From positions 1,005,970 through 1,069,969 of the forward strand of contig NZ_KL544005.1 of assembly GCF_000711985.1 (NCBI RefSeq): a DNA stretch of 64,000 nucleotides. The letters run 5' to 3'. Every line of letters begins with the position of its first letter. Within the stretch, counting starts at the first letter, position 1. Positions 1-64,000 of the stretch are shown in pieces. This DNA is from Rheinheimera texasensis DSM 17496 (lineage in GTDB: Bacteria > Pseudomonadota > Gammaproteobacteria > Enterobacterales > Alteromonadaceae). The notes below the pieces were generated by a model. The model saw only the letters and a program-made list of their open reading frames with translations. It ran no database searches and was not told the DNA's origin. Made by a program: the position numbers and the translations under genes.

Positions 1-54
1 GCCGGCCCAACAGAGTGCACAGGTCAGCGCCAACAGAGTTTTATTGCAATGCAT
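1..54 (-). CDS. Start of a secreted protein cut by the window edge, probably a beta-lactamase
   Basis: Only the first 18 codons are visible. They read MHCNKTLLALTCALCWAG, a short polar start followed by a hydrophobic stretch, as in a signal peptide. An AAAGGAAA ribosome-binding site sits about seven bases upstream of the ATG on the minus strand. The gene is divergent from an AmpR-type regulator with a 142-bp gap. AmpR regulators are classically divergent from the class C or class A beta-lactamase gene they control, so a beta-lactamase is inferred from position alone; no catalytic motif can be seen. Another AmpR-controlled secreted protein is possible. Confidence 0.5.
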   Translation of the reverse strand, partial: MHCNKTLLALTCALCWAG

Positions 55-196
55 ATAATTTCCTTTGCGGTTAAATTGGTTGAAATGAAGTGCCGGGCCC
101 GCACTATCGATAGCTTGCGCCAGTTGACTTCGCCGGACAAACGGTTAATTTGCATATCAGCTGTTAGAAAAACTTACAGAAAGGCGCAACAAGCCG
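55..196. promoter_or_regulatory. Divergent ampR / secreted-protein promoter region with candidate AmpR site
   Basis: On the plus strand TTGACT (124-129) and TAATTT (146-151), 16 bp apart, form a plausible promoter for the regulator. On the minus strand, 136-168 contains AATTAACCGTTTGTC, which resembles the enterobacterial AmpR operator half-site as I remember it. I did not find a clean T-N11-A LysR box in that stretch, so the operator call is tentative. The arrangement fits autorepression plus activation of the divergent gene. Confidence 0.4.
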
Positions 197-1159
197 ATGA
201 CCCGTCGTTATATCCCACTGAAATCACTGCGCGCTTTTGAAGCCGCCGCCCGGCATTTAAGTTTTACCCATGCGGCTATCGAGCTGAATGTCACGCATTC
301 GGCGGTGAGCCAACAAGTAAAACTGCTGGAAGATCAACTCAATTGCCCGCTGTTTTTGCGTATCCCGCGCGGCTTAGCGCTGACGCCGGAAGGGGAAACG
401 CTGCTGCCGGTGCTGAATGAATCTTTTGACCGCATCGCCCAGCTGTTAGATTATTTTGCTGGCCGAAAAGTACAGGAAAAGCTGAAAATCGGTGTAGTTG
501 GCACTTTTGCCATTGGCTTTTTGCTGCCGCGCCTCAGTGCTTTTTATCAGAAATTCCCGCATATCGAACTGCAAATCTCCACCAATAACAACCGCGTTGA
601 TATCGCCGCCGAAGGTTTGGATTTTGCCATCCGCTTTGGCGACGGCGCCTGGCACGGCACTGCCGCACAGTATCTGTGCGACAGCCCGCTGACACCGCTC
701 TGTACACCCGATATTGCTGCCCGGCTGCGACAACCCGCGGATCTTTTAAACTACACATTGCTGCGCTCGTACCGGCGCGACGAATGGGCCGGCTGGCTGC
801 AACAAGCCGGCGGCCCGCAATTGCCACCGACCCATCCGGTCATCGTGTTTGATTCCAGTGTCACTATGCTGGAAGCGGCAAAAACAAGTCTCGGTATTGC
901 GATAGCGCCGGCGCGTATGTTCAGCCATTTGCTGCAAACAGGCGCTATCGTGCGGCCATTTCCGCAGGAAATCAGCTTCGGCAGTTATTGGTTAACCCGA
1001 CTACAATCCAAAGCAGAAACCAACGCCATGCGCGAATTTGCCCAGTGGCTGAGTGCGGAGCTGGCAAGCAATACAGAGTCGCCACCTGCAATTGCGCTAC
1101 TCAAGTCTGCAAAGGAAGACAAGCACAACGCCCTTCATCTACCGCTGGAGAGCAAATGA
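197..1159 (+). CDS. ampR: LysR-family regulator, AmpR type
   Basis: A 320-residue LysR regulator: N-terminal winged helix-turn-helix (about residues 8-65) and a periplasmic-binding-protein-like effector domain. The HTH segment LSFTHAAIELNVTHSAVSQQ, the following VKLLEDQLNCPLF, and effector-domain segments VGVVGTF-like, NNNRVD and AAEGLDFAIRFGDGAWHGT are the signature of AmpR rather than of LysR proteins in general. AmpR senses muropeptides from peptidoglycan recycling and switches ampC-type beta-lactamase expression. Length is slightly above the usual 290-300 because of a C-terminal tail. The divergent signal-peptide gene at the left edge supports the assignment. Its stop overlaps the start of the methyltransferase (ATGA), so the two are probably co-transcribed. 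Confidence 0.85.
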   Translation: MTRRYIPLKSLRAFEAAARHLSFTHAAIELNVTHSAVSQQVKLLEDQLNCPLFLRIPRGLALTPEGETLLPVLNESFDRIAQLLDYFAGRKVQEKLKIGVVGTFAIGFLLPRLSAFYQKFPHIELQISTNNNRVDIAAEGLDFAIRFGDGAWHGTAAQYLCDSPLTPLCTPDIAARLRQPADLLNYTLLRSYRRDEWAGWLQQAGGPQLPPTHPVIVFDSSVTMLEAAKTSLGIAIAPARMFSHLLQTGAIVRPFPQEISFGSYWLTRLQSKAETNAMREFAQWLSAELASNTESPPAIALLKSAKEDKHNALHLPLESK

Positions 1160-1749
1160 ACAATCCAACCACAGACCCCGCCAACGGTTACGAAACTCAC
1201 GCGGCAGAGTTTCGCCACTGGCGCGAACAATCCAACATTGGTGTGGAGACTGTGTTGCAGTGGGCGCAAGGTTTGCCACCGGGCGCTGCGGTGCTGGACC
1301 TTGGCTGTGGCAGCGGGCTGCCGCTGGGGAAAGTGCTGGCAGAACGTGGTTTTAGCCTGTATGGCATTGATGCTTCACCCACTTTAGCAGTGGCGTATCA
1401 GCAACTGTTGCCGCAGGCACAGGTGGTTTGTGAAAAGTTGGAAGACTCGGATTTTTTTCAGCGTCAGTACGCCGGTGTGCTTTGTGTCGGGGTGTTGTTT
1501 TTATTGCCAGAGGCGGCGCAGCGTCAGCTGTTCGCTAAAGTCGCGGCTGCTTTATTACCGGGTGGGTTGTGGTTGTTCAGTGCGCCAGCGCAGGCTTGTC
1601 GTTGGGTGGATGTCTTGACTGGTCTGGAGTCGGTGTCACTCGGCGCTGCGGCTTATCAGCAGCTGCTGGAACAGGCCGGCTTACAGCTGCAGGCACAGTA
1701 TCAGGACGAAGGCGGCAATTTTTATTTCGCCGCCCGAAAACCAGTCTAA
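1156..1749 (+). CDS. Class I SAM-dependent methyltransferase
   Basis: A 197-residue protein starting at the ATG that overlaps the ampR stop codon (ATGA at 1156-1159); the open frame runs further upstream but lies inside ampR. The glycine-rich SAM loop VLDLGCGSG is at about residues 46-54, followed by the acidic strand end YGIDASP and a motif IV-like CVGVLFLLP. The fold is the Methyltransf_11/25 type. The substrate cannot be told from sequence. Translational coupling to ampR is unusual and gives no obvious functional clue. It converges on the VOC gene with a gap of only three bases. Confidence 0.8.
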   Translation: MNNPTTDPANGYETHAAEFRHWREQSNIGVETVLQWAQGLPPGAAVLDLGCGSGLPLGKVLAERGFSLYGIDASPTLAVAYQQLLPQAQVVCEKLEDSDFFQRQYAGVLCVGVLFLLPEAAQRQLFAKVAAALLPGGLWLFSAPAQACRWVDVLTGLESVSLGAAAYQQLLEQAGLQLQAQYQDEGGNFYFAARKPV

Positions 1750-1752
1750 CGA

Positions 1753-2124
1753 TTAGCCGAAGTGGTTAAAACACACTTTGTTGCCATCCAAATCGCGGAT
1801 ATAAGCGCCGTAAAACACGCCCGGAATACGCTGGCCCGGTGCGCCGTCACAGCTGGCACCCAGCGCCAGCGCCTTGTGATACAGCTGGTCGACTAACTCT
1901 TTGGAACCCGGCGCTATCGCCAGCATCACGCCGTTGCCCGGATGCGGGTCTTCTTTATTAAAAGGCACACAGACCGCCAGCATCGGCTCTTTATTGTTTT
2001 TACCGATAAACACAATCCGGTCCATGTTGATCAGGCGTTTTGCGCCTAAATCAGCCAGCAGATTGGTATAAAAATCAGCCGCTTGTTGTAAATCGCGGGT
2101 GCCTAAAGTGACGTAACTAATCAT
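1753..2124 (-). CDS. VOC (glyoxalase/bleomycin-resistance fold) protein
   Basis: A 123-residue single VOC domain. It starts MISYVTLGTRDLQQAADFY, the typical first beta strand and helix, and ends with VFYGAYIRDLDGNKVCF, the paired metal-site strand of these proteins. Family members bind a divalent metal and act as lyases, isomerases, dioxygenases or drug-binding proteins; the exact reaction cannot be inferred. It resembles the small stand-alone VOC proteins of unknown role common in Proteobacteria. It is single on its strand, with no operon partner. Confidence 0.8.
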   Translation of the reverse strand: MISYVTLGTRDLQQAADFYTNLLADLGAKRLINMDRIVFIGKNNKEPMLAVCVPFNKEDPHPGNGVMLAIAPGSKELVDQLYHKALALGASCDGAPGQRIPGVFYGAYIRDLDGNKVCFNHFG

Positions 2125-2199
2125 ATGCGTGCTCCGTATTGGGATTCAGGTGAGATTTTGCAGGCGAGTTTACGCTGCAACCTAAGATTCAGACCAGCG

Positions 2200-3546
2200 T
2201 CAGCGATAAATCCGTCGCCACAATAGCCCCAATAACAACAGCGCTAATCCAGCACAGAGGCCAGTCAGCAGCCACAGCTGTTGTTGCCTGGCCTGCACCT
2301 CAGCGCGGCTGATCTTCAGTTGCTGCTGCAGCTCCACCAGTTTCAACTCGCGACTACGCTGCTCGGCAATTAACAATGTGCTGCTAAGCTGCGCCTGCGT
2401 GTTGTGTTCGTCAGCGTCTAACTGACGCTGCAAGCGCAGGTTTTGCTGCAGCGCGTTAAAAGCAGCCTGCTGTTGACCATGTTTTGCCAGCAGCAGCGCC
2501 CAGCGCTGCAGTTCCGGTATATACAAAGCCAGCCGGTGCTGCAGCAGCCAGCCGCTGGCATCGTCAAACTGCAGTTGCGCCTGCGCTGGCTGGCCGCTAA
2601 CCAGCAACACCATCGCATGGCGTAACCGGCTGATGGCAATCCATTCGCGGTCGCCGCTTTGCGCCGCATGTTGCTGCAGTTCGTTGCTCAGTTGCATCAG
2701 CAAATCTGGCGTCGTATCAGCAGGCGTTTGCTGTAAATACAGCGCCAGCAACGCCATCCCGGCTTGTAAAAATTGTTGCTGCCACAGCGTCTGATATAAC
2801 GCCTGCGCTTCCTGCCCCCGCCCGGTCGCCAGCAGAATATCGGCCTGTGTCAGTTGCAGGTGCTGTAATTGCCTGGGCTCTGTCTGCAGCGGCAGGGCCT
2901 GATTGATAGTACGCAGGGCTTCCGGATATTGCTCTGCAGCAGCCTGAATGTCGGCCTGCACCGCCAGACTGTCGGCTTCGAGCTGTGGCAACTGATTACG
3001 CCGGGCAATAGTCAGCACCAAACCAACGGCATTGGCGGCACTGTCATAAAAACCGCTTTGCAGCGCGTCGCGGGCATAATCAAGCCCAACCCAGGCGTGG
3101 AGTGCCGGCGCATCGCGTGCGGTCAGGCTGTGATATGCGAGAAAACTGAGTTGCCGGGTATCCAGCGACTCGCCGGCACTGAATTTACTCAGTTGCTGGC
3201 ATTTGTAACCAGCGGCGCTGCCGGCAAATTCATTGGCAGCATTTTGATTTTCCAGTTGTTTGAGTGCAGCGCGGGCGCTGTCAAGCGCGGTTTTATCACC
3301 GGCCTGCAGGGCAAAACGACAGCGCTGCAGCCACCACCAGGCCGGCGTTTCTGCCGCGGGTAGCTGCTGAAGATTTTCGAGAATGTGCGGCGCTGGTGCG
3401 ACGGGACGCTGCATGGTCAGCTGCCAGATCTGCTGCTCGACCGGCGTGAACTTCAGCTCACGCGGATATTCCTGTGCAGTGACAGTGATCGTACTGGCCA
3501 TGCCAAAGAGCCAAGCGATACCGCAGGAAAACCAGCCAATTTTCAC
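2200..3546 (-). CDS. TPR-type protein with C-terminal coiled coil and membrane anchor, no output domain
   Basis: A 448-residue protein with a signal peptide (first 24 residues, ending VTAQ), a long array of degenerate TPR-like helical pairs (about 30-360), a Gln-rich coiled coil (about 370-420), one hydrophobic segment LLTGLCAGLALLLLGLLW, and then only RRIYR. This is the architecture of the periplasmic TPR sensor half of many gammaproteobacterial GGDEF proteins and histidine kinases, but translation stops directly after the membrane helix. Either it is a free-standing sensor or scaffold, or the output domain has been lost. No cytoplasmic domain is encoded in the 75 bp downstream. Function unknown. 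Confidence 0.7.
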   Translation of the reverse strand: MKIGWFSCGIAWLFGMASTITVTAQEYPRELKFTPVEQQIWQLTMQRPVAPAPHILENLQQLPAAETPAWWWLQRCRFALQAGDKTALDSARAALKQLENQNAANEFAGSAAGYKCQQLSKFSAGESLDTRQLSFLAYHSLTARDAPALHAWVGLDYARDALQSGFYDSAANAVGLVLTIARRNQLPQLEADSLAVQADIQAAAEQYPEALRTINQALPLQTEPRQLQHLQLTQADILLATGRGQEAQALYQTLWQQQFLQAGMALLALYLQQTPADTTPDLLMQLSNELQQHAAQSGDREWIAISRLRHAMVLLVSGQPAQAQLQFDDASGWLLQHRLALYIPELQRWALLLAKHGQQQAAFNALQQNLRLQRQLDADEHNTQAQLSSTLLIAEQRSRELKLVELQQQLKISRAEVQARQQQLWLLTGLCAGLALLLLGLLWRRIYR

Positions 3547-3689
3547 GTTCAGACTCCGCTTGCGTCAGGATACTGAAGACAGATATGGCTTAACTTATCA
3601 TGTACTGCGCGCGCTACTGCTGGTTTTTCGTAACAGGATTTGAATCTGAGGCCACAATGGCCTGCCCTGACGACGGCAGGCGTTCCATA

Positions 3690-4160
3690 TTACCAATACT
3701 CTTTGATTTTACTGATTTTATCGCCACTAAATTCAAACACCGACAAATGCTGCTGGCCGTCGCGCGTCAGCCGCAGCACCGCCGCTGACGACTCACCTGG
3801 CAGGATCTGCAGCAACTGATAGCGGTCGGTCAGCGTATTGTCGCCGCCGTTCTGGATCATCCGTAATGTATTGCGGTAAAGCTGTTCACGCGGATAAATC
3901 CCGCCGTATTTGTCATGCTGATAGACAAAATCGGCACTGTAGAGCGCAAACAGCTGGTCAGCCTGAGCCTGGGTGGCGCCTTTACGCGCGACATCATTTA
4001 ACGCAACCGTCGCCTGCTGGACTTTGGCAGCGATTTGCCCGGCAGATAAAGTGTTGACGGCTGTCGCCTGCTCATTCGCAGCAACGCTCCAAACAGCATT
4101 CAGAAATATCAACGCAAACACAGCGGCTGCAACGGGTGATCTGGTAGGCAACATACACAT
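3690..4160 (-). CDS. Secreted NTF2-like (SnoaL-fold) protein
   Basis: A 156-residue protein with an N-terminal signal peptide (hydrophobic VAAAVFALIFLNAVWSVAA, probable cleavage after VAA). The body has the NTF2-like pattern: N-terminal helices, FALYSADFVYQHDKYGGIY (the pocket entrance), and C-terminal strands including AAVLRLTRDG and FEFSGDKISKIKEYW, the conserved end of many SnoaL proteins. Such domains bind small ligands or act as isomerases; no role can be assigned. It is divergent from the polysaccharide deacetylase gene, sharing a 128-bp promoter region. Confidence 0.7.
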   Translation of the reverse strand: MCMLPTRSPVAAAVFALIFLNAVWSVAANEQATAVNTLSAGQIAAKVQQATVALNDVARKGATQAQADQLFALYSADFVYQHDKYGGIYPREQLYRNTLRMIQNGGDNTLTDRYQLLQILPGESSAAVLRLTRDGQQHLSVFEFSGDKISKIKEYW

Positions 4161-4288
4161 CCTTGTGATAAAAAAGCAGTGTATTCAGCCTGCAGCGCTC
4201 TGGCGATCCATCGTTATCCAAAGGGATAAGTGGTGGAAAATCCGGGATCTGGTCAGCTCAGCAACACATAACCCACAGGAGTGCGCAC
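4161..4288. promoter_or_regulatory. Divergent promoter region with inverted repeat
   Basis: The intergenic region between the NTF2-like gene and the deacetylase gene contains TTATCC-AAAG-GGATAA at 4214-4229, a perfect six-base inverted repeat with a four-base spacer that could be an operator. A GGAG Shine-Dalgarno sequence precedes the ATG at 4289. No certain -35/-10 pair was identified. Confidence 0.35.
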
Positions 4289-5116
4289 ATGCCGACACAG
4301 GCAAAACAATCATGGATGTTGGCAGCTATCATGCTCTGTGGCCAGGCTCTGGCTGCTGAAACGCCCCCGGCCAAATCAGCCTTCAGTTGGCCCAATGGCG
4401 CCAAAGCGGCGGTGAGCCTGGCTTATGACGATGCAGTGCCAAGCCAACTCGATACTGCCATCCCGCAATTAAACGCGGCAGGCCTCAAAGGCAGTTTTTA
4501 TCTGCCACTCTCAGCAGAAACTATCCAAACCCGCCTGGCCGACTGGCGCGCCGCTGCAGCGCAGGGCCATGAACTGGGGAATCATTCACTGTTTCATCAA
4601 TGTGCCAAATCGCTGCCGAACCGGGATTGGGTCAGTCCGGATCGGGATTTAGACCGGATCCCGGCAGCGCGCTTAGTGGACGAAATCCGCTTAGGGAACG
4701 CCTTTTTACAGGCCATTGATGGCAACACCCAACGCACTTTCACTGCGCCCTGCACCGATCAGCTGGCTGCCGGCACACCCTATTTACCAATGCTGACGCA
4801 GGATTTTGTTGCGATGAAAACTACAGTCGGCGGCGTGGTGGCGGATATGCAGCGACTGAATATCCACGCCGTGCCGGTGATAGCCCCCAGTGATGTCACA
4901 GGCGCACAGCTGATCGCCTGGGTCAAAGCCGCCGGCGAAAAAGGCACTATGGTCAATTTCACTTTTCACGGTATTGGCGGCGACCATCTGCAAATCTCGG
5001 CCGCGGCGCACGCCGAGTTACTACAGTTTCTGGCCGTACATAAAGATGAATACTGGACTGATACTTTTTTAAACCTGATGCTGCATGTCAAAGCACAGCA
5101 ACACCAAAAGCCCTGA
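4289..5116 (+). CDS. Secreted polysaccharide deacetylase (NodB-like)
   Basis: A 275-residue protein with a signal peptide (ends QALAAE). NodB motif 1 appears as SLAYDDA (about residues 43-49; the usual form is TFDDG), motif 2 as HELGNHSLFH (about 94-103, the two zinc-binding His), and a C-terminal NFTFHGIGGD (about 228-237) supplies the motif 5 histidine. The family removes N- or O-acetyl groups from chitin, peptidoglycan or other glycans using a divalent metal. The segment HPDRDLDRI-like after motif 2 and TAPCTDQ are typical of the subgroup annotated as polysaccharide deacetylases of unknown substrate in Gammaproteobacteria. The likely location is the periplasm or outside the cell. Confidence 0.8.
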   Translation: MPTQAKQSWMLAAIMLCGQALAAETPPAKSAFSWPNGAKAAVSLAYDDAVPSQLDTAIPQLNAAGLKGSFYLPLSAETIQTRLADWRAAAAQGHELGNHSLFHQCAKSLPNRDWVSPDRDLDRIPAARLVDEIRLGNAFLQAIDGNTQRTFTAPCTDQLAAGTPYLPMLTQDFVAMKTTVGGVVADMQRLNIHAVPVIAPSDVTGAQLIAWVKAAGEKGTMVNFTFHGIGGDHLQISAAAHAELLQFLAVHKDEYWTDTFLNLMLHVKAQQHQKP

Positions 5117-5138
5117 CTGCAACTCAACCAATGATCGC

Positions 5139-5167
5139 GTAGGGTCGGTAAGCAAAGCGCCACCGAC
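5139..5167 (+). repeat. REP-like palindrome with GTAG head
   Basis: A 29-bp element: GTAG head, then GGTCGGT...ACCGAC stem around an AAGCAAAGCG core. The head and core match the REP elements around the RAYT gene, but the stem bases differ, so it is a variant family member. It lies 3' of the deacetylase gene. Confidence 0.55.
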
Positions 5168-5298
5168 CTTTAACACCGACCTGCGATACCAACCAACTGA
5201 CCATTGCTGCATCACCTACAGATAATTTGTTTACTTAAGTTTACTTTAAGACTGCCCCGTTAGGCTTGGTACATTGCCGTACTGCCCTTGGGTGCTTT

Positions 5299-6081
5299 GT
5301 GTCGCTGACTACTGTATTCCCCCCTGCTAAACAACTGTTGCTGCGCCCTTTGCTGGTGCTGGTTACACTGTTTGGCCTCTGTTATGGCCTTGGTTTTGAT
5401 TTTGCGCTCAGCACATTCTGGTATCAGCTGCAGGATCAAAGCTGGGCTTTACAGCATCACTGGCTGACGGAAGATGTGCTGCACCGCGGTGTGCGCAACC
5501 TGAATCAACTGCTTATCGCCGGTTTGTTACTGCATTTTGTCCTGAGACTTAGCCTGCACCAATATCGACGCGCCCGTGGCCTGACAGAGCGGGCAAGCCG
5601 GTGGACCAGCATCCACCAGCAGGCGCATGGTCGCCTGTTATTGAGCCTGACGTTGAGCCTCGCCGGTGTCGCCATCATCAAACACAGCCTGCCGATGGAT
5701 TGTCCCTGGGATTTACAGGCCTTTGGCGGCACGCAGTCCTTCACCGGTTTATTTAGCAGCTGGCCCGCCAACCGCGCGCCCAACGCCTGTTTTCCGGCCG
5801 GCCATGCAAGCATCGGTTTCGCCTGGCTTGGTTTGTACTTCTTCTGCTTACAGCTGTATCCGACGCTGGCACGGCCGGCGCTGATGCTGAGCCTGACGCT
5901 CGGTTTTGGTCTGGGCCTGGTGCAGCAACTCCGTGGCGCACATTTTATTTCCCATGACATCGCCAGTGCAGCCTGGTGCTGGAGCATGGCATGTCTGTGT
6001 GCCTATTGGCCGGCCTTACGCCAACGTCTAAGCCCCGTTTCTTTACCAACTTCATATTCTCAGGTTATCCAAAATGACTGA
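5299..6081 (+). CDS. PAP2-family membrane phosphatase
   Basis: A membrane protein of about 260 residues. The start is uncertain: GTG at 5299 is chosen, and an in-frame TTG at 5266 would add 11 residues; neither has a strong ribosome-binding site. Hydrophobic segments alternate with the three PAP2 motifs: K-x6-C-P (KHSLPMDCPWDL, a variant of KX6RP), CFPAGHAS (PSGH motif) and LRGAHFISHDIASA (SRX5HX3D-like). The family dephosphorylates lipid phosphates such as undecaprenyl pyrophosphate, phosphatidate or lipid A. It overlaps the EptA-type gene by 8 bp. PAP2 genes next to phosphoethanolamine transferase genes are a recurring pair, also seen with mcr genes. An inner-membrane enzyme acting on lipid A or on the diacylglycerol by-product is inferred. 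Confidence 0.8.
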   Translation: MSLTTVFPPAKQLLLRPLLVLVTLFGLCYGLGFDFALSTFWYQLQDQSWALQHHWLTEDVLHRGVRNLNQLLIAGLLLHFVLRLSLHQYRRARGLTERASRWTSIHQQAHGRLLLSLTLSLAGVAIIKHSLPMDCPWDLQAFGGTQSFTGLFSSWPANRAPNACFPAGHASIGFAWLGLYFFCLQLYPTLARPALMLSLTLGFGLGLVQQLRGAHFISHDIASAAWCWSMACLCAYWPALRQRLSPVSLPTSYSQVIQND

Positions 6082-7744
6082 ACTGACTCTGCACTGGCTG
6101 CAGCGTAGCCACAGCTTTTTTCTGACCCGCACCCAACGCTTTGTGATGTTGCCGGGCGTCTACGCCATGCTGCTGGCGCTATTAACGACCGCGTTATTTT
6201 GCGCGCCGTTTCTGGCGCAGGTGCAACAAAAAATTCCGGGCCAATATGGCCTGCAGGCTGTTCTGCTGCTGGTATTGTGGTTGCTGAACAGTCTGGTGTT
6301 TGTGTTGCTGAGTGTGCCCGGTTTACCACGGCTGCAACGTAGTCTGCTGTCTGGCTTTTTCCTTATCGCCGCCATCAGCCATTATTTTATCAGCCACTTT
6401 GGTACTGTGATTGACCGCTCCATGCTGCAAAACGTGCTGGAAACCGACATCGCCGAAGCCAGTGGTTTACTCAATCCGGATTTGATTTTCACCACGGCCG
6501 GCTGGTTCGCGCTGCTGGGCTGGCTCAACTTAAAAATTGAGTTTAAAAGCCAATCCTGGCGTCGCTCTGCCGCACAGTGGCTGCTGACGCTATTGTTGCT
6601 GGTAAGCGGCATTGGTGCTGTGGCCGCAACGCAATATGCTGAACTTGCCAGCTTTTTCCGTAACTACCGCGACGTGAAGTTTTTTGCCTTGCCGATCAGC
6701 CCGCTGTCGGCCAGTATTTCAGTGACTAAGCAACAAATCGCCGCACATTTTCCGCCGACTTTTCAGGTGCTTGGCACTGATGTGCGTAATCTTGCGCCCA
6801 GCGCAGCGCCGAAAACTGTGGTGCTGGTGCTGGGGGAAACCGCCCGCGCCGACCATTTTCAACTGAATGGTTACAGCCGGCCAACCAATCCGCGCTTAAG
6901 CCAGTTACCGGTCATCAGCTTTAGCCAGGTCAGCTCCTGTGGCACCGCCACCGCGCATTCAGTGCCTTGTATGTTTTCCTGGATGGGCCGCGAGCGGTAT
7001 GATGAAACCACGGCAAAAAACAGCAGCAATGTGCTGGATATCCTGCAAAGCAGCGGCGTGGAAGTCAGCTGGTATGACAATAATTCCGGCTGCAAAGGCG
7101 TTTGTGACCGGGTCAAACACGAGATGCTGTTTGAACTGCCGGAATGCCAGAGTGATGGCTGCACCGACGCCATCCTGTTGCAGGCACTCAAGCGTGAGCT
7201 GGCGCAGCCTGCGGGCAAAGACCGCATTATTGTGCTGCACCAGCTTGGTAGCCACGGCCCGGAATATTTCCGCAGAAGTACGGCACAGCAAAAGGTATTC
7301 GGCCCGGAATGTACCGATAAAGAGCTGAATCATTGCCCGCCACAACACATTATCAATGCCTATGACAACAGCCTGCTGGCAACCGACGACTTACTTGCCA
7401 GCGTGATCCAGCAGCTGCAATCTTTGCCCGACAGCGCCATGCTGTATATTTCTGATCACGGCGAATCGCTCGGTGAAAACGGTGTTTATTTGCACGGTCT
7501 GCCGTATTGGATGGCACCCAAAGCGCAAACCGGCGTGCCGTTGATTTGGTGGATGTCACAAAGTTTTGGCCAGCACTTTGATCCGGCAAACGGCAAACCA
7601 CTGAGCTATGATTGCCTGAAGCAGCAGCAAAAACAGCCACTTAGCCACGATAATTTATTTCACAGCCTGCCGGCGCTGTTTGCCCGTACCAGTAAAGAAT
7701 TCCGGCCCGAACTGAATCTGTTTGCTGCCTGCAGCAGGAGGTAA
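6074..7744 (+). CDS. eptA: Lipid A phosphoethanolamine transferase (EptA/MCR family)
   Basis: A 556-residue inner-membrane enzyme: about five N-terminal membrane helices (to about residue 190), then a periplasmic sulfatase-fold domain. Visible active-site motifs are VLGETARAD (metal-binding Glu about 255), SSCGTATAHSVPCMFS (catalytic Thr about 290) and SDHGES (metal-binding Asp-His about 460). The Cys-rich segment NNSGCKGVCDRV and ECQSDGC fits the disulfides of EptA/MCR. It moves phosphoethanolamine from phosphatidylethanolamine to lipid A phosphates, which lowers negative charge and binding of polymyxins. It overlaps the PAP2 gene, and the BamA-like gene follows after two bases, so the three form an operon. 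As a chromosomal gene it would be an intrinsic polymyxin-resistance candidate; no mobile element is attached. Confidence 0.9.
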   Translation: MTELTLHWLQRSHSFFLTRTQRFVMLPGVYAMLLALLTTALFCAPFLAQVQQKIPGQYGLQAVLLLVLWLLNSLVFVLLSVPGLPRLQRSLLSGFFLIAAISHYFISHFGTVIDRSMLQNVLETDIAEASGLLNPDLIFTTAGWFALLGWLNLKIEFKSQSWRRSAAQWLLTLLLLVSGIGAVAATQYAELASFFRNYRDVKFFALPISPLSASISVTKQQIAAHFPPTFQVLGTDVRNLAPSAAPKTVVLVLGETARADHFQLNGYSRPTNPRLSQLPVISFSQVSSCGTATAHSVPCMFSWMGRERYDETTAKNSSNVLDILQSSGVEVSWYDNNSGCKGVCDRVKHEMLFELPECQSDGCTDAILLQALKRELAQPAGKDRIIVLHQLGSHGPEYFRRSTAQQKVFGPECTDKELNHCPPQHIINAYDNSLLATDDLLASVIQQLQSLPDSAMLYISDHGESLGENGVYLHGLPYWMAPKAQTGVPLIWWMSQSFGQHFDPANGKPLSYDCLKQQQKQPLSHDNLFHSLPALFARTSKEFRPELNLFAACSRR

Positions 7745-7746
7745 GT

Positions 7747-9615
7747 ATGCATTCCCTGCGATTGTCGGTGTTGCACTGTGCGCTCTGCAGCGCTGTAGCC
7801 CCTTTACTGTTTGTCTCAGGCAGCGCTGTTGCCGGCGAAACCCCACAACAAGTGGAGCCGGTCTCCAGTGAATTGTTCTGTGACTGGCTACATAAAAAAC
7901 CAGCGCGCAGCAAAGAGACTACAGCTACAACAGACGAACGCCGCATCCGCGTCGGGCAGATCCACATTCGCACCGAGCCGATTTTTGTCGAAGACGCCGA
8001 TGCCATCTGGCTGCATCACTTTGCCAACTGGGCGCACGTCACCACCCGCCCCGACACAGTCGGGCGCGAATTACCTTTTGCCATTGGCGAGGAAATCAGC
8101 GTCAGCGATCTGGCCGAAGCCGAACGGCTGCTGCGCGACAAATCATATCTGCATGATGCCAAAGTGCGGTTAAGCCCAACCTGTAATGCCGACCAAAGTT
8201 ATGATGTGGTGGTTGAAACTTCGGACAACTGGAGCTTGTTGCCGTCTTTTGGCCTCGGTCGCAGTGGCGGCCAGAACAAATATGCCTTTGGTTTTAAAGA
8301 AGATAACTTCCTCGGTTTTGGTGTACGTACCTCAGTCAAATACCAGAGTGACGCCCAGCGCAGCGGCTATGAATTTAAACTGGAAATGCCGCTGTCACTG
8401 GTCACCGGCTCGGCTGGCAGCGACTGGTTCGCCCACAGTTATCTGACCGCCGAATGGACCAACAATGACGACGGCCATGTGCAGCAACTACAACTGGAAA
8501 AACCGTTTTATCAGGACGACAGCCGCTGGATGTACCGCACTGAATGGCTCAGCGACCTGCAGCAAACCCAGGTGTTTCATAACGGCGCGCTGGAAAACAT
8601 CTTTGAAACGGATCACCGCCGCGTTGACCTCAGCGCCGGCATGCTGTGGTCCTATCAGGACCGCGCTTCCACCCGGCTGCTGGCCGGTGTACTGAGCGAA
8701 GACTGGCGTTTTGCCCCGGCGCTGCTGCAACCAACCTTAGCGCTGCCACAAGACCGCAGCTGGGCTTATCCCTGGGTTGGTGTTGAATACAAACAGCACG
8801 ACTACCGGGTGCTGCAGGACATTCTGTTTATCGACCGCGCCGAAGACATTAATCTCGGCTGGCACCACAGCCTGAAGGCCGGTGTGCAAAGCAACAAACT
8901 GCAGGCCGACACCTCCTTGGGTTACCGTCTGATCGGGCACAGCAGCAAAGGCTTTGGCGACCGCCAGCATTTGGTGTTACTCGAAGGCGGTTTTGATTTC
9001 ATCGACGGCCTGCAAGGCGGCGATTTACGCGAATGGCGCTTTCAGGCGGAAGATTTTTATCAGCTGAACCGCGATTTTACCTGGTACAACAAAGCAGAGC
9101 TGACGCGGCGCAACCGCAATTTTGCCGACCTGCCGCTGGAACTCGGTGGCGACAGCGGTCTGCGCGGTTATCCGCTGCAGTATCAGCACGGCATCAGTAA
9201 AACGGTACTGACCAGCGAATTGCGCTGGTATCCGCGTATCAACCTGTACAAGATGCTGGATTTGGGTTTTGTCGCTTTTGCTGATCTGGGCCGCGTCAAC
9301 GGCGGCAGCGTCGCAGATCCGGCGCAGCTCAATCCGACTGCTATTGCTGCGCGTTTTGCCCTGCCTTTGGGGATTGATATGATCACGCCAATGTCGCCGC
9401 CGCCGCCCATGGATGCCATCTACCGCAGCAACAGCGACTTATTACGGCAAAACCTGACCGACCGCTGGTTAGGTAGTGTCGGTGTTGGCATGCGGATCTA
9501 TTCGTCCAAATCCAGCAACAACCACGTGGTGCACATCGACCTGTCCACACCAATGACCTCAGCCCCAGGCGTCGACAGCTGGGAGATTGAGCTGAACGTC
9601 AGTAACAGGTTTTAA
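7747..9615 (+). CDS. BamA/TamA-like outer-membrane beta-barrel with short N-terminal POTRA-like domain
   Basis: A 622-residue protein with a perfect AGGAGG Shine-Dalgarno site seven bases before the ATG and a signal peptide (ends SAVAGE). Residues of about 60-170 form a POTRA-like domain (RIRVGQIHIRTEPIF...RLLRDKSYLHDAKV). The rest is an Omp85-type 16-strand barrel with DNWSLLPSFGLGRSGGQNKYAFGFKEDNFLG, LGGDSGLRGYP (the conserved loop 6 G-x-R-G-Y motif) and a C-terminal aromatic (ELNVSNRF). Small Omp85 proteins insert or secrete proteins or lipids. Placement in an operon with PAP2 and EptA suggests a role in envelope remodelling; the client is unknown. Confidence 0.8.
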   Translation: MHSLRLSVLHCALCSAVAPLLFVSGSAVAGETPQQVEPVSSELFCDWLHKKPARSKETTATTDERRIRVGQIHIRTEPIFVEDADAIWLHHFANWAHVTTRPDTVGRELPFAIGEEISVSDLAEAERLLRDKSYLHDAKVRLSPTCNADQSYDVVVETSDNWSLLPSFGLGRSGGQNKYAFGFKEDNFLGFGVRTSVKYQSDAQRSGYEFKLEMPLSLVTGSAGSDWFAHSYLTAEWTNNDDGHVQQLQLEKPFYQDDSRWMYRTEWLSDLQQTQVFHNGALENIFETDHRRVDLSAGMLWSYQDRASTRLLAGVLSEDWRFAPALLQPTLALPQDRSWAYPWVGVEYKQHDYRVLQDILFIDRAEDINLGWHHSLKAGVQSNKLQADTSLGYRLIGHSSKGFGDRQHLVLLEGGFDFIDGLQGGDLREWRFQAEDFYQLNRDFTWYNKAELTRRNRNFADLPLELGGDSGLRGYPLQYQHGISKTVLTSELRWYPRINLYKMLDLGFVAFADLGRVNGGSVADPAQLNPTAIAARFALPLGIDMITPMSPPPPMDAIYRSNSDLLRQNLTDRWLGSVGVGMRIYSSKSSNNHVVHIDLSTPMTSAPGVDSWEIELNVSNRF

Positions 9616-9623
9616 CTGTTGGC

Positions 9624-9699
9624 GTACGGCGGCGCTTTTGCTTGCCGTACCTACAATCGAGAGTAAAACGTAGGTACGGCAAGCGCTGCGCCGCCGTAC
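9624..9699. repeat. BIME: two inverted REP palindromes downstream of the Omp85 gene
   Basis: Two REP elements face each other: minus-oriented 9624-9654 and plus-oriented 9670-9699. Each carries a GTAG head followed by GTACGGC...GCCGTAC stems around an AAGC..GCGCC core. The inverted pair can fold into a large hairpin and lies between the Omp85 gene stop and the RAYT gene end, where it may act as a transcription end or mRNA stabiliser. Confidence 0.8.
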
Positions 9700-9734
9700 G
9701 TTTACCACAACAGTACTGATGTCGTAACCAGCAA

Positions 9735-10262
9735 CTAACTGTCGCCGTCAATCTGACTATTGCTGTCCCCGCACCAATCGGCAGTGTAGATGCCTGCAGC
9801 TACATAGCGGTGAAAGGTGGAATAGGGCCAGTCCTGCACCCGATTGACCCAGCCATGTTTCAGCGGATTGCGATGGACATAATCAAAGTGATGCTGGTAA
9901 TCACTGGCATCACGGATTAAATGCTCCCAATAATGCCGTTGCCAAATCCCGCGTTCTCGCCGTAACTCCCTACTGGGAGTGCGATATTCGCCGACGGGTA
10001 TAGCACGCGAAAATGCTTTTTTAATATCCCGCCACCGACCGGCAAAGTCGCAGTCACCTGCAGGTAAGGTCCAGATACAGTGCATATGGTCCGGCAAAAC
10101 GACCCAAGCATTGATTAAAAATGGCCTTTTCTGGTGCACATGTCGAATACAGGATTTCAACAAATCGATCTGTTCAGTCAGCAGCTGCAACCGCCGTTGT
10201 TCAAGGTTTACGGTAAAAAACCAGCTGGCACCTGTATTACGGGCACGACGATAGTTTGGCAT
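9735..10262 (-). CDS. rayT: REP-associated tyrosine transposase (RAYT, Y1_Tnp domain)
   Basis: A 175-residue protein starting MPNYRRAR at the ATG at 10262; the longer open frame runs through flanking repeat DNA and is not used. It has the Y1 HUH-nuclease motifs: VVLPDHMHCIWTLP (H-x-H metal site, about residues 59-72) and YVHRNPLKHG with the nucleophilic tyrosine (about 133). RGIWQRHYWEH is typical of RAYTs. RAYTs are domesticated relatives of IS200/IS605 transposases thought to mobilise or maintain REP elements. Here REP pairs bracket it on both sides (9624-9699 and 10308-10394), the canonical arrangement. Single copy in this window. Confidence 0.92.
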   Translation of the reverse strand: MPNYRRARNTGASWFFTVNLEQRRLQLLTEQIDLLKSCIRHVHQKRPFLINAWVVLPDHMHCIWTLPAGDCDFAGRWRDIKKAFSRAIPVGEYRTPSRELRRERGIWQRHYWEHLIRDASDYQHHFDYVHRNPLKHGWVNRVQDWPYSTFHRYVAAGIYTADWCGDSNSQIDGDS

Positions 10263-10307
10263 TCCATTGCCTCCGATAGGGATGATCGGTATGAATTGTA
10301 GTTGATT

Positions 10308-10394
10308 GTACGGCGGCGCTTTGCTTGCCGTACCTACAATGCCAAACAGGACGTAGGTGCGGCAAACGAAGCGCGCTGGCCACCACGTGGCGTA
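10308..10394. repeat. BIME: REP pair upstream of RAYT, one of the long type
   Basis: The minus-oriented short REP at 10308-10337 (GTAG head, GTACGGC stem) faces a plus-oriented long variant at 10353-10394. The long variant keeps the GTAG head but carries an extra GGCCACCACGTGGC hairpin before the closing GTAC. The same long variant occurs at 20139-20181. Confidence 0.75.
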
Positions 10395-10411
10395 CGTCCC
10401 CCCCCAAAATA

Positions 10412-11305
10412 TCAATCCCCCAACCGGCAAAACCGGATAAAACGTTGGCTGGCCGCGGACAGGTATTTGTCGCGGTGCCAGCATAAATGCAGCTGACGCG
10501 GCATCGGCTGTTTAAAGGGCAACACAACTAAGGCGCCGCTGGCGAGCCGGTCGCGCGCGGCGAGTTCTGACACCAGCGTGATACCGAGGCCTTGTTGCAC
10601 TGTGTTCAGCACCGCTTCTAAGGTATTGAGTTCCAGCACAGTACCGGGGTTGGTCAGCTGTGGCCGCAGGTATTTATCAAACTGCTCACGGCTGCCGGAC
10701 GCCGGTTCACGCAGTACCCAATATTGCCCGGCCAAATCCCCGGCACTCAGCACTTTTGCCGTCGCTGTGATCGACAACGCCAGCGGATGCGCCGGGCTTG
10801 CCACTAAGACCATCTGATCCTGCTGCCAGGCTTCACTATGCAGCTGCGGATGCGTGACTTCGCCTTCAATCAGCGCCAGATCCAGCTCAAAGGCCAGCAG
10901 CCGTTCGGCCAGTTGCTGGCTATTGGCAATAAAGACACTGAGCTGCCACTGCGGCCCCAGCCGGGCCAGTAAACCCGGCAACAGATAATTACCGATGGTC
11001 TGGCTGGCGCCGATGCGCAGCAGCGCTTTACCGGCGCTGTCGCCACTGTGCGCAAACAGCGCGCCGATATCATCCAGCCGCGTCAGCATTTCATCCGCCA
11101 GCGGCAATAACAATGCGCCTTCACTATTAAGCAACAAATGCGGATGGGCGCGATCAAACAGCGGCGTGCCAAGCTGAGTTTCCAGCTCTTTTAACGCCTG
11201 CGAAATCGCGCCGCGCGTCAGGCACAGCTGGTCGGCGGCGGCGCCTAAATTGCCCAGCCGCGCCACAGCAACAAAAGCTTTGAGCTGTCGAAAACTGATG
11301 TTCAT
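10412..11305 (-). CDS. LysR-family regulator, CysB/YeiE-like
   Basis: A 297-residue LysR regulator: HTH at about residues 5-60 (FRQLKAFVAVARLGNLGAAA, LTRGAISQALKELETQLGTPLFDR) and an effector-binding domain (IGASQTIGNYLLPGLL, FELDLALIEGEV). The GASQTIGNYLLP and LALIEG segments are the style of the YeiE/CbbR-like subgroup, where ligands are often small anions. It is divergent from a SLAC1/TehA-type channel gene with a 97-bp AT-rich gap, so it probably regulates that gene and itself. The 3' end abuts the REP pair around the RAYT gene. Confidence 0.85.
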   Translation of the reverse strand: MNISFRQLKAFVAVARLGNLGAAADQLCLTRGAISQALKELETQLGTPLFDRAHPHLLLNSEGALLLPLADEMLTRLDDIGALFAHSGDSAGKALLRIGASQTIGNYLLPGLLARLGPQWQLSVFIANSQQLAERLLAFELDLALIEGEVTHPQLHSEAWQQDQMVLVASPAHPLALSITATAKVLSAGDLAGQYWVLREPASGSREQFDKYLRPQLTNPGTVLELNTLEAVLNTVQQGLGITLVSELAARDRLASGALVVLPFKQPMPRQLHLCWHRDKYLSAASQRFIRFCRLGD

Positions 11306-11402
11306 ATAGTTTTTCTAAATGATTAGTTAAATTTATATCGATATTCTAAACATCTAAAGCAACCTAAGCTAGCGCCATTGCTACCACTTGTGAGGTACTC
11401 CA
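11306..11402. promoter_or_regulatory. Divergent lysR / tehA-like promoter region
   Basis: A 97-bp AT-rich gap with TAAATGATTAGTTAAATTTA and ATATCGATAT-type symmetric stretches around 11317-11345, the expected place for LysR binding. A GAGGTA Shine-Dalgarno sequence precedes the ATG at 11403. No precise operator could be fixed. Confidence 0.35.
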
Positions 11403-12392
11403 ATGCGCCAGTTTCAATTTCTCAGCCATATTCAATTGCAGCGCGTCCCGACTGCGGCCGCAGGTTTAGCGCTCGGCCTCGCCAGCCTCGGCTGGTGTGC
11501 TGATCAGTTATTTGGTTTCGATGGCAAAGTCCAGCTCAGCGCTGCCTTACTGGCGTTGCCGCTGCTGCTGGCCGTATTGCTGAAGTTTTTGCGTGCTCCA
11601 AAGCTGTTACAGCAAGAGCTGGCGCATCCGGTGGCGGGCAGTCTGCTGCCGGTGATGTGCATGGCGACACTGGTGCAAACTGCTGCCTGGCAGTCATTCA
11701 ACCCCGCGTTGGCCACTCTGTGCTGGTGGCTGGCGCTGGCCGGGCATCTGGCGTTACTGACTGGTTTTATCCGCCACCGCCTGGCGCAATTTGCGCTGAC
11801 TGATTTAGTGCCGGCCTGGTTTATTCCACCTATTGGTTTTGTCGTGGCCGTGCTGACAGCGCCAGTCAGTGCGCCGCAGTGGCTATTGCAGCTGCTGGCC
11901 GGTGCCGGTTTACTGGCTTATCTGCTGATGTTGCCGCTGATGTTGTACCGCTTACGCCGTGGCACACCTTTACCTCTGCCACAACGGCCTTTGCTGGCAA
12001 TTCTGGCCGCGCCCGGCAGCCTGACATTAGCTGGTCTGCTGTGCCTGCCGCTCGCGGCGGCGTTGCCGGTCAGCCTGTTATTGGGATTAAGCGCATTGGC
12101 GCTGCTGCTGACGTTACGCGTCTGGTGGCAACTGCCGCAGCTGCTGCGCGGCAGCTTCAATCCGGCTTTTGCCGCCTGCACTTTTCCGCTGGTGATTAGC
12201 GCCACCGCCTTGCTGAAATTGTCAGGTTACCTGTCACAGCAAAGTGCCCCTTTACTGCAACAGCTGGCGCACTGGCAACTGGCGCTGGCGCAACTGGAAT
12301 TTGCTGTGGCACTGACCGTCTGTGGTTATGTACTAAGCCGTTATCTGTGGCAATTGGGCAAAGTTTGGCGGCCAGCACCACAGACGGTGTAG
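11403..12392 (+). CDS. TehA/SLAC1-family anion channel or exporter
   Basis: A 329-residue integral membrane protein with about ten hydrophobic helices, in the tellurite-resistance/dicarboxylate transporter (TDT; SLAC1/TehA/SSU1) family. Segments such as RVPTAAAGLALGLASLG at the start, the VPAWFIPPIGFVVAV helix (compare the PPxG segment of TehA) and SFNPAFAACTFPLVISATAL are recognisable; the last is the conserved P-x-F-A-x-x-F-P-l region. Members pass chloride, nitrate, malate or sulfite. With a divergent LysR regulator of YeiE-like character, export of an inorganic anion such as sulfite is a possible role (inference). Tellurite resistance is not implied. Confidence 0.75.
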   Translation: MRQFQFLSHIQLQRVPTAAAGLALGLASLGWCADQLFGFDGKVQLSAALLALPLLLAVLLKFLRAPKLLQQELAHPVAGSLLPVMCMATLVQTAAWQSFNPALATLCWWLALAGHLALLTGFIRHRLAQFALTDLVPAWFIPPIGFVVAVLTAPVSAPQWLLQLLAGAGLLAYLLMLPLMLYRLRRGTPLPLPQRPLLAILAAPGSLTLAGLLCLPLAAALPVSLLLGLSALALLLTLRVWWQLPQLLRGSFNPAFAACTFPLVISATALLKLSGYLSQQSAPLLQQLAHWQLALAQLEFAVALTVCGYVLSRYLWQLGKVWRPAPQTV

Positions 12393-12509
12393 CACAACCA
12401 GCCGCTACTGTGGGATAACAAAAACCATATTGCAGATTTCAGGGGCAGGACAGCAGCCACAGCGCCGGATATACTCAGACTGAAAATAAGCAGCGGAGCA
12501 GATAAGGCG

Positions 12510-13436
12510 TTGAAACGATATTGGCATCTGGTCAGTTTGCTGATGCTGGCTTGCAGCACTCAGCCGGCTCAGGCGCGTCCGGCAATTGATTTGGCGCAGC
12601 TGCAGCAAATATGTCTGCAATCCTATACCCATTGTGTCGAAGCCAGCGATGCCGCACTGACGCAAATTCAACCGCGCAGCCGGCTCTGGTATGAAGTGCA
12701 GTTATTAAAACTGGATACGATGTTCTCCCAGCAATCGGCAGAACCGTTGTTCGCGCTCACTTCGGCGTTTGTCAAAGAAGAGCATGCGCCGACCGCTTTC
12801 CTGGCGCGCATTTATATCTATCACGCCAAGTTGCTCTATGTGCGCGGTGACAAACCGCAGAGCCGGCAATATCTCGATAAAGCCGTGGCGCTGATGAGCG
12901 ACTGGCAGCAAAGCACGGCTGACCCCATGAGCTTTATCCGGCTTTATAACGTGCAGCTGTACGCTGATGGTAACTATCAGCACTGTTATGATCAGCTGGC
13001 ACAGCTGGAAAAACGTTATCAAACCAGCCAGGACGCTAAGTTTCAGTACGAACTGCAGAATAACCTTGGTCACTTCGCCAATTATTTGCAGCAAACCGAC
13101 AAAGCACTGCAGCACCGTCAGCTGGCGCTCGGCTGGGCCGAGAAAACCGGCCATCCGGCGCTGCGCGCTGAAGCGCATTTTAATCTGGCACGGGTTAGCG
13201 CTCTCAAAGGATTATGGCAGGATGCCGAACGGCATTTTGTTACGGCTTTTGATGATTACCGTCAGGCCGGAGAACCGATAGCACAGGCAGAAAGCCAGCT
13301 GTATCGCGCTGAGACTTTATGGCAGCTGCAGCGGCAGGCCGAGGCGCAACAATTGTTCGACCAGGTCAATCAAAACCTGCTGCCACCGCATCGCAAACCC
13401 GATTTAGCGCACATTCGCTTGCTGCTGCAGCGTTAA
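12510..13436 (+). CDS. Secreted TPR-like protein with N-terminal Cys pair
   Basis: A 308-residue protein starting at a TTG (12510) with a signal peptide (LLMLACSTQPAQA). It consists of degenerate TPR helices throughout, with recognisable A/G positions in FQYELQNNLGHFANYLQQTDKAL and EAHFNLARVSALKG. A Cys pair near the mature N-terminus (ICLQSYTHCVE) recurs in the two tandem genes at 54-56 kb, which share the overall plan (LWY/F-x-x-Q-L, FLARIYIYHAKLL versus FRTQLYFYQAKTL, an FADP-like TADPMSFIRLYN). These three form a paralogous family. A role as periplasmic scaffold or sensor is possible; function unknown. The 3' end overlaps the convergent substrate-binding-protein gene by four bases. Confidence 0.7.
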   Translation: MKRYWHLVSLLMLACSTQPAQARPAIDLAQLQQICLQSYTHCVEASDAALTQIQPRSRLWYEVQLLKLDTMFSQQSAEPLFALTSAFVKEEHAPTAFLARIYIYHAKLLYVRGDKPQSRQYLDKAVALMSDWQQSTADPMSFIRLYNVQLYADGNYQHCYDQLAQLEKRYQTSQDAKFQYELQNNLGHFANYLQQTDKALQHRQLALGWAEKTGHPALRAEAHFNLARVSALKGLWQDAERHFVTAFDDYRQAGEPIAQAESQLYRAETLWQLQRQAEAQQLFDQVNQNLLPPHRKPDLAHIRLLLQR

Positions 13437-14236
13437 CGCCGCCCCAATACAGCTCCCGCACTTGGGTTTTGTTTAAATTGCTGCAGGATGCGTTGATAGT
13501 CGCCGGAGCGGCGCAGTTCGGCTAAGCCCTTGTCGAGCGCGTCGGCCAGTTGCTGGCTGCGTGGTGATACGCGGCTAAAGGCAACGTAAATATCGCTGAC
13601 ATGATTCAGTTGGCCTTTTTGTAAGCGGATTTGCCGCAGGGCGGGCTGTGCCAGGTAATACGCCAGCACCTCATCAAAGAAAATCGCCAGCTCCACTTTG
13701 TCGTGTTGCAATAACGATATCAGCTGCGGATGGGTCGACACTTCTACCAGCTGAAAACGCTTTTTATGCTGTTCAAACAAATCGCCGTATTCATAACCCA
13801 GAATCACCCCGACCACAGTGCCGTCCGGGATCTCTGCCACAGACCGGTAGTTTTTCGCAAAACCATGGAAATAAAACGAAGAAGCCGCCTGAAACAGCGG
13901 CTGTTGATGTAAGAGATAATCACGTTCGGTGTTGGCCTGGCGTGTCACATTCCAGCAGGCTTCGGTTTTGCCTTTGGCGGTGTAATGCAAAGCGCGGGCA
14001 TATGGCACCACCAGGGTCTCAATTTTGTAGCCACTACGGGTAAATGCGGCGCTAACCAATTGTGAAGACAGGCCTTTGCCGTTTTCGTCAGAAAATGGCG
14101 GCCAGTTATCTTCAGCCGCAATCCGCACCGGATGCTGTTCAGTGGCCAGCTGGAGCTGCGCTGTAGCGTGCGCGCAGGCCGGTGCGATAAACACCAGCCA
14201 CAACAACCACTTGCACCACAGCTTTACGACCGGCAT
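13433..14236 (-). CDS. Periplasmic substrate-binding-like protein (SBP family 3)
   Basis: A 267-residue protein from the ATG at 14236, preferred because CAGGGG sits eight bases upstream and a good signal peptide follows (LWCKWLLWLVFIAPACAHA); the open frame extends 20 codons further. The mature part is a two-lobe type 3 solute-binding domain: IRIAAEDNWPPFSDENGKGLS at its start, the hinge region and a C-terminal LDKGLAELRRSGDYQRILQQF. No permease or ATPase gene is adjacent, so it may be an orphan binding protein of the kind common in Alteromonadales and Vibrionales, related to sensor domains. Ligand unknown, probably an amino acid or small organic acid. Confidence 0.75.
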   Translation of the reverse strand: MPVVKLWCKWLLWLVFIAPACAHATAQLQLATEQHPVRIAAEDNWPPFSDENGKGLSSQLVSAAFTRSGYKIETLVVPYARALHYTAKGKTEACWNVTRQANTERDYLLHQQPLFQAASSFYFHGFAKNYRSVAEIPDGTVVGVILGYEYGDLFEQHKKRFQLVEVSTHPQLISLLQHDKVELAIFFDEVLAYYLAQPALRQIRLQKGQLNHVSDIYVAFSRVSPRSQQLADALDKGLAELRRSGDYQRILQQFKQNPSAGAVLGRR

Positions 14237-14331
14237 CGGCAGCCCCTGCTGAAAAATCCAGCAGTCAGCATAAAACAAAACCGGCCTCGCTGGCAAAGCT
14301 GTTCCGATATCAGCTTCTTCAGCGCAAATAA

Positions 14332-14853
14332 TTAATGTTGATGGCCTTTTTCGTCTTCGTGCGCTTGTTCATGCCCGTGTTCATGACCATGTTCATGCTC
14401 AGCTTCAGCTTTGGCCGGCACCGGTTTAAAGGGTGTAAACATCGCCTGTTCGGTGATTTCGCCATGGTCGGTTTTGATGCTGATATTGACCACGGCTTTT
14501 AAATCTGCTGCCGCGGTGTAAGCCGCGCTGCCGGCTAACAGATTTTCGCCTGTTGGCAGCAGCTCTGCTTTGGCCTTGGTTTTACCCGACACCATCAGCA
14601 CTGTGGCTTTGGCATCTTTGGCTGGCTGCGGGTTGTTACCGTGGTCGAGTACATACAGCTTGACCGCGCTCGGCGCGCCGGCTTTGGCGTCTTTAGCCAG
14701 TACCAGCTCAAAGTGATAAGCACCCGCCATCCGCAGCTGACCACCGTTTGGGCCCACCACAGTATCTAAGTACTCGTCGGTATGAGCAAAAGCAGCAGTG
14801 CTGAACAGGCCGGCAGTCAACAACAGCGTTTTTACTAATGGCTTAACCATCAT
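14332..14853 (-). CDS. Secreted protein with C-terminal His-rich metal-binding tail
   Basis: A 173-residue protein from the ATG at 14853 (GAAGGA Shine-Dalgarno site six bases upstream); an in-frame ATG at 14871 overlaps the RND gene stop. The signal peptide ends AAFAH. The mature part starts HTDEYLDTVVGPNGGQLRMAG and reads like a beta-sandwich; the last 25 residues are HEHGHEHGHEQAHEDEKGHQH, an obvious His/Glu metal-binding tail. It is the last gene of the metal RND efflux operon, so a periplasmic metal chaperone or buffer for the pump is inferred. The VGPNGGQL segment is also seen in small proteins accompanying CusA/CzcA pumps. Confidence 0.75.
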   Translation of the reverse strand: MMVKPLVKTLLLTAGLFSTAAFAHTDEYLDTVVGPNGGQLRMAGAYHFELVLAKDAKAGAPSAVKLYVLDHGNNPQPAKDAKATVLMVSGKTKAKAELLPTGENLLAGSAAYTAAADLKAVVNISIKTDHGEITEQAMFTPFKPVPAKAEAEHEHGHEHGHEQAHEDEKGHQH

Positions 14854-14867
14854 TGATTCCTTCTTTA

Positions 14868-17800
14868 TCAATAGACTTCAGATTTATCAGTATTTGCCAG
14901 CAAGCGCTCAAGCGGCTCGCGGCCCCATAACCAAAACATCAGCGGCGTCAGGATGGTGTCGAGAATGGTCGAACTGACCAGACCGCCAAAAATCACCACC
15001 GCTACCGGATGCAGAATTTCTTTGCCCGGCGCGTCAGCGGAAAAGAGCAACGGCAACAGCGCAAAAGCTGCAACTAAGGCGGTCATCAGTACCGGCGTTA
15101 AGCGCTCCAAGGATCCGCGGATAATCATCGCCTGGCCAAACACTTCGCCTTCAAAACGACATAAGTTGATGTAATGACTGATTTTGAGGATGCCGTTACG
15201 CGTCGCGATCCCGGCCAGTGTGATAAACCCAACCAGCGTTGCCACCGACAGCGGCTGACCGCTCAGCCACAGCGCCAGCACACTGCCAATCAGCGCCAGC
15301 GGAATATTCGCCATAATAATCAAGGTCAGACGCAGCGACTGATAGCGGCTGTACAGCACCAGCAACATCGCCAGTAATGACCCTAGTGATAGCAACGCAA
15401 TCAGCGACGAGGCTTCCTCCTGCGCCTGGAACTGGCCTTCCAGCACAGTGAAATACCCCTCTGGCAGTTGGCTGGCGGCCAGCACTGCGCGGATATCCGT
15501 CACGGCATGGCTTAAATCTCGGCCTTCCACATTCGCCGACAGCACAATACGCCGCCGGCCATTTTCGCGGCTGATTTGGTTCGGCCCGTCTGATTCCACC
15601 ACTTCAGCGAGCAGCGCCAGCGGCACTGCGCCTTTGGGTGTCTGAATGAGTAAACCGCTTAACGCCTGCGGTTCGCGCGTGCTGTCCGGCAGGCGCAGCA
15701 GCAAATCAAAACGGCGTTCATTGCTGACCAGCTGGCTGAGCTTAACGCCGTCGATTTGTTGCTGCAGGCTATGCAGCAGCTCGCCCGGCGCCACGCCATA
15801 AGCAGCGGCTTTTTGATAATCGACCCGCACTTTCAGCTGCGGGATCAGCACCTGTTTTTCCAGCGTGAGGTCGGTCACACCTTCAACTTTGCCAAGCTCG
15901 GCCTGCAAACTGGCACCCAGCGCGCGCAATGTCGCAATGTCGTCACCAAATACTTTCACTGCAATCTGCGCCCGCACGCCGGATAACAAATGATCGAGCC
16001 GGTGTGAGATCGGCTGGCCGACGCTGACACTGCCCGGTAATACCGATAACACGCGGCGAATTTCAGCCAGAACTTCATCACGTGGTCGCTCTGAAGGTTT
16101 CAGGTCGACATCAATTTCGCCGTAATGCACACCTTCGGCATGTTCGTCCAGTTCAGCGCGGCCGGTGCGCCGGCCGACTTGTGTCACTTCCGGCACCTGC
16201 AGCAATAACTGCTCGGCCAGCGCGCCAATTTTATTCGACTCACTGAGCGCCGTGCCCGGCTGCAATAACAGGTTGATGGTCAGCGTGCCTTCGTTAAAGG
16301 CCGGCAGAAAACTACGGGCAAACAGCGGCACCGTGCTGGCTGCAGCCACCACAGCAATCAACGCCACTGCCAACAAGCTACGCACATGGCCAAAAGACCA
16401 GCGCAGCAGCTGCTCGTCGCGTTTTTTCAGTAGCCGCACCAGCGCGCTGTCGCCATGTTGTTTTTGCGTCAGGCCCGGCAGCAGGTAATAACACAGCACC
16501 GGCGTCACGGTAATGGCCACCAACATACTGGCCAAAATCGAAGTGATGTAAGCGATACCGAGCGGGCTGAATAGCCGGCCTTCAATGCCCGACAACGCAA
16601 ACAGCGGCACAAACACCAGCACCACAATCAAGGTGGCGTACACCACACCGCTACGTACTTCGCCGGATGCATCGGCAATCACCTGCAAAACCGGCGCAGG
16701 CACGGCTTTTTGCGCATTTTCTTTTAAGCGGCGCAGCACGTTTTCTACATCGACTACGGCGTCGTCGACCAGCTCGCCGAGCGCAATCGCAAGGCCGCCG
16801 AGCGTCATGGTATTGATCGACAAGCCAAAATAACGGAACACCAATACGGCGGTTAATAAACTGAGCGGTATCGCCAGCAGCGAAATCGCCGTGGTGCGGC
16901 TATTGAGTAAAAACATAAACAGGATGATAGCGACCATCACAGCGCCGTCGCGCAGCGCTTCGATGACGTTATCAATCGAATTATTAATAAAATCAGCCTG
17001 TTTAAACAAAAACACCGGCGCTTCGACGCCTGCTGGCAAGCCTTTGCTGAGTTCCGTCACCGCCGCTTCAATCTGTTTAGTCAGCGCCACGCTGTCGGCA
17101 GCCGGCTGTTTTTGCACCGACAAAATCACCGCCGGTTTGCCTTTGTAACCACCGTCACCGCGTTTGGTGGCGGCGACGACTTCAACGTTGGCCAGTTGGC
17201 TCAGCAGCACCGGCTGGTCATTTTGTACAGTCACAACTAACTGCTGTAGATCCGCTAAATCAGTGGTGCGGCCAATATTTCGAATGAGCCACTCGCGACC
17301 CTGCGCTTCTAAAAAACCGCCACTGCTGTTGGCGCCAAAACCGGTCAGCGCCTGTTCGATTTGATTGAGGCTCACCCCCAGCGCCGCCATTTGTGCGGCG
17401 ACAGGCTCGACCCGGTACTGCCGCACTTCGCCGCCGATCGGGATCACCTGCGCCACGCCAGGAATACTGAGTAAACGCGGCCGCACTACCCAGTCGGCAA
17501 ATTCGCGCACCAGCATCGGGCTGACTTGGTCTGGGTCGGCCGGAATCGCCAGCAGCAGAATTTCGCCCATAATCGACGACACAGGCCCAAGCTGCGGCAC
17601 CACGCCCTCCGGCAGCTGTTCGCCAGCCAGGCTTAAGCGTTCGGCCACCATCTGGCGGTTGCGGTAAATGTCGGAACCCCAGTCAAATTCGATATACAGC
17701 ACCGACAGCCCAACGCCCGACACCGAGCGCACGCGGCTGACGCCCGGCATGCCGTTCATGCTGGTTTCGAGCGGGAAACTGACCAGCTGTTCCACTTCTT

Positions 17801-17975
17801 CCGGCGCCATACCACCGGCTTCGGTGAGCAGCGTGACTGTGGGTTTATTCAAATCAGGAAAAACATCAACCGGCAGCTGGCGCAGGCTGAAACTGCCGTA
17901 AATCAGCAAGATCAAAGCCGCACCCAGCACAAACAGGCGTTGCTGCAAACAGAGCCGGATCAGCGCGTTAAACAT
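14868..17975 (-). CDS. Heavy-metal RND efflux transporter (CusA/CzcA family)
   Basis: A 1035-residue proton-driven inner-membrane pump subunit of the HME-RND family. Visible features are the N-terminal helix, LPVDVFPDLNKPTVTLLTEAGGMAPEEVEQ (first periplasmic segment of the family), the proton-relay helix 4 with ALGELVDDAVVDVEN (about residues 395-410; charged D, D and E), and DGAVMVAIILFMFLLNSRT. Length and twofold repeat are normal. CzcA members usually carry DFG and CusA members a different A-x-G-x-x-x-D version of the helix 4 motif; this one is closer to the latter but not identical, so the metal (Cu/Ag, or divalent) is undecided. It follows the adaptor gene after two bases. No outer-membrane channel gene is in the operon. 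Confidence 0.9.
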   Translation of the reverse strand: MFNALIRLCLQQRLFVLGAALILLIYGSFSLRQLPVDVFPDLNKPTVTLLTEAGGMAPEEVEQLVSFPLETSMNGMPGVSRVRSVSGVGLSVLYIEFDWGSDIYRNRQMVAERLSLAGEQLPEGVVPQLGPVSSIMGEILLLAIPADPDQVSPMLVREFADWVVRPRLLSIPGVAQVIPIGGEVRQYRVEPVAAQMAALGVSLNQIEQALTGFGANSSGGFLEAQGREWLIRNIGRTTDLADLQQLVVTVQNDQPVLLSQLANVEVVAATKRGDGGYKGKPAVILSVQKQPAADSVALTKQIEAAVTELSKGLPAGVEAPVFLFKQADFINNSIDNVIEALRDGAVMVAIILFMFLLNSRTTAISLLAIPLSLLTAVLVFRYFGLSINTMTLGGLAIALGELVDDAVVDVENVLRRLKENAQKAVPAPVLQVIADASGEVRSGVVYATLIVVLVFVPLFALSGIEGRLFSPLGIAYITSILASMLVAITVTPVLCYYLLPGLTQKQHGDSALVRLLKKRDEQLLRWSFGHVRSLLAVALIAVVAAASTVPLFARSFLPAFNEGTLTINLLLQPGTALSESNKIGALAEQLLLQVPEVTQVGRRTGRAELDEHAEGVHYGEIDVDLKPSERPRDEVLAEIRRVLSVLPGSVSVGQPISHRLDHLLSGVRAQIAVKVFGDDIATLRALGASLQAELGKVEGVTDLTLEKQVLIPQLKVRVDYQKAAAYGVAPGELLHSLQQQIDGVKLSQLVSNERRFDLLLRLPDSTREPQALSGLLIQTPKGAVPLALLAEVVESDGPNQISRENGRRRIVLSANVEGRDLSHAVTDIRAVLAASQLPEGYFTVLEGQFQAQEEASSLIALLSLGSLLAMLLVLYSRYQSLRLTLIIMANIPLALIGSVLALWLSGQPLSVATLVGFITLAGIATRNGILKISHYINLCRFEGEVFGQAMIIRGSLERLTPVLMTALVAAFALLPLLFSADAPGKEILHPVAVVIFGGLVSSTILDTILTPLMFWLWGREPLERLLANTDKSEVY

Positions 17976-17977
17976 GC

Positions 17978-19153
17978 TTACCTCACCTGTGCCAGTAACG
18001 ACGCGGCCTGCACCACCACGCGGTCGCCGTCATGTAAACCGCTGACCACCACCACTTCGCTGGCGCTGAAAGGTTCGACCCGCACTTTTTGCGCGATAAA
18101 GCGCTCTGCGGCCTGATGTACCCAAACCGCGGTTTCGCCGTTGTCGAGTTTTTGCAGCGCGCTGCGCGGCACTGTCATGCCGTTGATTTGTTTGCCAGTG
18201 GCGACTTCGACTAACAGTGGCTGACCGACAGTTAAATCCTGCGTGGCGGCAGGCTTGTTGTTATCGATACTGAACCATAGCGGCTGCGCTTGTTGTTGCA
18301 GCTGCAGGCTTTTGCCACGGAAACTTAAACTAAAAGCATGGCTGTCCTGCGATTCAGCTGCCGCCGGAAAGCGGGCACTGGCGTGGCTGTCGGCGTTGAG
18401 GTTCAGCCCGCCGTGCGCCGGCAGCGCCGGATAGGCCAGCGCTTCGACGAGCAGCTGCGCCGGGTCGATGATTTGAAACAGCGCGTCGCGGCTATCCACC
18501 ACCTGACCACTTTGTTTAAACACTGTGCTGACCACGCCAGCAACCGGCGCCACCACGGCAATACCGCCGCCTGTGCCTTTGGCAGCAAAACTGCGCCGCG
18601 CCTGCAGGCCTTTTAGTTCAATCTGCGCTGTGGTCAGTTCGTTCCGCGGCACCAAAGCGCCGAGTGTGCTAAAACGCTGCACCCGGTCTTTGGCGAGTGC
18701 AATCTGCGCGTCCAGCTCGGCCAATAACGCCTGCTGATTGCTGCGGTCCAGCGTGGTATCGACCGGCTGCAAATAGGCCAGTACCTGACCAGCTGTTACG
18801 CTTTGCCCCAGCGTCGGCCAGCCATCCGGCCCGGCGCTTAACACGCCCAGCTGCGCCGCTTCGACTAAGCCGGCAAAAGCCGGGTCAACTATCACTTTGC
18901 CTTGTAATTCAATTTGTTGTGGAAGCTGCGCCGCTGTCACCAGACGAGTACGCAGTTGCCATAACTGCTGAGCGGATTTGGGGATATATAAACTGCCGTC
19001 ACTCAACCGGCGCGGCTGCTCGCCGGTCGCCTGCGCCAGCGGGGCCGGGCTATGCGAGTGGTCTTCACCACCGTGGGCTTTGGCGGGTTGGGTCAGTAGT
19101 TGCTGACTGAGTGCTAACAGCACCAGGGTGCTGAGGATGTTTCGCAGGGTCAT
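17978..19153 (-). CDS. RND efflux periplasmic adaptor (CusB/CzcB type)
   Basis: A 391-residue membrane fusion protein. The ATG at 19153 overlaps the stop of the preceding gene (ATGA), and the protein then has a signal peptide (LRNILSTLVLLALSQQLLTQPAKAH) and HGGEDHSHSP, a short His motif at the mature N-terminus. Further on come the lipoyl/barrel-sandwich parts (QQIELQGKVIVDPAFAGLVEAA and VVAPVAGVVSTVFKQSGQVVD), a helical hairpin between, and a C-terminal membrane-proximal domain (VPRSALQKLDNGETAVWVH). It links the pump to an outer-membrane channel. The His-rich start suggests direct metal handling in the periplasm. Confidence 0.88.
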   Translation of the reverse strand: MTLRNILSTLVLLALSQQLLTQPAKAHGGEDHSHSPAPLAQATGEQPRRLSDGSLYIPKSAQQLWQLRTRLVTAAQLPQQIELQGKVIVDPAFAGLVEAAQLGVLSAGPDGWPTLGQSVTAGQVLAYLQPVDTTLDRSNQQALLAELDAQIALAKDRVQRFSTLGALVPRNELTTAQIELKGLQARRSFAAKGTGGGIAVVAPVAGVVSTVFKQSGQVVDSRDALFQIIDPAQLLVEALAYPALPAHGGLNLNADSHASARFPAAAESQDSHAFSLSFRGKSLQLQQQAQPLWFSIDNNKPAATQDLTVGQPLLVEVATGKQINGMTVPRSALQKLDNGETAVWVHQAAERFIAQKVRVEPFSASEVVVVSGLHDGDRVVVQAASLLAQVR

Positions 19154-19749
19154 ACTGCTGCCCCCATTTTTTTGCCAGGAGTTTTGCCTGCGGTTTTGCG
19201 CTGGCGTGACAGCCGCCACAGCAGCAAACCAACTAACAGCACACCGACGCCAATCACATACTGGGTGCTGTATTCAGTCCAGCTGTGTTGATGTTCAACG
19301 GTGGTGCTGTGTGGGGTTAAATCGAGTTTGGTATTGAGCAGGTCAATATCATCGCCCGCTTCAATCGTCAGCGCGATGGCGTGGCTCGTGGCCGGTAAGG
19401 TTTTGACATCAAGCTGGTACAACCCAGGCTGCAGCATTTTGGCGGTGCCGCTAAAAGCTGAACTGCTGAGTTCAATCACCGCGTCTTTCACCGGGCTGTT
19501 GTCGGCATAATAATCGAGGTAGATTTGCAGGCTGGCGTTATTCTCTGAAGCCTCTGGCGCCACCAGCACCAGCTCAAACAATTCCGAACTGGCATAAGCC
19601 CGCCGGCTCTGCCCTTCTGCCGGCAGCGTCAACGCCGCTTTGTCTTCATCACCGTGATCCTCGCCGCCATGAGCCAGCGCGTGTTGTGGTGCCATCGTAG
19701 TAAGACAAATTGTCAGCGCCCAGCGCCTGACCAAACCCCAAACCATCAT
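19150..19749 (-). CDS. Small His-motif membrane-anchored protein of the RND operon
   Basis: A protein of about 199 residues, with start ATG at 19749 or the next codon at 19746; the frame extends to 19806. The signal peptide ends HALAHGGEDHGDEDK, again with a His/Asp metal motif. The middle is a predicted beta-sandwich (RRAYASSELFELVLVAPE, LQIYLDYYADNSPV), and a C-terminal helix YVIGVGVLLVGLLLWRL anchors it, followed by a basic tail. It is first in the operon upstream of the adaptor. Similar small proteins accompany CusA/CzcA-type pumps, but this family's role is not known to me; periplasmic metal presentation is inferred. Confidence 0.7.
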   Translation of the reverse strand: MMVWGLVRRWALTICLTTMAPQHALAHGGEDHGDEDKAALTLPAEGQSRRAYASSELFELVLVAPEASENNASLQIYLDYYADNSPVKDAVIELSSSAFSGTAKMLQPGLYQLDVKTLPATSHAIALTIEAGDDIDLLNTKLDLTPHSTTVEHQHSWTEYSTQYVIGVGVLLVGLLLWRLSRQRKTAGKTPGKKMGAAV

Positions 19750-20092
19750 AAAACCCCAGTCCAGAAATATTCCGAGACTGGCAGTGTGCCAAAGCCCGCC
19801 CAACAACGACCTGACAGCAAGATGACAAAGTTGTCATGTTGGGGTTGGTAAATAGGTGCTTGCAGTAGGGACGATGTTCGTATGATGGCCCTACCCGAAA
19901 TTCATAGTTCTGATACGCCGCGAAAACCGCAAACACCCAACACAGTGGCAAACCCAACACCGCCACCACTACGTTCGCCCGTTCGCGCCTCCCGCGCTCA
20001 CTCTTGATCGCTCACTCCGCGGATGCCGATGCCGGGTTTGTTGGGGTTTGGGCTGGCTGCTATGAGCGAATTGCAGAAACTTACCGGGTTGG

Positions 20093-20181
20093 GTACGGCG
20101 ACGCTGACGCTTGCCGTACCTACGGTTACATTTGGAAGGTAGGTACAGTAAGCGAAGCGTACTGGCCACCACGTGGCGTAC
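20093..20181. repeat. BIME: short plus long REP pair
   Basis: The minus-oriented short REP at 20093-20123 (GTACGGC..GCCGTAC stem, GTAG head) faces the plus-oriented long REP at 20139-20181, which includes the GGCCACCACGTGGC hairpin. The layout is the same as at 10308-10394 but without a transposase gene, so this is a dispersed, non-autonomous copy. Confidence 0.75.
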
Positions 20182-20260
20182 ATTTTCCAATGTCAGCTTT
20201 TGGCACAAAACGAAGATTCAAATGAACTCGCAAAACGGCCGGATGATTACAAAAGCAGAC

Positions 20261-20286
20261 CCTCTGCGGCAGGGATGCCGCAGAGG
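20261..20286. repeat. Perfect 10-bp-stem hairpin (CCTCTGCGGC / GCCGCAGAGG)
   Basis: Arms 20261-20270 and 20277-20286 are perfectly complementary around AGGGAT. The following GAGCCTACAGGGATGTATCT looks like the flank of a dispersed intergenic repeat I recall from related gammaproteobacterial genomes, but I cannot check copy number. There is no T run, so it is not a standard terminator. Confidence 0.5.
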
Positions 20287-20442
20287 AGCCTACAGGGATG
20301 TATCTACGGCGTGTCTGCGTTGTAGTCGTCCGTGCCGTTTGCTGCGGATTCGCCCCAAGATTTTTCTATTATCAAAGGTTCGCAGCGGCCGGAACTTGGT
20401 CAATTAAAGATCGAGACAGCAAAAAGTCAGATGATCGCCCCG

Positions 20443-21432
20443 TCACCCACCAAACACACAAACCCGATTCCGGCCCTCGGCTTTTGCCTGCATCATCGCC
20501 ACGTCGGCCTGATGTAATAAGGTGCCTAATAGGGTTTCCGGGTCAAATTCCGCTGGGAAGTCTGACAGGTAGGTGATGCCGAAACTGGCGGTGCATTGGA
20601 TGTCGTCGTTGGCGGTGCCTTGCTCAAAACCGGCGCGTAGCCGCTCCACGAGATGCCAGGCGGCGGCTTCGTCGGTGTCTGGCAGCAAAATTGCGAATTC
20701 TTCACCGCCGATGCGGGCCAGAAGGTCGGAGCCGCGCAGGATTTTGCGGGCCAAGGCGGAGATTTTCACCAGCACGGCGTCACCGGCGGCGTGATTCCAT
20801 TGGTCGTTAATTCTTTTGAAGTGGTCTAAGTCGAACATCACCACGGCCAGGGTTTGACCGGCGCGGTGCGCCTGATGGAATAAGTGGCGGCTTAAAGCAA
20901 AAAACGCCCGGCGGTTATAGAGCTGGGTCAGTTCGTCGGTACTGGCCTGTTTTTCTGCCAGCGCTTTGGCTGCTGCCAGTTGCTGCTCCATGGCTTTGCG
21001 TTCCGTGATATCGGTGGCGATTTCAATCCGCACCAGGCGGCCATCGACCCAGACAATGGCCTGATCGCGGCACTGATACCAACGGCCATTGATAGTGTTT
21101 TGAAACTCCCAGACATGCACACCGACTGGTTTTCCGGTGGCGTCGGTCAGCAGGTGGTTAGTGCAGAACTGACAAGGTGCATCCTGACCGGCCTGCAGCA
21201 CCTGATAACACTTGCGACCGGCGATTTGCCCCCATGCCTTCGCGCCATAATCATTCAGATAGATTAATTCGTAAGTCTGTAAGTCCGACACGTACACCAG
21301 GGCATCCAGACTATTCAGAATGGTACTGATCGCCAGATAGCTGTTGTGCTTATCCTGCAGCGCGGAACAATCTGCGGCACAGTCTTTTGCACAATCTCCC
21401 GGACTATCTGCACTTGCGCGGCATGCGTTCAT
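20443..21432 (-). CDS. PAS-GGDEF diguanylate cyclase with Cys-rich N-terminus
   Basis: A protein of about 329 residues from the ATG at 21432; the frame extends to 21498 and an ATG at 21444 is an alternative. Residues 1-25 carry four cysteines (CRASADSPGDCAKDCAADC). A PAS domain follows (about 30-150: LDALVYVSDLQTYELIYLN) with an inner Cys motif CYQVLQAGQDAPCQFC, then a short linker and a GGDEF domain (about 170-325). The active loop is RIGGEEF, with an RGSD inhibitory site five residues before it, so it should make c-di-GMP and show product inhibition. There are no membrane helices. The Cys motifs suggest metal or redox sensing (inference). It stands alone, with no neighbour to suggest its output. 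Confidence 0.88.
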   Translation of the reverse strand: MNACRASADSPGDCAKDCAADCSALQDKHNSYLAISTILNSLDALVYVSDLQTYELIYLNDYGAKAWGQIAGRKCYQVLQAGQDAPCQFCTNHLLTDATGKPVGVHVWEFQNTINGRWYQCRDQAIVWVDGRLVRIEIATDITERKAMEQQLAAAKALAEKQASTDELTQLYNRRAFFALSRHLFHQAHRAGQTLAVVMFDLDHFKRINDQWNHAAGDAVLVKISALARKILRGSDLLARIGGEEFAILLPDTDEAAAWHLVERLRAGFEQGTANDDIQCTASFGITYLSDFPAEFDPETLLGTLLHQADVAMMQAKAEGRNRVCVFGG

Positions 21433-21618
21433 CACGGACCCCATCCTTGTGTATGCATATAAGGTAAACCTGAATAACGATAACTGCAATTCGCGCATAA
21501 AGCAGCCATTTGCAGCTTATTTCCCGGCATTCCGGGTAAAAAATTCGGAATCATTGCGCATGATCAATATCGCTATCGTTGGTGTTCAACCGAGCGCGCA
21601 GATTGACATCATGTACGG

Positions 21619-21660
21619 CGTGTGACGCCCAACGTGTGACGTCCAACGTGTGACGCCCAA
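21619..21660. repeat. Three tandem copies of a 14-bp unit CGTGTGACG(T/C)CCAA
   Basis: Units at 21619-21632, 21633-21646 and 21647-21660 are identical except for one C/T position. The same unit recurs twice in tandem at 22377-22404 and once, degenerate, at 22434-22447, on the other side of the fasciclin gene. Confidence 0.8.
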
Positions 21661-21683
21661 CACATGGTTTGCCACAACAAAAA

Positions 21684-21717
21684 GCCCGCCGGGAGCGAAA
21701 CTGCCGGCGGGCTTTTT
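21684..21717. terminator. Bidirectional Rho-independent terminator after the fasciclin gene
   Basis: The GCCCGCCGG / CCGGCGGGC stem (21684-21692, 21704-21712) with an 11-base loop is flanked by A-runs on one side and T-runs on the other. It ends transcription of the minus-strand fasciclin gene and would also work on the plus strand. Confidence 0.85.
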
Positions 21718-21733
21718 ACAATAAAACTCAGAA

Positions 21734-22222
21734 TTAGCCTTTTGGCAGCACCACGCTGTCGATGACGTGGATCACACCGTTGCTGGTTTCGATGTCGGTG
21801 CTGATCACTTGCGCGCCGTCGACAAACACTTTGCCGTCTTTGACTTCAATCTTCAGCGCCTGGCCTTGTACTGTGGTGGCGGTTGACAGCTTCACCACAT
21901 CTGCCGCCATCACTTTGCCTGGCACCACGTGGTAGGTCAGTACTTTTGCCAGCGCGGCTTTGTCAGCCAGCAGGCCTTTTAAAGTGTCAGCCGGTACTTT
22001 GGCAAACGCGGCATCATTTGGCGCGAATACGGTAAATGGGCCTGCGCCTTTTAACGTGTCGACCAGCTCGGCGGCTTTTACGGCCGTCACCAGTGTATTA
22101 AAACTACCGGCGGCAACAGCGGTGTCGACGATATCAGATTTGGCACTACCCGCATGAACAGCGCCAGCGACTAACAAAGTTGCAGAGAATACGGCAGATT
22201 TGAACAGTACAGAGAGCTTCAT
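21734..22222 (-). CDS. Secreted fasciclin (FAS1) domain protein
   Basis: A 162-residue protein: signal peptide (ends GAVHAGSAK) and one FAS1 domain with both conserved blocks, [22 protein letters not shown] (H1 region) and [13 protein letters not shown] (the end of H2). The Tyr-His motif in [10 protein letters not shown] is present. FAS1 proteins mediate adhesion or bind small hydrophobic ligands; bacterial single-domain versions are often induced by oxidative or light stress. AAGGAAAC precedes the ATG. It is monocistronic, ended by the hairpin at 21684-21717. Confidence 0.9.
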
Positions 22223-22260
22223 TTTCGTTTCCTTTGAGGTTGCACAAAAAATCCTCTGAC

Positions 22261-22288
22261 TAAACGCTACTGATTCCTGTTGAGATCA
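22261..22288 (-). promoter_or_regulatory. Possible ECF-sigma promoter for the fasciclin gene
   Basis: On the minus strand TGATCT and CGTTTA are spaced by 16 bases, about 35-60 bases before the start codon. This resembles the TGATCC-N16/17-CGTA form used by RpoE/ChrR-type (ECF11) sigma factors in photo-oxidative stress. The -10 fit is imperfect, so this is a weak call. Confidence 0.25.
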
Positions 22289-22376
22289 AAACTATATTTT
22301 TTCGATTTCGCTGAACCGGGGACAGGTTTAAACGTAATGCGCACGGTGAAAAAGTTACACTTTTTCTGGCAGGTGA

Positions 22377-22447
22377 CGTGTGACGTCCAACGTGTGACGT
22401 CCAACAGCCTCATGTATGCCACGTGGTGGCCAGCGTGTGATGCCCAA
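22377..22447. repeat. Second cluster of the 14-bp repeat, with a degenerate long-REP fragment
   Basis: Two perfect tandem units of CGTGTGACGTCCAA lie at 22377-22404 and a degenerate one at 22434-22447. Between them 22414-22433 holds GCCACGTGGTGGCCAG, the inverted hairpin of the long REP variant. Confidence 0.7.
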
Positions 22448-22474
22448 CGTGCCCATGTACGGCGGCGACAAATT

Positions 22475-22505
22475 GTACGGCGACGCTTCGCTCGCCGGTA
22501 CCTAC
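22475..22505 (-). repeat. REP element, minus orientation
   Basis: It has GTAC at one end, GGTACCTAC at the other (GTAG head on the minus strand) and a GCGACGCTTCGCTCGCC core. It is a short REP of the family around the RAYT gene, slightly diverged in the stem. Confidence 0.65.
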
Positions 22506-22631
22506 CCGATACCTACCCGATGTTTCCCCGCCATTGCCAAATGTCCGCGCCTGCAAAGCAAGCGTTTCCACACTTTAATTCAAATAAATTCAATTATTTA
22601 AACTCATCCGTGAAAACTCATTGAAAATCCA

Positions 22632-22662
22632 TTGGAAAACGTTTTCCCTTTCATGCTATAAA
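22632..22662 (+). promoter_or_regulatory. Promoter and LacI-type operator of the galactoside operon
   Basis: GGAAAACGTTTTCC at 22634-22647 is a perfect 14-bp palindrome with a central CG, the form bound by LacI/GalR-family repressors. It covers the -35 side (TTGGAA, 22632-22637) and spacer of a promoter whose -10 is TATAAA (22657-22662); the spacer is 18-19 bp. A repressor bound here would block initiation. The LacI-family gene at the end of the operon is the obvious candidate. Confidence 0.75.
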
Positions 22663-22773
22663 TCCGCCGGTGAACTGCTGTTGAAAAAAGCGGCAGCAGG
22701 TTCAGGGCAACGCTGCGCACTGCCGGATAACAGGCAGGCAACACAACAATAACCGGTACGACAAGGGTGGATT

Positions 22774-25431
22774 ATGAAGACAATGTGGCAAAAATCGATG
22801 CTGGCACTAGCGGTCAGCTCGGCGATTTTCAGCGCTTACAGCCAGGCGCAGACGACAGAAGGCACTGCAGCAACAGCTGCCGACAAAGCGAAAAAAGAAG
22901 AAGTGGCGATTGAAAAAATCGAAGTCCGCGGCTTCGGTGCCACCCTTGGTAAATCCTTATTACAGAAAAAAGTAGCGGACTCAGTTGTGGAAATCGTTTC
23001 CACAGATGACCTGGGTTCACTGCCAGACGTGACCATCGCTGACGCCTTAGGCCGCTTGCCGGGCGTGGCAGCAGAACGCGACCGCGGTAACGCCAGCAGT
23101 ATCTCCATTCGTGGTATGGGCCCGCGCCTCAATATGGCGACTATGCAGGGCCGCGAGATTGTCAGCGCCGAACCAAGCCGTGAAGTGCGTTATGAGCAAT
23201 TCCCGGCTGAACTGATTAACTCAGTGGAAGTGTACAAAAGCCCGCTGGCCAGTCAGGTCGAAGGCGGCATCTCAGGCCTGGTGAATATGAACTTTGTCAG
23301 CCCGCTGGCGAAAGACAAACGTATCATCAACGTGACCGGCCACCTGATGGACTATCAGTTGGGCCACGACATCGATGGCGCTGACGCCAGCGGCCATAAA
23401 GGCAGCTTCAGTTATGTCGACCAGTGGAGCGAGACATTTGGTGTGGTGCTTGGCCTGACTTATCAGGACCAGCCGTCGCTGCAACGCGAAACCAGCAGCT
23501 GGGCGTACAACAAAAACACCGCCGATCAGGGCGATGTCAACGGTGACGGCATCCGCGAAGCTGCGCCATGGGGCGGCAAAACCGCGACTAAACTCGGCGA
23601 CAACCAGCGTACCGGCGCCATGACCATCCTGGAATGGCAAGCCAGCGACCAGCTGAACCTGAAATACGACCTGTTTTATTCTGAATTTGATATCGAAGAG
23701 CTGGAAGACCAGTTCTGGTTCGACGGCTGGGGCAACTGGGGCGGTGGCAGCAACTGGAACTACAACAACTCAGTCGCCAAACCGCAAATTATGACTAAAG
23801 CCGATGGCAGCCAGCAGCTGACCGGCGGCGGTCTGCTGTGGGGCGCGCATTCGGCCAACAACGCCACCTGGTTCCAGGCCAATGAATTATTGAGCACTGG
23901 CCTGAAGTCGGTCTGGGAAGGCGATGTCTGGACCATCAGTACCGACCTCGGTTACTCCGAAGCCAGCATCAAATCACGTTGGGTCAACGTCACTTCCACT
24001 TACTCAGGCCCAACGCCGCTCGACGTGCAGTGGTCCACTGCCGGTGGCCGTTTAGGCGTGGTGGTCAACGAGGACATCAGCAAGCCGGAATACTACAAAG
24101 TGAACGGCATGACGGTCGACAGCGACCGCGATTTAACTGACGAAATGAGCAGCCTGAAACTTGACTTCGAACGCCGGCTGGATCATGCCGTGATTGACAG
24201 TGTGTCTTTTGGTGGCCGTTTCTCTGACCGTGAAAAAGACAACGACGTGCAAAGCTGGTGGCAGGCGGTGAAGAACCCGAACGTCAGTAACTACGGCCGC
24301 CGTTATGCCTTAGGTGGTGGTTTACAGTCGCCGGATATGTATGGCTTTAACAACTGGGGCGATTTAGTACAGCAGGCGTTTGGCGGCATCGACAACCGCT
24401 CGGCCTACAGCAAAACCGATCAGGACCGCATCAACAGCTGGTTTGTCAGCGAGAAAAACCAGGCGGTGTACGGCATGGTTCGGCTGAACTCCGAGTTATT
24501 TGGCTTTAGCTACACCGGGAACGCCGGCGTACGTTTAGTGAAAACTGACTCTGAATCCATTGGCTACCAGTTTAAAGACAACCAGTATTCACCAGTCAGC
24601 GTCGATCATAGCTACACCGAAGTGCTGCCGTCGCTGAACCTGAATTTTGCACTGACCGATGAAACCCAACTGCGGGTTGGCCTGTCACGCGCTTTAGCGC
24701 GGCCACCGCTGGTGGAAATGCGTACCGGCTTCCAGCTCGATTCACAAAGCCCGGTTAAAACCGGCTCGGGCGGTAACCCGCTGTTAGACCCATTTGTGGC
24801 GAACCAGCTGGATATCGGCGTGGAATATTACCTGTCGGAAGATCAGGCGCTGACCGTCTCCACCTTCTTTAAAGATTTAAAGAGCCACATTGGCAGCAGC
24901 ACCGACAAGCTGACATTAAACGGCGTGACTTATGACTTCACCGGCCCGGTCAACGGCGACGGCGGTCAAATCAAAGGCTTTGAAATGATGTATCAGCAGG
25001 CGTTTAAAAACCTGCCGGCACCGTTCGATGGCCTGGGTTTTTACGCCAACTACTCCTACACCGACAGCAACGTTTATGAATTTGTGCCAAAAGACAATCC
25101 GCTGCCGCTCGGTGGCCTGTCCAAAGACGTCGCTAACCTGACGCTGTGGTACTACAAAGCCGGTTTCGACGCCAAAGTGTCGTACAACTACCGCAGCGGT
25201 TTTACCCGCGTCGGCAGCTGGACACCGTCTGAAATCAACAGCATAGACGCAGAAACCACGCTGGACGCCAGTGTGTCGTACGAAGTGAACAGCCAGCTGA
25301 AGCTGATGTTGCAGGGCCAGAACCTGACCAACGAAGCCTCGACTTCTTACTTCGACAATGACCCAAGCCGGATTGGCAGCTACCTCGACTGGGGCCGCCG
25401 TTTCCTGATTGGTTTCTCTTACTCGATGTAA
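22774..25431 (+). CDS. TonB-dependent receptor, carbohydrate type
   Basis: An 885-residue outer-membrane receptor with a signal peptide (ends SQAQT). A plug domain follows: IEKIEVRGFGATLGKSLLQKK (near the TonB box region), DVTIADALGRLPGVAAERDRGNASSISIRGMG, EVYKSPLASQVEGGISGLVN. A large beta-barrel ends in RRFLIGFSYSM. The TIADALGRLPGV and SIRGMGPR wording is that of the Xanthomonas/Caulobacter-type carbohydrate receptors (TIGR01782), not of siderophore receptors. It would import oligosaccharides across the outer membrane with TonB energy. As first gene of the galactoside operon it probably takes up beta-galactosides or galactan fragments. A hairpin follows the stop. Confidence 0.9.
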   Translation: MKTMWQKSMLALAVSSAIFSAYSQAQTTEGTAATAADKAKKEEVAIEKIEVRGFGATLGKSLLQKKVADSVVEIVSTDDLGSLPDVTIADALGRLPGVAAERDRGNASSISIRGMGPRLNMATMQGREIVSAEPSREVRYEQFPAELINSVEVYKSPLASQVEGGISGLVNMNFVSPLAKDKRIINVTGHLMDYQLGHDIDGADASGHKGSFSYVDQWSETFGVVLGLTYQDQPSLQRETSSWAYNKNTADQGDVNGDGIREAAPWGGKTATKLGDNQRTGAMTILEWQASDQLNLKYDLFYSEFDIEELEDQFWFDGWGNWGGGSNWNYNNSVAKPQIMTKADGSQQLTGGGLLWGAHSANNATWFQANELLSTGLKSVWEGDVWTISTDLGYSEASIKSRWVNVTSTYSGPTPLDVQWSTAGGRLGVVVNEDISKPEYYKVNGMTVDSDRDLTDEMSSLKLDFERRLDHAVIDSVSFGGRFSDREKDNDVQSWWQAVKNPNVSNYGRRYALGGGLQSPDMYGFNNWGDLVQQAFGGIDNRSAYSKTDQDRINSWFVSEKNQAVYGMVRLNSELFGFSYTGNAGVRLVKTDSESIGYQFKDNQYSPVSVDHSYTEVLPSLNLNFALTDETQLRVGLSRALARPPLVEMRTGFQLDSQSPVKTGSGGNPLLDPFVANQLDIGVEYYLSEDQALTVSTFFKDLKSHIGSSTDKLTLNGVTYDFTGPVNGDGGQIKGFEMMYQQAFKNLPAPFDGLGFYANYSYTDSNVYEFVPKDNPLPLGGLSKDVANLTLWYYKAGFDAKVSYNYRSGFTRVGSWTPSEINSIDAETTLDASVSYEVNSQLKLMLQGQNLTNEASTSYFDNDPSRIGSYLDWGRRFLIGFSYSM

Positions 25432-25440
25432 CCCTGAGTC

Positions 25441-25465
25441 CCGGCAGGCTGCTTCAGCCTGCCGG
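25441..25465 (+). terminator. Strong hairpin without T-run after the TonB receptor gene
   Basis: CCGGCAGGCTG-CTT-CAGCCTGCCGG is an 11-bp perfect stem with a 3-base loop. No T-run follows, so it is more likely a partial attenuator or mRNA-stabilising hairpin that keeps receptor transcript levels above those of the downstream genes. Confidence 0.6.
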
Positions 25466-25517
25466 TGTTGTTCCCATGCTGGCGCAAGCCGGATCTGACG
25501 AAATCAAGGAGCAAACG

Positions 25518-26225
25518 ATGGCCGAACATTTGCTGTTAACCGGCGCATCTGGCGGCATCGGGCGCGCCTTAGCGCTGCAACTGGCCAAAGCCGGTTATCG
25601 CCTCAGTTTGCACGGCCGTGATGCCGCAAAGCTGGCTGAAACCTGCGCCCAGGTGCTGGCCGTAGCACCGGCAAAGCAGCTGGTGTCTAACGCCGCCTTT
25701 GATTTAACCGACCCGGCCGAGCTGATTGCCTTTTGTCAGCAGGCCGAAGCCGCTTGTCCGGTCGATGGCCTGGTGAACTGTGCCGGCGCCAACTTAAGCC
25801 GTGCCCCGGCGCAAAACCCGGACTGGCCGGCATTGGAGCAAATGCTGGCCCTGAATTTTCGGGTGCCACTGCTGCTACAGGAATGTCTGTTGCCCGGCAT
25901 GCTGGCGCGTGGCCACGGCACCATTTTGCAGGTGCTGAGCACCTGCGTCAGTTTTGCCAACCCAGGTGTTGCGGCATACAGCGCCAGTAAAAGCGCGCTG
26001 GAAAGTTACAGCAAAGTACTGAGGCGGGAACTGCAGGACAGCGGTGTGCGGGTGCTGCATTTAATTCCCGGCGGCGTTGATACCGGTTTCCGGCCGCAGG
26101 CGCGGCCTGAATATTTAACGCCAGACGATGTCGCAGCCGCCGCGCTTGCGATGTTGCAGGCGCCGGCCAGCGCCCATTGGCACGAGCTGGTACTGCGGCC
26201 ACAAGTGGAACGCAACTGGGCATGA
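25518..26225 (+). CDS. Short-chain dehydrogenase/reductase (SDR)
   Basis: A 235-residue classical SDR from the ATG at 25518, which has AAGGAG six bases upstream; the upstream in-frame extension is not used. TGASGGIGRALA (residues 7-18) is the cofactor loop, LVNCAGANLS the NNAG-like strand, and S-x(n)-Y-SAS-K (VLSTCVSFANPGVAAYSASK) the catalytic Ser/Tyr/Lys set. The start LLLTGASGGIG and HGRDAAKL favour NADP(H), as an Arg follows the second strand. Its place between the receptor and GH2 genes in a galactose operon suggests sugar or sugar-alcohol oxidation or reduction. A galactose dehydrogenase role is possible but unproven. Confidence 0.85.
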   Translation: MAEHLLLTGASGGIGRALALQLAKAGYRLSLHGRDAAKLAETCAQVLAVAPAKQLVSNAAFDLTDPAELIAFCQQAEAACPVDGLVNCAGANLSRAPAQNPDWPALEQMLALNFRVPLLLQECLLPGMLARGHGTILQVLSTCVSFANPGVAAYSASKSALESYSKVLRRELQDSGVRVLHLIPGGVDTGFRPQARPEYLTPDDVAAAALAMLQAPASAHWHELVLRPQVERNWA

Positions 26226-26301
26226 GTCGAACGCGACTTGGCAAAAGTTGAACACAACCGGGCTTAAGCCAGTTCATCATTTTTTAGTGCAAGGATTTTT
26301 C

Positions 26302-28731
26302 ATGACGCGTTTTTTTACGCCTTTTTCAGCGCTGACTTTGTTATTACTGTGCGGCCATGCCTCTGCCGGACAACAAGCCAGTGCCGCGCCACAAGCTGAA
26401 GCTCCAGCTGTGCCCGCTTTGGTTGCAGCCTGTCCGGCCCAGATCCAGACCAGCGCCTGCGACCTGACAGTACATCACTGGTTATTCAGCAAAGACGCCC
26501 TGGGCGCCGGTCAGTTACCGGCCGCCAACGCTCACTGGGAACTGGTGCGGCTGCCACATACGCCCAAACGCGAACCGCTGGTGGTCAATGACCAGTGGCA
26601 AGGCACTATGTGGTACAAAACCACGCTGGATTTATCGAAACAACAAGCTGGCCAGCAGCTGTGGTTGCAGTTCGGCGGTGCGATGAATGTGGCCGATGTG
26701 TATGTCGACGGCCTGCATTTACGCCAGCACCTCGGCGGTTATCTGCCGTTTAGCGTCGATTTAACGCCTTATCTGCAGCAACAAGCCAAGCAGCCGGAAA
26801 AGGTCGAAGTGCTGGTGCGGCTGGACAACCGCGATCATGCGCTGACCGGTTTAAAGCCGCTCAAACAGCTTGATTTTAATCCTTATGGCGGCCTGTACCG
26901 GCCAGTCACACTGGCGCTGCGCCCGGCGCTGCACATCAGTTCTGAGCAATTAAGCGACACTGTCGCCGGCGGCAGCGTGGCGGTCAGTTATCCACACATC
27001 AGCACAGCGTCAGCCACTGTGATGGTGGCGACTGAACTGCAATCGGCTGCAACGGCGCCAGCCTCAGCCCGGCTCAGCCAGCGCATTCTGCAAAACGGCA
27101 CATTAGTCAGCCAAACTCAGGCGCAAATCAGCCTGGCGGCCGGCAAAAAACAAACGCTGCAGCAACAGCTGACTATCAACACACCACAGCTTTGGAGCCC
27201 ACAGCAACCGGCGCTGTATCAACTGGTGACTGAACTGTGGCAGGGCGAGCAGTTGCTGGAGCGGCAACAGCGTAACATTGGCCTGCGCACCATCGCTTTT
27301 AATACCCGGCATCAGCTGTTGTTAAACGGCGAAAAAACCTTTTTACGTGGTGTGAACCGCCATCAGGAATTTCCGCATTTAGGCTATGCCGTCGGGCCTT
27401 TGGCCGACGAGCGTGACGCCGTGCGCATTAAAGCGGCCGGTTTTGACTATGTCCGGCTATCGCATTATCCACAGTCCAAAGCCTTTATGGACGCGGCCGA
27501 CCGCCTGGGTTTATTGCTGCTGGACGCCATTCCCGGTTGGCAGTACCAATCCATGGACCCGGCATTTGCTGATTTGATGGCGCAAAACTGCCGCGACCTC
27601 ATTCGCCGCAGCCGCAATCATCCAAGCATTCTGGCCTTTGAGTGTTCGCTCAATGAAACCGCGATGGCGCCGGCGTTAATCGAGCGTCTGCACCAGACGG
27701 TGAAACAAGAAGCGCCCTGGGCCTATTCCGCTGGTTGGATGCCGGGTTTTGATTTGTATCTGCAGGCCCGCCAGCACCGGCTGCAACATTACACGCCACC
27801 GACGCAGCCTTACATCGTCTCCGAATATGGTGACTGGGAGTATTACGCGCAGGACGCCGGTTTTGCCCAGCATCAGTGGCAGGGTTTAAAAGCTGAAGCG
27901 CGCACCTCGCGCCAGTTGTTGTCGGCCGGCGAAACCCGCCTGTTGCAACAAGCGACTAACTTGCAGGAAGCGCATAACGACAACCTGCGCACACCGGCCT
28001 TTGCAGACGGTTATTGGGTGATGTTTGACTACAACCGCGGCTACGCCGATGACCTGGAAGCCTCGGGCCTGATGAGCATCTACCGCGAGCCGAAATACAG
28101 CTATTACCTGTTCCAAAGCCAGCGGCCCGCCAGCGAGCAATCAGCCCTCTACCCTTCTGGCCCCATGGTGTTTATCGCCAGCGACTGGAGCGGCGAAGGC
28201 GTTGTTGCCGGACAAAATGCACAGGTGCGGGTATTCAGCAATGCCGAACAAGTGGCGCTGTACTTAAACGGCAAGCTGGTAGAGACCCGCACTGCGAACA
28301 GACAAGCTGGCGAACACTCAATGTCCGACCGTATCGCCCGGCCGCCATTTGAATTCAGCCTGCCGGCTTTTGTGCCGGGCACCCTCGAAGCCAAAGCGCT
28401 GATCAACGGCAAAGTGGTGGCTGAACATCAGGTACACACGCAAGGACCGGCCGCCGCTATTCAGATTCAAGTTGATAACACAGGTCCGGCGCCGGCAGCT
28501 TTTGATGAAGTGTTTGTCAAAGCGCAGCTGGTCGACGGCAAAGGCAATCCGGTGCGTTCCAGCGGCGTGACGCTGACTTTCCAAAGTGCAGAGCTCGATA
28601 TCGTCAACCCGGAACCCGTAGTCACTGAGCGTGGCGTTGGTGTGGTGCTGGTGAAAACCAGTGCCGCGGGCCTGAAAGGGCGTTTAACCGTCAGCGCCGC
28701 CGGACTGCCGGTTGCCAATATTCAATTCTAA
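26302..28731 (+). CDS. Secreted glycoside hydrolase family 2, probable beta-galactosidase
   Basis: An 809-residue protein from the ATG at 26302 (AAGGA upstream), with a signal peptide (ends GHASAGQQ). Domain order: sugar-binding jelly roll (about 50-230), immunoglobulin-like domain, TIM barrel (about 330-620: LRGVNRHQEFPHLGYAV, YVRLSHYPQ), then DUF4982-like and Big_1-like Ig domains at the C-terminus. The acid/base Glu lies in ECSLNET (about residue 450) and the nucleophile Glu in IVSEYGDWEYY (about 507). The signal peptide places it in the periplasm or outside. With a complete Leloir pathway behind it, release of galactose from beta-galactosides is the likely role; other exo-activities (galacturonidase, glucuronidase) exist in the family. 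Confidence 0.88.
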   Translation: MTRFFTPFSALTLLLLCGHASAGQQASAAPQAEAPAVPALVAACPAQIQTSACDLTVHHWLFSKDALGAGQLPAANAHWELVRLPHTPKREPLVVNDQWQGTMWYKTTLDLSKQQAGQQLWLQFGGAMNVADVYVDGLHLRQHLGGYLPFSVDLTPYLQQQAKQPEKVEVLVRLDNRDHALTGLKPLKQLDFNPYGGLYRPVTLALRPALHISSEQLSDTVAGGSVAVSYPHISTASATVMVATELQSAATAPASARLSQRILQNGTLVSQTQAQISLAAGKKQTLQQQLTINTPQLWSPQQPALYQLVTELWQGEQLLERQQRNIGLRTIAFNTRHQLLLNGEKTFLRGVNRHQEFPHLGYAVGPLADERDAVRIKAAGFDYVRLSHYPQSKAFMDAADRLGLLLLDAIPGWQYQSMDPAFADLMAQNCRDLIRRSRNHPSILAFECSLNETAMAPALIERLHQTVKQEAPWAYSAGWMPGFDLYLQARQHRLQHYTPPTQPYIVSEYGDWEYYAQDAGFAQHQWQGLKAEARTSRQLLSAGETRLLQQATNLQEAHNDNLRTPAFADGYWVMFDYNRGYADDLEASGLMSIYREPKYSYYLFQSQRPASEQSALYPSGPMVFIASDWSGEGVVAGQNAQVRVFSNAEQVALYLNGKLVETRTANRQAGEHSMSDRIARPPFEFSLPAFVPGTLEAKALINGKVVAEHQVHTQGPAAAIQIQVDNTGPAPAAFDEVFVKAQLVDGKGNPVRSSGVTLTFQSAELDIVNPEPVVTERGVGVVLVKTSAAGLKGRLTVSAAGLPVANIQF

Positions 28732-28744
28732 CGGAGCACAACGG

Positions 28745-29827
28745 ATGAATATCCTGCTGACCGGCGGTGCCGGTTATATCGGTTCTCATACCGCGCTGGC
28801 ATTGATGGCGCGCGGCCATCAGCTGGTGCTGGTGGATAATTTCAGCAACAGCCAACCCGAAGTATTGAAGCGGCTCAGCAATTTGAGCCAGGGCATGCCC
28901 GGCAGCTTTGATTTTCACCAGCTCGATATCTGTGATGCCAAGGCGCTTGCTGCCGTGTTTGCGGCCAAGGCCGCAGCCGGACAACACTTTGATGCGGTGA
29001 TCCACTTTGCCGGTTTAAAAGCAGTGGGGGAATCGGCGCGCGAACCGCTGAAATACTATCAACATAATGTCGCCGGTACTGTGACGCTGCTGAATGTGAT
29101 GCAGCAGTATCAGGTGAACTGTCTGGTATTCAGCTCATCGGCGACTGTTTATGGCGACCCGCAGTCATTACCGCTGACCGAACAATCGCCAACCGGCCCA
29201 CAAAGTGTGTATGGCCGCAGCAAGTTTATGGTGGAACACATTCTCGCCGATTATTGCGCTGCCAATGCGGCATTTTCTGCGGTAGTACTCCGCTACTTCA
29301 ACCCGGTCGGTGCGCATCCGTCGGGTCAGCTTGGCGAAGACCCACAAGGTATTCCGAATAATTTATTGCCTTTTATCAGCCAGGTCGCGGTCGGCCGGCG
29401 CGAAGCACTCACAGTGTTTGGCAACGACTACCCAACGCCGGACGGCACCGGCGTACGCGACTATATCCATGTGCTGGATTTGGCCGACGGCCATGTCCGC
29501 GCGCTGGAGCAGCTCTGCAACCAAGCCGGCCAGCATCTGTTTAACCTCGGCACCGGCCAGGGGTATTCAGTGCTCGAGATGGTCGAAGCCTTCCGCCAGG
29601 TGTCGGGCCACCCCATCCCCCTTCATTTTGCGCCACGTCGCCCCGGCGATGTTAGTGCCTGTTATGCCGATGCCGGCAAAGCGCGGCAGCAACTGGGCTG
29701 GCAAGCGCAGCTCAATCTCACTGATATGGTCAGCGACACCTGGCGCTGGCAACAACAAAATCCGCAGGGCTATCGCACTGCCAATCAAGCTGTGGGCACT
29801 GCTGTAGAGGAAAATGCTGATGTCTGA
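28745..29827 (+). CDS. galE: UDP-glucose 4-epimerase
   Basis: A 360-residue extended SDR from the ATG at 28745 (GGAGCACAACGG upstream). The NAD loop is LLTGGAGYIGSHTALAL (residues 4-20), the catalytic SSATVYGD and YGRSK (Tyr about 155, Lys about 159), and RYFNPVGAHPSGQLGEDP is diagnostic of GalE. It interconverts UDP-galactose and UDP-glucose. It is slightly longer than the usual 338 residues because of a C-terminal tail. The last codons overlap the galT start region, so the two are translationally coupled. Confidence 0.95.
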   Translation: MNILLTGGAGYIGSHTALALMARGHQLVLVDNFSNSQPEVLKRLSNLSQGMPGSFDFHQLDICDAKALAAVFAAKAAAGQHFDAVIHFAGLKAVGESAREPLKYYQHNVAGTVTLLNVMQQYQVNCLVFSSSATVYGDPQSLPLTEQSPTGPQSVYGRSKFMVEHILADYCAANAAFSAVVLRYFNPVGAHPSGQLGEDPQGIPNNLLPFISQVAVGRREALTVFGNDYPTPDGTGVRDYIHVLDLADGHVRALEQLCNQAGQHLFNLGTGQGYSVLEMVEAFRQVSGHPIPLHFAPRRPGDVSACYADAGKARQQLGWQAQLNLTDMVSDTWRWQQQNPQGYRTANQAVGTAVEENADV

Positions 29828-30929
29828 AATGAATACCGCCGTTACACCACCTGTTTTTGACCCTGTCGAGCACCCGCACCGTCGGTTCAACCCGCTGACC
29901 GGCGACTGGGTTCTGGTATCGCCGCACCGAGCCAAACGGCCGTGGCAAGGCCAGGTCGAAGCGGCCGACAACAGCGTGCAGCCGTCTTACGACGACACTT
30001 GTTATCTGTGCCCTGGCAATGTGCGGATTAATGGCGCGCATAACCCAAAGTATCAGGGCCCGTTTGTATTTCAGAACGACTTTGCGGCGCTCAATACCCA
30101 GACACCGGATGCGGTCGTCAATCAGGAAGATTTGCTGCAATTACAGGCCGAACAGGGCTGCAGCCGGGTGATATGTTATTCGCCGGATCACAGCAAAACG
30201 CTGCCGGAACTGAGCATCAGCGACATTCAGGCCGTGATCCAATGCTGGATTGGCCAATATCAGGAATTATCACGCGACTACGGCTGGGTGCAGGTCTTTG
30301 AAAACAAAGGCGCGATCAACGGCTGCTCCAATCCGCACCCACATGGCCAGATTTGGGCAAGTAAAGGCATTCCGACGCTACCGGCACGCGAAGACGCACA
30401 GCAGGCGGCTTACCTCGCCAAACATGGCAAGAATTTATTGCAGCGCTATGCCGAACTGGAGCTGGCCGACCGCTCGCGACTGGTGCTGGATAATGCCGAC
30501 TGGCTGGTGGTGGTGCCTTATTGGGCCAGCTGGCCATTTGAAACGCTGCTGCTGCCCAAGCGCGCCGTGCAGCATCTGGAACAGTTGACCGAAGCAGAAC
30601 AATTGAGCCTCGCGGAAATTCTGCAGGCGCTGACCATTCGTTACGACAATCTGTTTCAGTGCTCTTTCCCTTATTCGATGGGCTGGCACTGCGCGCCCTA
30701 TGCGCCAAACGGTCAGGCCACTGACCCAGCCACTGAAAATGCACACTGGCAGCTGCACGCGCATTTTTATCCGCCGCTGCTGCGCTCCGCCAGCGTGAAA
30801 AAGTTTATGGTAGGGTATGAAATGCTGGCCGAAACCCAGCGTGATATGACCCCGGAACAGGCTGCAGCGCGCTTACGTGACTTGCCAGCCACTCATTATA
30901 AAAAGGCAGCAACAGGAGTCAGAGCATGA
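29820..30929 (+). CDS. galT: Galactose-1-phosphate uridylyltransferase
   Basis: About 369 residues. The ATG at 29820 is preferred (GAGGAAA nine bases upstream); 29814 is also possible. CYLCPGN gives the Zn-binding Cys pair, NPHPHGQIW (about residues 169-177) is the HPH active site with the uridylylated His, and the C-terminal HAHFYPPLLR is conserved. It transfers UMP between UDP-glucose and galactose-1-phosphate. The stop overlaps galK (ATGA). Confidence 0.96.
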   Translation: MSEMNTAVTPPVFDPVEHPHRRFNPLTGDWVLVSPHRAKRPWQGQVEAADNSVQPSYDDTCYLCPGNVRINGAHNPKYQGPFVFQNDFAALNTQTPDAVVNQEDLLQLQAEQGCSRVICYSPDHSKTLPELSISDIQAVIQCWIGQYQELSRDYGWVQVFENKGAINGCSNPHPHGQIWASKGIPTLPAREDAQQAAYLAKHGKNLLQRYAELELADRSRLVLDNADWLVVVPYWASWPFETLLLPKRAVQHLEQLTEAEQLSLAEILQALTIRYDNLFQCSFPYSMGWHCAPYAPNGQATDPATENAHWQLHAHFYPPLLRSASVKKFMVGYEMLAETQRDMTPEQAAARLRDLPATHYKKAATGVRA

Positions 30930-32086
30930 GTCTGTCCGGCGTTCTTCAGAACATGGTCAAAACAACTTTCCAGCGTGAATTTGGCGCGGATGCCACGCAG
31001 CTGTTCAGTGCGCCGGGGCGCGTGAATCTGATTGGCGAGCACACCGATTACAACGACGGTTTTGTGCTGCCCTGCGCCATTCAGTTTGAAACTGTGCTGG
31101 CGAGCCGTCTGGTGCCGGGTTCAAGCCAGATTGAAATCTTCGCGGCGGATTATCAACAGCTGCATGTCATTGATTTAACTGAAACTGTTCAGCCCGTTGC
31201 GACACCACGCTGGGCCAATTATGTCCGCGGCGTCGTCGCCGGCTTACAGCAACGCGGTCTGACGCTGCCAGGCTGCCAGCTGGTGGTTGGCGGCAATGTG
31301 CCGCAAGGTGCTGGCTTAAGTTCGTCAGCGTCGCTGGAAATGGTGTTGGGTTTAGGTCTCAGCACGCTGGCAGGCGCGCCACTGTCGCCACGCGACAATG
31401 CGCTCAATGGCCAGCAGGCTGAACATCAGTTTGCCGGTTGCCAGTGCGGCATTATGGACCAGCTGGTCAGTGCCGCCGGTTTAGCCGGTCAGGCGCTGCT
31501 GCTGGATTGTCGCAGCCTCGACTATCAGACAGTGCCGATGCCGGAGTCGTTACAGGTCCTCATCATCCACTCCAACGTCAAACGCGGTCTGGTCGACAGT
31601 GCTTACAACGAACGACGGGAGCAGTGTGAAGCGGCCGCCAGATTCTTTGGCATCAAAGCGCTCAGAGATGTCACGCCGGAACAGTTGGAAGCGGTGAGAT
31701 CTCAGCTCGATCCGCTGATTTATGCCCGCGCCCGCCATGTCATCAGCGAAAATAACCGCACTGAAGCCGCAGCTGTGGCGCTGAAAAACGCTGATATCAA
31801 AACCTTAAGCGCGCTGATGGCGCAGTCGCATCAGTCGATGCGGGATGATTTTGCCATCACAGTGCCGGCCATTGATTTTCTGGTGGCAGAAGTGGCGGCC
31901 ATTTGCGGCGAACGCGGCGGCGTGCGGATGACCGGCGGTGGTTTTGGCGGTTGTGTGGTCGCGCTGTTACCAGCCGATTTAGTCGAGCCGGTCTGCCAGC
32001 ACTTGAGCAAAGTTTATCCGGCGGCGCATAGGCTTGAGCCGACTTTTTATCTGTGTCAGGCCAGTGCCGGAGCCCGCGCTTTATGA
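30926..32086 (+). CDS. galK: Galactokinase
   Basis: A 386-residue GHMP kinase. Galactokinase signature GRVNLIGEHTDYNDGFVLP (about 31-49), ATP loop VPQGAGLSSSASLEM (about 126-140), and C-terminal motif RMTGGGFGGCVVAL. It phosphorylates alpha-D-galactose at C1. The start overlaps galT and the stop overlaps galM, both as ATGA, so the Leloir genes are one translational block. Confidence 0.97.
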   Translation: MSLSGVLQNMVKTTFQREFGADATQLFSAPGRVNLIGEHTDYNDGFVLPCAIQFETVLASRLVPGSSQIEIFAADYQQLHVIDLTETVQPVATPRWANYVRGVVAGLQQRGLTLPGCQLVVGGNVPQGAGLSSSASLEMVLGLGLSTLAGAPLSPRDNALNGQQAEHQFAGCQCGIMDQLVSAAGLAGQALLLDCRSLDYQTVPMPESLQVLIIHSNVKRGLVDSAYNERREQCEAAARFFGIKALRDVTPEQLEAVRSQLDPLIYARARHVISENNRTEAAAVALKNADIKTLSALMAQSHQSMRDDFAITVPAIDFLVAEVAAICGERGGVRMTGGGFGGCVVALLPADLVEPVCQHLSKVYPAAHRLEPTFYLCQASAGARAL

Positions 32087-33135
32087 ACGCGCTGATCGAC
32101 GCGCAGCGCCTGACGCAGCAGCTGGCACCAACAGCGCTGACACCGCATGCCATCAGCTGCAGCGGTGGCCTCACAGTCACTGTATTACCTTATGGCGCTC
32201 GTGTGCAAAGCATCAAATTGCATGGTCAGGAGCTGACGTTATCACAGGCCGACCCGCAGTTTTATCTGACTGACAGCGCAGCGCTCGGAGCCAGTGTGGG
32301 TCGGTATGCCAACCGCATCGCTAATGCTGCGTATCGCGATAGCAGCGGCGCGACTTGGCCGCTGAGCGCCAGTCAGCCACCACATTGTCTGCATGGCGGC
32401 GCGCAAGGTTTTGCACAGCGGGTTTGGACAGTCCTGGAACACAGCGCCGACAGCTTGCTGCTGGAACTGATAAGCCCCAGTGGCGACCAGGGTTTTCCCG
32501 GCACTTTGAGAGTGCAGCAGCGTCTGCAGGTGGTGGATACTGTTGACAGTCAGGGCCGGGCCGGCGGCGAATTACAGCTGAGCTTCACTGCAACGACAGA
32601 CGCCGAAACAGTGATTAATCTGACCAATCACTGTTACTTTAACCTGGCGCCGCAACAAACAGTGGAAGCGCTTGCAGCGCATCAGTTAGAGTTAATGGCC
32701 GAACAGTATCTGGCGGTCGACACCAGCGGTATTCCGCTGCCGGACGCCGTGCGCTCTGTCAGCGGGCATGCCTTTGATTTTCGCTCGCCAAAAGCGGTGG
32801 GGCCTTTGTGCCGGCAAAGCACTGATTTACCGCATGGGTTGGATCACTGCTTTGTAAATCGCTTTGTCGCGCGGCCAGCAAAGGACACAGTGCCACTGCA
32901 GGCCAGACTCAGTTTTGGCAGCGGCAAAGCGCAGCGCACACTGGAATTACGCAGCTCCCAGCCCGGCGTACAGGTTTATGTCAGCACCTATTTAGGTGCC
33001 CCTTTTGCGCCTTATCAGGGCATCTGCTTAGAAGCGCAAAATTTTCCGGACGCACCGAACCGGCCAGATTTCCCATCGGCTGTGCTGAGACCAGGCGAGC
33101 TGTATCAACAACAGATTTTTTACCGCTTTAGCTGA
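32083..33135 (+). CDS. galM: Aldose 1-epimerase (galactose mutarotase)
   Basis: A 350-residue protein starting at the ATG that overlaps the galK stop. GASVGRYANRIANA and the catalytic His segments PPHCLHGGAQGF and NLTNHCYFNL are characteristic, and a conserved ICLEAQNFPDAPNRPDFPSAVL near the end carries the catalytic Glu. It converts beta- to alpha-galactose for GalK. There is no signal peptide, so it is cytoplasmic. A 115-bp gap follows before the symporter. Confidence 0.95.
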   Translation: MNALIDAQRLTQQLAPTALTPHAISCSGGLTVTVLPYGARVQSIKLHGQELTLSQADPQFYLTDSAALGASVGRYANRIANAAYRDSSGATWPLSASQPPHCLHGGAQGFAQRVWTVLEHSADSLLLELISPSGDQGFPGTLRVQQRLQVVDTVDSQGRAGGELQLSFTATTDAETVINLTNHCYFNLAPQQTVEALAAHQLELMAEQYLAVDTSGIPLPDAVRSVSGHAFDFRSPKAVGPLCRQSTDLPHGLDHCFVNRFVARPAKDTVPLQARLSFGSGKAQRTLELRSSQPGVQVYVSTYLGAPFAPYQGICLEAQNFPDAPNRPDFPSAVLRPGELYQQQIFYRFS

Positions 33136-33250
33136 GGCATCTGGCTGAAGTTTATAAAAACCAGCTCCCAACAGCCTTGCTGACGCAACGCTGCAACAGA
33201 GCGAAGACAATAAAGCTGTGGCTGCAAGGACACAGGGAAAAGGACAGGTT

Positions 33251-34813
33251 ATGACTTTATCAACACTCGATATGACGATTTTTGTCGTCTACATCCTCGG
33301 CCTGCTATTCGTCGCCTATTGGGTGTCGCGCGAAGAAAAAGGCCATCATAAAAACACCAACGAATACTTTCTGGCCGGCAACAGCCTGCCGTGGTGGGCC
33401 ATTGGCGCCTCGTTGATTGCCGCGAATATTTCCGCCGAACAAATCATCGGCATGTCCGGTTCGGGTTATGCCATTGGCCTGGGTATCGCCTCTTACGAAT
33501 GGATGGCGGCGCTGACGCTGATGTTAGTCGGTAAATACTGCCTGCCGATTTTCCTGAAAAAACAAATCTATACGATGCCGCAGTTCCTGCAGCAGCGTTT
33601 TGATAACCGCGTCCGCACGACACTCGCGATTTTCTGGTTGGCTGTGTATGTGTTTGTCAATTTAACCGCCGTGCTGTGGCTGGGTGCTTTGGCGGTCAAT
33701 GCGCTGACCGGCATTGACCTGTTCTGGAGTATGGTGCTGCTGGCGTTATTCTCAGTCAGCTATTCGCTGTACGGTGGCCTTAAAGCCGTGGCTTTTACTG
33801 ACATTCTGCAAGTGGTGTTGCTGGTGTTCGGTGGCCTGTTTATGTCGTATCTGGCACTCGACATGATTGGTGCCGGCGCCGGTGTACTGGCTGGTTTTGA
33901 CACTCTGCTTGCCAAAGCGCCGGAAAAATTCGACATGATTTTAAGCCCGGACAATCCGCATTATGCCAGCCTGCCGGGTATTTCGGTTTTAGTCGGCGGT
34001 ATGTGGGTGATGAACTTAAGTTACTGGGGTTTTAACCAATACATTATCCAGCGCGCTTTGGCCGCATCCAGCCTGCAGGAAGCGCAAAAAGGTATCGCTT
34101 TTGCCGCCTTTCTGAAGCTGTTAATGCCGGTCATTGTGGTGTTGCCGGGCATTGCTGCCGTGCTGATCCTGCCGGATTTAGCCAAGCCGGATCAGGCCTA
34201 TCCACAAATGATGGCGTTGATGCCTTCTGGCCTGAAGGGCCTGATTTTTGCGGCTTTAGTCGCGGCGATTTTGTCGAGCCTGGCATCGATGACCAACTCA
34301 GTGGCGACTATTTTCACCATGGATTTATATGCCCAGGTCAAACCAAGCGAAAGCCAGCAACATTATGTGTTAGTTGGCCGTGCGGTTAGTTTGCTGTCGC
34401 TGTTGATTGCACTGTTCACCGCCAAACCGCTGCTCGGCGATTTTGACCAGGCCTTCCAATATATTCAGGAATTTACCGGCTTCTTTACTCCAGGCATTGT
34501 GGTGCTGTTTTTTATGGGCATGTTCTGGAAAAAAACCACCGCCGATGCTGCGCTGCTGGCTGCAGTGGGGTCTGCCGTATTCAGCTTCCTGTTTTATCAG
34601 TTCTGGCCGGCGCTGCCGTTTATGGACCGGGTGGGTCTGGTGTTCCTGCTCTGTCTGGGCCTGGCGATTGTGGTGTCTCTGCTGCAAGGCAATAAAAATC
34701 AGACCGGTGCAGTGGAACTCAATGACATCAGTTTCGGTACCAGCAAAGGTTTTAGCCTGTCGTTGGCACTGGTCGTCCTGGTGCTGGTGGTGTTCTACAG
34801 CGTGTGGTGGTGA
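33251..34813 (+). CDS. Sodium:solute symporter, SGLT type (probable galactose importer)
   Basis: A 520-residue SSS-family transporter from the ATG at 33251 (AGGACAGG upstream), with about 14 membrane helices. EYFLAGNSLPWWAIGASLIAANISAEQIIGMSGSGYAIGLG is the N-terminal signature of the SGLT subgroup (compare the Vibrio galactose symporter), and NQYIIQRALAASSLQEAQKG and the helix 8 Ser region SSLASMTNSVATIFTMDLY complete it. It imports a sugar, here most likely galactose, with Na+. Its stop overlaps the next gene. Confidence 0.9.
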   Translation: MTLSTLDMTIFVVYILGLLFVAYWVSREEKGHHKNTNEYFLAGNSLPWWAIGASLIAANISAEQIIGMSGSGYAIGLGIASYEWMAALTLMLVGKYCLPIFLKKQIYTMPQFLQQRFDNRVRTTLAIFWLAVYVFVNLTAVLWLGALAVNALTGIDLFWSMVLLALFSVSYSLYGGLKAVAFTDILQVVLLVFGGLFMSYLALDMIGAGAGVLAGFDTLLAKAPEKFDMILSPDNPHYASLPGISVLVGGMWVMNLSYWGFNQYIIQRALAASSLQEAQKGIAFAAFLKLLMPVIVVLPGIAAVLILPDLAKPDQAYPQMMALMPSGLKGLIFAALVAAILSSLASMTNSVATIFTMDLYAQVKPSESQQHYVLVGRAVSLLSLLIALFTAKPLLGDFDQAFQYIQEFTGFFTPGIVVLFFMGMFWKKTTADAALLAAVGSAVFSFLFYQFWPALPFMDRVGLVFLLCLGLAIVVSLLQGNKNQTGAVELNDISFGTSKGFSLSLALVVLVLVVFYSVWW

Positions 34814-34815
34814 TG

Positions 34816-37353
34816 ATGCGATTCAAGCCAATAACATTGCTGACACTGGCGGCGCTGTCACTCAGCGCCTCCGCCAGCGACTCTTATGTCAAAGACGGTA
34901 TCTGGTATCAAACCGATACGAATGGCAAACCTGAAGAAGTGGCGCTATTTGGCGCCAACTACAGCCTGCCGTTTGCCTTTGGTTATCGTTCGGTCAAAGC
35001 CATGGGTTTGTCACACGAGGAGATGATCCGGTTGGATGTGGCCCACCTGGCACGTTTAGGCGTAACAGCCTACCGCATCCATTTGTGGGACCGTTTAATC
35101 AGTGACCAAGACGGCAATCTGCTTGAGAACGAACATCTCAAGCTGTTTGATTTTCTGCTCTCTGAACTCAAACGCTACAACATCAAAGCTGTGGTGACGC
35201 CAATTGGCTGGTGGGGCAGCGGTTATCCGGCGCCGGACCCGCAAGAGCCTGGTTTTTCCGTGCTGTACAGTAAAAACCAGATGAACGAAAAAGCCGATGC
35301 GATCAAAGCGCAGCACCGCTATTTAACTCAGCTGATGGCGCATAAAAACCGCGATGGCGTGCCCTACGCCAAAGACCCGAATATTCTGGCGTTTGAACTC
35401 TTTAACGAACCAAAGCACGCTGACGCCGGCACTGTAACTAAGTACGTGAACGACCTGATCACAGTCATGCGCGCCGCTGGTGTCACTAAGCCATTGTTTT
35501 ACAACAGCAGTGAACAAGGCAACTGGCCGGAATTTGCCAAAGCGCTGTGTGAAAGCAACATCGATGGAGTGTCGTTTCAGTGGTATCCAACCGGATTGTT
35601 AAAATACAGCAGCCTGCAGAGCAATGTGCTGGGGTCAGTCGCGTCTTATCACAACCCATTTAAAGACATCGCGGCGTGCGCCGGCAAAGCGCGGCTGATT
35701 TACGAATTTGATGCCGCTGATGTCAAAGCGCCGTTGCTGTACCCGGCGATGGCGCGCAGTTTCCGCACGGCCGGTTTTCAGTGGGCCACGCAGTTTGCCT
35801 ACGACCCGGCGGCGCTGGCCGCCAGCAATGCTGAATACAACACGCATTATTTAAATCTGCTGTACACCCCGGCCAAAGCCATCAGCTTTTTAATTGCCGG
35901 CGAGGTGTTTCGTAGCCTGCCACGCGGCGCGGATACCGGAACTTATCCGGCATCCAATCAATTTGGCGGTGCGGCGCTGAATGTCCGGTTAGACCCGGCC
36001 ACAGGTCTGGCGCTGCTGAATAACGGCAGCCGCTTTTATCACAGCCATAGTACGACTGATAAGCCGGTGAATGCAGACCAACTGCGTCATATCGCGGGTG
36101 TCGGCAGCTCGCCGTTGGTGCAATATCAGGGCAGTGGCGCTTATTTTCTCGACCAACAACAGGCTGGTTTATGGCAGCTGGAAGTGTATCCGGATGCAAC
36201 TGAACTGGACGACCCGCACCAGAACTCCAGCTTAAAACGCGAAGCGGTGCGGCTGTCGGTTAGTACCCATGACATGACGATTCAGCTGGCCGATTTGGGC
36301 AAAAATTTTCTGCTGCAGCGTGCCGATGGCTCTCAGCTCGCTGTGAAAAACGGCTTAGTAACACTGACGCCAGGCCGTTATCTGCTGGCAAAAACTGCAG
36401 CGCTGCTGGCACAAGCCCAAACGCAAACGCGGCCATTTTTATTGCCGGACATCACCACCAAACCAGCGCTGCTGGTCCATCAACCACTGCGCCAATGGCC
36501 GATCGACCAACCGCTGCCGGTCTGTGCGCAGCTGTCTGCCGCTCAGGTATCCGGTCTGAAAGTCAGCCTGTTTTACCGGCTCGCCGGTGAAGGTCAGGTG
36601 CAAGAACAACCGATGCAGGCGGAAGATTTGGGTCGCTATTGCACCAGGCTGAAGTTGCCGGCACAAAGCGGCCTGCTGCAATATCAGCTGGTAGTCAAAG
36701 ACAGCAACAAAGCGCTGAGTTTCCCCGGCGCAGTCGAAGCGCTGCCGTCGGACTGGGATTTCCCACAAAACCAGCAACATCATTTCAGCACTTTGCTGCA
36801 ACAACCCGGTGCTGCAGTGCCGCTATTTGATGCGCGCGTCGACCAGACCACTTTGCTTTATCCAAAAGATGCGCAAGTGACTCAGCAATGGCTGGCTGGC
36901 GAGCGTCAGCAAGGCCTGGCATTACGCCTGCGCCCTGCCAAAACGCCGGACTGGCAACAGCCGCCTTTAGCCCTGCTGCGCACAGAAACCCATGCTGTGA
37001 TGGGGCTGACGCAACGCGAATTAGCCGGGTACACTAAGGTCGCCATCAAAATGCGTGCAGTGAAAGAGAGTCTGCCGGTGCGTTTTGCGCTGCTGAATCA
37101 AGACGGGCTGGCTTTTGGTATTGACCTGGAAGCGAGCGCCGACTGGCGTTATCAGCTGGTACCGCTCAGTGCGCTGCAGGCCACGCCCACCCTGCTGACT
37201 CAGGCCTACCCGACTTTTATGCCGGCAACGCTTACGCATCAGGGCCAGAGCCTCGGTGATTTGTCGCAGCTGCAAGGCACTCAGTGGCAGTTGCTCGCGC
37301 CCAGCGACGGCAATAATGCGCTGGAAATTGCCGAAGTAAGTTTAATGCGTTAA
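34816..37353 (+). CDS. Secreted GH5-like glycoside hydrolase with C-terminal beta domains
   Basis: An 845-residue protein; ATG at 34816 or 34813, both overlapping or abutting the symporter stop. The signal peptide ends SASASDSY. The N-terminal TIM barrel (about 25-420) carries clan-A features: YRIHLWDRL, GWWGSGYP, FELFNEPKH (acid/base Glu about 197) and RLIYEFDAADVKA (nucleophile Glu about 296). The remaining 400 residues are beta-rich, with no family I can name. It resembles GH5-like or unclassified clan-A enzymes of carbohydrate loci. In this operon an endo- or exo-acting enzyme on a galactose-containing glycan is inferred. Confidence 0.75.
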   Translation: MRFKPITLLTLAALSLSASASDSYVKDGIWYQTDTNGKPEEVALFGANYSLPFAFGYRSVKAMGLSHEEMIRLDVAHLARLGVTAYRIHLWDRLISDQDGNLLENEHLKLFDFLLSELKRYNIKAVVTPIGWWGSGYPAPDPQEPGFSVLYSKNQMNEKADAIKAQHRYLTQLMAHKNRDGVPYAKDPNILAFELFNEPKHADAGTVTKYVNDLITVMRAAGVTKPLFYNSSEQGNWPEFAKALCESNIDGVSFQWYPTGLLKYSSLQSNVLGSVASYHNPFKDIAACAGKARLIYEFDAADVKAPLLYPAMARSFRTAGFQWATQFAYDPAALAASNAEYNTHYLNLLYTPAKAISFLIAGEVFRSLPRGADTGTYPASNQFGGAALNVRLDPATGLALLNNGSRFYHSHSTTDKPVNADQLRHIAGVGSSPLVQYQGSGAYFLDQQQAGLWQLEVYPDATELDDPHQNSSLKREAVRLSVSTHDMTIQLADLGKNFLLQRADGSQLAVKNGLVTLTPGRYLLAKTAALLAQAQTQTRPFLLPDITTKPALLVHQPLRQWPIDQPLPVCAQLSAAQVSGLKVSLFYRLAGEGQVQEQPMQAEDLGRYCTRLKLPAQSGLLQYQLVVKDSNKALSFPGAVEALPSDWDFPQNQQHHFSTLLQQPGAAVPLFDARVDQTTLLYPKDAQVTQQWLAGERQQGLALRLRPAKTPDWQQPPLALLRTETHAVMGLTQRELAGYTKVAIKMRAVKESLPVRFALLNQDGLAFGIDLEASADWRYQLVPLSALQATPTLLTQAYPTFMPATLTHQGQSLGDLSQLQGTQWQLLAPSDGNNALEIAEVSLMR

Positions 37354-37363
37354 CGGAGCCTGA

Positions 37364-38749
37364 TTGCCAAACCGAGCCAGCACAAGCCAGGCCGACACGA
37401 ACTGTGCCGCCAGCAACCAAAAAGTCCAGCGCTACTTGTTAGCCGCTGGCTTTTTGGCATTGTTTTTTGCCAACCAAAGTGTGCTGGTGCTGGCCGTGCC
37501 GTTTTATCAGATGACACTGGCGCTGGACCCGGTCTGGCTCAGTCTGGCGATCGCCGGGCCTATGCTGCTCGGCAGCAGTATCAGTGGTTTTGTCGGCCGC
37601 GCGTCAGACCGCTGCCAAAGCCGGTTTGGCCGGCGCCGGCCGTTTTTACTGGCCGGTGTGTTGGGTTTAAGCCTGAGTTTTGTGCTGATGTGGCAGGTGC
37701 CAGCAGACTGGCCGCCGCTGTGGCAGCTGGGCTATTTCTCGCTGCTTTCGTTGTTATTTTTTCTGGCGCTGCCGCTATTGGCGGTGCCGCTATCGAGCCT
37801 GGTGTTTGAACAAACACCAGATCCACAGCAGCGCACGGCAGTGTTTGGCCTGGCCAGCGCGGTGCAAAAACTCGGCTCTTTGGGCTATCAGTGGCTGGTG
37901 CCTCTGTCGCAACTGGCGTTATTCAGCAGTTTTCAGCAAGGCGTACGCTGGGTCGGCGCCCTGACCGGTACTTTGCTGATTGCGCTGCCGGGGTTATTGT
38001 TGGCGTTTCGCGCCCGCGAGACAAATCACGCTTCAAACCACAAGGCTGCGCCGGCAACACAGCCTCAGGTCGCGCCACGCGACAGCCTGAGCCTGTTACG
38101 CCAGCGGCCGCTGCTGCGCTGGTTAATGCTGTTATGCCTGCTGCAACTCTGTGGCTGCGCTTTTGTTGCGACGCTGGATTATTACCTGCTGGTGTATGCG
38201 ATGAACCAGGCCGATTTGGTCGCGGGTTCCTGGTGGAAAGCTTTGTTATCCAGTGGCTATGCTTTGGCTGGTCTGGCTTTTGTCCCAGTGCTTGGCTGGA
38301 GTAACGCGCGCTTTGGTGCTGTACGTACTTTGTATTGGGTCTTTTTGCTGAATCTACTCGGTGGCGCTGCCAAATGGTGGTTGTATCAGGGCGAACCGAC
38401 CTATTGGCTGCTGTTCGACGCCGTGCTTTGCAGTGCGGCCTGGACTGCGATGGCGATGCTGATCCCGCCATTGTTAGCCCAAACCGAACCGGCCGGCAGC
38501 ACGGCCTATGGTGCAGTGTCGGCATTGCATCATTGGGTCGTCAGTGTCAGCGCGGCGCTGTCTATGTTATTGTCTGGCCTCGCTTTAAATACGCTTGGTT
38601 TTGCCGCCAGCGCCGGTGCAGCGCAGGCCGACGGCGTGCTGAACGCCATGCGGCTGTTATTAAGTGGCGGCACTGTGCTTTGTAGTTTTTTTGCCCTGCT
38701 GGTGCTTTGGCACGTGCAGCGGCTGCAGTTTTTGGAGGAACACCGCTGA
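37364..38749 (+). CDS. MFS/GPH-type sugar transporter
   Basis: A 461-residue membrane protein with 12 hydrophobic segments. The start is a TTG at 37364 with GGAG seven bases upstream. RASDRCQSRFGRRRPFLLAG (loop 2-3) is the major facilitator signature, here of the type seen in GPH/maltose-like symporters of TonB-receptor loci. It is a second inner-membrane transporter next to the SSS symporter, perhaps for the intact disaccharide. Its stop overlaps the lacI-type start (TGATG). Confidence 0.82.
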   Translation: MPNRASTSQADTNCAASNQKVQRYLLAAGFLALFFANQSVLVLAVPFYQMTLALDPVWLSLAIAGPMLLGSSISGFVGRASDRCQSRFGRRRPFLLAGVLGLSLSFVLMWQVPADWPPLWQLGYFSLLSLLFFLALPLLAVPLSSLVFEQTPDPQQRTAVFGLASAVQKLGSLGYQWLVPLSQLALFSSFQQGVRWVGALTGTLLIALPGLLLAFRARETNHASNHKAAPATQPQVAPRDSLSLLRQRPLLRWLMLLCLLQLCGCAFVATLDYYLLVYAMNQADLVAGSWWKALLSSGYALAGLAFVPVLGWSNARFGAVRTLYWVFLLNLLGGAAKWWLYQGEPTYWLLFDAVLCSAAWTAMAMLIPPLLAQTEPAGSTAYGAVSALHHWVVSVSAALSMLLSGLALNTLGFAASAGAAQADGVLNAMRLLLSGGTVLCSFFALLVLWHVQRLQFLEEHR

Positions 38750-39756
38750 TGGCCAATATCAAAGATGTCGCCCGCGTCGCCGGCGTGTCGATTGCGACCG
38801 TATCGCGCGTCATCAATGGCAATCATAAAGTCGGTGACGCTTGCCGCGCCCGGGTGCAAAAAGTCATCAAAGAGCTGGGTTACCGGCCCAACAGCAATGC
38901 GCAGGCCTTAGTCAGCAAAACCAAAAGCACCATTGGCCTGGTCACGCCAAAACTGGCGATGACCTTTTTCGGCACGCTCGCCGCCGGCGTGGAAAAAACC
39001 GCCCGCGAACAAAGCTACAAACTGCTGATGGCCAATTCGATGTATGAAACCCAGTCGGAACTGGATGCCATCAATTCACTGCGCGACCACAACTGCCAGG
39101 CCATAGTGCTGCACAGTGAATACTCCGATGAAAAAACCCTGATTAAACTGGCCGAAGAGATCCCAGGCCTGGTGCTAGTCAACCGCTACATTCCGGCCAT
39201 AGCCCATCGTTGTGTCTGGCTTGATAACATCGCCGGCGCTGCTTATGCCACGCAGATGTTGCTGGAGAAAAACCACCGCGACTTCGCCGTCATCACCAGT
39301 ATTTATCAAAACCGTGACCCCGGCGCGCGGTTGCAAGGCATCCGCCAGACGCTGAGCGCTGCGCAAATCACACTCAAAGATGAGGCCATTGAAGAATCCA
39401 CCGCTAATATCGAAGGCGGTATGCAGGCGGTTGAGGCTTTGCTTGCACGAAAAGTGCATTTCACCGCACTGCTGGCCTACAACGATTTAATGGCGGTCGG
39501 TGCTATTCACGCGCTGTTTGCAGCGGGCTTACGCGTACCGGAAGATGTGTCGGTGGTGGGTTTTGATGACTTGATTGTCGCCCGCGCCTGCCGGCCGCAA
39601 CTCACCACCATGCACTACCCGGTCGAAGAAATGGCCAGCTACGCCGCCCGCCTCGCCATTGAATTATCCAGCAACCCGCCAGCAGAACCGGCGCATCGCA
39701 CCCATTTGTTTTTATCGCAGCTGGTGGAGCGGGATTCGGTAGCCACCGCCAAATAA
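38749..39756 (+). CDS. LacI/GalR-family repressor of the galactoside operon
   Basis: A 335-residue regulator from the ATG at 38749, which overlaps the preceding stop; the upstream in-frame extension lies in the transporter gene. The LacI HTH is IKDVARVAGVSIATVSRVIN (residues 3-22), the hinge helix region is GYRPNSNAQALVSKT, then a periplasmic-binding-protein-like core (STIGLVTPKL; VVGFDDLIVARACRPQLTTM at the end). As last gene of the operon it probably represses the palindromic operator at 22634-22647; the inducer would be galactose or a galactoside. Confidence 0.9.
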   Translation: MANIKDVARVAGVSIATVSRVINGNHKVGDACRARVQKVIKELGYRPNSNAQALVSKTKSTIGLVTPKLAMTFFGTLAAGVEKTAREQSYKLLMANSMYETQSELDAINSLRDHNCQAIVLHSEYSDEKTLIKLAEEIPGLVLVNRYIPAIAHRCVWLDNIAGAAYATQMLLEKNHRDFAVITSIYQNRDPGARLQGIRQTLSAAQITLKDEAIEESTANIEGGMQAVEALLARKVHFTALLAYNDLMAVGAIHALFAAGLRVPEDVSVVGFDDLIVARACRPQLTTMHYPVEEMASYAARLAIELSSNPPAEPAHRTHLFLSQLVERDSVATAK

Positions 39757-39763
39757 AAATACC

Positions 39764-39826
39764 AAAATGGGGTCAGGTCTTGCTCCGTGCGCGAAGGGCG
39801 TAAGGAGCAAGACCTGATCCCATTTT
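39764..39826. repeat. Long inverted repeat (23-bp arms, one mismatch) between lacI and recQ
   Basis: Arms 39764-39786 and 39804-39826 carry the sequence GGGTCAGGTCTTGCTCC and its complement around a 17-base loop. This GGTCAGGTCTTG-type palindrome is widespread in gammaproteobacterial genomes as I recall and may be another transposase-linked repeat or serve as a terminator (a T-run follows on the plus strand). Confidence 0.75.
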
Positions 39827-39886
39827 TACAGTAGAATATCGGCCTTGTTTAACCGCCGACATTTGCTAACCAAGGTAACCGCCGCT

Positions 39887-41701
39887 TTGCACCCAGCATC
39901 CTCTATTCCCGATCTGTTGCACCAAACGCTGAAACAAACCTTTGGTTATAGCGAGTTTCGTTTTGGTCAGGTTGAGATCATTGAGCAGGTACTGGCCGGC
40001 CGCGATTGTTTTGTGCTGATGCCGACCGGCGGCGGTAAATCGATGTGTTATCAGCTGCCGGCCTTGTTGTTGCCGGGCGTCACTGTGGTGGTGTCGCCGC
40101 TGATGTCGCTGATGAAAGATCAGGTCGACGGTTTGCAGGCAATGGGCATTGCTGCTGATTTTGTCAACAGCAGCCTGGCGCGCGAACAGGTGCTGGACGT
40201 GTTCCGCCGCCTGCGCGATGGCCAGATTAAGCTACTGTACGTTGCGCCGGAACGCCTGCTGCAAGAGCAATTCTTACAGCGCCTTGGCGAAGTTGGCGTC
40301 AGTCTGTTTGCAATCGACGAAGCACATTGTGTGTCGCAATGGGGCCACGATTTCCGCCCGGATTACATCGCGCTATCGCGACTGAAACAGCAATTCCCGC
40401 AAGTGCCCATTCTGGCCCTGACTGCAACAGCTGACCCGGCCACGCAGCAGGATATCCGCCAGCAACTGGGCCTGTATCAGCCGTTTATTAGCATCAGCAG
40501 TTTTGACCGGCCCAATATCCGCTATACAGTGCTGGAAAAATTCCGCCCGCTGGAACAGCTGGTGACTTTGCTGAAAAGCCAGGAAAATCAAAGCGGTATT
40601 GTCTATTGCTCGTCGCGCAAAAAAGTCGACGAATTGGCCGAGCAGCTAAAAGGCAAAGGCTTTGCCGTTGGTGCTTATCATGCCGGCCTTAGCAACGAAC
40701 AACGTGCGCTGATACAGGACCAGTTTAAACGCGACCAGCTGCAGCTGATTGTCGCCACTGTCGCTTTTGGCATGGGCGTCAATAAACCCAATATTCGTTT
40801 CGTCGTGCATTTTGATTTGCCGCGCACCATCGAAGCCTATTATCAGGAAACCGGCCGCGCCGGCCGTGACGGCGTTGCCGCTGAAGCCATCATGTTATTT
40901 GACCCGGCTGACACTGCCCGTACGCGTAAATGGATTGAAACCGACGAAAACCAAAACCGGATTGAAGTGACGCTACAGCGTTTTAATGCGATGGCGGCTT
41001 TTGCTGAAGCTCAGACTTGCCGCCGCCAGGTGCTGCTGAATTATTTCGGCGAAGCCAGTCAGCAGGCCTGCGGTAACTGCGATATTTGCCTCGACCCGCC
41101 CCAACGCTTTGACGGCACTGAGCTGGCACAAAAAGCGCTGTCCTGTGTGTTTCGCGTCGGCCAGAGCTTTGGTATGCACCATGTTATCGACGTGCTGCGC
41201 GGCAGTCAGGGCCAGAAAATCACTGAACTCGGCCACGACAAACTGTCCACTTATGGTATCGGTAAAGATAAAAGCCACGATTATTGGCTGTCAGTACTGC
41301 GCCAGCTGATCCACTACGGTTTGTTGCAACAAGACATCACCCGGCATTCGGTGCTGCAGTTATTACCTGCCGCCCGGCCTGTGCTCAAAGGCGAAACCAG
41401 TCTGCAGTTGGCCATTCCACGCTTAAACGCGCCGACCTCACCAAAAGCCGGCAAAGCGCAGCAAAAACAGGATTACGACCGGCTGTTATTCAGCAAACTT
41501 CGCGCGCTGCGCAAACAAATCGCCGAACGCACCGACGTCGCGCCTTTTGTCGTATTCAGCGACGCGTCTTTAATCGAAATGGCGCAGCAAATGCCCACCA
41601 GCCGCAGCGACTTCCTCGCCATCAGCGGCGTCGGCCAGACCAAACTCAGCCGCTACGGCGATGAGTTTCTGGATTTGATTGCCGAGTATTTGGATCAGTA
41701 G
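39887..41701 (+). CDS. recQ: ATP-dependent DNA helicase RecQ
   Basis: About 604 residues. The TTG at 39887, preceded by AAGG, is preferred; an in-frame TTG at 39845 would add 14 residues without a ribosome-binding site. The helicase core has LMPTGGGKSMCYQ (Walker A), AIDEAHCVSQWGHDFRPDY (DEAH), ALTATA, SFDRPNIRY and the motif VI QETGRAGRDG. The RQC zinc site is CRRQVLLNYFGE with CGNCDIC, and a C-terminal HRDC domain (YDRLLFSKLRALRKQIAER...ISGVGQTKL) completes a full-length RecQ. It unwinds recombination intermediates in RecF-pathway repair and fork rescue. Single gene. Confidence 0.96.
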   Translation: MHPASSIPDLLHQTLKQTFGYSEFRFGQVEIIEQVLAGRDCFVLMPTGGGKSMCYQLPALLLPGVTVVVSPLMSLMKDQVDGLQAMGIAADFVNSSLAREQVLDVFRRLRDGQIKLLYVAPERLLQEQFLQRLGEVGVSLFAIDEAHCVSQWGHDFRPDYIALSRLKQQFPQVPILALTATADPATQQDIRQQLGLYQPFISISSFDRPNIRYTVLEKFRPLEQLVTLLKSQENQSGIVYCSSRKKVDELAEQLKGKGFAVGAYHAGLSNEQRALIQDQFKRDQLQLIVATVAFGMGVNKPNIRFVVHFDLPRTIEAYYQETGRAGRDGVAAEAIMLFDPADTARTRKWIETDENQNRIEVTLQRFNAMAAFAEAQTCRRQVLLNYFGEASQQACGNCDICLDPPQRFDGTELAQKALSCVFRVGQSFGMHHVIDVLRGSQGQKITELGHDKLSTYGIGKDKSHDYWLSVLRQLIHYGLLQQDITRHSVLQLLPAARPVLKGETSLQLAIPRLNAPTSPKAGKAQQKQDYDRLLFSKLRALRKQIAERTDVAPFVVFSDASLIEMAQQMPTSRSDFLAISGVGQTKLSRYGDEFLDLIAEYLDQ

Positions 41702-42084
41702 GTGTCCGGCTGCGCGGTTTTTTGCCCTGCGGACGGTGGTTTCTGTTTCATGAATCATTTTTGCCTTTGCGGCTAGTCTGCTTCGCAAGGATTTCACCTA
41801 AAGATAAGTTCCTTGTTGCTGACGCAGGGCAAAGATAGAAGTGAATTCTTTGCGATGCGGTCTTACCATAAAGGAAAACCAACAACACCCGCCACCGGCG
41901 AAAAAAGTGACAACTCCCATCTCAGGCTGTGTGGAAATCCACACAAAGGCAAACACAACAACCTTCACCAGAAACATAAACATATAATAAATAACAATAT
42001 TTTCCACAACCAAGTTCTGGCCCAGCCTTTGCCTAAGTCAACGCGACAGGGAGATTTCCTCCGCCAACCTAAAAAGAGAACAAG
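41702..42084. promoter_or_regulatory. 383-bp dctA upstream region with 18-bp palindrome
   Basis: It contains TGTGTGGA-AA-TCCACACA (41928-41945), a perfect 8-bp inverted repeat and good operator candidate, followed by a strongly AT-rich stretch (about 41965-42010). No gene or RNA is supported in the rest. Confidence 0.5.
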
Positions 42085-43395
42085 ATGAAACAAGCAACAG
42101 GCCGGCTGTTTTCCAGCCTCTACTTTCAGGTGCTGCTCGCCATCACCATCGGTATCACACTCGGACACTTTTATCCGGACACCGGCACGGCGATGCAGCC
42201 GCTCGGTACCGGCTTTATCAAGCTGATAAAGATGATTATCGCGCCCATCATCTTTTGTACTGTGGTGATTGGCATCGCCGGTATGGAAGATATGAAACGG
42301 GTTGGTAAAACCGGTGGTTATGCCCTGCTGTATTTTGAAATTGTCTCGACTATCGCGTTGGTAATTGGTCTGGTGGTGATTAACGTGGTGCAGCCCGGTA
42401 ACGGCATGCATATTGACCCGGCGAGCCTGGATCAGCAGTCCATCAGCAAATACACAGCGCCGGGTCAGATGCAGACAGTCACTGATTTCCTGCTGAATAT
42501 CATCCCAACCAGCGTGTTTGACGCTTTTGCCCGTGGTGACATGCTGCAGGTGCTGTTTTTCTCCATCCTATTTGGTTTTGCGCTGCAGCGCCTCGGCGGC
42601 CGGCAGAATATCCTGTTCACTTATATCGAAAAAAGCTCAGAACTGCTGTTTGCCATCGTGCATATGCTGATGAAAGTGGCGCCTATCGGTGCTTTTGGCG
42701 CCATGGCCTTTACCATCGGTAAATACGGTATCGGTACACTGTGGTCATTAGCTGGCCTGATGGCGACTTTCTATGCCACTTGCTTGCTGTTTATCTTTAT
42801 CGTGCTCGGCGCTATTGCGCGTTATCACGGTTTCTCTATCACCAGGTTTATCCGCTATATCCGCGAAGAACTGCTGATTGTGCTCGGCACATCATCGAGT
42901 GAATCTGTGCTGCCACGGATGATGACCAAGCTGGAGAAACTCGGTGCCACCAAGTCAACTGTTGGCCTGGTGATCCCAACCGGTTATTCCTTTAACTTAG
43001 ACGGCACCGCGATTTACCTGACCATGGCGGCGGTGTTTATTGCACAGGCTACTGATACTCCGATGGATTTAACCCAGCAGCTGACTTTACTGGCGGTGTT
43101 GCTGGTCACCTCCAAAGGCGCGGCGGGCGTCACCGGCAGCGGTTTTATCGTGCTGGCTGCGACACTGGCATCGGTTGGCTCTGTACCGGTGGCCGGTATC
43201 GCGTTAATTCTCGGTATCGACCGTTTTATGTCAGAAGCGCGGGCTTTAACCAATCTGATTGGTAATGGTGTGGCAACGTTAGTGGTGGCGAAATGGTGCG
43301 GTGAGCTCAATAGCGACACGCTCAACCGCGAACTGGCACAAGGCCCGGCGGCCACACCAGTCATCGTCACTAACACGGAGACGCAAAATGCATAA
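42085..43395 (+). CDS. dctA: C4-dicarboxylate:cation symporter
   Basis: A 436-residue DAACS-family transporter. The segments [33 protein letters not shown] (substrate/cation site region), [20 protein letters not shown] (HP1 serine-rich hairpin) and [20 protein letters not shown] (TM7), together with [19 protein letters not shown] (HP2), are those of DctA. It imports succinate, fumarate, malate (and orotate) with cations. It overlaps the porin gene by eight bases, so the two are an operon. Confidence 0.95.
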
Positions 43396-44353
43396 GCAGC
43401 GCTTACTGGTAGTTTCCGCGTTGCTTGCCGGAGCGACAGCACCGCTGCAGGCCGACGATTTTAACTGGGATTTTTACGGCAAACTCGACCTGCAGGCACT
43501 GTATGCCGACGCCGATTTGCTGCGCTACGCCGATAAAGGCTGGCAAATCGAAGCGCCGTTCAGCCGGCTGGGAATCAAAGCCGACCAGGCGCTGACTGAC
43601 GATTTAAAGCTGATTGCCGTGTACGAGTGGCAGGTCAATGGCCTCGATGACAGCAATAAAGGCCACAGGCTTGGCAGCCGCAATACTTATATCGGTATTG
43701 CCAGCAAAACCTACGGCGAACTGATTTTTGGTAAAAACGACAGCAAGTTTAAAAAGTCAGAAGGTAAAATCGACTTATTTAACGAGACCTTAGCTGATAT
43801 GGCGCAGCTGACGCCGGGCCAGGATCGGCTGGAAAATATCGTCAGTTACCAAAGCCCGAAACTGGGTTTATGGCAATGGAGCGCGACTTACCAGACCGGT
43901 GCCAGTGACGAAACCGCCGGTGGCTACGACTGGACTCTCAGCTACGGCGATGCCGCTTTTAAGCAAGCGCCCTATTATTTCGCTTATGCCCGCGCCAATG
44001 AACTCAACAACATCAGTGCGGACCGCCTACTGGCACATGCGCTGTTGAGTGAATCCAGCCTCGGTACTTTGTCCGGCGGCCTGATGTGGCAACATAGTGA
44101 ACATCAAACCAAACCGCTGCGTGGCAACGCCTGGCTGGCAGAACTGCAGTTAAAACGCGATGCCATTGCCTACAAACTGCAATATATGCAGGACCACAGC
44201 CGCACCCGGCATAGCGAAGAAGGCAACAGCTGGTCAGTTGGCGCCGACTATAGCCTCAGCGAAGACCTGACCGCTTATTTGCTGGCCACCCGGCTTGACC
44301 TGCAAACGCAGCACGACAGCGCCGCCGCTTTGGGCGTGCGCTGGGTGTTTTAA
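43388..44353 (+). CDS. Outer-membrane porin
   Basis: A 321-residue protein from the ATG at 43388, inside the last codons of dctA. The signal peptide ends PLQADD. It begins [19 protein letters not shown], the usual first strand of a general trimeric porin, shows [25 protein letters not shown] and [23 protein letters not shown] (the loop 3 region start), and ends with Phe (LGVRWVF), the outer-membrane insertion signal. Co-expression with dctA suggests that it admits dicarboxylates across the outer membrane. Confidence 0.9.
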
Positions 44354-44374
44354 GTACCGCTGAGATTTTCTCCG

Positions 44375-44410
44375 ACGGGCGCGATCAATGACTGCGCCCG
44401 TGTTTTTTAT
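44375..44410 (+). terminator. Rho-independent terminator after dctA-porin
   Basis: ACGGGCGC (44375-44382) pairs with GCGCCCGT (44394-44401) around an 11-base loop, and TGTTTTTTAT follows. Confidence 0.88.
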
Positions 44411-44527
44411 CAACTGAAGCTATCGTACAGAAAAACACCGTTCGTTCAGCAAGAGTTTAAATTTCCGGTGTTTAACTGCAAGAGTCCTGTTACTATTTTG
44501 CAACTTTCACCGAAAAAGGAAATTTAC

Positions 44528-45199
44528 ATGAAAAGTACCTTCCGTACCTTAGCGCTGGCGTTACCCCTGGTGGTGTTAGCCGGCTGTACCGCCACCGAAT
44601 CGTCCCGCACTATCGAAGCCCCTAAAGTCAATGCCGCTTACCAGCCGTATCAGGGGCCAAAAAGCAAACTGGTGGTTGGTAAATTTCAAAACCGCTCTAA
44701 TTTCCAAAATGGCATTTTTAATGCCGAAATCGATCAGTTAGGCTCGCAGGCCAAAACCATTCTGATCACACATTTACAACAAACTAATCGTTTTCTGGTG
44801 ATGGACCGCGCCAATATGGCCGAACTGTCGCAGGAAGCCCAATTTGCCGGCGCGAAGCAAAATGTCATCGGCGCTAAATATGTCGTCACTGGCGACGTCA
44901 CAGAATTTGGCCGCAAACAAACCGGCGACAAACAACTATTCGGCATTTTAGGCAAAGGCAAAGAACAAATCGCTTACGCCAAAGTGGCGTTAAATATCGT
45001 CGACGTAGAAACTTCTGCAGTGGTGTTCTCGGCAATGGGCGCCGGTGAATACAGCCTGTCCAACCGCGAAGTGATTGGTTTTGGCGGCAGCGCAGGTTAC
45101 GACGCCACATTAAATGGCAAAGTGTTAGACCTGGCGTTACGTGAAGCGGTCAATAATCTGGTCAATGGCATTAGCAATAACCAATGGCAACCACAGTGA
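44528..45199 (+). CDS. CsgG-like lipoprotein
   Basis: A 223-residue protein from the ATG at 44528 (AAGGAA six bases upstream). The lipoprotein signal LPLVVLAGCTA carries a lipobox (LAGC). The body is a CsgG domain: KLVVGKFQNRSN, QTNRFLVMDRANMAELSQEAQF and GAKYVVTGDVTEFG are its characteristic blocks. CsgG exports curli subunits, but no curli genes are near. In this gene order (CsgG, DUF4810, DUF799) the trio recurs in many Proteobacteria, with no established function that I know of; an outer-membrane lipoprotein complex is inferred. Confidence 0.88.
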   Translation: MKSTFRTLALALPLVVLAGCTATESSRTIEAPKVNAAYQPYQGPKSKLVVGKFQNRSNFQNGIFNAEIDQLGSQAKTILITHLQQTNRFLVMDRANMAELSQEAQFAGAKQNVIGAKYVVTGDVTEFGRKQTGDKQLFGILGKGKEQIAYAKVALNIVDVETSAVVFSAMGAGEYSLSNREVIGFGGSAGYDATLNGKVLDLALREAVNNLVNGISNNQWQPQ

Positions 45200-45210
45200 G
45201 ACCTAAACAC

Positions 45211-45567
45211 ATGGAAGTAAAAATAATGCTGGTTGCCGCGTTGTCTGTCGCGGCACTCAGCGGCTGTCAGAGCACTAAGCCGCTGTATCATTACGGTTCT
45301 TATCCGACCAACGTCTACGAGCACTTCAAAAACGAAGATTCAACGGTTACCGAGCAAATCGAAGCGCTGGAAAAAACTATCCGCGACACTAACCGCAATA
45401 AGCTGCAGGTCGGCCCGGGCATCTATGCGCATCTGGGCTTTTTGTATCTGCAAAGTGGTCAGCGCGATACTGGCCTCGGTTATCTGCAAAAAGAAAAGCA
45501 GCTGTACCCTGAATCGACCCGGTTTATCGACTTTTTACTGAAAAACGCCAAGGCAGGTCAGTCATGA
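45211..45567 (+). CDS. DUF4810 lipoprotein
   Basis: A 118-residue lipoprotein. Start ATG at 45211 or 45226; the first adds the basic residue expected of a signal (MEVKIMLVAALSVAALSGCQS, lipobox LSGC). KPLYHYGSYPTNVYEHFK and IYAHLGFLYLQSGQRDTGLGYLQKEKQLYPES are the DUF4810 pattern, the latter a TPR-like pair of helices. It overlaps the next gene by ATGA. Function unknown; probably a partner of the flanking lipoproteins. Confidence 0.85.
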   Translation: MEVKIMLVAALSVAALSGCQSTKPLYHYGSYPTNVYEHFKNEDSTVTEQIEALEKTIRDTNRNKLQVGPGIYAHLGFLYLQSGQRDTGLGYLQKEKQLYPESTRFIDFLLKNAKAGQS

Positions 45568-46232
45568 GCACTCTGAAATTATCCGTGGCTTTTGTGCTGA
45601 CCTTACTGCTGGCCGGTTGTGCCACTACCGATACACCGATGGATTACAGCGCCTTTAGACAAAGTAATCCGAAGTCAATTCTGGTGCTGCCACCGACCAA
45701 TCACACTTCAGAAGTGATAGCGCCATATGGCGTGTTGGCGAACGTGACAGTGCCGCTGGCTGAAGCCGGTTATTACGTATTTCCGGTGGCGTTGGTCAAT
45801 GAAACCTTTAAAAACAATGGCCTGACAGTCGCAGAAGATATCCACGCCGTGGCACCAAAAAAACTCAACGAGATTTTTGGCGCCGATGCGGTGCTGTATA
45901 TCGACATTGAGGAATACGGCACTTCTTATGCGGTGTTGTCCAGCGATACGGTGGTCGTGGTCAAAGCCCGCTTAACCGACAGCAAAACCAATGCGCTGTT
46001 ATGGGAAGGCAAAGCCAGTGCGTCCAGCAGCGAGCAAAACAATAATGGCGGCGGCGGTATTGTTGGCATGTTAGTCGAAGCAGCAGTGACGCAGATTATG
46101 GAAACAGCACTCGATACCGGCTTTGATATCGCGGCCATCGCCACCAACCGGCTGTTATCGCCTCAAGTACACAATGGCCTGTTATATGGCCCGCGTTCAC
46201 CACATCATGGTAAAGAAAAACCGGTGAAATAA
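45564..46232 (+). CDS. DUF799 (GNA1162-type) lipoprotein
   Basis: A 222-residue protein with a lipoprotein signal (LTLLLAGCATT). PKSILVLPPTNHTSEVIAPYGVLANVTVPLAEAGYYVFPV is the DUF799 signature block, and LYIDIEEYGTSYAVLSSDTVVVVKARLTD follows. The family includes the meningococcal surface lipoprotein GNA1162. A Gly-rich linker (NNNGGGGIVG) precedes the C-terminal helix. Last gene of the triad, with a terminator after it. Confidence 0.88.
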   Translation: MSTLKLSVAFVLTLLLAGCATTDTPMDYSAFRQSNPKSILVLPPTNHTSEVIAPYGVLANVTVPLAEAGYYVFPVALVNETFKNNGLTVAEDIHAVAPKKLNEIFGADAVLYIDIEEYGTSYAVLSSDTVVVVKARLTDSKTNALLWEGKASASSSEQNNNGGGGIVGMLVEAAVTQIMETALDTGFDIAAIATNRLLSPQVHNGLLYGPRSPHHGKEKPVK

Positions 46233-46260
46233 TTCGGCTTGTTTTGCCTGAAGTTCATGA

Positions 46261-46287
46261 AGCCCTCGTATCAACGAGGGCTTTTTT
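46261..46287 (+). terminator. Rho-independent terminator after the lipoprotein triad
   Basis: GCCCTCGT (46262-46269) and ACGAGGGC (46274-46281) form a perfect 8-bp stem with a 4-base loop, followed by TTTTTT. The preceding A-poor side makes it mainly plus-strand directed, though the convergent S41 gene may share it. Confidence 0.92.
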
Positions 46288-46299
46288 ATCACAAGATGT

Positions 46300-47325
46300 T
46301 TAATTGACCCGCCGCTGTTGCGTAAGCGCAAGCGCTTGTTGCAACGCCTGTACCGCCGGCACTTGGACATCCGGCACTACACCACGTTGTTCAAAATTAT
46401 CGCCGCTTTGCGGGAAAACTGGCCGCGCCAGCGGAATGCGCACAAATAACCAATCAGTCACCGCCATCGCGCCAGTGTAATGGGCAAGTCCGGCACTGGT
46501 TTCGCCAATCACTGTGGCGCGTCCCTGCTGCTGCAGGGCATAACTGAAAAACTCGGCGGCACTGACCTGGTTGGCGGATTGCAGCACATACAACGGCATC
46601 TGCAGCTGTTTTTGCAGCACCACCTGCGCCCTGATGTCCTCCGGTTGGTTAGTGCTTCGGCTTTCCAGTTGCCACAATAAGGTTTCGGCCGGCACAAAAA
46701 AACTGAGCAGGTAACGCACCAGTTCTGGCGAGCCACCGGCACTTTCGCGCAAATCGATAATCAGTGCATCAGTTCTGCTTAAAAACTGCAGCGCCTGCGC
46801 TGCCACATCAAAAGCCGCGTCCGCCTGCACAAACTTGTTTAGTTTCAGATAACCAATATTGCCGGGCATGATCTCAAGCTTTTCAAAAGCAAAGTTGTTG
46901 CGGCGTTTTTCCTCGGTTTCATGGCGGATATACGTGACTTCGCCATAGTTTTGCGTAAGCTCCAGCCCCAGATGGCCGTCTTTACCCACACTGCGCAGCC
47001 AGTGCCCCACTTCATCGACCAGCTGTTGTTTACTTTGCAGATGATGAAACCGGCCAGCCGCTTCGGCCTGAAGCAGCGCCAGAGCAAGCTGCGCTGCCCT
47101 CTCGGGCAACACATAATGCTCTGCTAACACTTTAGCCAGCTGCGTCAGTGCGGTGTTGCGCTCAGCGGTCGTGAGTCTTTGCTGCGTTTCAGTAGCTTTA
47201 ACAGGAGCAGCAGTGTGTGCGGCGACTGGCACACCGATGGATTGAGCGAAAATGATCAACAATACGACGAGCAGCACCAGCAAACGCCAGCGGCTTTTCA
47301 CCGGCGATTTTTTAGAATTTGACAT
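46300..47325 (-). CDS. S41-family (C-terminal processing-like) peptidase, anchored
   Basis: A 341-residue protein with an N-terminal membrane anchor or signal (LLVLLVVLLIIFAQSIGVPVAA). The N-terminal helical part (LTQLAKVLAEHYVLPERAAQLA) and the core GYLKLNKFVQADAAFDVAAQALQF, ALIIDLRESAGGSPELVRYLLSFF are the S41 fold of the IRBP/tail-specific-protease-like subgroup; catalytic Ser in QSANQVSAAEFFSYAL (about residue 255), with a GETSAGLAHYTG oxyanion region. No PDZ domain. Substrate unknown; it acts in the periplasm. Confidence 0.85.
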   Translation of the reverse strand: MSNSKKSPVKSRWRLLVLLVVLLIIFAQSIGVPVAAHTAAPVKATETQQRLTTAERNTALTQLAKVLAEHYVLPERAAQLALALLQAEAAGRFHHLQSKQQLVDEVGHWLRSVGKDGHLGLELTQNYGEVTYIRHETEEKRRNNFAFEKLEIMPGNIGYLKLNKFVQADAAFDVAAQALQFLSRTDALIIDLRESAGGSPELVRYLLSFFVPAETLLWQLESRSTNQPEDIRAQVVLQKQLQMPLYVLQSANQVSAAEFFSYALQQQGRATVIGETSAGLAHYTGAMAVTDWLFVRIPLARPVFPQSGDNFEQRGVVPDVQVPAVQALQQALALTQQRRVN

Positions 47326-47377
47326 AAATACCTCTATTGATTGGAAAAAGTTAACTTTTCAAATGCAATAAGAGGTT

Positions 47378-47812
47378 TCAGTGATACAGCTGCCTTTTGC
47401 AGCAAAGGTTGGCATCCCGCCACAACGCAAGCCGGAAACTGCGCCTGGGTCCGGCGCGGATAAACCAGGCCACCACCAACACCACCGGCAATAACAACGC
47501 CAACAGGCGCAGCAACAGCAACACAGGCTCCGCCACCAGCACATACACAGCTTGTTGTTTGGCATGCAGGAATAACTGCGGGCTGCTGCGCTCACTTTGC
47601 GCCTGCAGCAACATTGGTTCCGTCTGATCCGGCAGGCTTTGCCACAATGTGATCTGTGCCGGTTGCGTGGTAACTTCAGGCCCCAACGGCGCAGCCAGCG
47701 TCAACGCCAGTAACCAGACCAGCCACAACGTACTTAGCAGCACAGCCAATTGCCAGGTTGCACCGGTTGGTATTGTTGTGTCAGCAGTTTGTGGAGCGTG
47801 GGGAGCAGGCAT
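47378..47812 (-). CDS. Small membrane protein of unknown function
   Basis: A 144-residue protein with two hydrophobic segments (LAVLLSTLWLVWLLALTLAA and VLLLLRLLALLLPVVLVVAWF) flanking a Gln/Pro-rich loop of about 45 residues, and a basic tail. No family recognised. The start ATG lacks a good Shine-Dalgarno site. It lies 52 bp upstream of the S41 gene on the same strand, so the two may be co-transcribed. Confidence 0.5.
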   Translation of the reverse strand: MPAPHAPQTADTTIPTGATWQLAVLLSTLWLVWLLALTLAAPLGPEVTTQPAQITLWQSLPDQTEPMLLQAQSERSSPQLFLHAKQQAVYVLVAEPVLLLLRLLALLLPVVLVVAWFIRAGPRRSFRLALWRDANLCCKRQLYH

Positions 47813-47884
47813 CAGGATTGGGTCTGGTCATGGGCTGAAATGTAGATCTGGGGGCCCGCCTTTTGTTTACAAGGTGGGGTTTGC

Positions 47885-47911
47885 AAAGTGGAAAGTGGAA
47901 AGTGGAAAGTT
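47885..47911. repeat. Short tandem repeat of GTGGAAA
   Basis: About three and a half copies of a 7-bp unit (GTGGAAA) lie just downstream of the nucleotidyltransferase stop. It is slippage-prone DNA and probably without function. Confidence 0.6.
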
Positions 47912-48462
47912 CAAGGATGATTGATCTGTAATTGCGGCCATAACTCTAACCAGCGTTTTGCCGCCACCCGCTCGGCAAACACCTCCGGCCGTGGGAAATC
48001 AGGATTTATTGTCACTTGCAGCGACCAGTTCAGCGCCAGGCCAAAAGGCGCGTAAAACTCCAGCCGGTCGTCCGCCAACAAACGCACACCAACACAGGTC
48101 GGTTGCTCAACCCAGCGCCGGATGCCGTCGCCGCAATGTTGATAAGGTGGATGACCATGCTTCAGATGCATCCGCGCCTGGTTGCGCACTTCAAAACACT
48201 GGCCGGGAAATTGCGCGGCTAAGTGTTGTTCCAGCTGAGTTTCGTGATCAAGGCTTAGGTCCAGCGGGTCGAAAAACACTAGGTCGATGTCATTGAGTGG
48301 CGTCTGCGGCAACTGATGCATCGCATCCCAAATCGCGTTTCTTAAAAAGCCAGCCGCCAGATACCAGTCCGGCAATTGCAGCGCCCGCACCGCACGCAAG
48401 CAATCCAGCCGCCAGGGGTCCGCCTGCAGCAGCGCTGCAGTCTTTGTTTGCCAATCGTCCAT
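47911..48462 (-). CDS. Nucleotidyltransferase family protein (DUF925 type)
   Basis: A 183-residue protein from the ATG at 48462, which has GGAGGGG five bases upstream; the open frame goes to 48606 but lacks another good start. GFLRNAIWD followed by LNDIDLVFFD is the short polymerase-beta-type D-x-D site of the NTP_transf_6 group, and later WSLQVTINPDFPRPEVFAERV fits the same family. Members are thought to transfer nucleotides to unknown targets. Single gene. Confidence 0.8.
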   Translation of the reverse strand: MDDWQTKTAALLQADPWRLDCLRAVRALQLPDWYLAAGFLRNAIWDAMHQLPQTPLNDIDLVFFDPLDLSLDHETQLEQHLAAQFPGQCFEVRNQARMHLKHGHPPYQHCGDGIRRWVEQPTCVGVRLLADDRLEFYAPFGLALNWSLQVTINPDFPRPEVFAERVAAKRWLELWPQLQINHP

Positions 48463-48614
48463 ACGCCCCTCCGGGAAATTTGTACGAAGCTTGCCATTTC
48501 TATCGCCAGAGGTCGAACTTTTACGCTTCCGGCAGTGTTGCGCAAAAAGAATCAGGTCGTTGCTTTGTGGATTTGTGCCAAATGCGTCAGATGGGGTCAC
48601 ATGCACACTTTTTA

Positions 48615-48667
48615 TTGCGAATAATTCTCATTTGATCTAATAATGCAAATGCGAACCACTCTCAATT
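48615..48667 (+). promoter_or_regulatory. Fur-controlled promoter of the iron/haem operon
   Basis: TTGCGA (48615-48620) and TAATAA (48638-48643) with a 17-bp spacer make a good promoter. A Fur-box-like AATAATTCTCATTTG (48620-48634) lies between them, and a second, AAATGCGAACCACTCTCAATT (48647-48667; on the minus strand ATTGAGAGTGGTTCGCATT), covers the start region. Repression by Fe-loaded Fur is expected. Confidence 0.7.
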
Positions 48668-48682
48668 AAAAGGTAACCCTCT

Positions 48683-49480
48683 GTGATTTCAGTAAAACCC
48701 TTGTTGTTGGCGCTGTGCTGTACCCTGCCATTGAGCGCTGCTCAGGCTCATGTGCCTTATCTGGCGCCTGCCAGTTTTGAACCGGTGCGGGGCTGGGTCA
48801 GCCTTGAAGCGGCATTTGCTGAGCAGTTTTTTCTGCCGGAAGCCAAGTTTGATCAAAGTGAATTTCAGGTCACCGGGCCGGACGGTCAACCGCGGGCGCC
48901 AAAAGAGCTGGTCGCAGTGAAAAGCCGCACTGTGCTGGATGATGAACTGAAAACCGACGGCACTTACAAATACAGCACTGGCCAGCGCTTGGGCGCGGTG
49001 TTTCATAGCTATGAATTAAACGGCAAAACCGAAAACAGCCGGGACCCAAAGTTTGTGCTGCCCAAAGGTGCCACGCTCAAAGCGCATTTTCAGAGTGTGA
49101 CCCGCGCTGAAACTTATATCAGCAAAGGCAAACCGGACCAAACTGCGTTAAAAGCCAGCGGCAAAGGCCTGGAGCTGCAGTTTGTGAGCCATCCGAATGA
49201 CCTGTACGCCGGCCAGCCGGTTACAGGCGTTTTACTGCTGGACGGCAAACCACTGGCCGGCAGCAAACTTGAACTGCACCAAACCGGCAACCACAGCGCC
49301 GGCCAAAACAAAACCGCACCAGTGCCAGTCACGACCAATGCAAAAGGCGAATTCAGCCTGACACCGACACAGGCCGGCACTTACCTGTTGCTGGCCCGCC
49401 ACCGCGCCCCAGCCCCGCAAGGCGCCAAAGCACCGACTTACAGCCACACCAGTACTGTGGTGTTTGAAGCGGCGGAATAA
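48683..49480 (+). CDS. DUF4198 periplasmic protein of the iron-uptake operon
   Basis: A 265-residue protein with a GTG start (AAAAGGTAA nine bases upstream) and signal peptide (ends SAAQAH). Mature start HVPYLAPASFEPVRGWVSLEAAFAEQFFLPE is the DUF4198 (NikM/CbiK-like) signature, and the C-terminus has a carboxypeptidase-regulatory-like Ig fold (TTNAKGEFSLTPTQAGTYLLLARH). These proteins accompany TonB receptors and metal transporters; metal binding by the N-terminal His is plausible. First gene of the Fur-controlled operon. Confidence 0.85.
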   Translation: MISVKPLLLALCCTLPLSAAQAHVPYLAPASFEPVRGWVSLEAAFAEQFFLPEAKFDQSEFQVTGPDGQPRAPKELVAVKSRTVLDDELKTDGTYKYSTGQRLGAVFHSYELNGKTENSRDPKFVLPKGATLKAHFQSVTRAETYISKGKPDQTALKASGKGLELQFVSHPNDLYAGQPVTGVLLLDGKPLAGSKLELHQTGNHSAGQNKTAPVPVTTNAKGEFSLTPTQAGTYLLLARHRAPAPQGAKAPTYSHTSTVVFEAAE

Positions 49481-49506
49481 GCACAACCATATTTCAGGAG
49501 AACTTT

Positions 49507-50469
49507 ATGATGATGCAACCCAAAACCATCCGGCATTTTTTACTGGTCAGCAGCTTGTATCTGCTCGGCCAGCCCGCGACAGCGCAGCAGACCAACAACA
49601 CAGCGCCAACCCGTGCCCACCAGCCAACACTGCAAGCCAAGATTGATTTTATTGCCGAATTTGACCAAAACGGCGACGGTCAGGTCAGCCACAGTGAATT
49701 TTTCACTGAGCGCCAGCACCGCCTTGCCCTGATGGACCTCAGGCACAACGCCCAGATCGATGTCGCCGGTTATCAGGCCGAATACGCCGACCGGCTGGAC
49801 CAGCGACTGGCGGCAGACCGCAAAGGCCAGCTGAAACAAACCGAGGTGCGTTTTGCTGCGGTAGACAAAGATCAGGACGGCCGCATCAGCAGCGCTGAAT
49901 ATCAGTCGTCGGGCCAAAGCGCCTTCCGTTTTATCGACAGTAACAAGGATGGCCAGATTTCAAAAACAGACAGCAAGGCCGATCCGGTACCACAGCGGCG
50001 TGGTCAAAATAACGCCGAGCAACCCCGCCGCCGGCCAGCGCTGGTGATGCCAACCACCCATAGCGTCAGCGGCATGCTGGCCATGTACGACACGGATAAA
50101 AATGGCGAAGTGAGCGCGGCTGAATATCAACAGATTCGCCAGCAAGCCTTTGCCCGCACGGACGCCGACCAGGATGGCTCGTTGTCTGCGCAGGAATACA
50201 TGCAGGAATTTACCGACCGGGTTGACCAGCAAATCGCCAGCACCCGCAGCGCACAGTTAAAACAGGCACAGGTGCGGTTTAAAGCGCTGGATAAGGATGA
50301 AAACGGCATCTTGAGTGCGGCTGAATATCATCAGTCTGGCCAACGCATGTTCAGCCGCTGGGATACCGACCAGAACCGGTTGGTCAGCGCCAGCGAAGCA
50401 CTACCTGAAGCAGAGAGTGCCCCAGCGACCAGTGACAAAGCAAAAAAGACCACAAGGACGGCGCCTTGA
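49507..50469 (+). CDS. Secreted protein with seven EF-hand loops
   Basis: A 320-residue protein with a signal peptide (ends PATAQQ). Seven EF-hand calcium loops can be read: DQNGDGQVSHSE, DKDQDGRISSAE, DSNKDGQISKTD, DTDKNGEVSAAE, DADQDGSLSAQE, DKDENGILSAAE and a last degenerate DTDQNRLVSASE. The two halves look like an internal duplication (compare VRFAAVDKDQDGRISSAEYQSSGQ and VRFKALDKDENGILSAAEYHQSGQ). Periplasmic calcium sensor or buffer; its place in an iron operon is unexplained. One base separates its stop from the next gene. Confidence 0.88.
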   Translation: MMMQPKTIRHFLLVSSLYLLGQPATAQQTNNTAPTRAHQPTLQAKIDFIAEFDQNGDGQVSHSEFFTERQHRLALMDLRHNAQIDVAGYQAEYADRLDQRLAADRKGQLKQTEVRFAAVDKDQDGRISSAEYQSSGQSAFRFIDSNKDGQISKTDSKADPVPQRRGQNNAEQPRRRPALVMPTTHSVSGMLAMYDTDKNGEVSAAEYQQIRQQAFARTDADQDGSLSAQEYMQEFTDRVDQQIASTRSAQLKQAQVRFKALDKDENGILSAAEYHQSGQRMFSRWDTDQNRLVSASEALPEAESAPATSDKAKKTTRTAP

Positions 50470-50470
50470 T

Positions 50471-51871
50471 ATGAAAACTGCATGTTGCCTGCTGTTCTGC
50501 ACTAGCCTGGCGCAGGCTGCCACAGTCACGCTACCGGGCCCCGGCCCGCTCCCTGTCCGGCTGGAAGTAACAGGCACAGAGATCAGCAAGGCTGAGCAAC
50601 TGCAGCTGCAACAGTATCTGGAGCAGCAATGGCCCTGGCTCGCAGACGCCCGGTACTGGTCCGCCGCCGAGCAATTTGCCGCAACGGGAACTTGGCCAGC
50701 CGATGCAGTGTTATTGCGGCAGGCCTGGCAGCAATGCGAGGCCTGGTGGCAACAGCAGCGCAGTTATCATTGCCGCTTTGGCGCGGCCCGCAAGTTATGG
50801 GGTCTGGCATCGCAACAAGCCGCTGCCAGCGGCGAATTACCGGACCGGGTGAAACTGCGCCGCGAAGCACGCCAGCTGCTCAGTCTGCAGAGTGATGCAG
50901 TGCGGTTGCTGCCGGATCTGCAAGGTTTTGCCCAGGCAGTGTTGCTGGATAATCTGCTCACCCAAGCCAAAACCTTGTGGCCAGACGCCAGCTTGCAATT
51001 GCAATTTGGTCACTGGCGCGCACAGTTTGCAGACACGGCGCTGACGGTTCAGGCATTTGGTCAACCGACACAAAATCCGCTGACCGCCATCCGTTTACAG
51101 CAGCAAGTGTTGCTGCAGGCGAACGTGAATCATGCGATTGGCCCTGACGCCGTCTGGCATCCACTGGAAGCCTGGCCGGTGCAATATGGGCCTGCTGTGG
51201 CAGTGACCAGTCAAAGCTTCAGCCGCGCCTGGTTACTGGCGCAGGCGCTGACTGCCGTTAATCCCAAAGCGCGCACGCAATCTCTGCAGCAGACCGACGC
51301 AGCGCTGTGGCGTGAATGGCAACAAGACCCGACGGCAGCGCCACAGTTGCAGGCATCCGCCAGCTGGTTTGATCAGCTGCAAGCGGCGACGGCCTATCAG
51401 CAAAGCCAACAGCTGCAGTTGCAACTGGAATTGCCGGTGCAGCCGCGCCAGGCAAAACGGCCTTATGTCAGCGCCTGGCTCAGTCAGGATGGCCAATGGC
51501 AGGCGCAGCTGTTGCTGCTCGGGGAACAGCCACGCTGGTATGCGGAACTGCGCAGCTGGTGGCGTCAGGCCAATCAACAGAAAGGCCAACCCTTCGACCA
51601 GCTGGCAGGCGCCACGCGCAGAGCGGGTGTGCATCAGTTCCTGTGGGACGCCCGTCTGGCTGACGGCAGACCGCTGCCAGCCGGCGATTACATCTTACAT
51701 CTGGAAGCCGCGCGCGAAGGCGGCGGCCGCGAGCAACTGAAATTGCCGCTGCACTGGCCGCTGTCGCACCCCTTGGTGCTGCAGGGCCAGCACGAGCTGG
51801 GTCAGGTCCGCGTGGACGTTCGCCCGGCCGGCGACCCCACGCCGACCGCCGCGGTGCATCCGTCCGGCTAA
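50471..51871 (+). CDS. DUF2271 protein with possible degenerate ApbE-like N-terminus
   Basis: A 466-residue protein from the ATG at 50471 with a signal peptide (ends LAQAATV). The C-terminal ~120 residues (RPYVSAWLSQDGQWQAQLLLLGEQPRWYAELRSWWRQ, then GVHQFLWDARLADGRPLPAGDYILHLEAAREGGGRE) are a DUF2271 domain. The middle part (FGHWRAQFADTA; VAVTSQSFSRAWLLAQALTAVNPKA) is laid out like the last half of ApbE flavin transferases, but the metal-binding Asp and the HIID motif expected there are absent. DUF2271 and ApbE genes often neighbour each other in iron-reduction loci with PepSY proteins. A fused, inactive flavin-transferase relative is inferred; moderate confidence. Confidence 0.6.
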   Translation: MKTACCLLFCTSLAQAATVTLPGPGPLPVRLEVTGTEISKAEQLQLQQYLEQQWPWLADARYWSAAEQFAATGTWPADAVLLRQAWQQCEAWWQQQRSYHCRFGAARKLWGLASQQAAASGELPDRVKLRREARQLLSLQSDAVRLLPDLQGFAQAVLLDNLLTQAKTLWPDASLQLQFGHWRAQFADTALTVQAFGQPTQNPLTAIRLQQQVLLQANVNHAIGPDAVWHPLEAWPVQYGPAVAVTSQSFSRAWLLAQALTAVNPKARTQSLQQTDAALWREWQQDPTAAPQLQASASWFDQLQAATAYQQSQQLQLQLELPVQPRQAKRPYVSAWLSQDGQWQAQLLLLGEQPRWYAELRSWWRQANQQKGQPFDQLAGATRRAGVHQFLWDARLADGRPLPAGDYILHLEAAREGGGREQLKLPLHWPLSHPLVLQGQHELGQVRVDVRPAGDPTPTAAVHPSG

Positions 51872-51991
51872 GCGACAACAACCCCCGACTGCTTTTTGTA
51901 ATAACCGGCACTGCCTTTTGGCAGGGCCTGGCTGAGTACTACCCAAAACAGCCATTTGACCATGAAACATCTGATTGATAAGGAATCGAAC

Positions 51992-54298
51992 ATGTCACCC
52001 CGTTATTCATTGCTGATGCTGGCGTTAAGCCCTGTGTTACTGACCGCCAAAGTCTTTGCGGCCGATGCTGCCAGTGCCAAAACGCTGGAGGCTGTCGAAA
52101 TCAAAGCCAGCGAAATCAAAACCAGCCCGCAATTAAAACAACAGCAGGTCAGTGCCAAAGATATCGACAGCCAGCAAATCAGCAATCTCACAGATTTAGT
52201 GCGGATGGTGCCCGGCGTGAATCTGACTGACATCGGCCGCTTTGGCTCCAGCGGTTTTAATATCCGCGGTGTCGAAGGTGATCGCGTCAAAATTGCCGTG
52301 GATGGCTTAGCCCTTGGCGAAACCATGGACCCGGACAGCCATGCACCTTATGAGTTTTTCCGCTCCGGCCTTGGTGGCATCGACCCGGATGCATTAAAGC
52401 AGGTCAATATTCTCAAAGGCGCTGACGCCATCAGTGCCGGTAGTGGTGCCTTAGGCGGCGCCGTGCTGTTTTTGACCAAAGATCCGGCCGATTTCCTCAA
52501 TTCCAGTGGTGACGACGGCGCACTCAAGTTCAAAAGCCAATACAGCGGCAATAACAGTGAATGGCTGCACAGCATCACCGGCGCCGCCCGCACCGGCCGC
52601 TTAGAAAGCCTGCTCGTGTATAGCAGTCGCGATGGTGAAGAAAGCCAAAGTTATGACCGCCACAGCACCGTCACAGGCCCGGGTAGTACCAGCGCCGACC
52701 CGCTCAGCGCACAAAGCCGGAATTTATTACTGAAGCTGCAATACAGCTTGTTGCCGGAGCACAAAATCGGCTATAGCCTCGACAGCTACCAAACTGACAG
52801 CAGCTTGCAGAACCTGTCCCGGCAGGACCAAACCTACTTAAGCCGCACCGGTCTTGATGACAGCAACCGCGACAAACACAGCCTGCAATATGACTATCTG
52901 GCCGGCCTGGCTTTATTTGATACGCTGCAGCTGAAATTTGACCACCAAAACAGCCGCAACCACGGCCTGACGCGGATGACCGTCACTGCGACCTGCCCAC
53001 AGAATGTGAGCCCATGCATCCGCGAAGAAGACCGCGATTTCCGGCAGAAACTGACCCAATGGACCGCCGCTTTTGATAAAGAGCTGAACACAGAAAAACT
53101 GCTACAACAATGGACTTATGGTCTGCAGGCGCAAAACAAAACGGTCAGCTCAGTCGCGATAGACCGCCGCTTTGTCGGCCAGACCTCAACACTCGCGACC
53201 ACCGAAGTGGACCCGGCTTTTGTGCCGGTCACCGATATCAGCACCCGCTCGATCTATGCCCGTAACCTGCTGAGCCTGACCGACACGGCCTGGTCGTTCG
53301 GCCTTGGCGCGCGCTACGATTCAATCGATTACAACCCACAGTTGTCGGCGACTTACCAGGATAAAACCGGTTCAGTCAAAGCCGTCGATTTTGGCGCGGC
53401 CAGTTATCAGGCGCAGCTGCATTATCAGCTCGATGAGCGGCAACGCCTGAGCCTGCAGGCCGGCCGGGGTTTCCGCGCGCCGACCACCGAAGATATGTAT
53501 CTGCAGACCAGCACCACCAGTTTGCAGGAAGCGGTCAGCGGCAATACCGTGACGTTACCGACGGCGCAGGCCAACCCGGCATTAAAACCCGAGCACAGCC
53601 TGAATCTGGAGCTGTCGTACCAGCTGACGTTGGATAACAGCGCACATCAGCTGTCGTTATTTCGCGATAAATACAGCGACATGATCCAGAGCGGCCAGTT
53701 CACCATCAACCCCACCACCGTCTACCAAAGCTGTGTGCGCGGCGTCTGCAGCAAACAAAATGGCGCTGTGTACAGCATGCCGGTCAATATCGACTCGGCC
53801 GTGGTGAAAGGCATTGAACTGGAAGGCCATTGGCAACCAGACGCCCACTGGCGGCTGAACTGGGCAGCAACTTACCAGAGCGGTGAAGAACAAAATGGCG
53901 AGCCGCTGCTCAGCGTGATGCCATGGAGTGCCGTGCTGGGCGTCGGTTATCAGCTCAATGACGATATCCGGTTATTGCTGAATAACCGTTATCAGGCGGC
54001 AAAAAGCAGCTCAGACGCCTGGGTCTATAACAGCAGTGGCGCACAAACAGCTGCCACGCCTTATTTAAGTGACAGCGCCTTCGTCAGCGACTTGTCGTTG
54101 CAATGGCAAGTGCTGGATCAGCTGGCGCTGACCGCCGGGGTGTTTAATCTGCTGGACCAGGAATATTATCGCTGGGAGCGGCTGCAATATGTCACGCAAT
54201 CAGTGGGCGCGGTGCGCGGCGGTGTCAGTGGTGATGGCATCCGGCGTTATCTGGAAAGTGGCCGTTATGGCAAGGTCAGCCTGACGCTGAGCTTCTAA
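51992..54298 (+). CDS. TonB-dependent haem/haemoglobin-type receptor
   Basis: A 768-residue protein from the ATG at 51992 (AAGGAA upstream) with a signal peptide (ends KVFAADA). Plug domain: SNLTDLVRMVPGVNLTDIGRFGSSGFNIRGVEGDRVKIAVDGLALGE and VNILKGADAISAGSGALGGAVLF. The barrel ends with KVSLTLSF. The DGLALGETMDPDSHAPYEFFRSG segment is the style of the haemoglobin/transferrin/lactoferrin receptor family. Fur boxes ahead of the operon support an iron substrate, most likely haem. The gene ends in a strong terminator. Confidence 0.88.
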   Translation: MSPRYSLLMLALSPVLLTAKVFAADAASAKTLEAVEIKASEIKTSPQLKQQQVSAKDIDSQQISNLTDLVRMVPGVNLTDIGRFGSSGFNIRGVEGDRVKIAVDGLALGETMDPDSHAPYEFFRSGLGGIDPDALKQVNILKGADAISAGSGALGGAVLFLTKDPADFLNSSGDDGALKFKSQYSGNNSEWLHSITGAARTGRLESLLVYSSRDGEESQSYDRHSTVTGPGSTSADPLSAQSRNLLLKLQYSLLPEHKIGYSLDSYQTDSSLQNLSRQDQTYLSRTGLDDSNRDKHSLQYDYLAGLALFDTLQLKFDHQNSRNHGLTRMTVTATCPQNVSPCIREEDRDFRQKLTQWTAAFDKELNTEKLLQQWTYGLQAQNKTVSSVAIDRRFVGQTSTLATTEVDPAFVPVTDISTRSIYARNLLSLTDTAWSFGLGARYDSIDYNPQLSATYQDKTGSVKAVDFGAASYQAQLHYQLDERQRLSLQAGRGFRAPTTEDMYLQTSTTSLQEAVSGNTVTLPTAQANPALKPEHSLNLELSYQLTLDNSAHQLSLFRDKYSDMIQSGQFTINPTTVYQSCVRGVCSKQNGAVYSMPVNIDSAVVKGIELEGHWQPDAHWRLNWAATYQSGEEQNGEPLLSVMPWSAVLGVGYQLNDDIRLLLNNRYQAAKSSSDAWVYNSSGAQTAATPYLSDSAFVSDLSLQWQVLDQLALTAGVFNLLDQEYYRWERLQYVTQSVGAVRGGVSGDGIRRYLESGRYGKVSLTLSF

Positions 54299-54316
54299 AC
54301 TGCGTCTTTGCCAACA

Positions 54317-54346
54317 GGCAGAGATCCAGCGATCTCTGCCTTTTTT
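54317..54346 (+). terminator. Rho-independent terminator after the iron operon
   Basis: GGCAGAGATC (54317-54326) and GATCTCTGCC (54331-54340) form a perfect 10-bp stem with a CAGC loop, followed by TTTTTT. Confidence 0.95.
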
Positions 54347-54362
54347 GTCACAGTGCTGGCCA

Positions 54363-55283
54363 TCAACCAGACGCAACAGCAGCACTAAGCTCCCGGTACA
54401 AAGCTTTATGATGGTCGCTCAGAACCGCGACATCAACCTGCTGCAAATAACCGCGCGCTTTGGCCGGTGCCTGCAGTGCCAGATAGAGCTCGCTAAGGCG
54501 CAGCCGGTGAATGGACTGCTGCAAATCGTCTATGCCGGGGCGCATATAAGGCAATGATTTTTCATAATAATCCACCGCTAACCCCAACTGCCCGAGCAGC
54601 TGATAAGTGCGTGCCAGATTACCGTGCGCGACAATAATGTCGTGATGACGGTCACTGGGCAGGATCGCATCGAGTGCCTGCTTGCGATAATAAGCGGCAT
54701 CATCAAGCTGCTTCAAAGCATGGCGGACCAGCGCTTTATTGCTGTTCAGTTCAAACACAAACTGCGGATCGCGGCTTTTGGCAAAACGCTGCTCTGCTTG
54801 CAACAGCAACTGCCAGGCTTTGTCATTTTGCCCGGCAACGGCCTGCAAATTCGCCAGCTCCAGCACCCGCATCGGGTCAGCAAAAGCCTGATAAATCGCC
54901 TCAAGCTGCCGGCTCGCCAGCTCAGTGTAATAAGCCGCCTGGGCGTCATCACCGCGGGCTATTAAAGTTTTGGCCTGATAAAAATACAGCTGAGTGCGAA
55001 AGGCCACAGGCGCATCGGCAATTTTCAGCAGCTGATTGCTTTCATCATACAATTGGCGGAACTGATGATTCACATACAGATAATCCAGCCGGTACGACTG
55101 CAGCTTAAACCACAGCAACGTATGCAGCGGTGTCTGCGAAAGCGCCTGCTGCAACAATTCGGCACAGGGCGTGGCCGGTTGCTGCAGGCAAAACTCTTCA
55201 TGATCACTCAGGTGCTCAGCCGCTTGAACGCCTGGCAGCAAACTGCTGCACATTAGTGTGAGGGGAATTAGGTTTAATTTCAT
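54363..55283 (-). CDS. Secreted TPR-like protein, tandem paralogue 2
   Basis: A 306-residue protein with a signal peptide (ends GVQAAEHL). AEHLSDHEEFCLQQPATPC at the mature start includes a Cys pair; the rest is TPR-like (FRTQLYFYQAKTLIARGDDAQAAYY, FVFELNSNKALVRHALKQLDDAAYYRKQALD, AHGNLARTYQLLGQLGLAVDYYEKSL). About half the residues match the gene just upstream, so this is a recent tandem duplicate. Function unknown; periplasmic protein-interaction role inferred. Confidence 0.75.
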   Translation of the reverse strand: MKLNLIPLTLMCSSLLPGVQAAEHLSDHEEFCLQQPATPCAELLQQALSQTPLHTLLWFKLQSYRLDYLYVNHQFRQLYDESNQLLKIADAPVAFRTQLYFYQAKTLIARGDDAQAAYYTELASRQLEAIYQAFADPMRVLELANLQAVAGQNDKAWQLLLQAEQRFAKSRDPQFVFELNSNKALVRHALKQLDDAAYYRKQALDAILPSDRHHDIIVAHGNLARTYQLLGQLGLAVDYYEKSLPYMRPGIDDLQQSIHRLRLSELYLALQAPAKARGYLQQVDVAVLSDHHKALYRELSAAVASG

Positions 55284-55315
55284 CAGTCTGGTTGTACCTC
55301 AGCCAACGATCATCG

Positions 55316-56272
55316 TCAATCGGCGTCGCACTGCGCTATTGCCTTGCTGGCAACAAGCTGCTGGTGCAGGTATTGATAAAGTGACTGGTAAGTCGTCTCG
55401 ACCAGCTGCGGCTCGACCTGACTGAATATCTGCCTTGCGCCAGCCAGATCCTGCAACTGACAATGGACCTGACTAAGGCGCAATAAGCGCATTTGCCGGC
55501 GCACATCGTCCGCCCCCGGATTCATCCGCGCTAAGGCCTGCTGGTAATATTGCTGCGCCAACCCATATTGGCCGAGTAACTGATAAGTCCGGCCCAGATT
55601 GCCGTAAGCGACGCTGATTTTGCCGTCGTCGCCGCTGGGTAAAATGGTGTCTAATGCCAGTTTGCGCGCATAGGCAGCGTCTGCCATCTGCCCGTTTGCC
55701 TGCTGCACCAGCGCTTTGTTGGTATAAAGCTCAAACAAAAATACCGGATCTTTGCTTTTGGCAAAGCGGGCTTCTGCCTGCATCAACAGCTGCCAGGCCT
55801 GCGTTTGTTGCCCCATCACGGTTTGCAGATTGGCCAGCTCCACCAATCGCAGCGGGTCAGCAAAGGCCTGAAATAATTGCGCCAGGTCTGCAGCAGCCAA
55901 ATCAGCGTAATGCTGCGCCTGCAACAATTGGCCATTGCTGTGCAGAATTTTGGCCTGATAGAAATACAGCTGCGTGCGAAACACCGGTGGCATGTCTTCC
56001 AGTTGCAATAACTGGGTCGTTTGTTGCGCCAGTTGCTGGTCCAGATGTTTATCAAACAGGTAATCGAGCTGATAGGATTTCAGCTGATACCAGCGCACCG
56101 AAAAAGGCTTAGCGCTGTCCAACTGTTGCTGCAGCAATGCCAGGCAATCCTGCCGCGCCGCGCTTTGGCAAAAAGCTTCATGATCGTTGAGGTGCTCAGC
56201 CGCCTGAGCCACTGTCATCATCACAGACCACAACATACAGAACAGCAGCCAACACAGCTTCATACGACACAA
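55316..56272 (-). CDS. Secreted TPR-like protein, tandem paralogue 1
   Basis: A 318-residue protein with a signal peptide (ends VAQAAEHL; an ATG nine bases in is an alternative start). It shares AEHL-DHE-FC, FRTQLYFYQAKIL, QAFADP-R-ELANLQ and the AYGNLGRTYQLLGQYGLA TPR with its neighbour. The N-terminal Cys pair (FCQSAARQDC) is kept. 32 bp separate the two genes, so they are an operon. The third relative is at 12510-13436. Confidence 0.75.
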   Translation of the reverse strand: MCRMKLCWLLFCMLWSVMMTVAQAAEHLNDHEAFCQSAARQDCLALLQQQLDSAKPFSVRWYQLKSYQLDYLFDKHLDQQLAQQTTQLLQLEDMPPVFRTQLYFYQAKILHSNGQLLQAQHYADLAAADLAQLFQAFADPLRLVELANLQTVMGQQTQAWQLLMQAEARFAKSKDPVFLFELYTNKALVQQANGQMADAAYARKLALDTILPSGDDGKISVAYGNLGRTYQLLGQYGLAQQYYQQALARMNPGADDVRRQMRLLRLSQVHCQLQDLAGARQIFSQVEPQLVETTYQSLYQYLHQQLVASKAIAQCDAD

Positions 56273-56474
56273 TGAATCAATTAAGTTTTTGCTGTTTTAC
56301 CTGCTGGCAGCTGTTTGGTCAATCACTGTGAAAGTCAAAGCGTTCTTTGCCTGAACAAAGAAACATATCGAAACTTTCTTTAATTTTCTTTTTATCAATG
56401 TTTTGTTATGGTGCTGTGGCGTTTCTGCCAATTGCAACCGGTCTGCTGTGCCATTCCCGACAAGGACTTCTGTG
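56273..56474. promoter_or_regulatory. Divergent promoter region with inverted repeat
   Basis: TTCTTTG-CCTGAA-CAAAGAA (56343-56362) is a 7-bp inverted repeat with a 6-base spacer, followed by an AT-rich stretch rich in TTTCTTT. This is a likely control region for the TPR pair and/or the plus-strand gene at 56475. Confidence 0.35.
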
Positions 56475-57110
56475 GTGAAAATCTTATATCTTGTGCTCGC
56501 TGGTCTGCTGTTTCTCAGTACTTGCAGCTTTTTTTATCTGCAAATGAATGAAAAATATCCGTCGTTACCTGCAACAGTTGCTGTCAGCAATACTTCAATT
56601 CAGCCCCGATCTGCAGCTGAAGCGCAAACCCAAACGCCGCAGCCGACAGTGCTGGGTGCTGCGGTCGGTGGCAGTATTTCGGAAGGATTCGTAAGCGACA
56701 AATCAGTGCCGCAGCCAGCCGATTTTGTCCAGTTTGACGGCGGGGAACTGGTACTAAAACTCAATGGTATGAAACAGCTGAATGACGCAGGCCGCATCGA
56801 TAGTTTTGCCAAAGCGCTGCGGGCAGAGCCGCGCAGTGATGCATCGCTTGCCGCCGAGCGGCAACTGACCGAATTACTGCAAACGAAGGTACAAACTTTC
56901 CGCCAGTCTGCGCTCAGCCGGATTGATTGCGGTGAGTATTTTTGTCTGGTGGTGGCGCCGGTGCAGCAACCAGACCAGTTGTTCAACGAGTTTCTGCAAC
57001 ACAGTAAACCGCTACGCTTTGGCTCCGGCAGTTTTTATAACTTTCAAAGTAATGGCGAGCTTTATAACAGCCTGGTGCTGAGCCTCAGCGCCAATACAGT
57101 TATACAGTAA
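56475..57110 (+). CDS. Membrane-anchored periplasmic protein of unknown function
   Basis: About 211 residues. The start is a GTG at 56475 (AAGGA eight bases upstream; the preceding GTG is also possible), giving MKILYLVLAGLLFLSTCSFFYLQ as an uncleaved anchor or signal. A Pro/Thr/Gln-rich linker follows (about 30-70), then a globular part with SRIDCGEYFCLVVAP, where a close Cys pair could form a disulfide. No family recognised. Single gene, convergent with the GH20 gene (18 bp gap). Confidence 0.6.
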   Translation: MKILYLVLAGLLFLSTCSFFYLQMNEKYPSLPATVAVSNTSIQPRSAAEAQTQTPQPTVLGAAVGGSISEGFVSDKSVPQPADFVQFDGGELVLKLNGMKQLNDAGRIDSFAKALRAEPRSDASLAAERQLTELLQTKVQTFRQSALSRIDCGEYFCLVVAPVQQPDQLFNEFLQHSKPLRFGSGSFYNFQSNGELYNSLVLSLSANTVIQ

Positions 57111-57128
57111 ACTGCACTTTCGCTCGGA

Positions 57129-59510
57129 CTAAAGCGCTGCCGCGCAGCGGTCGGCCCAGTCGAGTGCTGCCGCGGCTGGTGCAAACAGCAGTTCCGCCTG
57201 CGGCTTTAATAGCTGCAGCAAAGCTTCGGCCTGCTCTGCTGCTGACAACTTCGCGCTGATGATTTGACTAAACTGCTGTTGCTGTACCAGCAACCGCTGC
57301 AGTTCTGCCGATTTGGCTGCGACGCTACTCAGCTGCTGTTGTTGCTGTGAAAACGCCTGTTGCCACACCGGCCAGTCCGCCGGCAACTGACAGGGCGCTG
57401 CCTGCGCAAAACCCTGCTGCAAAGCCAGCAGCGCCGGCGACTCCAGCATTAAGCTGTCGGCAAGCTGCGTCAACGGCTCATCCAGATGATAACGGTCTGC
57501 TGCGGTTTTCAGATGGTGACGGCCGTAATAATGCAGCGGCTGCAAATACTGGCTGAAGTCCTGCAGCGCCTGGTTCTGCGCGCTTGTCAAAGCCCCAAGT
57601 TCCTGCTTCGCCCATTGTTGCAAACTGGCACTGGCCTGAACACGGTGTTTGAGACCAATCTGCGCGGCATAGTTATCCATTGTAATTAACCGTTGTGACA
57701 GGTTGGCCGTTGCATCCGCAGCAGTCGCCGCCGGTGACCAAAACCGTTCTGCCACTACAAACAACCGCGGCCAGAGTTTTAAGTCGAGCAGCTGCGGCGC
57801 GACCAGCTCAGACCAAAGCGCCGCTTCGCCACCCCATAGCAATTGCTGCTGCGCATCGGTTAATACCGCTGTGCTGGCAAGCACTGTATAAGGCTCGGGC
57901 TCTAACATCAGCGGATAACTATGATTGCCAATCAGCGCCAGCGCTTGGGCTGGTTTGCCGTCTTTCAGACTAAAACGCAGCTGCACAGGCCCGAGATAAT
58001 TATTGGCATCAACCCGCAGCTGCTGTGTGTTTGCCAAAGACTTGTTGGCCAAAGGCCAGCTGCGCACTTGGGCCGGCACCACACCCCGGCCTGTCGCCGC
58101 CAGGCTGCCTTGCCAGTCACCGTTTTTTGTCTGATACAAGCGGACCGTGCCAGTCACAGTCTTGCCGTTTAAGCGCTGCAAGCTGAAGGCAAACTGCAGT
58201 TGTTGTAGTGTTTGTGGCGGCGCTGTCACCGGCATGGTCACCGCCAGCGGGTCGTTCTGCGCGTGATAAGACGCGGGCTGCGGCATATCAAGATAAAAAC
58301 CTGCTGATAGCAGCGCCGGATGACCAGCCCGCACCGCAGCACCGAGCGCGTCCTGGCCCTGCCAGCTTTGCACCACCGTAGTTTTCGGCAATTGCGGATG
58401 CAAGGTTTCATCCCAGCCAATCATCCGGCGCTGCTGCTGGGCGAGCAGCGCTGCCAGTTTCTGATTAAACCAGGCCTGCAGCGCATGGCCGTCCACCAGT
58501 AGCTGCTGTTGCATCAGCTGCTGAATATTAGTGTTCGCCAGCCAATAATCAGCTTTCACTTCATCGCCGCCAATATGCAGATAAGGGTCCGGAAACAGCT
58601 GGCGCCACTCTGCGACCAGCGCGCTGATAAACTGCCAGCTCTCTGCTTTGCTGACATCCAGCACCGGCGCAAACACGCCAAAACGCCGCTCCGGTGGTAG
58701 CGGCTGTATACCCTTTTTGTCCAGCATCGCATCCGGCCAGGCTAATAGTTCCGGATAAGCCATGCCAATCGCCGAGGCATGACCCGGCACGTCCAGCTCT
58801 GGCACCACCCGGATGCCCCGCGCTGCGGCATAGCTCACCAGCTCGCGTACTTGCTGCTGGCTATAAAACTGGCCCTGACTCGCTAACTGGTGCAGCTTCG
58901 GATAAGCCTGAGATTCAATACGCCAACCCTGATCATCGGTCAAATGCCAATGCAGCACATTGAGTTTGGCCGCCGCCATGCCGTCCAGCGTGCGGCGGAT
59001 ATCAGAGAGAGGAATAAAACGCCGCGCACTGTCGAGCAACAATCCACGCCAGCGAAACCGCGGTTTATCGCTGATTGTCAGCAGCGGCAGCTGGCAGGTA
59101 TTGCTGTCACAACTGACCAGCTGGCTCAGAGTCATCAGGCCATACAATACGCCGGTGCTGCTGTGCGCATCGAGGCGGACTCGGTCCGCGTCAATTTGCA
59201 GCTGATAACTTTCGTCATCGTCCGGGCCGGGCAGCGGAATGGCTGCCCGATAGCGGATCTGCAGCTGTGCGCCCGCAGCAGGCGAGGCTTTAAAAGTGAG
59301 CTGCGGCTGGAATTGTGCCAGTAGTTGCAGTGCTTGCCCGACCGCAGCACTGTCCGGCCCGTCCACCGCAACGCCGATGGTTTTTGCCAGCAACATTTCA
59401 CCGCTACCAGCCTGTATCTTTGCCGGTTTTGGCATTAAAACGGGTTCGGCCTTTGTCGTTGCGGCAAAGAGCTGTGTAACCACACAGATAAACATCAGCA
59501 GCTGTCGCAT
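57129..59510 (-). CDS. Secreted GH20 beta-N-acetylhexosaminidase
   Basis: A 793-residue protein with a signal peptide (ends ATTKAEP). GH20b N-domain (about 25-150), then the catalytic TIM barrel: RWRGLLLDSARRFIPLSDIRRTLDGMAAAKLNVLHWHLTDDQGWRIE, VVPELDVPGHASA, YLHIGGDEVKADYW (catalytic Asp-Glu about 313-314) and IGWDETLHP. It removes terminal GlcNAc (or GalNAc) by substrate-assisted catalysis. The C-terminal 300 residues include a beta domain, then a helical region. It is last in the right-edge operon behind the sugar kinase, so chitin-oligosaccharide or chitobionic acid cleavage is a plausible role. Confidence 0.92.
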   Translation of the reverse strand: MRQLLMFICVVTQLFAATTKAEPVLMPKPAKIQAGSGEMLLAKTIGVAVDGPDSAAVGQALQLLAQFQPQLTFKASPAAGAQLQIRYRAAIPLPGPDDDESYQLQIDADRVRLDAHSSTGVLYGLMTLSQLVSCDSNTCQLPLLTISDKPRFRWRGLLLDSARRFIPLSDIRRTLDGMAAAKLNVLHWHLTDDQGWRIESQAYPKLHQLASQGQFYSQQQVRELVSYAAARGIRVVPELDVPGHASAIGMAYPELLAWPDAMLDKKGIQPLPPERRFGVFAPVLDVSKAESWQFISALVAEWRQLFPDPYLHIGGDEVKADYWLANTNIQQLMQQQLLVDGHALQAWFNQKLAALLAQQQRRMIGWDETLHPQLPKTTVVQSWQGQDALGAAVRAGHPALLSAGFYLDMPQPASYHAQNDPLAVTMPVTAPPQTLQQLQFAFSLQRLNGKTVTGTVRLYQTKNGDWQGSLAATGRGVVPAQVRSWPLANKSLANTQQLRVDANNYLGPVQLRFSLKDGKPAQALALIGNHSYPLMLEPEPYTVLASTAVLTDAQQQLLWGGEAALWSELVAPQLLDLKLWPRLFVVAERFWSPAATAADATANLSQRLITMDNYAAQIGLKHRVQASASLQQWAKQELGALTSAQNQALQDFSQYLQPLHYYGRHHLKTAADRYHLDEPLTQLADSLMLESPALLALQQGFAQAAPCQLPADWPVWQQAFSQQQQQLSSVAAKSAELQRLLVQQQQFSQIISAKLSAAEQAEALLQLLKPQAELLFAPAAAALDWADRCAAAL

Positions 59511-59512
59511 GC

Positions 59513-60511
59513 TCAGGCTCCTTGCAAGCTGATTTGCGGCATCAATTCCCGCGGGATAATAGCGCCATGCTGCTGCACCACCGCCGCCGCCAGCTGATGG
59601 CCTGCCTGCGCAGCCGCCACCAAATCTGCCGCGACCAAATCCGCTGCGACCAAATCTGCCGCCACTAAAGCATCAGGCGCAGTCAAAAAACGGGCTAGAA
59701 ATCCGGCAGCAAAGGCATCGCCGGCACCGCTGCTGTCGACCAGCTGACGTACCTGCTGCGCTTCGACTTGTAGCCGCAATGCTGCCGTGCCAACCCAACA
59801 AGGCGCTGCACCGCATTTAAGCAGCACGGTGCGGGCGCCGGCGTGCAGCGCTGCGTCGACTAAAGCCGCCGGTGCTGCATCCGGAAGTTGCCAAATCAGC
59901 CGCTCGTCGCTGTCGGTCAACAGCGCCAGCTGACAGAGCGGCAACAGCTTTTGCTGCCAGCGCGCGGCAGCTTCGGCTTGCCACAACAAAGGCCGGAAAT
60001 TATTGTCATAAATCAGCCGACCACCGCGGCCAACAAAATCTGCCGCCGCCTGATACAGCCGCTGCCGGTCTGGCTCGGTCAGGATCGCAAAGCTGATACC
60101 GCTCAGATACAAAGCATCCAGGCTGCCGTCAGCCAGCGCCTGCTCCAGCGGCGTCTGCTGCAATGATGTCTGTTCAGGTGAAAAGTACTGCCGCACTGCG
60201 CTGTCATCGCGCTGATACCGAAAACTGCGCTCGCCGCTGGCGTCGATATCAATCCAGTATTGGCCAAGCGTTTTCAGCGGATGCCGGGGGGCCCGCAGCA
60301 CTAGACCCTCTGTGTCCAACGTTGCTGCCAGCTGTTCGCTGGCAACGTCCTGCCCCAGCAACGTGAAATACTGCACTTCGATGTTAAGCCCGTGCTGAGT
60401 GCTGAGCCGATGCAGATACAAAGCGGTATTGAGCGTATCGCCGCCAAAACCATAACCCCGGCCATCCGCCCGATGCTCACGCATCACTTCACCAAAAAAA
60501 CCGATGCGCAT
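59513..60511 (-). CDS. PfkB-family sugar kinase, 2-keto-3-deoxygluconate kinase-like
   Basis: A 332-residue ribokinase-fold enzyme. GFGGDTLNTALYLHRL (substrate-site glycines, about 22-37), QYWIDIDASGERSFRYQRDDSA, LIYDNNFRPLLW (the D-x-N-x-R-P-x-L-W form typical of KDG kinases) and VDSSGAGDAFAAGF (catalytic Asp about 258). It probably phosphorylates 2-keto-3-deoxygluconate to KDPG. A run of three to four AADLV repeats (about 275-298), coded by a 15-bp tandem repeat, lies after the active site and is not part of the family. The start overlaps the symporter stop. Confidence 0.85.
   Translation of the reverse strand: MRIGFFGEVMREHRADGRGYGFGGDTLNTALYLHRLSTQHGLNIEVQYFTLLGQDVASEQLAATLDTEGLVLRAPRHPLKTLGQYWIDIDASGERSFRYQRDDSAVRQYFSPEQTSLQQTPLEQALADGSLDALYLSGISFAILTEPDRQRLYQAAADFVGRGGRLIYDNNFRPLLWQAEAAARWQQKLLPLCQLALLTDSDERLIWQLPDAAPAALVDAALHAGARTVLLKCGAAPCWVGTAALRLQVEAQQVRQLVDSSGAGDAFAAGFLARFLTAPDALVAADLVAADLVAADLVAAAQAGHQLAAAVVQQHGAIIPRELMPQISLQGA
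59622..59667. repeat. 15-bp in-frame tandem repeat inside the kinase gene
   Basis: About three copies of a 15-bp unit (ACCAAATC(T/C)GC(C/T)GCG) encode repeated LVAAD. Slippage would add or remove five residues without a frameshift. Confidence 0.8.
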
Positions 60512-62049
60512 CAGCCGGCCTCCGCCTCAGTGGCAGTTGAATAACCGCCGGTTTTCTCTGGGCCAGTCGCGGGCTGATCGGTGACCCGCCCTGCCGCCAG
60601 CAGCGCCAGGGCTTCAGCGCGGCTCATCGCCACTGGCGCGCTGAGCAGGCTGCCGATTATCGCCGCAACCAAACTCAACACCGTCGCCGGGATCACCGGA
60701 TTGCCCCAAAAAGCCAAAGCACCCGGCCACCACAACACCAATAACGACACCAGCGGCGCGGTTAATAATGCCGCCAGCGCGCCGGCTTTATTCAGCCGGG
60801 TCCAGCGCAGGCCGAGTAGCGCCACGGCAAACAAACCGGACAACACCATGCCGACCATCGTCGTGATATAGCCGATGATATTGTCAGCCAATAAGGCAAA
60901 ACCCAGAGCCAGCGCGACCACAGCGACCAACCCGAGCCGCGATAGCAACACTACTTTTTCCGGCGCAGGCAAACGGCCAAACAGCGCTTTGTACAAGTCG
61001 CCAACCAACACCGACACACCGGCGATGGCATCGGAACTCGCACTCGACAAGGTCGCAGAAATACCGGCCAGTAGCACTAACACACCCAGCGCCAGCGGCA
61101 AGGTATTCAGCGCCAGAAATGGAAAGGCATAAGAGGGGTTTTGCAGCGACGGTGCCAGCTGCAGGGCGGCGAGGCCCAACACGGCCGGGATCATCGAGAA
61201 AAACAGATACAACAGGCCAGAGCAGACAAAAGATTTGCGGATAGCACTGACATCTTTGCCGGAATAAATCCGCTGGCGAAAACTCGGCGTCGCCAGCACA
61301 CCAACCGCCACCGCGACCGCCAGCGACAAACCGGGCAGCCAGGCGGTACCAGCAGTTTGCGCCGCCGCCAACGTATTGGCCTGCGTCTGAATAGCGTCAA
61401 CACCGCCCACCGCCGCCAGCGCAAAACCCGCCATCAGAATAAAACCGACAAATAAAATGATCGCCTGCACCGCGTCCGTCCAGACCACTGCGGTGTAACC
61501 GCCAATCACCACATAAATGGCAAAACCAGCGGCTATCAATAACTTACTCTCAGTTAAACTCAGGCCAGTGAGCCAGGCCAGATACATACTGCCGCCAAGC
61601 ATATGTGCGCCAAGCCAGCCGATACAGGCGATAAAAATCAACACACCGACCACATGGCGCACCTGCTTGTCGGCACCGGTGTAATAACTCAGCTCCTCCG
61701 CCATGGTGAGGAAATTGAGCTTGCGCAGCGGCGCAAACCACCAGGCCAGCAGCAAAATACCAATGCCACCGCCAAGGCCATACAACACACCGCCCCAGCC
61801 ATGTTGATAGGCATAACCGACTGCGCCCATCGACGAACCGGTGCCAACCATAGTCGCGACTGTAGTGCCCAGCATCAGCCAGAATGGCAAAGCGCGGCCA
61901 CCGAGTAAAAAGTCTTCGCCGCTTTGCTCGCCAGCGCCTTTAGCCCGGTGCGACACCCACCAGCCCAGCATTACCATCGCCAGTAAATACAGCGCAAAAC
62001 CGGTCAGAAACAGCCATTGCTGCTCTGTTTGTTGTATGGATTGTTGCAT
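60511..62049 (-). CDS. Sodium:solute symporter
   Basis: A 512-residue SSS-family transporter with about 13-14 helices. GEDFLLGGRALPFWLMLGTTVATMVGTGSSMGAVGYAYQHG (N-terminal signature), VVIGGYTAVVWTDAVQAIILFVGF (TM6 region), and ISATLSSASSDAIAGVSVLVGDLYK (helix with the Na+-site serines). It differs from the galactose symporter at 33 kb. With the deacylase, RidA and kinase in one operon it probably imports the acylated amino or sugar-acid substrate. Confidence 0.88.
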   Translation of the reverse strand: MQQSIQQTEQQWLFLTGFALYLLAMVMLGWWVSHRAKGAGEQSGEDFLLGGRALPFWLMLGTTVATMVGTGSSMGAVGYAYQHGWGGVLYGLGGGIGILLLAWWFAPLRKLNFLTMAEELSYYTGADKQVRHVVGVLIFIACIGWLGAHMLGGSMYLAWLTGLSLTESKLLIAAGFAIYVVIGGYTAVVWTDAVQAIILFVGFILMAGFALAAVGGVDAIQTQANTLAAAQTAGTAWLPGLSLAVAVAVGVLATPSFRQRIYSGKDVSAIRKSFVCSGLLYLFFSMIPAVLGLAALQLAPSLQNPSYAFPFLALNTLPLALGVLVLLAGISATLSSASSDAIAGVSVLVGDLYKALFGRLPAPEKVVLLSRLGLVAVVALALGFALLADNIIGYITTMVGMVLSGLFAVALLGLRWTRLNKAGALAALLTAPLVSLLVLWWPGALAFWGNPVIPATVLSLVAAIIGSLLSAPVAMSRAEALALLAAGRVTDQPATGPEKTGGYSTATEAEAG

Positions 62050-62151
62050 GAAATGTTTATTCCCCGTTGCGCTGTCGCGCCGATGTTCCGCTACGCAGAC
62101 TGGCAGCTCTGTGGCCGCCTTGCTCTGTCGCAGCGTTGTTTTGTCGCGCGC

Positions 62152-62535
62152 TTAGCTGCCTTTGTAGCAGGTGACGTCGACTTCCACTTTGCAGTCCACC
62201 ACCAAATCAGCGACAGCACAGATCCGCGCCGGCGGATGGGTACCAAAGACTTCGCGGAACACTTTATTAAACGAGCCAAAATAACGCGGGTCAGTCAGTA
62301 CCACAGTGACGTGCACCACATGCTCAAGGCCATAACCGGCTTCCTGCATGATGTCGAGGCAGTTCTGAATGGCGAGGCGCGACTGCTCAACAATGCCGCC
62401 TTCGACCACTTCGCCATCTTTCATCGGCGTCTGGCCGGATACATACAACCAGCCACCGGCTTCCACCGCGCGGGAAAAAGGTAAAAACTGGCCACCGGTG
62501 CCGGTGCCGCCTTCGGCGCCAAATCTGCGGATCAT
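62152..62535 (-). CDS. RidA-family enamine/imine deaminase
   Basis: A 127-residue protein. FSRAVEAGGWLYVSGQTPM, QNCLDIMQEAGYGLEHVVHVTVVLTDPRYF and FGTHPPARICAVADLV (with the conserved Arg of the active site) and a C-terminal VEVDVTCYKGS are the RidA pattern. RidA hydrolyses reactive enamines or imines released by PLP-dependent dehydratases, so its presence implies such a dehydratase in the pathway. The start overlaps the deacylase stop (ATGA). Confidence 0.92.
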   Translation of the reverse strand: MIRRFGAEGGTGTGGQFLPFSRAVEAGGWLYVSGQTPMKDGEVVEGGIVEQSRLAIQNCLDIMQEAGYGLEHVVHVTVVLTDPRYFGSFNKVFREVFGTHPPARICAVADLVVDCKVEVDVTCYKGS

Positions 62536-64000
62536 GCTTGTGCTTCCTTATCTGGATTGGAGTTGGGATGTTTAATAACGGAATTTCGCGCCGGTTGGCG
62601 GGCTAAAAAACGACCGGCGCGCTGACCTGTCGCCGCGCCCTGCTGATAACTGAGCACACCATTGACCCAGACCGCAGAAATGCCGGCCGCAGCAGCAACA
62701 GGGTGAGTGAAAGTCGCGTTATCGCGGATTGTCGAAGGGTCAAATAACACCAGATCGGCCTGATAACCTTCGCGCAGCAGCCCGCGCCCGGTCAGATTAA
62801 AATTCTCCGCCGACAACCCGGTCATTTTGTGAATGGCTTCGGCCAGTTCAAACAGCTTTAAGTCACGGCAATAATGACCAAGCACCCGTGGAAAGGCGCC
62901 CCACAAACGTGGATGCGGCAGCGGGTCACAAGGCAGGCCGTCGGAACCAATCATGCTGTACGGCGCCTGTAGAAACTGCTGCACGTCAGCTTCATGCATG
63001 CCGTGATACACAGCACCTGCCGGCATCAGTCGTGTGGCGGCCTCCAGCAAACTGCATTGCCAGTCGGCGGCGATGTCCGCCAGCAAACGTCCAGCACTGG
63101 CCGGCTCCGGTTCTGACCAGGTGATCATAATGGCAAAGTCGGCGGTGACCTGCGCCAAATCCAGCGTGCTGGAACTGGCCGAATAGGGATAACAGTCACA
63201 GCTGAATTGCTGCTGTTTGCGCCTGGCGGCAAAAAAATCGAGGATCTCCGCCGAGCGGCCCCAGTTCAGCACGCCGGCACATTTTAAATGCGACACAACC
63301 ACCGGCACATTGAGCTTCAGACCCAAATCCGCCGCTTCGGTCAGGGCATCAAGAATGCCATCGAATTCAGTGCGTAAATGCGTGGTGTAAATAGCGCCGG
63401 CGGCACAAAGCGGCGCGGCCAGCGCCAATAATTCTTCGACCGGTGCGGCAGCGGCATTGTGATAAGCCAGGCCCGAACTTAAGCCCAAAGCGCCTTGCAA
63501 GAGAGCCTGTTCCAGCGTCTGGCGCATCTGGTCGATTTCGCCGGGCGTCGCGGCACGATCAAGCCGGTCCAAAATGCTGGCTCTGAGCGCCGTGTGCCCC
63601 ACCAGTGCCGCCACATTGACTGCGGGCTGTATTGCATCCACCGCAGCAGCATAATCGGCAAAGTGCGGATAACAAAAATCCGTGCTTTGCCCCAGCAGAT
63701 TCATCGGGTCCGGCACTTCAGCGCGCAGCGAAACCGGCGCAGCACTGATGCCACAGTTGCCGGTAATGACCGTCGTCACGCCCTGGCTGAGCTTCGCCAG
63801 CATCTGCGGGTTACGCAGTACTTCCAAATCGTCGTGGGTATGTACATCAATAAAACCCGGCGCCAGTACCAGCCCTGTGGCATCCACGACAGTCGCTGAC
63901 TGGAGATCTACCCCGGCCAAATCGCCAATGGCGACAATGGTGCCAGCCTGCGCAGCCAAATCGGCGTACCAGCCGGGGCGGCCACTGCCATCCAATAACA
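62532..64000 (-). CDS. N-acyl-D-amino-acid deacylase family enzyme (5' end outside the window)
   Basis: At least 489 residues; the frame stays open to the right edge, and family members begin about ten residues before the visible DGSGRPGWYADLA. Amidohydrolase features: APGFIDVHTHDDLE (metal-binding H-x-H), TVITGNCGIS (bridging Cys), TTHLRTEFDG and VSHLKCAG (metal His) and IGSDGLPCDPLPHPR (catalytic Asp). The family (D-aminoacylase, N-acyl-D-glutamate deacylase) removes acyl groups from N-acyl-D-amino acids, and at least one branch acts on N-acetyl-D-glucosaminate. With a KDG-kinase-like gene and GH20 in the operon, the second substrate is favoured. Confidence 0.88.
   Translation of the reverse strand, partial: LLDGSGRPGWYADLAAQAGTIVAIGDLAGVDLQSATVVDATGLVLAPGFIDVHTHDDLEVLRNPQMLAKLSQGVTTVITGNCGISAAPVSLRAEVPDPMNLLGQSTDFCYPHFADYAAAVDAIQPAVNVAALVGHTALRASILDRLDRAATPGEIDQMRQTLEQALLQGALGLSSGLAYHNAAAAPVEELLALAAPLCAAGAIYTTHLRTEFDGILDALTEAADLGLKLNVPVVVSHLKCAGVLNWGRSAEILDFFAARRKQQQFSCDCYPYSASSSTLDLAQVTADFAIMITWSEPEPASAGRLLADIAADWQCSLLEAATRLMPAGAVYHGMHEADVQQFLQAPYSMIGSDGLPCDPLPHPRLWGAFPRVLGHYCRDLKLFELAEAIHKMTGLSAENFNLTGRGLLREGYQADLVLFDPSTIRDNATFTHPVAAAAGISAVWVNGVLSYQQGAATGQRAGRFLARQPARNSVIKHPNSNPDKEAQA

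Follow-up and report, generated by a model that had tools for sequence, protein, structure and literature searches.

In Rheinheimera texasensis DSM 17496, a four-gene operon within a 64,000-nucleotide stretch of DNA (the window) places genes for three exported proteins and a TonB-dependent receptor behind two Fur-type boxes. One of the exported proteins is a fusion in which a DUF2271 domain follows an ApbE-derived domain that has lost its catalytic residues. Gene order, boxes, domain identities, the loss of ApbE residues and purifying selection are all read from the sequence. The explanation favoured here, with about even confidence, is a Fur-repressed operon for uptake of haem- or haemoprotein-type iron, in which periplasmic proteins would handle the imported metal and the pseudo-ApbE part would be a scaffold presenting DUF2271 as a flavin-acceptor domain.

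The four genes in one direction and the strong terminator described in the initial annotation are confirmed by Pfam and TIGR matches and by a terminator scan (Table 1). The intergenic gaps are, in operon order, 26, 1 and 120 bases, and we infer that the genes are read as one transcript. The terminator is the longest G+C-rich one among the 22 listed in the scan, and lies slightly beyond the end of the region originally annotated (54298). A 'good promoter' had also been proposed. Its position makes it plausible; its sequence does not mark it out, as four sites of the 9/12 grade were found and 4.4 are expected by chance from shuffles.

Table 1. Features of the operon and its flanks (positions in the window)
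Feature	Position	Strand	Remarks
Fur-type box 1	48610-48636		Overlapping 21-mers 48610-48630 and 48616-48636; matrix ranks 1 and 2; covers -35/spacer of putative promoter
Putative sigma-70 promoter	48615-48644	+	TTGCGA-18-AATAAT; 9/12 consensus match
Fur-type box 2	48644-48664		Matrix rank 3; at end of putative -10 and downstream
DUF4198 gene	48683-49480	+	PF10670, 3.6e-42
Multi-EF-hand gene	49507-50469	+	Several Pfam EF-hand models above cut-off
ApbE-like/DUF2271 fusion gene	50471-51871	+	PF10029, residues 315-444, 1.1e-30
TonB-dependent receptor gene	51992-54298	+	TIGR01786, 403 bits (cut-off 323.75)
Intrinsic terminator	54316-54341	+	11-pair stem, then T-run

The classical Fur 19-mer is used as a consensus. 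The boxes match it at 12/19, which was equalled by 363 of 2000 shuffles of the same stretch and is not above chance, and it was dropped as a yardstick. A matrix built from the sequences upstream of 20 other loci, with the window excluded, scored 24.0 at 48616, 23.5 at 48610 (overlapping frames of a single box) and 21.1 at 48644. Across the window's 127,960 scored places these are the three highest, the best score elsewhere being 15.2. Because this window-free matrix ranks them 1–3, the two Fur-box-like sites initially placed at the head of the operon are borne out. Fur-type control of a single operon with a haem/haemoprotein-type receptor is likewise supported, and the operon is probably induced by iron shortage.

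The fusion consists of a degenerate ApbE-like domain (approximately residues 17–300) and the DUF2271 domain, on which PF10029 scores 106.6 (cut-off 27.3). The N-terminal domain, its ApbE ancestry and its missing catalytic residues were overlooked in the initial annotation. Pfam PF02424 (ApbE) matches seven of eight members of the fusion family; in the window fusion itself it gives no match at E values up to 10. A PDB profile search links the N-terminal domain to FAD:protein FMN transferases (1.4e-4), and hhalign against true ApbE gives 1.7e-5 (probability 78%, identity 12%). The ApbE homology of the window fusion's own N-terminus depends on its relatives. An AlphaFold model of the fusion, which is poor (mean pLDDT 52), has no ApbE fold among the 50 best listed structure matches; the best of these is FlgD (E 8.8e-3), which counts against the ApbE reading.

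The catalytic triad of ApbE is Ser241-His257-Asp285 in Vibrio cholerae numbering (PMC12052999). The window fusion appears to share ancestry with this FAD:protein FMN transferase over residues ~17–300 but, unlike the enzyme as described there, is without the triad, the three positions being A-A-W. H257, D285 and T289 are absent from 22/22 fusions of two clades, including that of the window, whereas true ApbE keeps all four residues (Ser, H257, D285 and T289) in 30/30. Twelve related fusions preserve at least Ser, Asp and Thr; in two of these, L159 and L160, Gln replaces the catalytic His. The dead domain has a median dN/dS of 0.13 and a maximum of 0.20 (45 pairs), a result that speaks against a decaying remnant and indicates retention under purifying selection. 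Two Cys and several Trp/Pro residues are invariant across 10 diverse fusions, and the Cys are missing from the true ApbE rows aligned alongside. In the available parts of the DUF2271 literature, no fusion of DUF2271 with an ApbE lacking catalytic residues was found described.

DUF2271 is a flavinylation substrate of ApbE (PMC8238504). Compared with the motif D-x-x-[ST]-G-A-[ST], the window sequence D-Q-L-A-G-A-T (376–382) has the D, G, A and acceptor T, and Ala at the first S/T position, as have all 15 readable Rheinheimera members. The acceptor T/S is kept in 33/33 fusions with a readable motif. The G-A preceding it occurs in 21/21 readable dead fusions versus 0/12 preserved ones, a reciprocal pattern that might trace back to just one evolutionary event, or two. 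G-A seems dispensable for standalone DUF2271, since just 10 of 21 parsed rows have it (20 distinct; 18 of 39 candidates unparsed), and this counts against the motif reading. A DUF2271 tree, built without the preserved fusions L159 and L160 (missed by the pattern) and without the dead row L002 (its contig stops short of the domain), did not resolve in what order preserved and dead fusions branch.

The exported EF-hand protein has a duplicated unit with six canonical loops by pattern search. Its closest solved relative is lanmodulin (7.8e-6), of which Pro at loop position 2 is a mark. Such a Pro is found in 0/6 loops, and lanmodulin identity was rejected, NF053806 scoring 63 bits against a curated cut-off of 135. 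The mature N-terminus of the DUF4198 protein would be His (..AQA/HVPYL, cleavage judged by eye), and His stands at the likely junction in 17/17 aligned DUF4198 proteins. A low-confidence AlphaFold model (mean pLDDT 56) matches 9GCB (E 3.3e-10), an Ideonella DUF4198 structure solved with Ni bound (PMC12537917). The two proteins share the domain and, as predicted, a mature N-terminal His. Unlike the Ideonella protein, in which His18 is the second ligand (PMC12537917), the window protein has Ser at mature residue 18, by position count; a different His (preceding Pro) is kept in 17/17 aligned proteins. Deposited DUF4198-type structures carry Ni, Zn, Co or Cu (Zn, Cu and Co from Zcp titles), and Fe is not among the metals shown. 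The original view that the three secreted proteins have no firm function is overly pessimistic for DUF4198, given the Ni-bound member (PMC12537917), and for DUF2271, as an ApbE substrate (PMC8238504).

The receptor falls in the haemoglobin/transferrin/lactoferrin subfamily, exceeding the NCBI curated cut-off of TIGR01786, as do 4/4 scanned receptors from strongly matching modules elsewhere. A hallmark of haem receptors is a conserved His between the FRAP and NPxL boxes; here FRAP and NPAL boxes are present, without a His between them. From the subfamily match, the cargo would be haem or haemoprotein-type iron.

On the favoured explanation, Fur would leave both boxes under iron shortage, all four genes would be read, and the receptor would draw the iron it imports from haem or from a carrier of haemoprotein type. 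The three exported proteins would act in the periplasm, where DUF4198 could bind a transition metal via its N-terminal His, the EF-hand protein could hold a hard metal such as calcium, and the fusion could present its DUF2271 flavin-acceptor domain on the catalytically dead ApbE scaffold. The host genome encodes one live ApbE; if flavinylated, the fusion would take FMN from it in trans and might hand the incoming iron electrons that perhaps came from a PepSY_TM protein encoded elsewhere. Of this, we infer the iron response, the flavinylation and the electron flow. The chance-level 19-mer match, the receptor's missing His and the motif Ala in the genus are points against it, as are the absence of Fe among deposited DUF4198-type structures, of an ApbE fold in the poor fusion model and of PepSY in the operon.

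It is possible, though rather doubtful, that the dead domain has left flavin chemistry and instead binds haem, a siderophore, FAD or the receptor, DUF2271 being no more than an Ig-like domain for interactions that carries no flavin. Loss of all catalytic positions, the invariant residues (the Cys unseen in the aligned true ApbE rows), purifying selection and the genus-wide motif Ala would all fit, but the acceptor T/S kept in every readable fusion argues against it. A tentative reading, rather less likely than not, is of a pseudo-enzyme: within an iron-uptake module, ApbE would have become joined to the very domain that serves as its substrate, and catalysis would then have been lost in two clades, with selection keeping the dead domain as a flavin- or ligand-holding scaffold reliant on another ApbE, while preserved fusions would modify themselves via a relaxed motif.

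Other alternatives concern the cargo. Import of a ferric siderophore, with the periplasmic proteins aiding its reduction, seems improbable: the missing His would suit it, as would the prediction of six iron-responsive Alteromonas receptors with nearby PepSY genes as siderophore receptors (PMC7190382), whereas the siderophore-receptor model TIGR01783 gives 106 bits, below its cut-off of 223.5, against 403 bits for TIGR01786. Very unlikely is the alternative that the operon imports Ni, Zn or Co instead of iron, or answers metal stress in general, with a non-iron receptor substrate. The metals of DUF4198-type structures (Ni in 9GCB, PMC12537917; Zn, Cu or Co in Zcp titles) and the ZnuA/ABC/permease genes adjoining the module at two loci (L127, by Pfam; L128, by layout) are in its favour; the Fur-type boxes and receptor subfamily are not, and related Caulobacter (PMC3751524) and Alteromonas (PMC7190382) genes respond to iron.

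The four-gene order is kept in 16/22 congeners, one of them broken by a contig end, and the module is found, whole or partial, at 17/18 loci outside Rheinheimera. The lack of PepSY pointed out initially holds for the four operon genes and four flanking genes in a Pfam scan. It is not odd, PepSY being present in just 4/18 outside stretches, and a PepSY_TM_like_2-DUF2271-DUF4198 set lies on another contig of the same genome. DUF4198, EF-hand and DUF2271, exported families that are all poorly understood, are tied to one iron-receptor class across several bacterial families; preserved and dead ApbE-substrate fusions offer a natural comparison, and the part that flavin plays in handling iron in the periplasm becomes testable. 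COG1477, the family joined to DUF2271 in an Alteromonas fusion, MASE_18630, we take to be ApbE.

An EF-hand protein in an iron operon had been called unexpected. This is not supported, as the EF-hand gene adjoins the fusion at 17/18 loci outside the genus and a Fur-controlled EF-hand/DUF4198 pair is already known in Caulobacter (PMC3751524). There, the CC2193 cluster (CCNA_02274, EF-hand; CCNA_02275, DUF4198) adjoins the haemin receptor CC2194, its EF-hand and DUF4198 genes are strongly iron-/Fur-responsive, and Fur is bound at the CC2193 promoter (PMC3751524). Like the window, it sets this pair beside a haemin-type TonB receptor; unlike the window, it lists, in the part of the report available, a glutathione peroxidase and no DUF2271. 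In Alteromonas macleodii, MASE_18630 (a COG1477-DUF2271 fusion) and MASE_18640 (DUF4198) are up under iron limitation (PMC7190382). Here, too, an ApbE-type/DUF2271 fusion and a DUF4198 gene have an iron-responsive TonB receptor nearby, but the accessible text mentions no EF-hand for them and does not say whether the ApbE part is catalytically intact. From PepSY-like flavinylation clusters (PepSY, ApbE, DUF2271 and DUF4198; PMC8238504), as described in the available part of that study, the window operon differs in having neither PepSY nor a live ApbE, its ApbE part being dead and fused; it shares with them DUF2271, DUF4198 and the link to iron, and adds the EF-hand gene and the receptor.

The sequence argues for a real Fur-type, haem-receptor operon that belongs to a recurrent module. 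The gene combination is largely precedented already. The new part is a dead ApbE domain, kept by selection, which forms the N-terminal part (about residues 17-300) of the third protein and is fused to DUF2271. The four genes, their order and their strand are as initially annotated, with intact reading frames and family scores above the cut-offs, and a terminator does close the operon.

Features of the operon
Feature	Position	Strand	Remarks
DUF4198 gene	48683-49480	+	intact frame, family match over cut-off
EF-hand gene	49507-50469	+	intact frame, family match over cut-off
DUF2271 protein gene	50471-51871	+	intact frame, family match over cut-off
TonB receptor gene	51992-54298	+	intact frame, family match over cut-off
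Terminator	54316-54341		11-pair stem, 3' of TonB receptor gene

Two adjoining TPR proteins (54363-55283 and 55316-56272, - strand), convergent with the operon, resemble tandem paralogues.

The textbook Fur consensus is a 19-base site. The upstream sites match it at 12 of 19 bases, which was equalled by 363 of 2000 shuffles; a 21-base matrix was therefore used, seeded with the Fur consensus and trained on sequences lying upstream of this operon at 20 other loci, of which 13 are in congeners and seven in other genera, with the window excluded. Among 127,960 places in the 64 kb window, the top three were 48616 (24.0), 48610 (23.5, the same box) and 48644 (21.1), the best score elsewhere being 15.2 at 7474. 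This ranking supports two conserved Fur-like sites at the promoter, so that the two boxes of the initial annotation stand; because of that seeding, the matrix indicates a conserved Fur-like site, not Fur binding. The 'good promoter' proposed with them fared less well, as the -35/-10 pair by itself is not above chance.

By score, the putative TonB receptor belongs to the haemoglobin/transferrin/lactoferrin subfamily (TIGR01786; 403 bits against a cut-off of 323.75). FRAP and NPxL boxes with a conserved His between them are a hallmark of haem receptors. FRAP and NPAL boxes are found in this receptor, with no His between them.

In a search of 60 relatives, the fused protein was present in 16 of the 22 genomes of the genus, its own included. 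Fifteen of these have the four-gene order; the contig of the sixteenth stops within the third gene. Searches of 395, 369, 394 and 398 genomes (thresholds 1e-25 or 1e-45) provided 18 loci with fused proteins outside the genus. The EF-hand gene adjoins the fusion at 17 of these, and a DUF4198 gene lies inside the fetched stretch at 16; those of loci L127 and L128 are several kb off, in a PepSY-type set. Module receptors at four outside loci also exceed the TIGR01786 cut-off, and that of L159 exceeds the cut-off of TIGR01785 (haem/haemoglobin); the L158 receptor is below both. An EF-hand protein is therefore a regular partner of haem-type receptors, and a calcium-binding protein in an iron operon is not the surprise it had seemed. 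Nor is PepSY the usual companion here, occurring in only 4/18 outside stretches.

At L127 (2130-5409) and L128 (8376-11803), genes for a ZnuA-like binding protein, an ABC ATPase and an ABC-3 permease (assigned by Pfam for L127 and by layout only for L128) separate the EF-hand/fusion/receptor module from the PepSY-type DUF2271/DUF4198 set, an arrangement that hints at a common metal route. DUF3450/ExbB/ExbD-type genes adjoin the module at L125 (10873-13776; Pfam), L126 (1698-5234) and L156 (8516-12209; both by resemblance), and look like a dedicated TonB energy system.

Pfam detects DUF2271 alone in the window fusion (residues 315-444, the last part). An ApbE match was obtained for seven of eight family members (best 2.9e-17), the exception being the window's own fusion, and positions 20-315 of the family profile match FAD:protein FMN transferases of known structure at 1.4e-4. 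ApbE scores of the fusion gene in 14 relatives are 34-65 bits, and those of four related fusions from other genera 146-166; separate, true ApbE proteins of relatives score 180-312 bits, except for one 95-residue fragment (99 bits).

The ApbE catalytic triad is Ser241-His257-Asp285 (review, PMC12052999). These residues, and a Thr four residues further on, were tabulated for 34 fusions and 30 true ApbE proteins. All four are kept in 30/30 true ApbE. Twelve fusions preserve Ser, Asp and Thr, ten with His and two with Gln; the latter are two fusions of one genome (L159 6145-7608 and L160 6272-7744). His, Asp and Thr are all missing from the remaining 22, which comprise every one of the 16 fusions of the genus and six from other genera; a Ser aligns at position 241 in two dead genus rows (L003 and L004). 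The window fusion has A, A, W and Q. Over 45 pairs from 10 congeners, dN/dS for the dead domain has its median at 0.134 (maximum 0.198), compared with 0.065 for DUF2271. The ApbE domain is predicted to be dead as an enzyme, yet it is conserved. C89 and C101 of the window fusion are invariant across 10 diverse fusions, preserved and dead, and missing from the aligned true ApbE rows; they perhaps form a disulfide.

The ApbE target motif is D-x-x-[ST]-G-A-[ST] (PMC12052999). Dead fusions carry D-x-x-[AS]-G-A-T in all 21 readable cases, one more being ended by a contig end, whereas G-A is intact in none of the 12 preserved fusions (A-K-P-T, A-R-P-T, A-H-A-T, S-G-P-T and similar), all of which keep the last T or S. 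This contrast should be read with caution, as G-A occurs in only 10 of 21 parsed standalone DUF2271 rows. It may also represent one or two evolutionary events, because the DUF2271 tree gives two supported dead clades (95/88 and 99/96) with no resolved placement relative to preserved fusions. The genome encodes one true ApbE and, within a canonical PepSY_TM_like_2-DUF2271-DUF4198 row apart from the window (L034 6260-8201, contig C8), a second DUF2271 (motif T-G-A-T). If the window DUF2271 is flavinylated, this ApbE would be the only candidate enzyme seen, and the PepSY protein a possible electron source.

Six canonical loops occur in the EF-hand protein, whose sequence is a duplicated unit; it scores under the lanmodulin cut-off, and that identity was rejected. 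After predicted signal cleavage the DUF4198 protein would begin with His, as do 17/17 aligned proteins. A Ni-bound DUF4198 member (PMC12537917) also has an N-terminal His; its second ligand, His18, is Ser in the window protein. A low-confidence model matches the Ni-bound structure (3.3e-10) and also 'Zcp', for which the entry titles name Zn, Cu or Co as the bound metal; PDB 9MHI-9MHN carry the chain name phosphoribosylglycinamide formyltransferase under the title Zcp, a metal-bound DUF4198-like structure.

A literature search for DUF4198 together with EF-hand ('EF hand') returned PMC3751524 only. There, Caulobacter EF-hand and DUF4198 genes adjoin a haemin receptor, Fur is bound to the promoter, and fold-change columns, read as iron limitation and fur mutant, give 64.8 and 167.7. 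Also in Caulobacter, a zur mutant table lists DUF2271 at 0.50 and DUF4198 at 0.41 (PMC4176598), and PepSY/DUF2271/DUF4198 genes help fitness under EDTA (PMC11870441). Hydroxamate siderophore use requires a PepSY protein (PMC13001220). DUF2271 is described as flavinylated, with fusions known and DUF2271 plus DUF4198 frequent in PepSY clusters (PMC8238504). In Alteromonas, DUF4198/DUF2271 pairs adjoin iron-responsive receptors, and the DUF2271 of one pair is a COG1477-DUF2271 fusion (PMC7190382).

Follow-up and report, generated by a model that had tools for sequence, protein, structure and literature searches.

The last genes of the 64,000-nucleotide stretch of Rheinheimera texasensis DSM 17496 DNA analysed here (the window, G000:C4:1005970-1069969, from a genome of 4.59 Mb in 12 contigs that is scored 100% complete) raise the question of what a linked deacylase, RidA protein, Na+ symporter, PfkB kinase and GH20 enzyme are for. 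The first-pass annotation saw in them an oxidative chitin pathway of a kind described in marine Pseudoalteromonas, with the catabolism of N-acyl-D-amino acids as the alternative. We conclude that the region is very probably an ong cluster for the catabolism of GlcNAc1A (2-acetamido-2-deoxy-D-gluconate), the C1-oxidized end of LPMO-made chitin fragments; the ong gene set, the gene order, the residues of OngB and its place in a tree all argue for the oxidative chitin reading. The pathway itself is already known, having been published in 2022, and the Rheinheimera cluster is a further copy of it, largely as expected.

Gene content and organization of the locus

Gene content, order, orthology and active-site residues could be read directly from the genome. 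All five genes lie close together on the minus strand where they had been placed, and their Pfam families agree with the original assignments. Since the edge of the window cuts ongB, the sequence past 64000 was taken from the window's own genome, in which the ongB start lies 61 bases past the edge. Window positions are given below, followed in brackets by those in locus L003 (L003 position + 56530 = window position); for the two genes outside the window they are the positions that these would have.

57129..59510 (599-2980), minus: ongA, GH20 beta-N-acetylhexosaminidase, 793 aa; Pfam GH20, 303 bits, E 4e-90
59513..60511 (2983-3981), minus: kdgK, PfkB-family 2-keto-3-deoxygluconate kinase; Pfam PfkB, 137 bits, E 1e-39
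60511..62049 (3981-5519), minus: ongIT, sodium/solute symporter, proposed GlcNAc1A importer; Pfam SSF, 144 bits, E 9e-42
62152..62535 (5622-6005), minus: ongD, RidA-family enamine/imine deaminase, 127 aa; Pfam Ribonuc_L-PSP, 86 bits, E 2e-24
62532..64000, 5' end at C4:1070030 (6002-7531), minus: ongB, predicted GlcNAc1A deacetylase, subtype V amidohydrolase; Pfam Amidohydro_3, E 6e-39
64061-64912, outside the window (7531-8382), minus: ongR, RpiR regulator; Pfam HTH_6 + SIS
64953-66377, outside the window (8423-9847), minus: ongC, fold-type III PLP dehydratase; Pfam D-ser_dehydrat + Ala_racemase_N

The genes run ongC-ongR-ongB-ongD and then, after a gap of 102 bases, ongIT-kdgK-ongA, the intergenic distances from ongC to ongA being 40, -1, -4, 102, -1 and 2 bases. 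Upstream of ongB, ongR overlaps it by 1 base, and ongC is 40 bases further; the gene past ongC is a divergent DUF2569 gene, and we therefore place the end of the cluster there. Bowmanella (L039) repeats the identical seven-gene order and Colwellia (L017, L066) most of it, which argues that it is not due to chance. A DSD1-like PLP dehydratase had been predicted to lie just past 64000, where a regulator was also sought, and both are present, as ongC with its D-ser_dehydrat domain and as the RpiR-type ongR. The aldolase, which had also been suggested to lie past 64000, is not part of the operon: two KDPG aldolases are encoded at other sites of the genome (C5:158950 and C4:963008), and one of these shares a glucuronate-type cluster with UxaC, a second PfkB kinase and an enzyme of the mannitol dehydrogenase family.

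No TonB receptor gene ongOT-1 was found beside the cluster, the neighbour of ongC being the DUF2569 protein, and the genome's best matches to an ong-linked TonB receptor lie elsewhere and are only 28–42% identical. A published survey reported ongOT-1 as a non-conserved member of the ong cluster. We weighed a TonB receptor at 51956-54298 as a candidate OngOT-1 and set it aside on length, since its 780 aa fall short of the 982–1132 aa of the ong-linked open frames. In the window at 51956-56272, this 780-aa TonB-dependent receptor adjoins two TPR-containing proteins, similar to each other and encoded in tandem, whose starts are signal-peptide-like.

The proposed pathway and its enzymes

The ong cluster of Pseudoalteromonas prydzensis consists of eight genes in the transcripts ongOT-1, ongCRBD and ongIT-kdgK-ongA (Jiang et al. 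2022, PMC9537276), and the pathway outlined in the first-pass annotation corresponds to the one published for it, in which GlcNAc1A is handled by the GH20 enzyme OngA, the symporter OngIT, the deacetylase OngB, the PLP deaminase OngC and KdgK. Loss of any ong gene but ongOT-1 or ongR abolished growth on GlcNAc1A or GlcNAc-GlcNAc1A, and OngB, OngC and KdgK were assayed in series, up to KDG-6-P (PMC9537276). We infer the substrates, reactions, transport and regulation in Rheinheimera from these characterised orthologues. Exported OngA would free GlcNAc1A from oxidized chitooligosaccharides in the periplasm, and OngIT would bring it into the cell by Na+ symport. OngB, a zinc amidohydrolase, would then remove acetate to give D-glucosaminate, from which the PLP enzyme OngC would eliminate water; the resulting enamine/imine would be hydrolysed with the help of OngD (RidA) to 2-keto-3-deoxygluconate and ammonia. 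KdgK would form KDPG, to be split by an aldolase encoded outside the cluster, and OngR would repress the system until GlcNAc1A appears. In this scheme we are least sure of what exactly RidA does, of the outer-membrane receptor and of where the oxidized chitin comes from, the last because the genome lacks an AA10 LPMO.

OngC is a fold-type III PLP enzyme with D-ser_dehydrat and Ala_racemase_N domains. Its listed start (TTG, 474 aa) probably lies too far upstream, as homologues align only from about residue 73. The nearest solved relative of OngC is 3gwq (343 bits), deposited as a D-serine deaminase. As a side observation, 3gwq shares 95% identity with OngC from ong-core loci of Paraburkholderia (L069, L048, L038), and for that reason its label may need revision, possibly to glucosaminate dehydratase.

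Arg104 of OngD, which we take to be the key arginine of RidA proteins, is the same in each of the 78 homologues that span this position. RidA-type proteins need an arginine for imine hydrolysis (PMC4433059). In P. prydzensis, OngC by itself made KDG in vitro, yet ongD was essential in vivo (PMC9537276). For this reason, although the PLP deaminase and the RidA protein that had been proposed to assist it are both in the cluster, the assistance itself is best called putative.

The best NCBIfam match of KdgK is the KDG kinase family NF052444, at 229 bits and so under its 400-bit cut-off. A 15-base tandem repeat of 3.3 copies in kdgK (59613-59662) gives a repeated DLVAA in the protein, and may possibly vary between strains. 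The ongIT slot is the same in Bowmanella, Colwellia and the sister species, at 55–87% identity.

OngA has a signal-peptide-like N-terminus and the catalytic pair Asp316-Glu317, invariant across 10 ong-linked GH20s. Inside its GH20 barrel is an insert of about eight strands (residues ~419–553, window 57850-58256) that is absent from 6yhh; an AlphaFold model places the strands at 437–537 with a pLDDT of about 60, and searches with the insert gave no Pfam match and no convincing PDB match. All full-length ong-linked GH20s that were aligned have it. We considered the insert as an ong-specific domain or marker, but sister species that lack OngB have it in their GH20s as well, and it belongs to a broader GH20 subfamily, so that GH20 alone is not diagnostic of ong.

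Source of the oxidized chitin

The genome encodes two GH18 chitinases and one GH19, which mark the organism as a chitin eater. A PF03067 profile search found no AA10 LPMO in it, and with a sister species' LPMO as query only chitin-binding modules were matched, and no catalytic domain. The chitinases lie together at one locus:

7699-15732 of L103 (G000:C4:1232001-1252000): ChiA-type GH18, GH19, ChiC-type GH18 and argA

Only 350 bases separate the ChiC-type GH18 from argA here, with no LPMO gene or remnant between them. In G019, G013 and G004 an LPMO gene stands beside the ChiC-type and ChiA-type GH18 genes, next to argA; the slot that holds the LPMO in sister species is thus empty in the window's genome. 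An assembly gap is unlikely to be the cause, since the chitinase locus lies inside a 1.45 Mb contig; an unrecognised oxidase is possible. We also asked whether the LPMO could have been lost through recombination of its chitin-binding module with that of ChiC, and rejected this, the ChiC tail being ChiC-like and not LPMO-like.

An LPMO is present in 21 of 60 relatives and OngB in six, each of which also has the LPMO; calculated by hand, this overlap has a probability of ~0.001 under independent draws, a figure that relatedness weakens. As all the other OngB-positive relatives have an LPMO, the window's genome, with ong but without LPMO, is the exception in its neighbourhood. The core and the symporter, again with no LPMO found, occur in one more gammaproteobacterium, Aestuariibacter sp. 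A3R04 (L083). The most direct reading is that the LPMO was lost while uptake and catabolism were retained for scavenging. Lacking an AA10 LPMO, the organism probably produces no oxidized chitin ends itself, which suggests that it lives on those made by others. A chitinase-bearing genome with full ong and no LPMO separates the making of oxidized chitin from the eating of it; with this one strain and its sister species, cross-feeding on LPMO products can be tested directly.

Occurrence of the ong core in other bacteria

Is GlcNAc1A necessarily a product of LPMO? We examined 80 named loci with an OngB homologue; these are the best 80 of at least 591 matches, so that the proportions are no census. 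Within these best 80, OngC is present in 74, OngD in 73 and OngR in 71, a GntP permease in 31, KdgK in 19, KdgA in 15, GH20 in seven and an SSS symporter in five. The RidA-bearing loci (73 of these best 80) span several phyla and varied transporters, with the key arginine invariant, and offer a clear system in which to ask why OngD cannot be dispensed with in vivo when OngC makes KDG unaided in vitro. A core accompanied by the GntP gluconate permease, and sometimes by KdgK and KdgA, is what one would expect for an aldonate that is converted to KDPG. Pfam bore out the GntP assignment for loci from Cellvibrio, Herbaspirillum, Pseudomonas and Acidobacteria. Across loci L009-L087 (Burkholderiales, Pseudomonas, Cellvibrio, Acidobacteria) we observed the OngC/R/B/D core with GntP and sometimes KdgK/KdgA, mostly without GH20 or LPMO. 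No AA10 LPMO was found in 36 of the 50 OngB-locus genomes searched. In a published survey, the strains with both ong and LPMO were gammaproteobacterial, except one Achromobacter.

It is unlikely, though conceivable given the missing LPMO and the many Burkholderiales and Acidobacteria whose core has neither LPMO nor linked GH20, that the Rheinheimera substrate is free GlcNAc1A or a related 2-acetamido aldonate of another origin, for example GlcNAc oxidized by sugar dehydrogenases. The operon has kept its GH20, the genome has chitinases, and the LPMO accompanies OngB in every other OngB-positive relative. A supply of GlcNAc1A of its own through the membrane PQQ glucose dehydrogenase was rejected, as none scored above the cut-off in the genome. 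As a tentative proposal, to which we give somewhat less than an even chance, this bacterium would have lost its LPMO and kept the ong operon, and would be a consumer of its neighbours' oxidized ends; more broadly, GlcNAc1A would be a shared environmental metabolite, which a gluconate-type permease and the core (deacetylase, PLP dehydratase, RidA, regulator) would let many LPMO-less Burkholderiales and Acidobacteria use.

Specificity of the deacetylase

Over 474 aligned residues OngB shares 55% identity with PpOngB, and it matched PpOngB (9kb1) with 552 bits, the D-aminoacylase 1rjp with 450 bits and 3gip with 379 bits. The residues listed from the crystal structure of PpOngB with GlcNAc1A (PMC12017989) were mapped onto OngB. 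The 20 positions, which comprise metal, catalytic, substrate and pocket residues, are identical throughout: His68, His70, Cys97, Leu116, Ala193, Tyr194, His222, Glu226, His252, Lys254, Ala256, Tyr285, Ser290, Ser291, Ser292, Gln298, Gly348, Asp368, Leu370 and Arg379. The zinc ligands C97/H222/H252 and the base D368 are thereby kept, as are Ser292 and Gln298, which separate N-acetylglucosaminate deacetylases from D-aminoacylases; at these two positions OngB does not have the D-aminoacylase signature (Thr at PpOngB 292, Leu or Arg at 298). The specificity Ser is present in 84 of 86 OngB homologues and the Gln in all 86 (Gln304 = PpOngB Gln298). According to the text of PMC12017989, the alpha metal site of PpOngB includes Cys79; position 79 of the 9kb1 sequence is Pro, however, and Cys79 is probably a misprint for Cys97.

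In a FastTree phylogeny with AfDam as outgroup, the OngB of the window and of four sister species stand next to those of PpOngB, Colwellia, Bowmanella and Aestuariibacter (support 0.98), far from AfDam. An OngB identity of 64% between sister species hinted at horizontal gain within the genus, a possibility rejected because the tree holds the genus together (support 0.98).

That the locus serves N-acyl-D-amino acid catabolism, through a D-aminoacylase and a D-serine/D-threonine dehydratase with the GH20 and kinase incidental, is very improbable. In its favour, the deacylase does have the D-aminoacylase fold and much common sequence (1rjp), OngC as characterised deaminates D-serine and D-threonine as well (PMC9537276), and 3gwq is labelled a D-serine deaminase. 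Against it stand the residues that set specificity, the tree and the gene neighbourhood. PpOngB, which has the same pocket, showed no activity toward N-acetyl-D-amino acids (PMC12017989), and such a route would have no use for the linked KDG kinase and GH20, nor for the gluconate permease and the KDPG aldolase of the relatives.

Comparison with known systems

The D-aminoacylases AfDam (1m7j/1rjp) and BbDam (3gip) resemble OngB in fold and metal site by homology. They part in the pocket, where AfDam has F, M, G, T and M for the A, A, S, S and G of OngB, and in the sequence alignment AfDam is unlike OngB at 193, 256, 290, 292, 298 and 348. At the equivalent of 298, AfDam has Leu in the paper (PMC12017989) and Arg in our alignment, a local shift that leaves the conclusion unaffected. 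With PpOngB (PMC12017989, PDB 9kb1) all catalytic and specificity residues are common at 55% identity.

The GntP-type loci of Cupriavidus, Herbaspirillum, Pseudomonas and Acidobacteria differ from that of Rheinheimera in having a gluconate-type permease for the SSS symporter, no linked GH20 and mostly no LPMO, but share with it OngB and, mostly, OngC, OngR and OngD. Closest is the ong cluster of P. prydzensis ACAM 620 (PMC9537276). Unlike it, the Rheinheimera cluster has no adjoining ongOT-1 TonB receptor and its genome has no AA10 LPMO; however, the same seven genes stand in the same order, corresponding to operons 2 and 3, with an identical OngB active site, a RidA protein of 127 aa in both, an RpiR regulator and an OngB that is orthologous in the tree.
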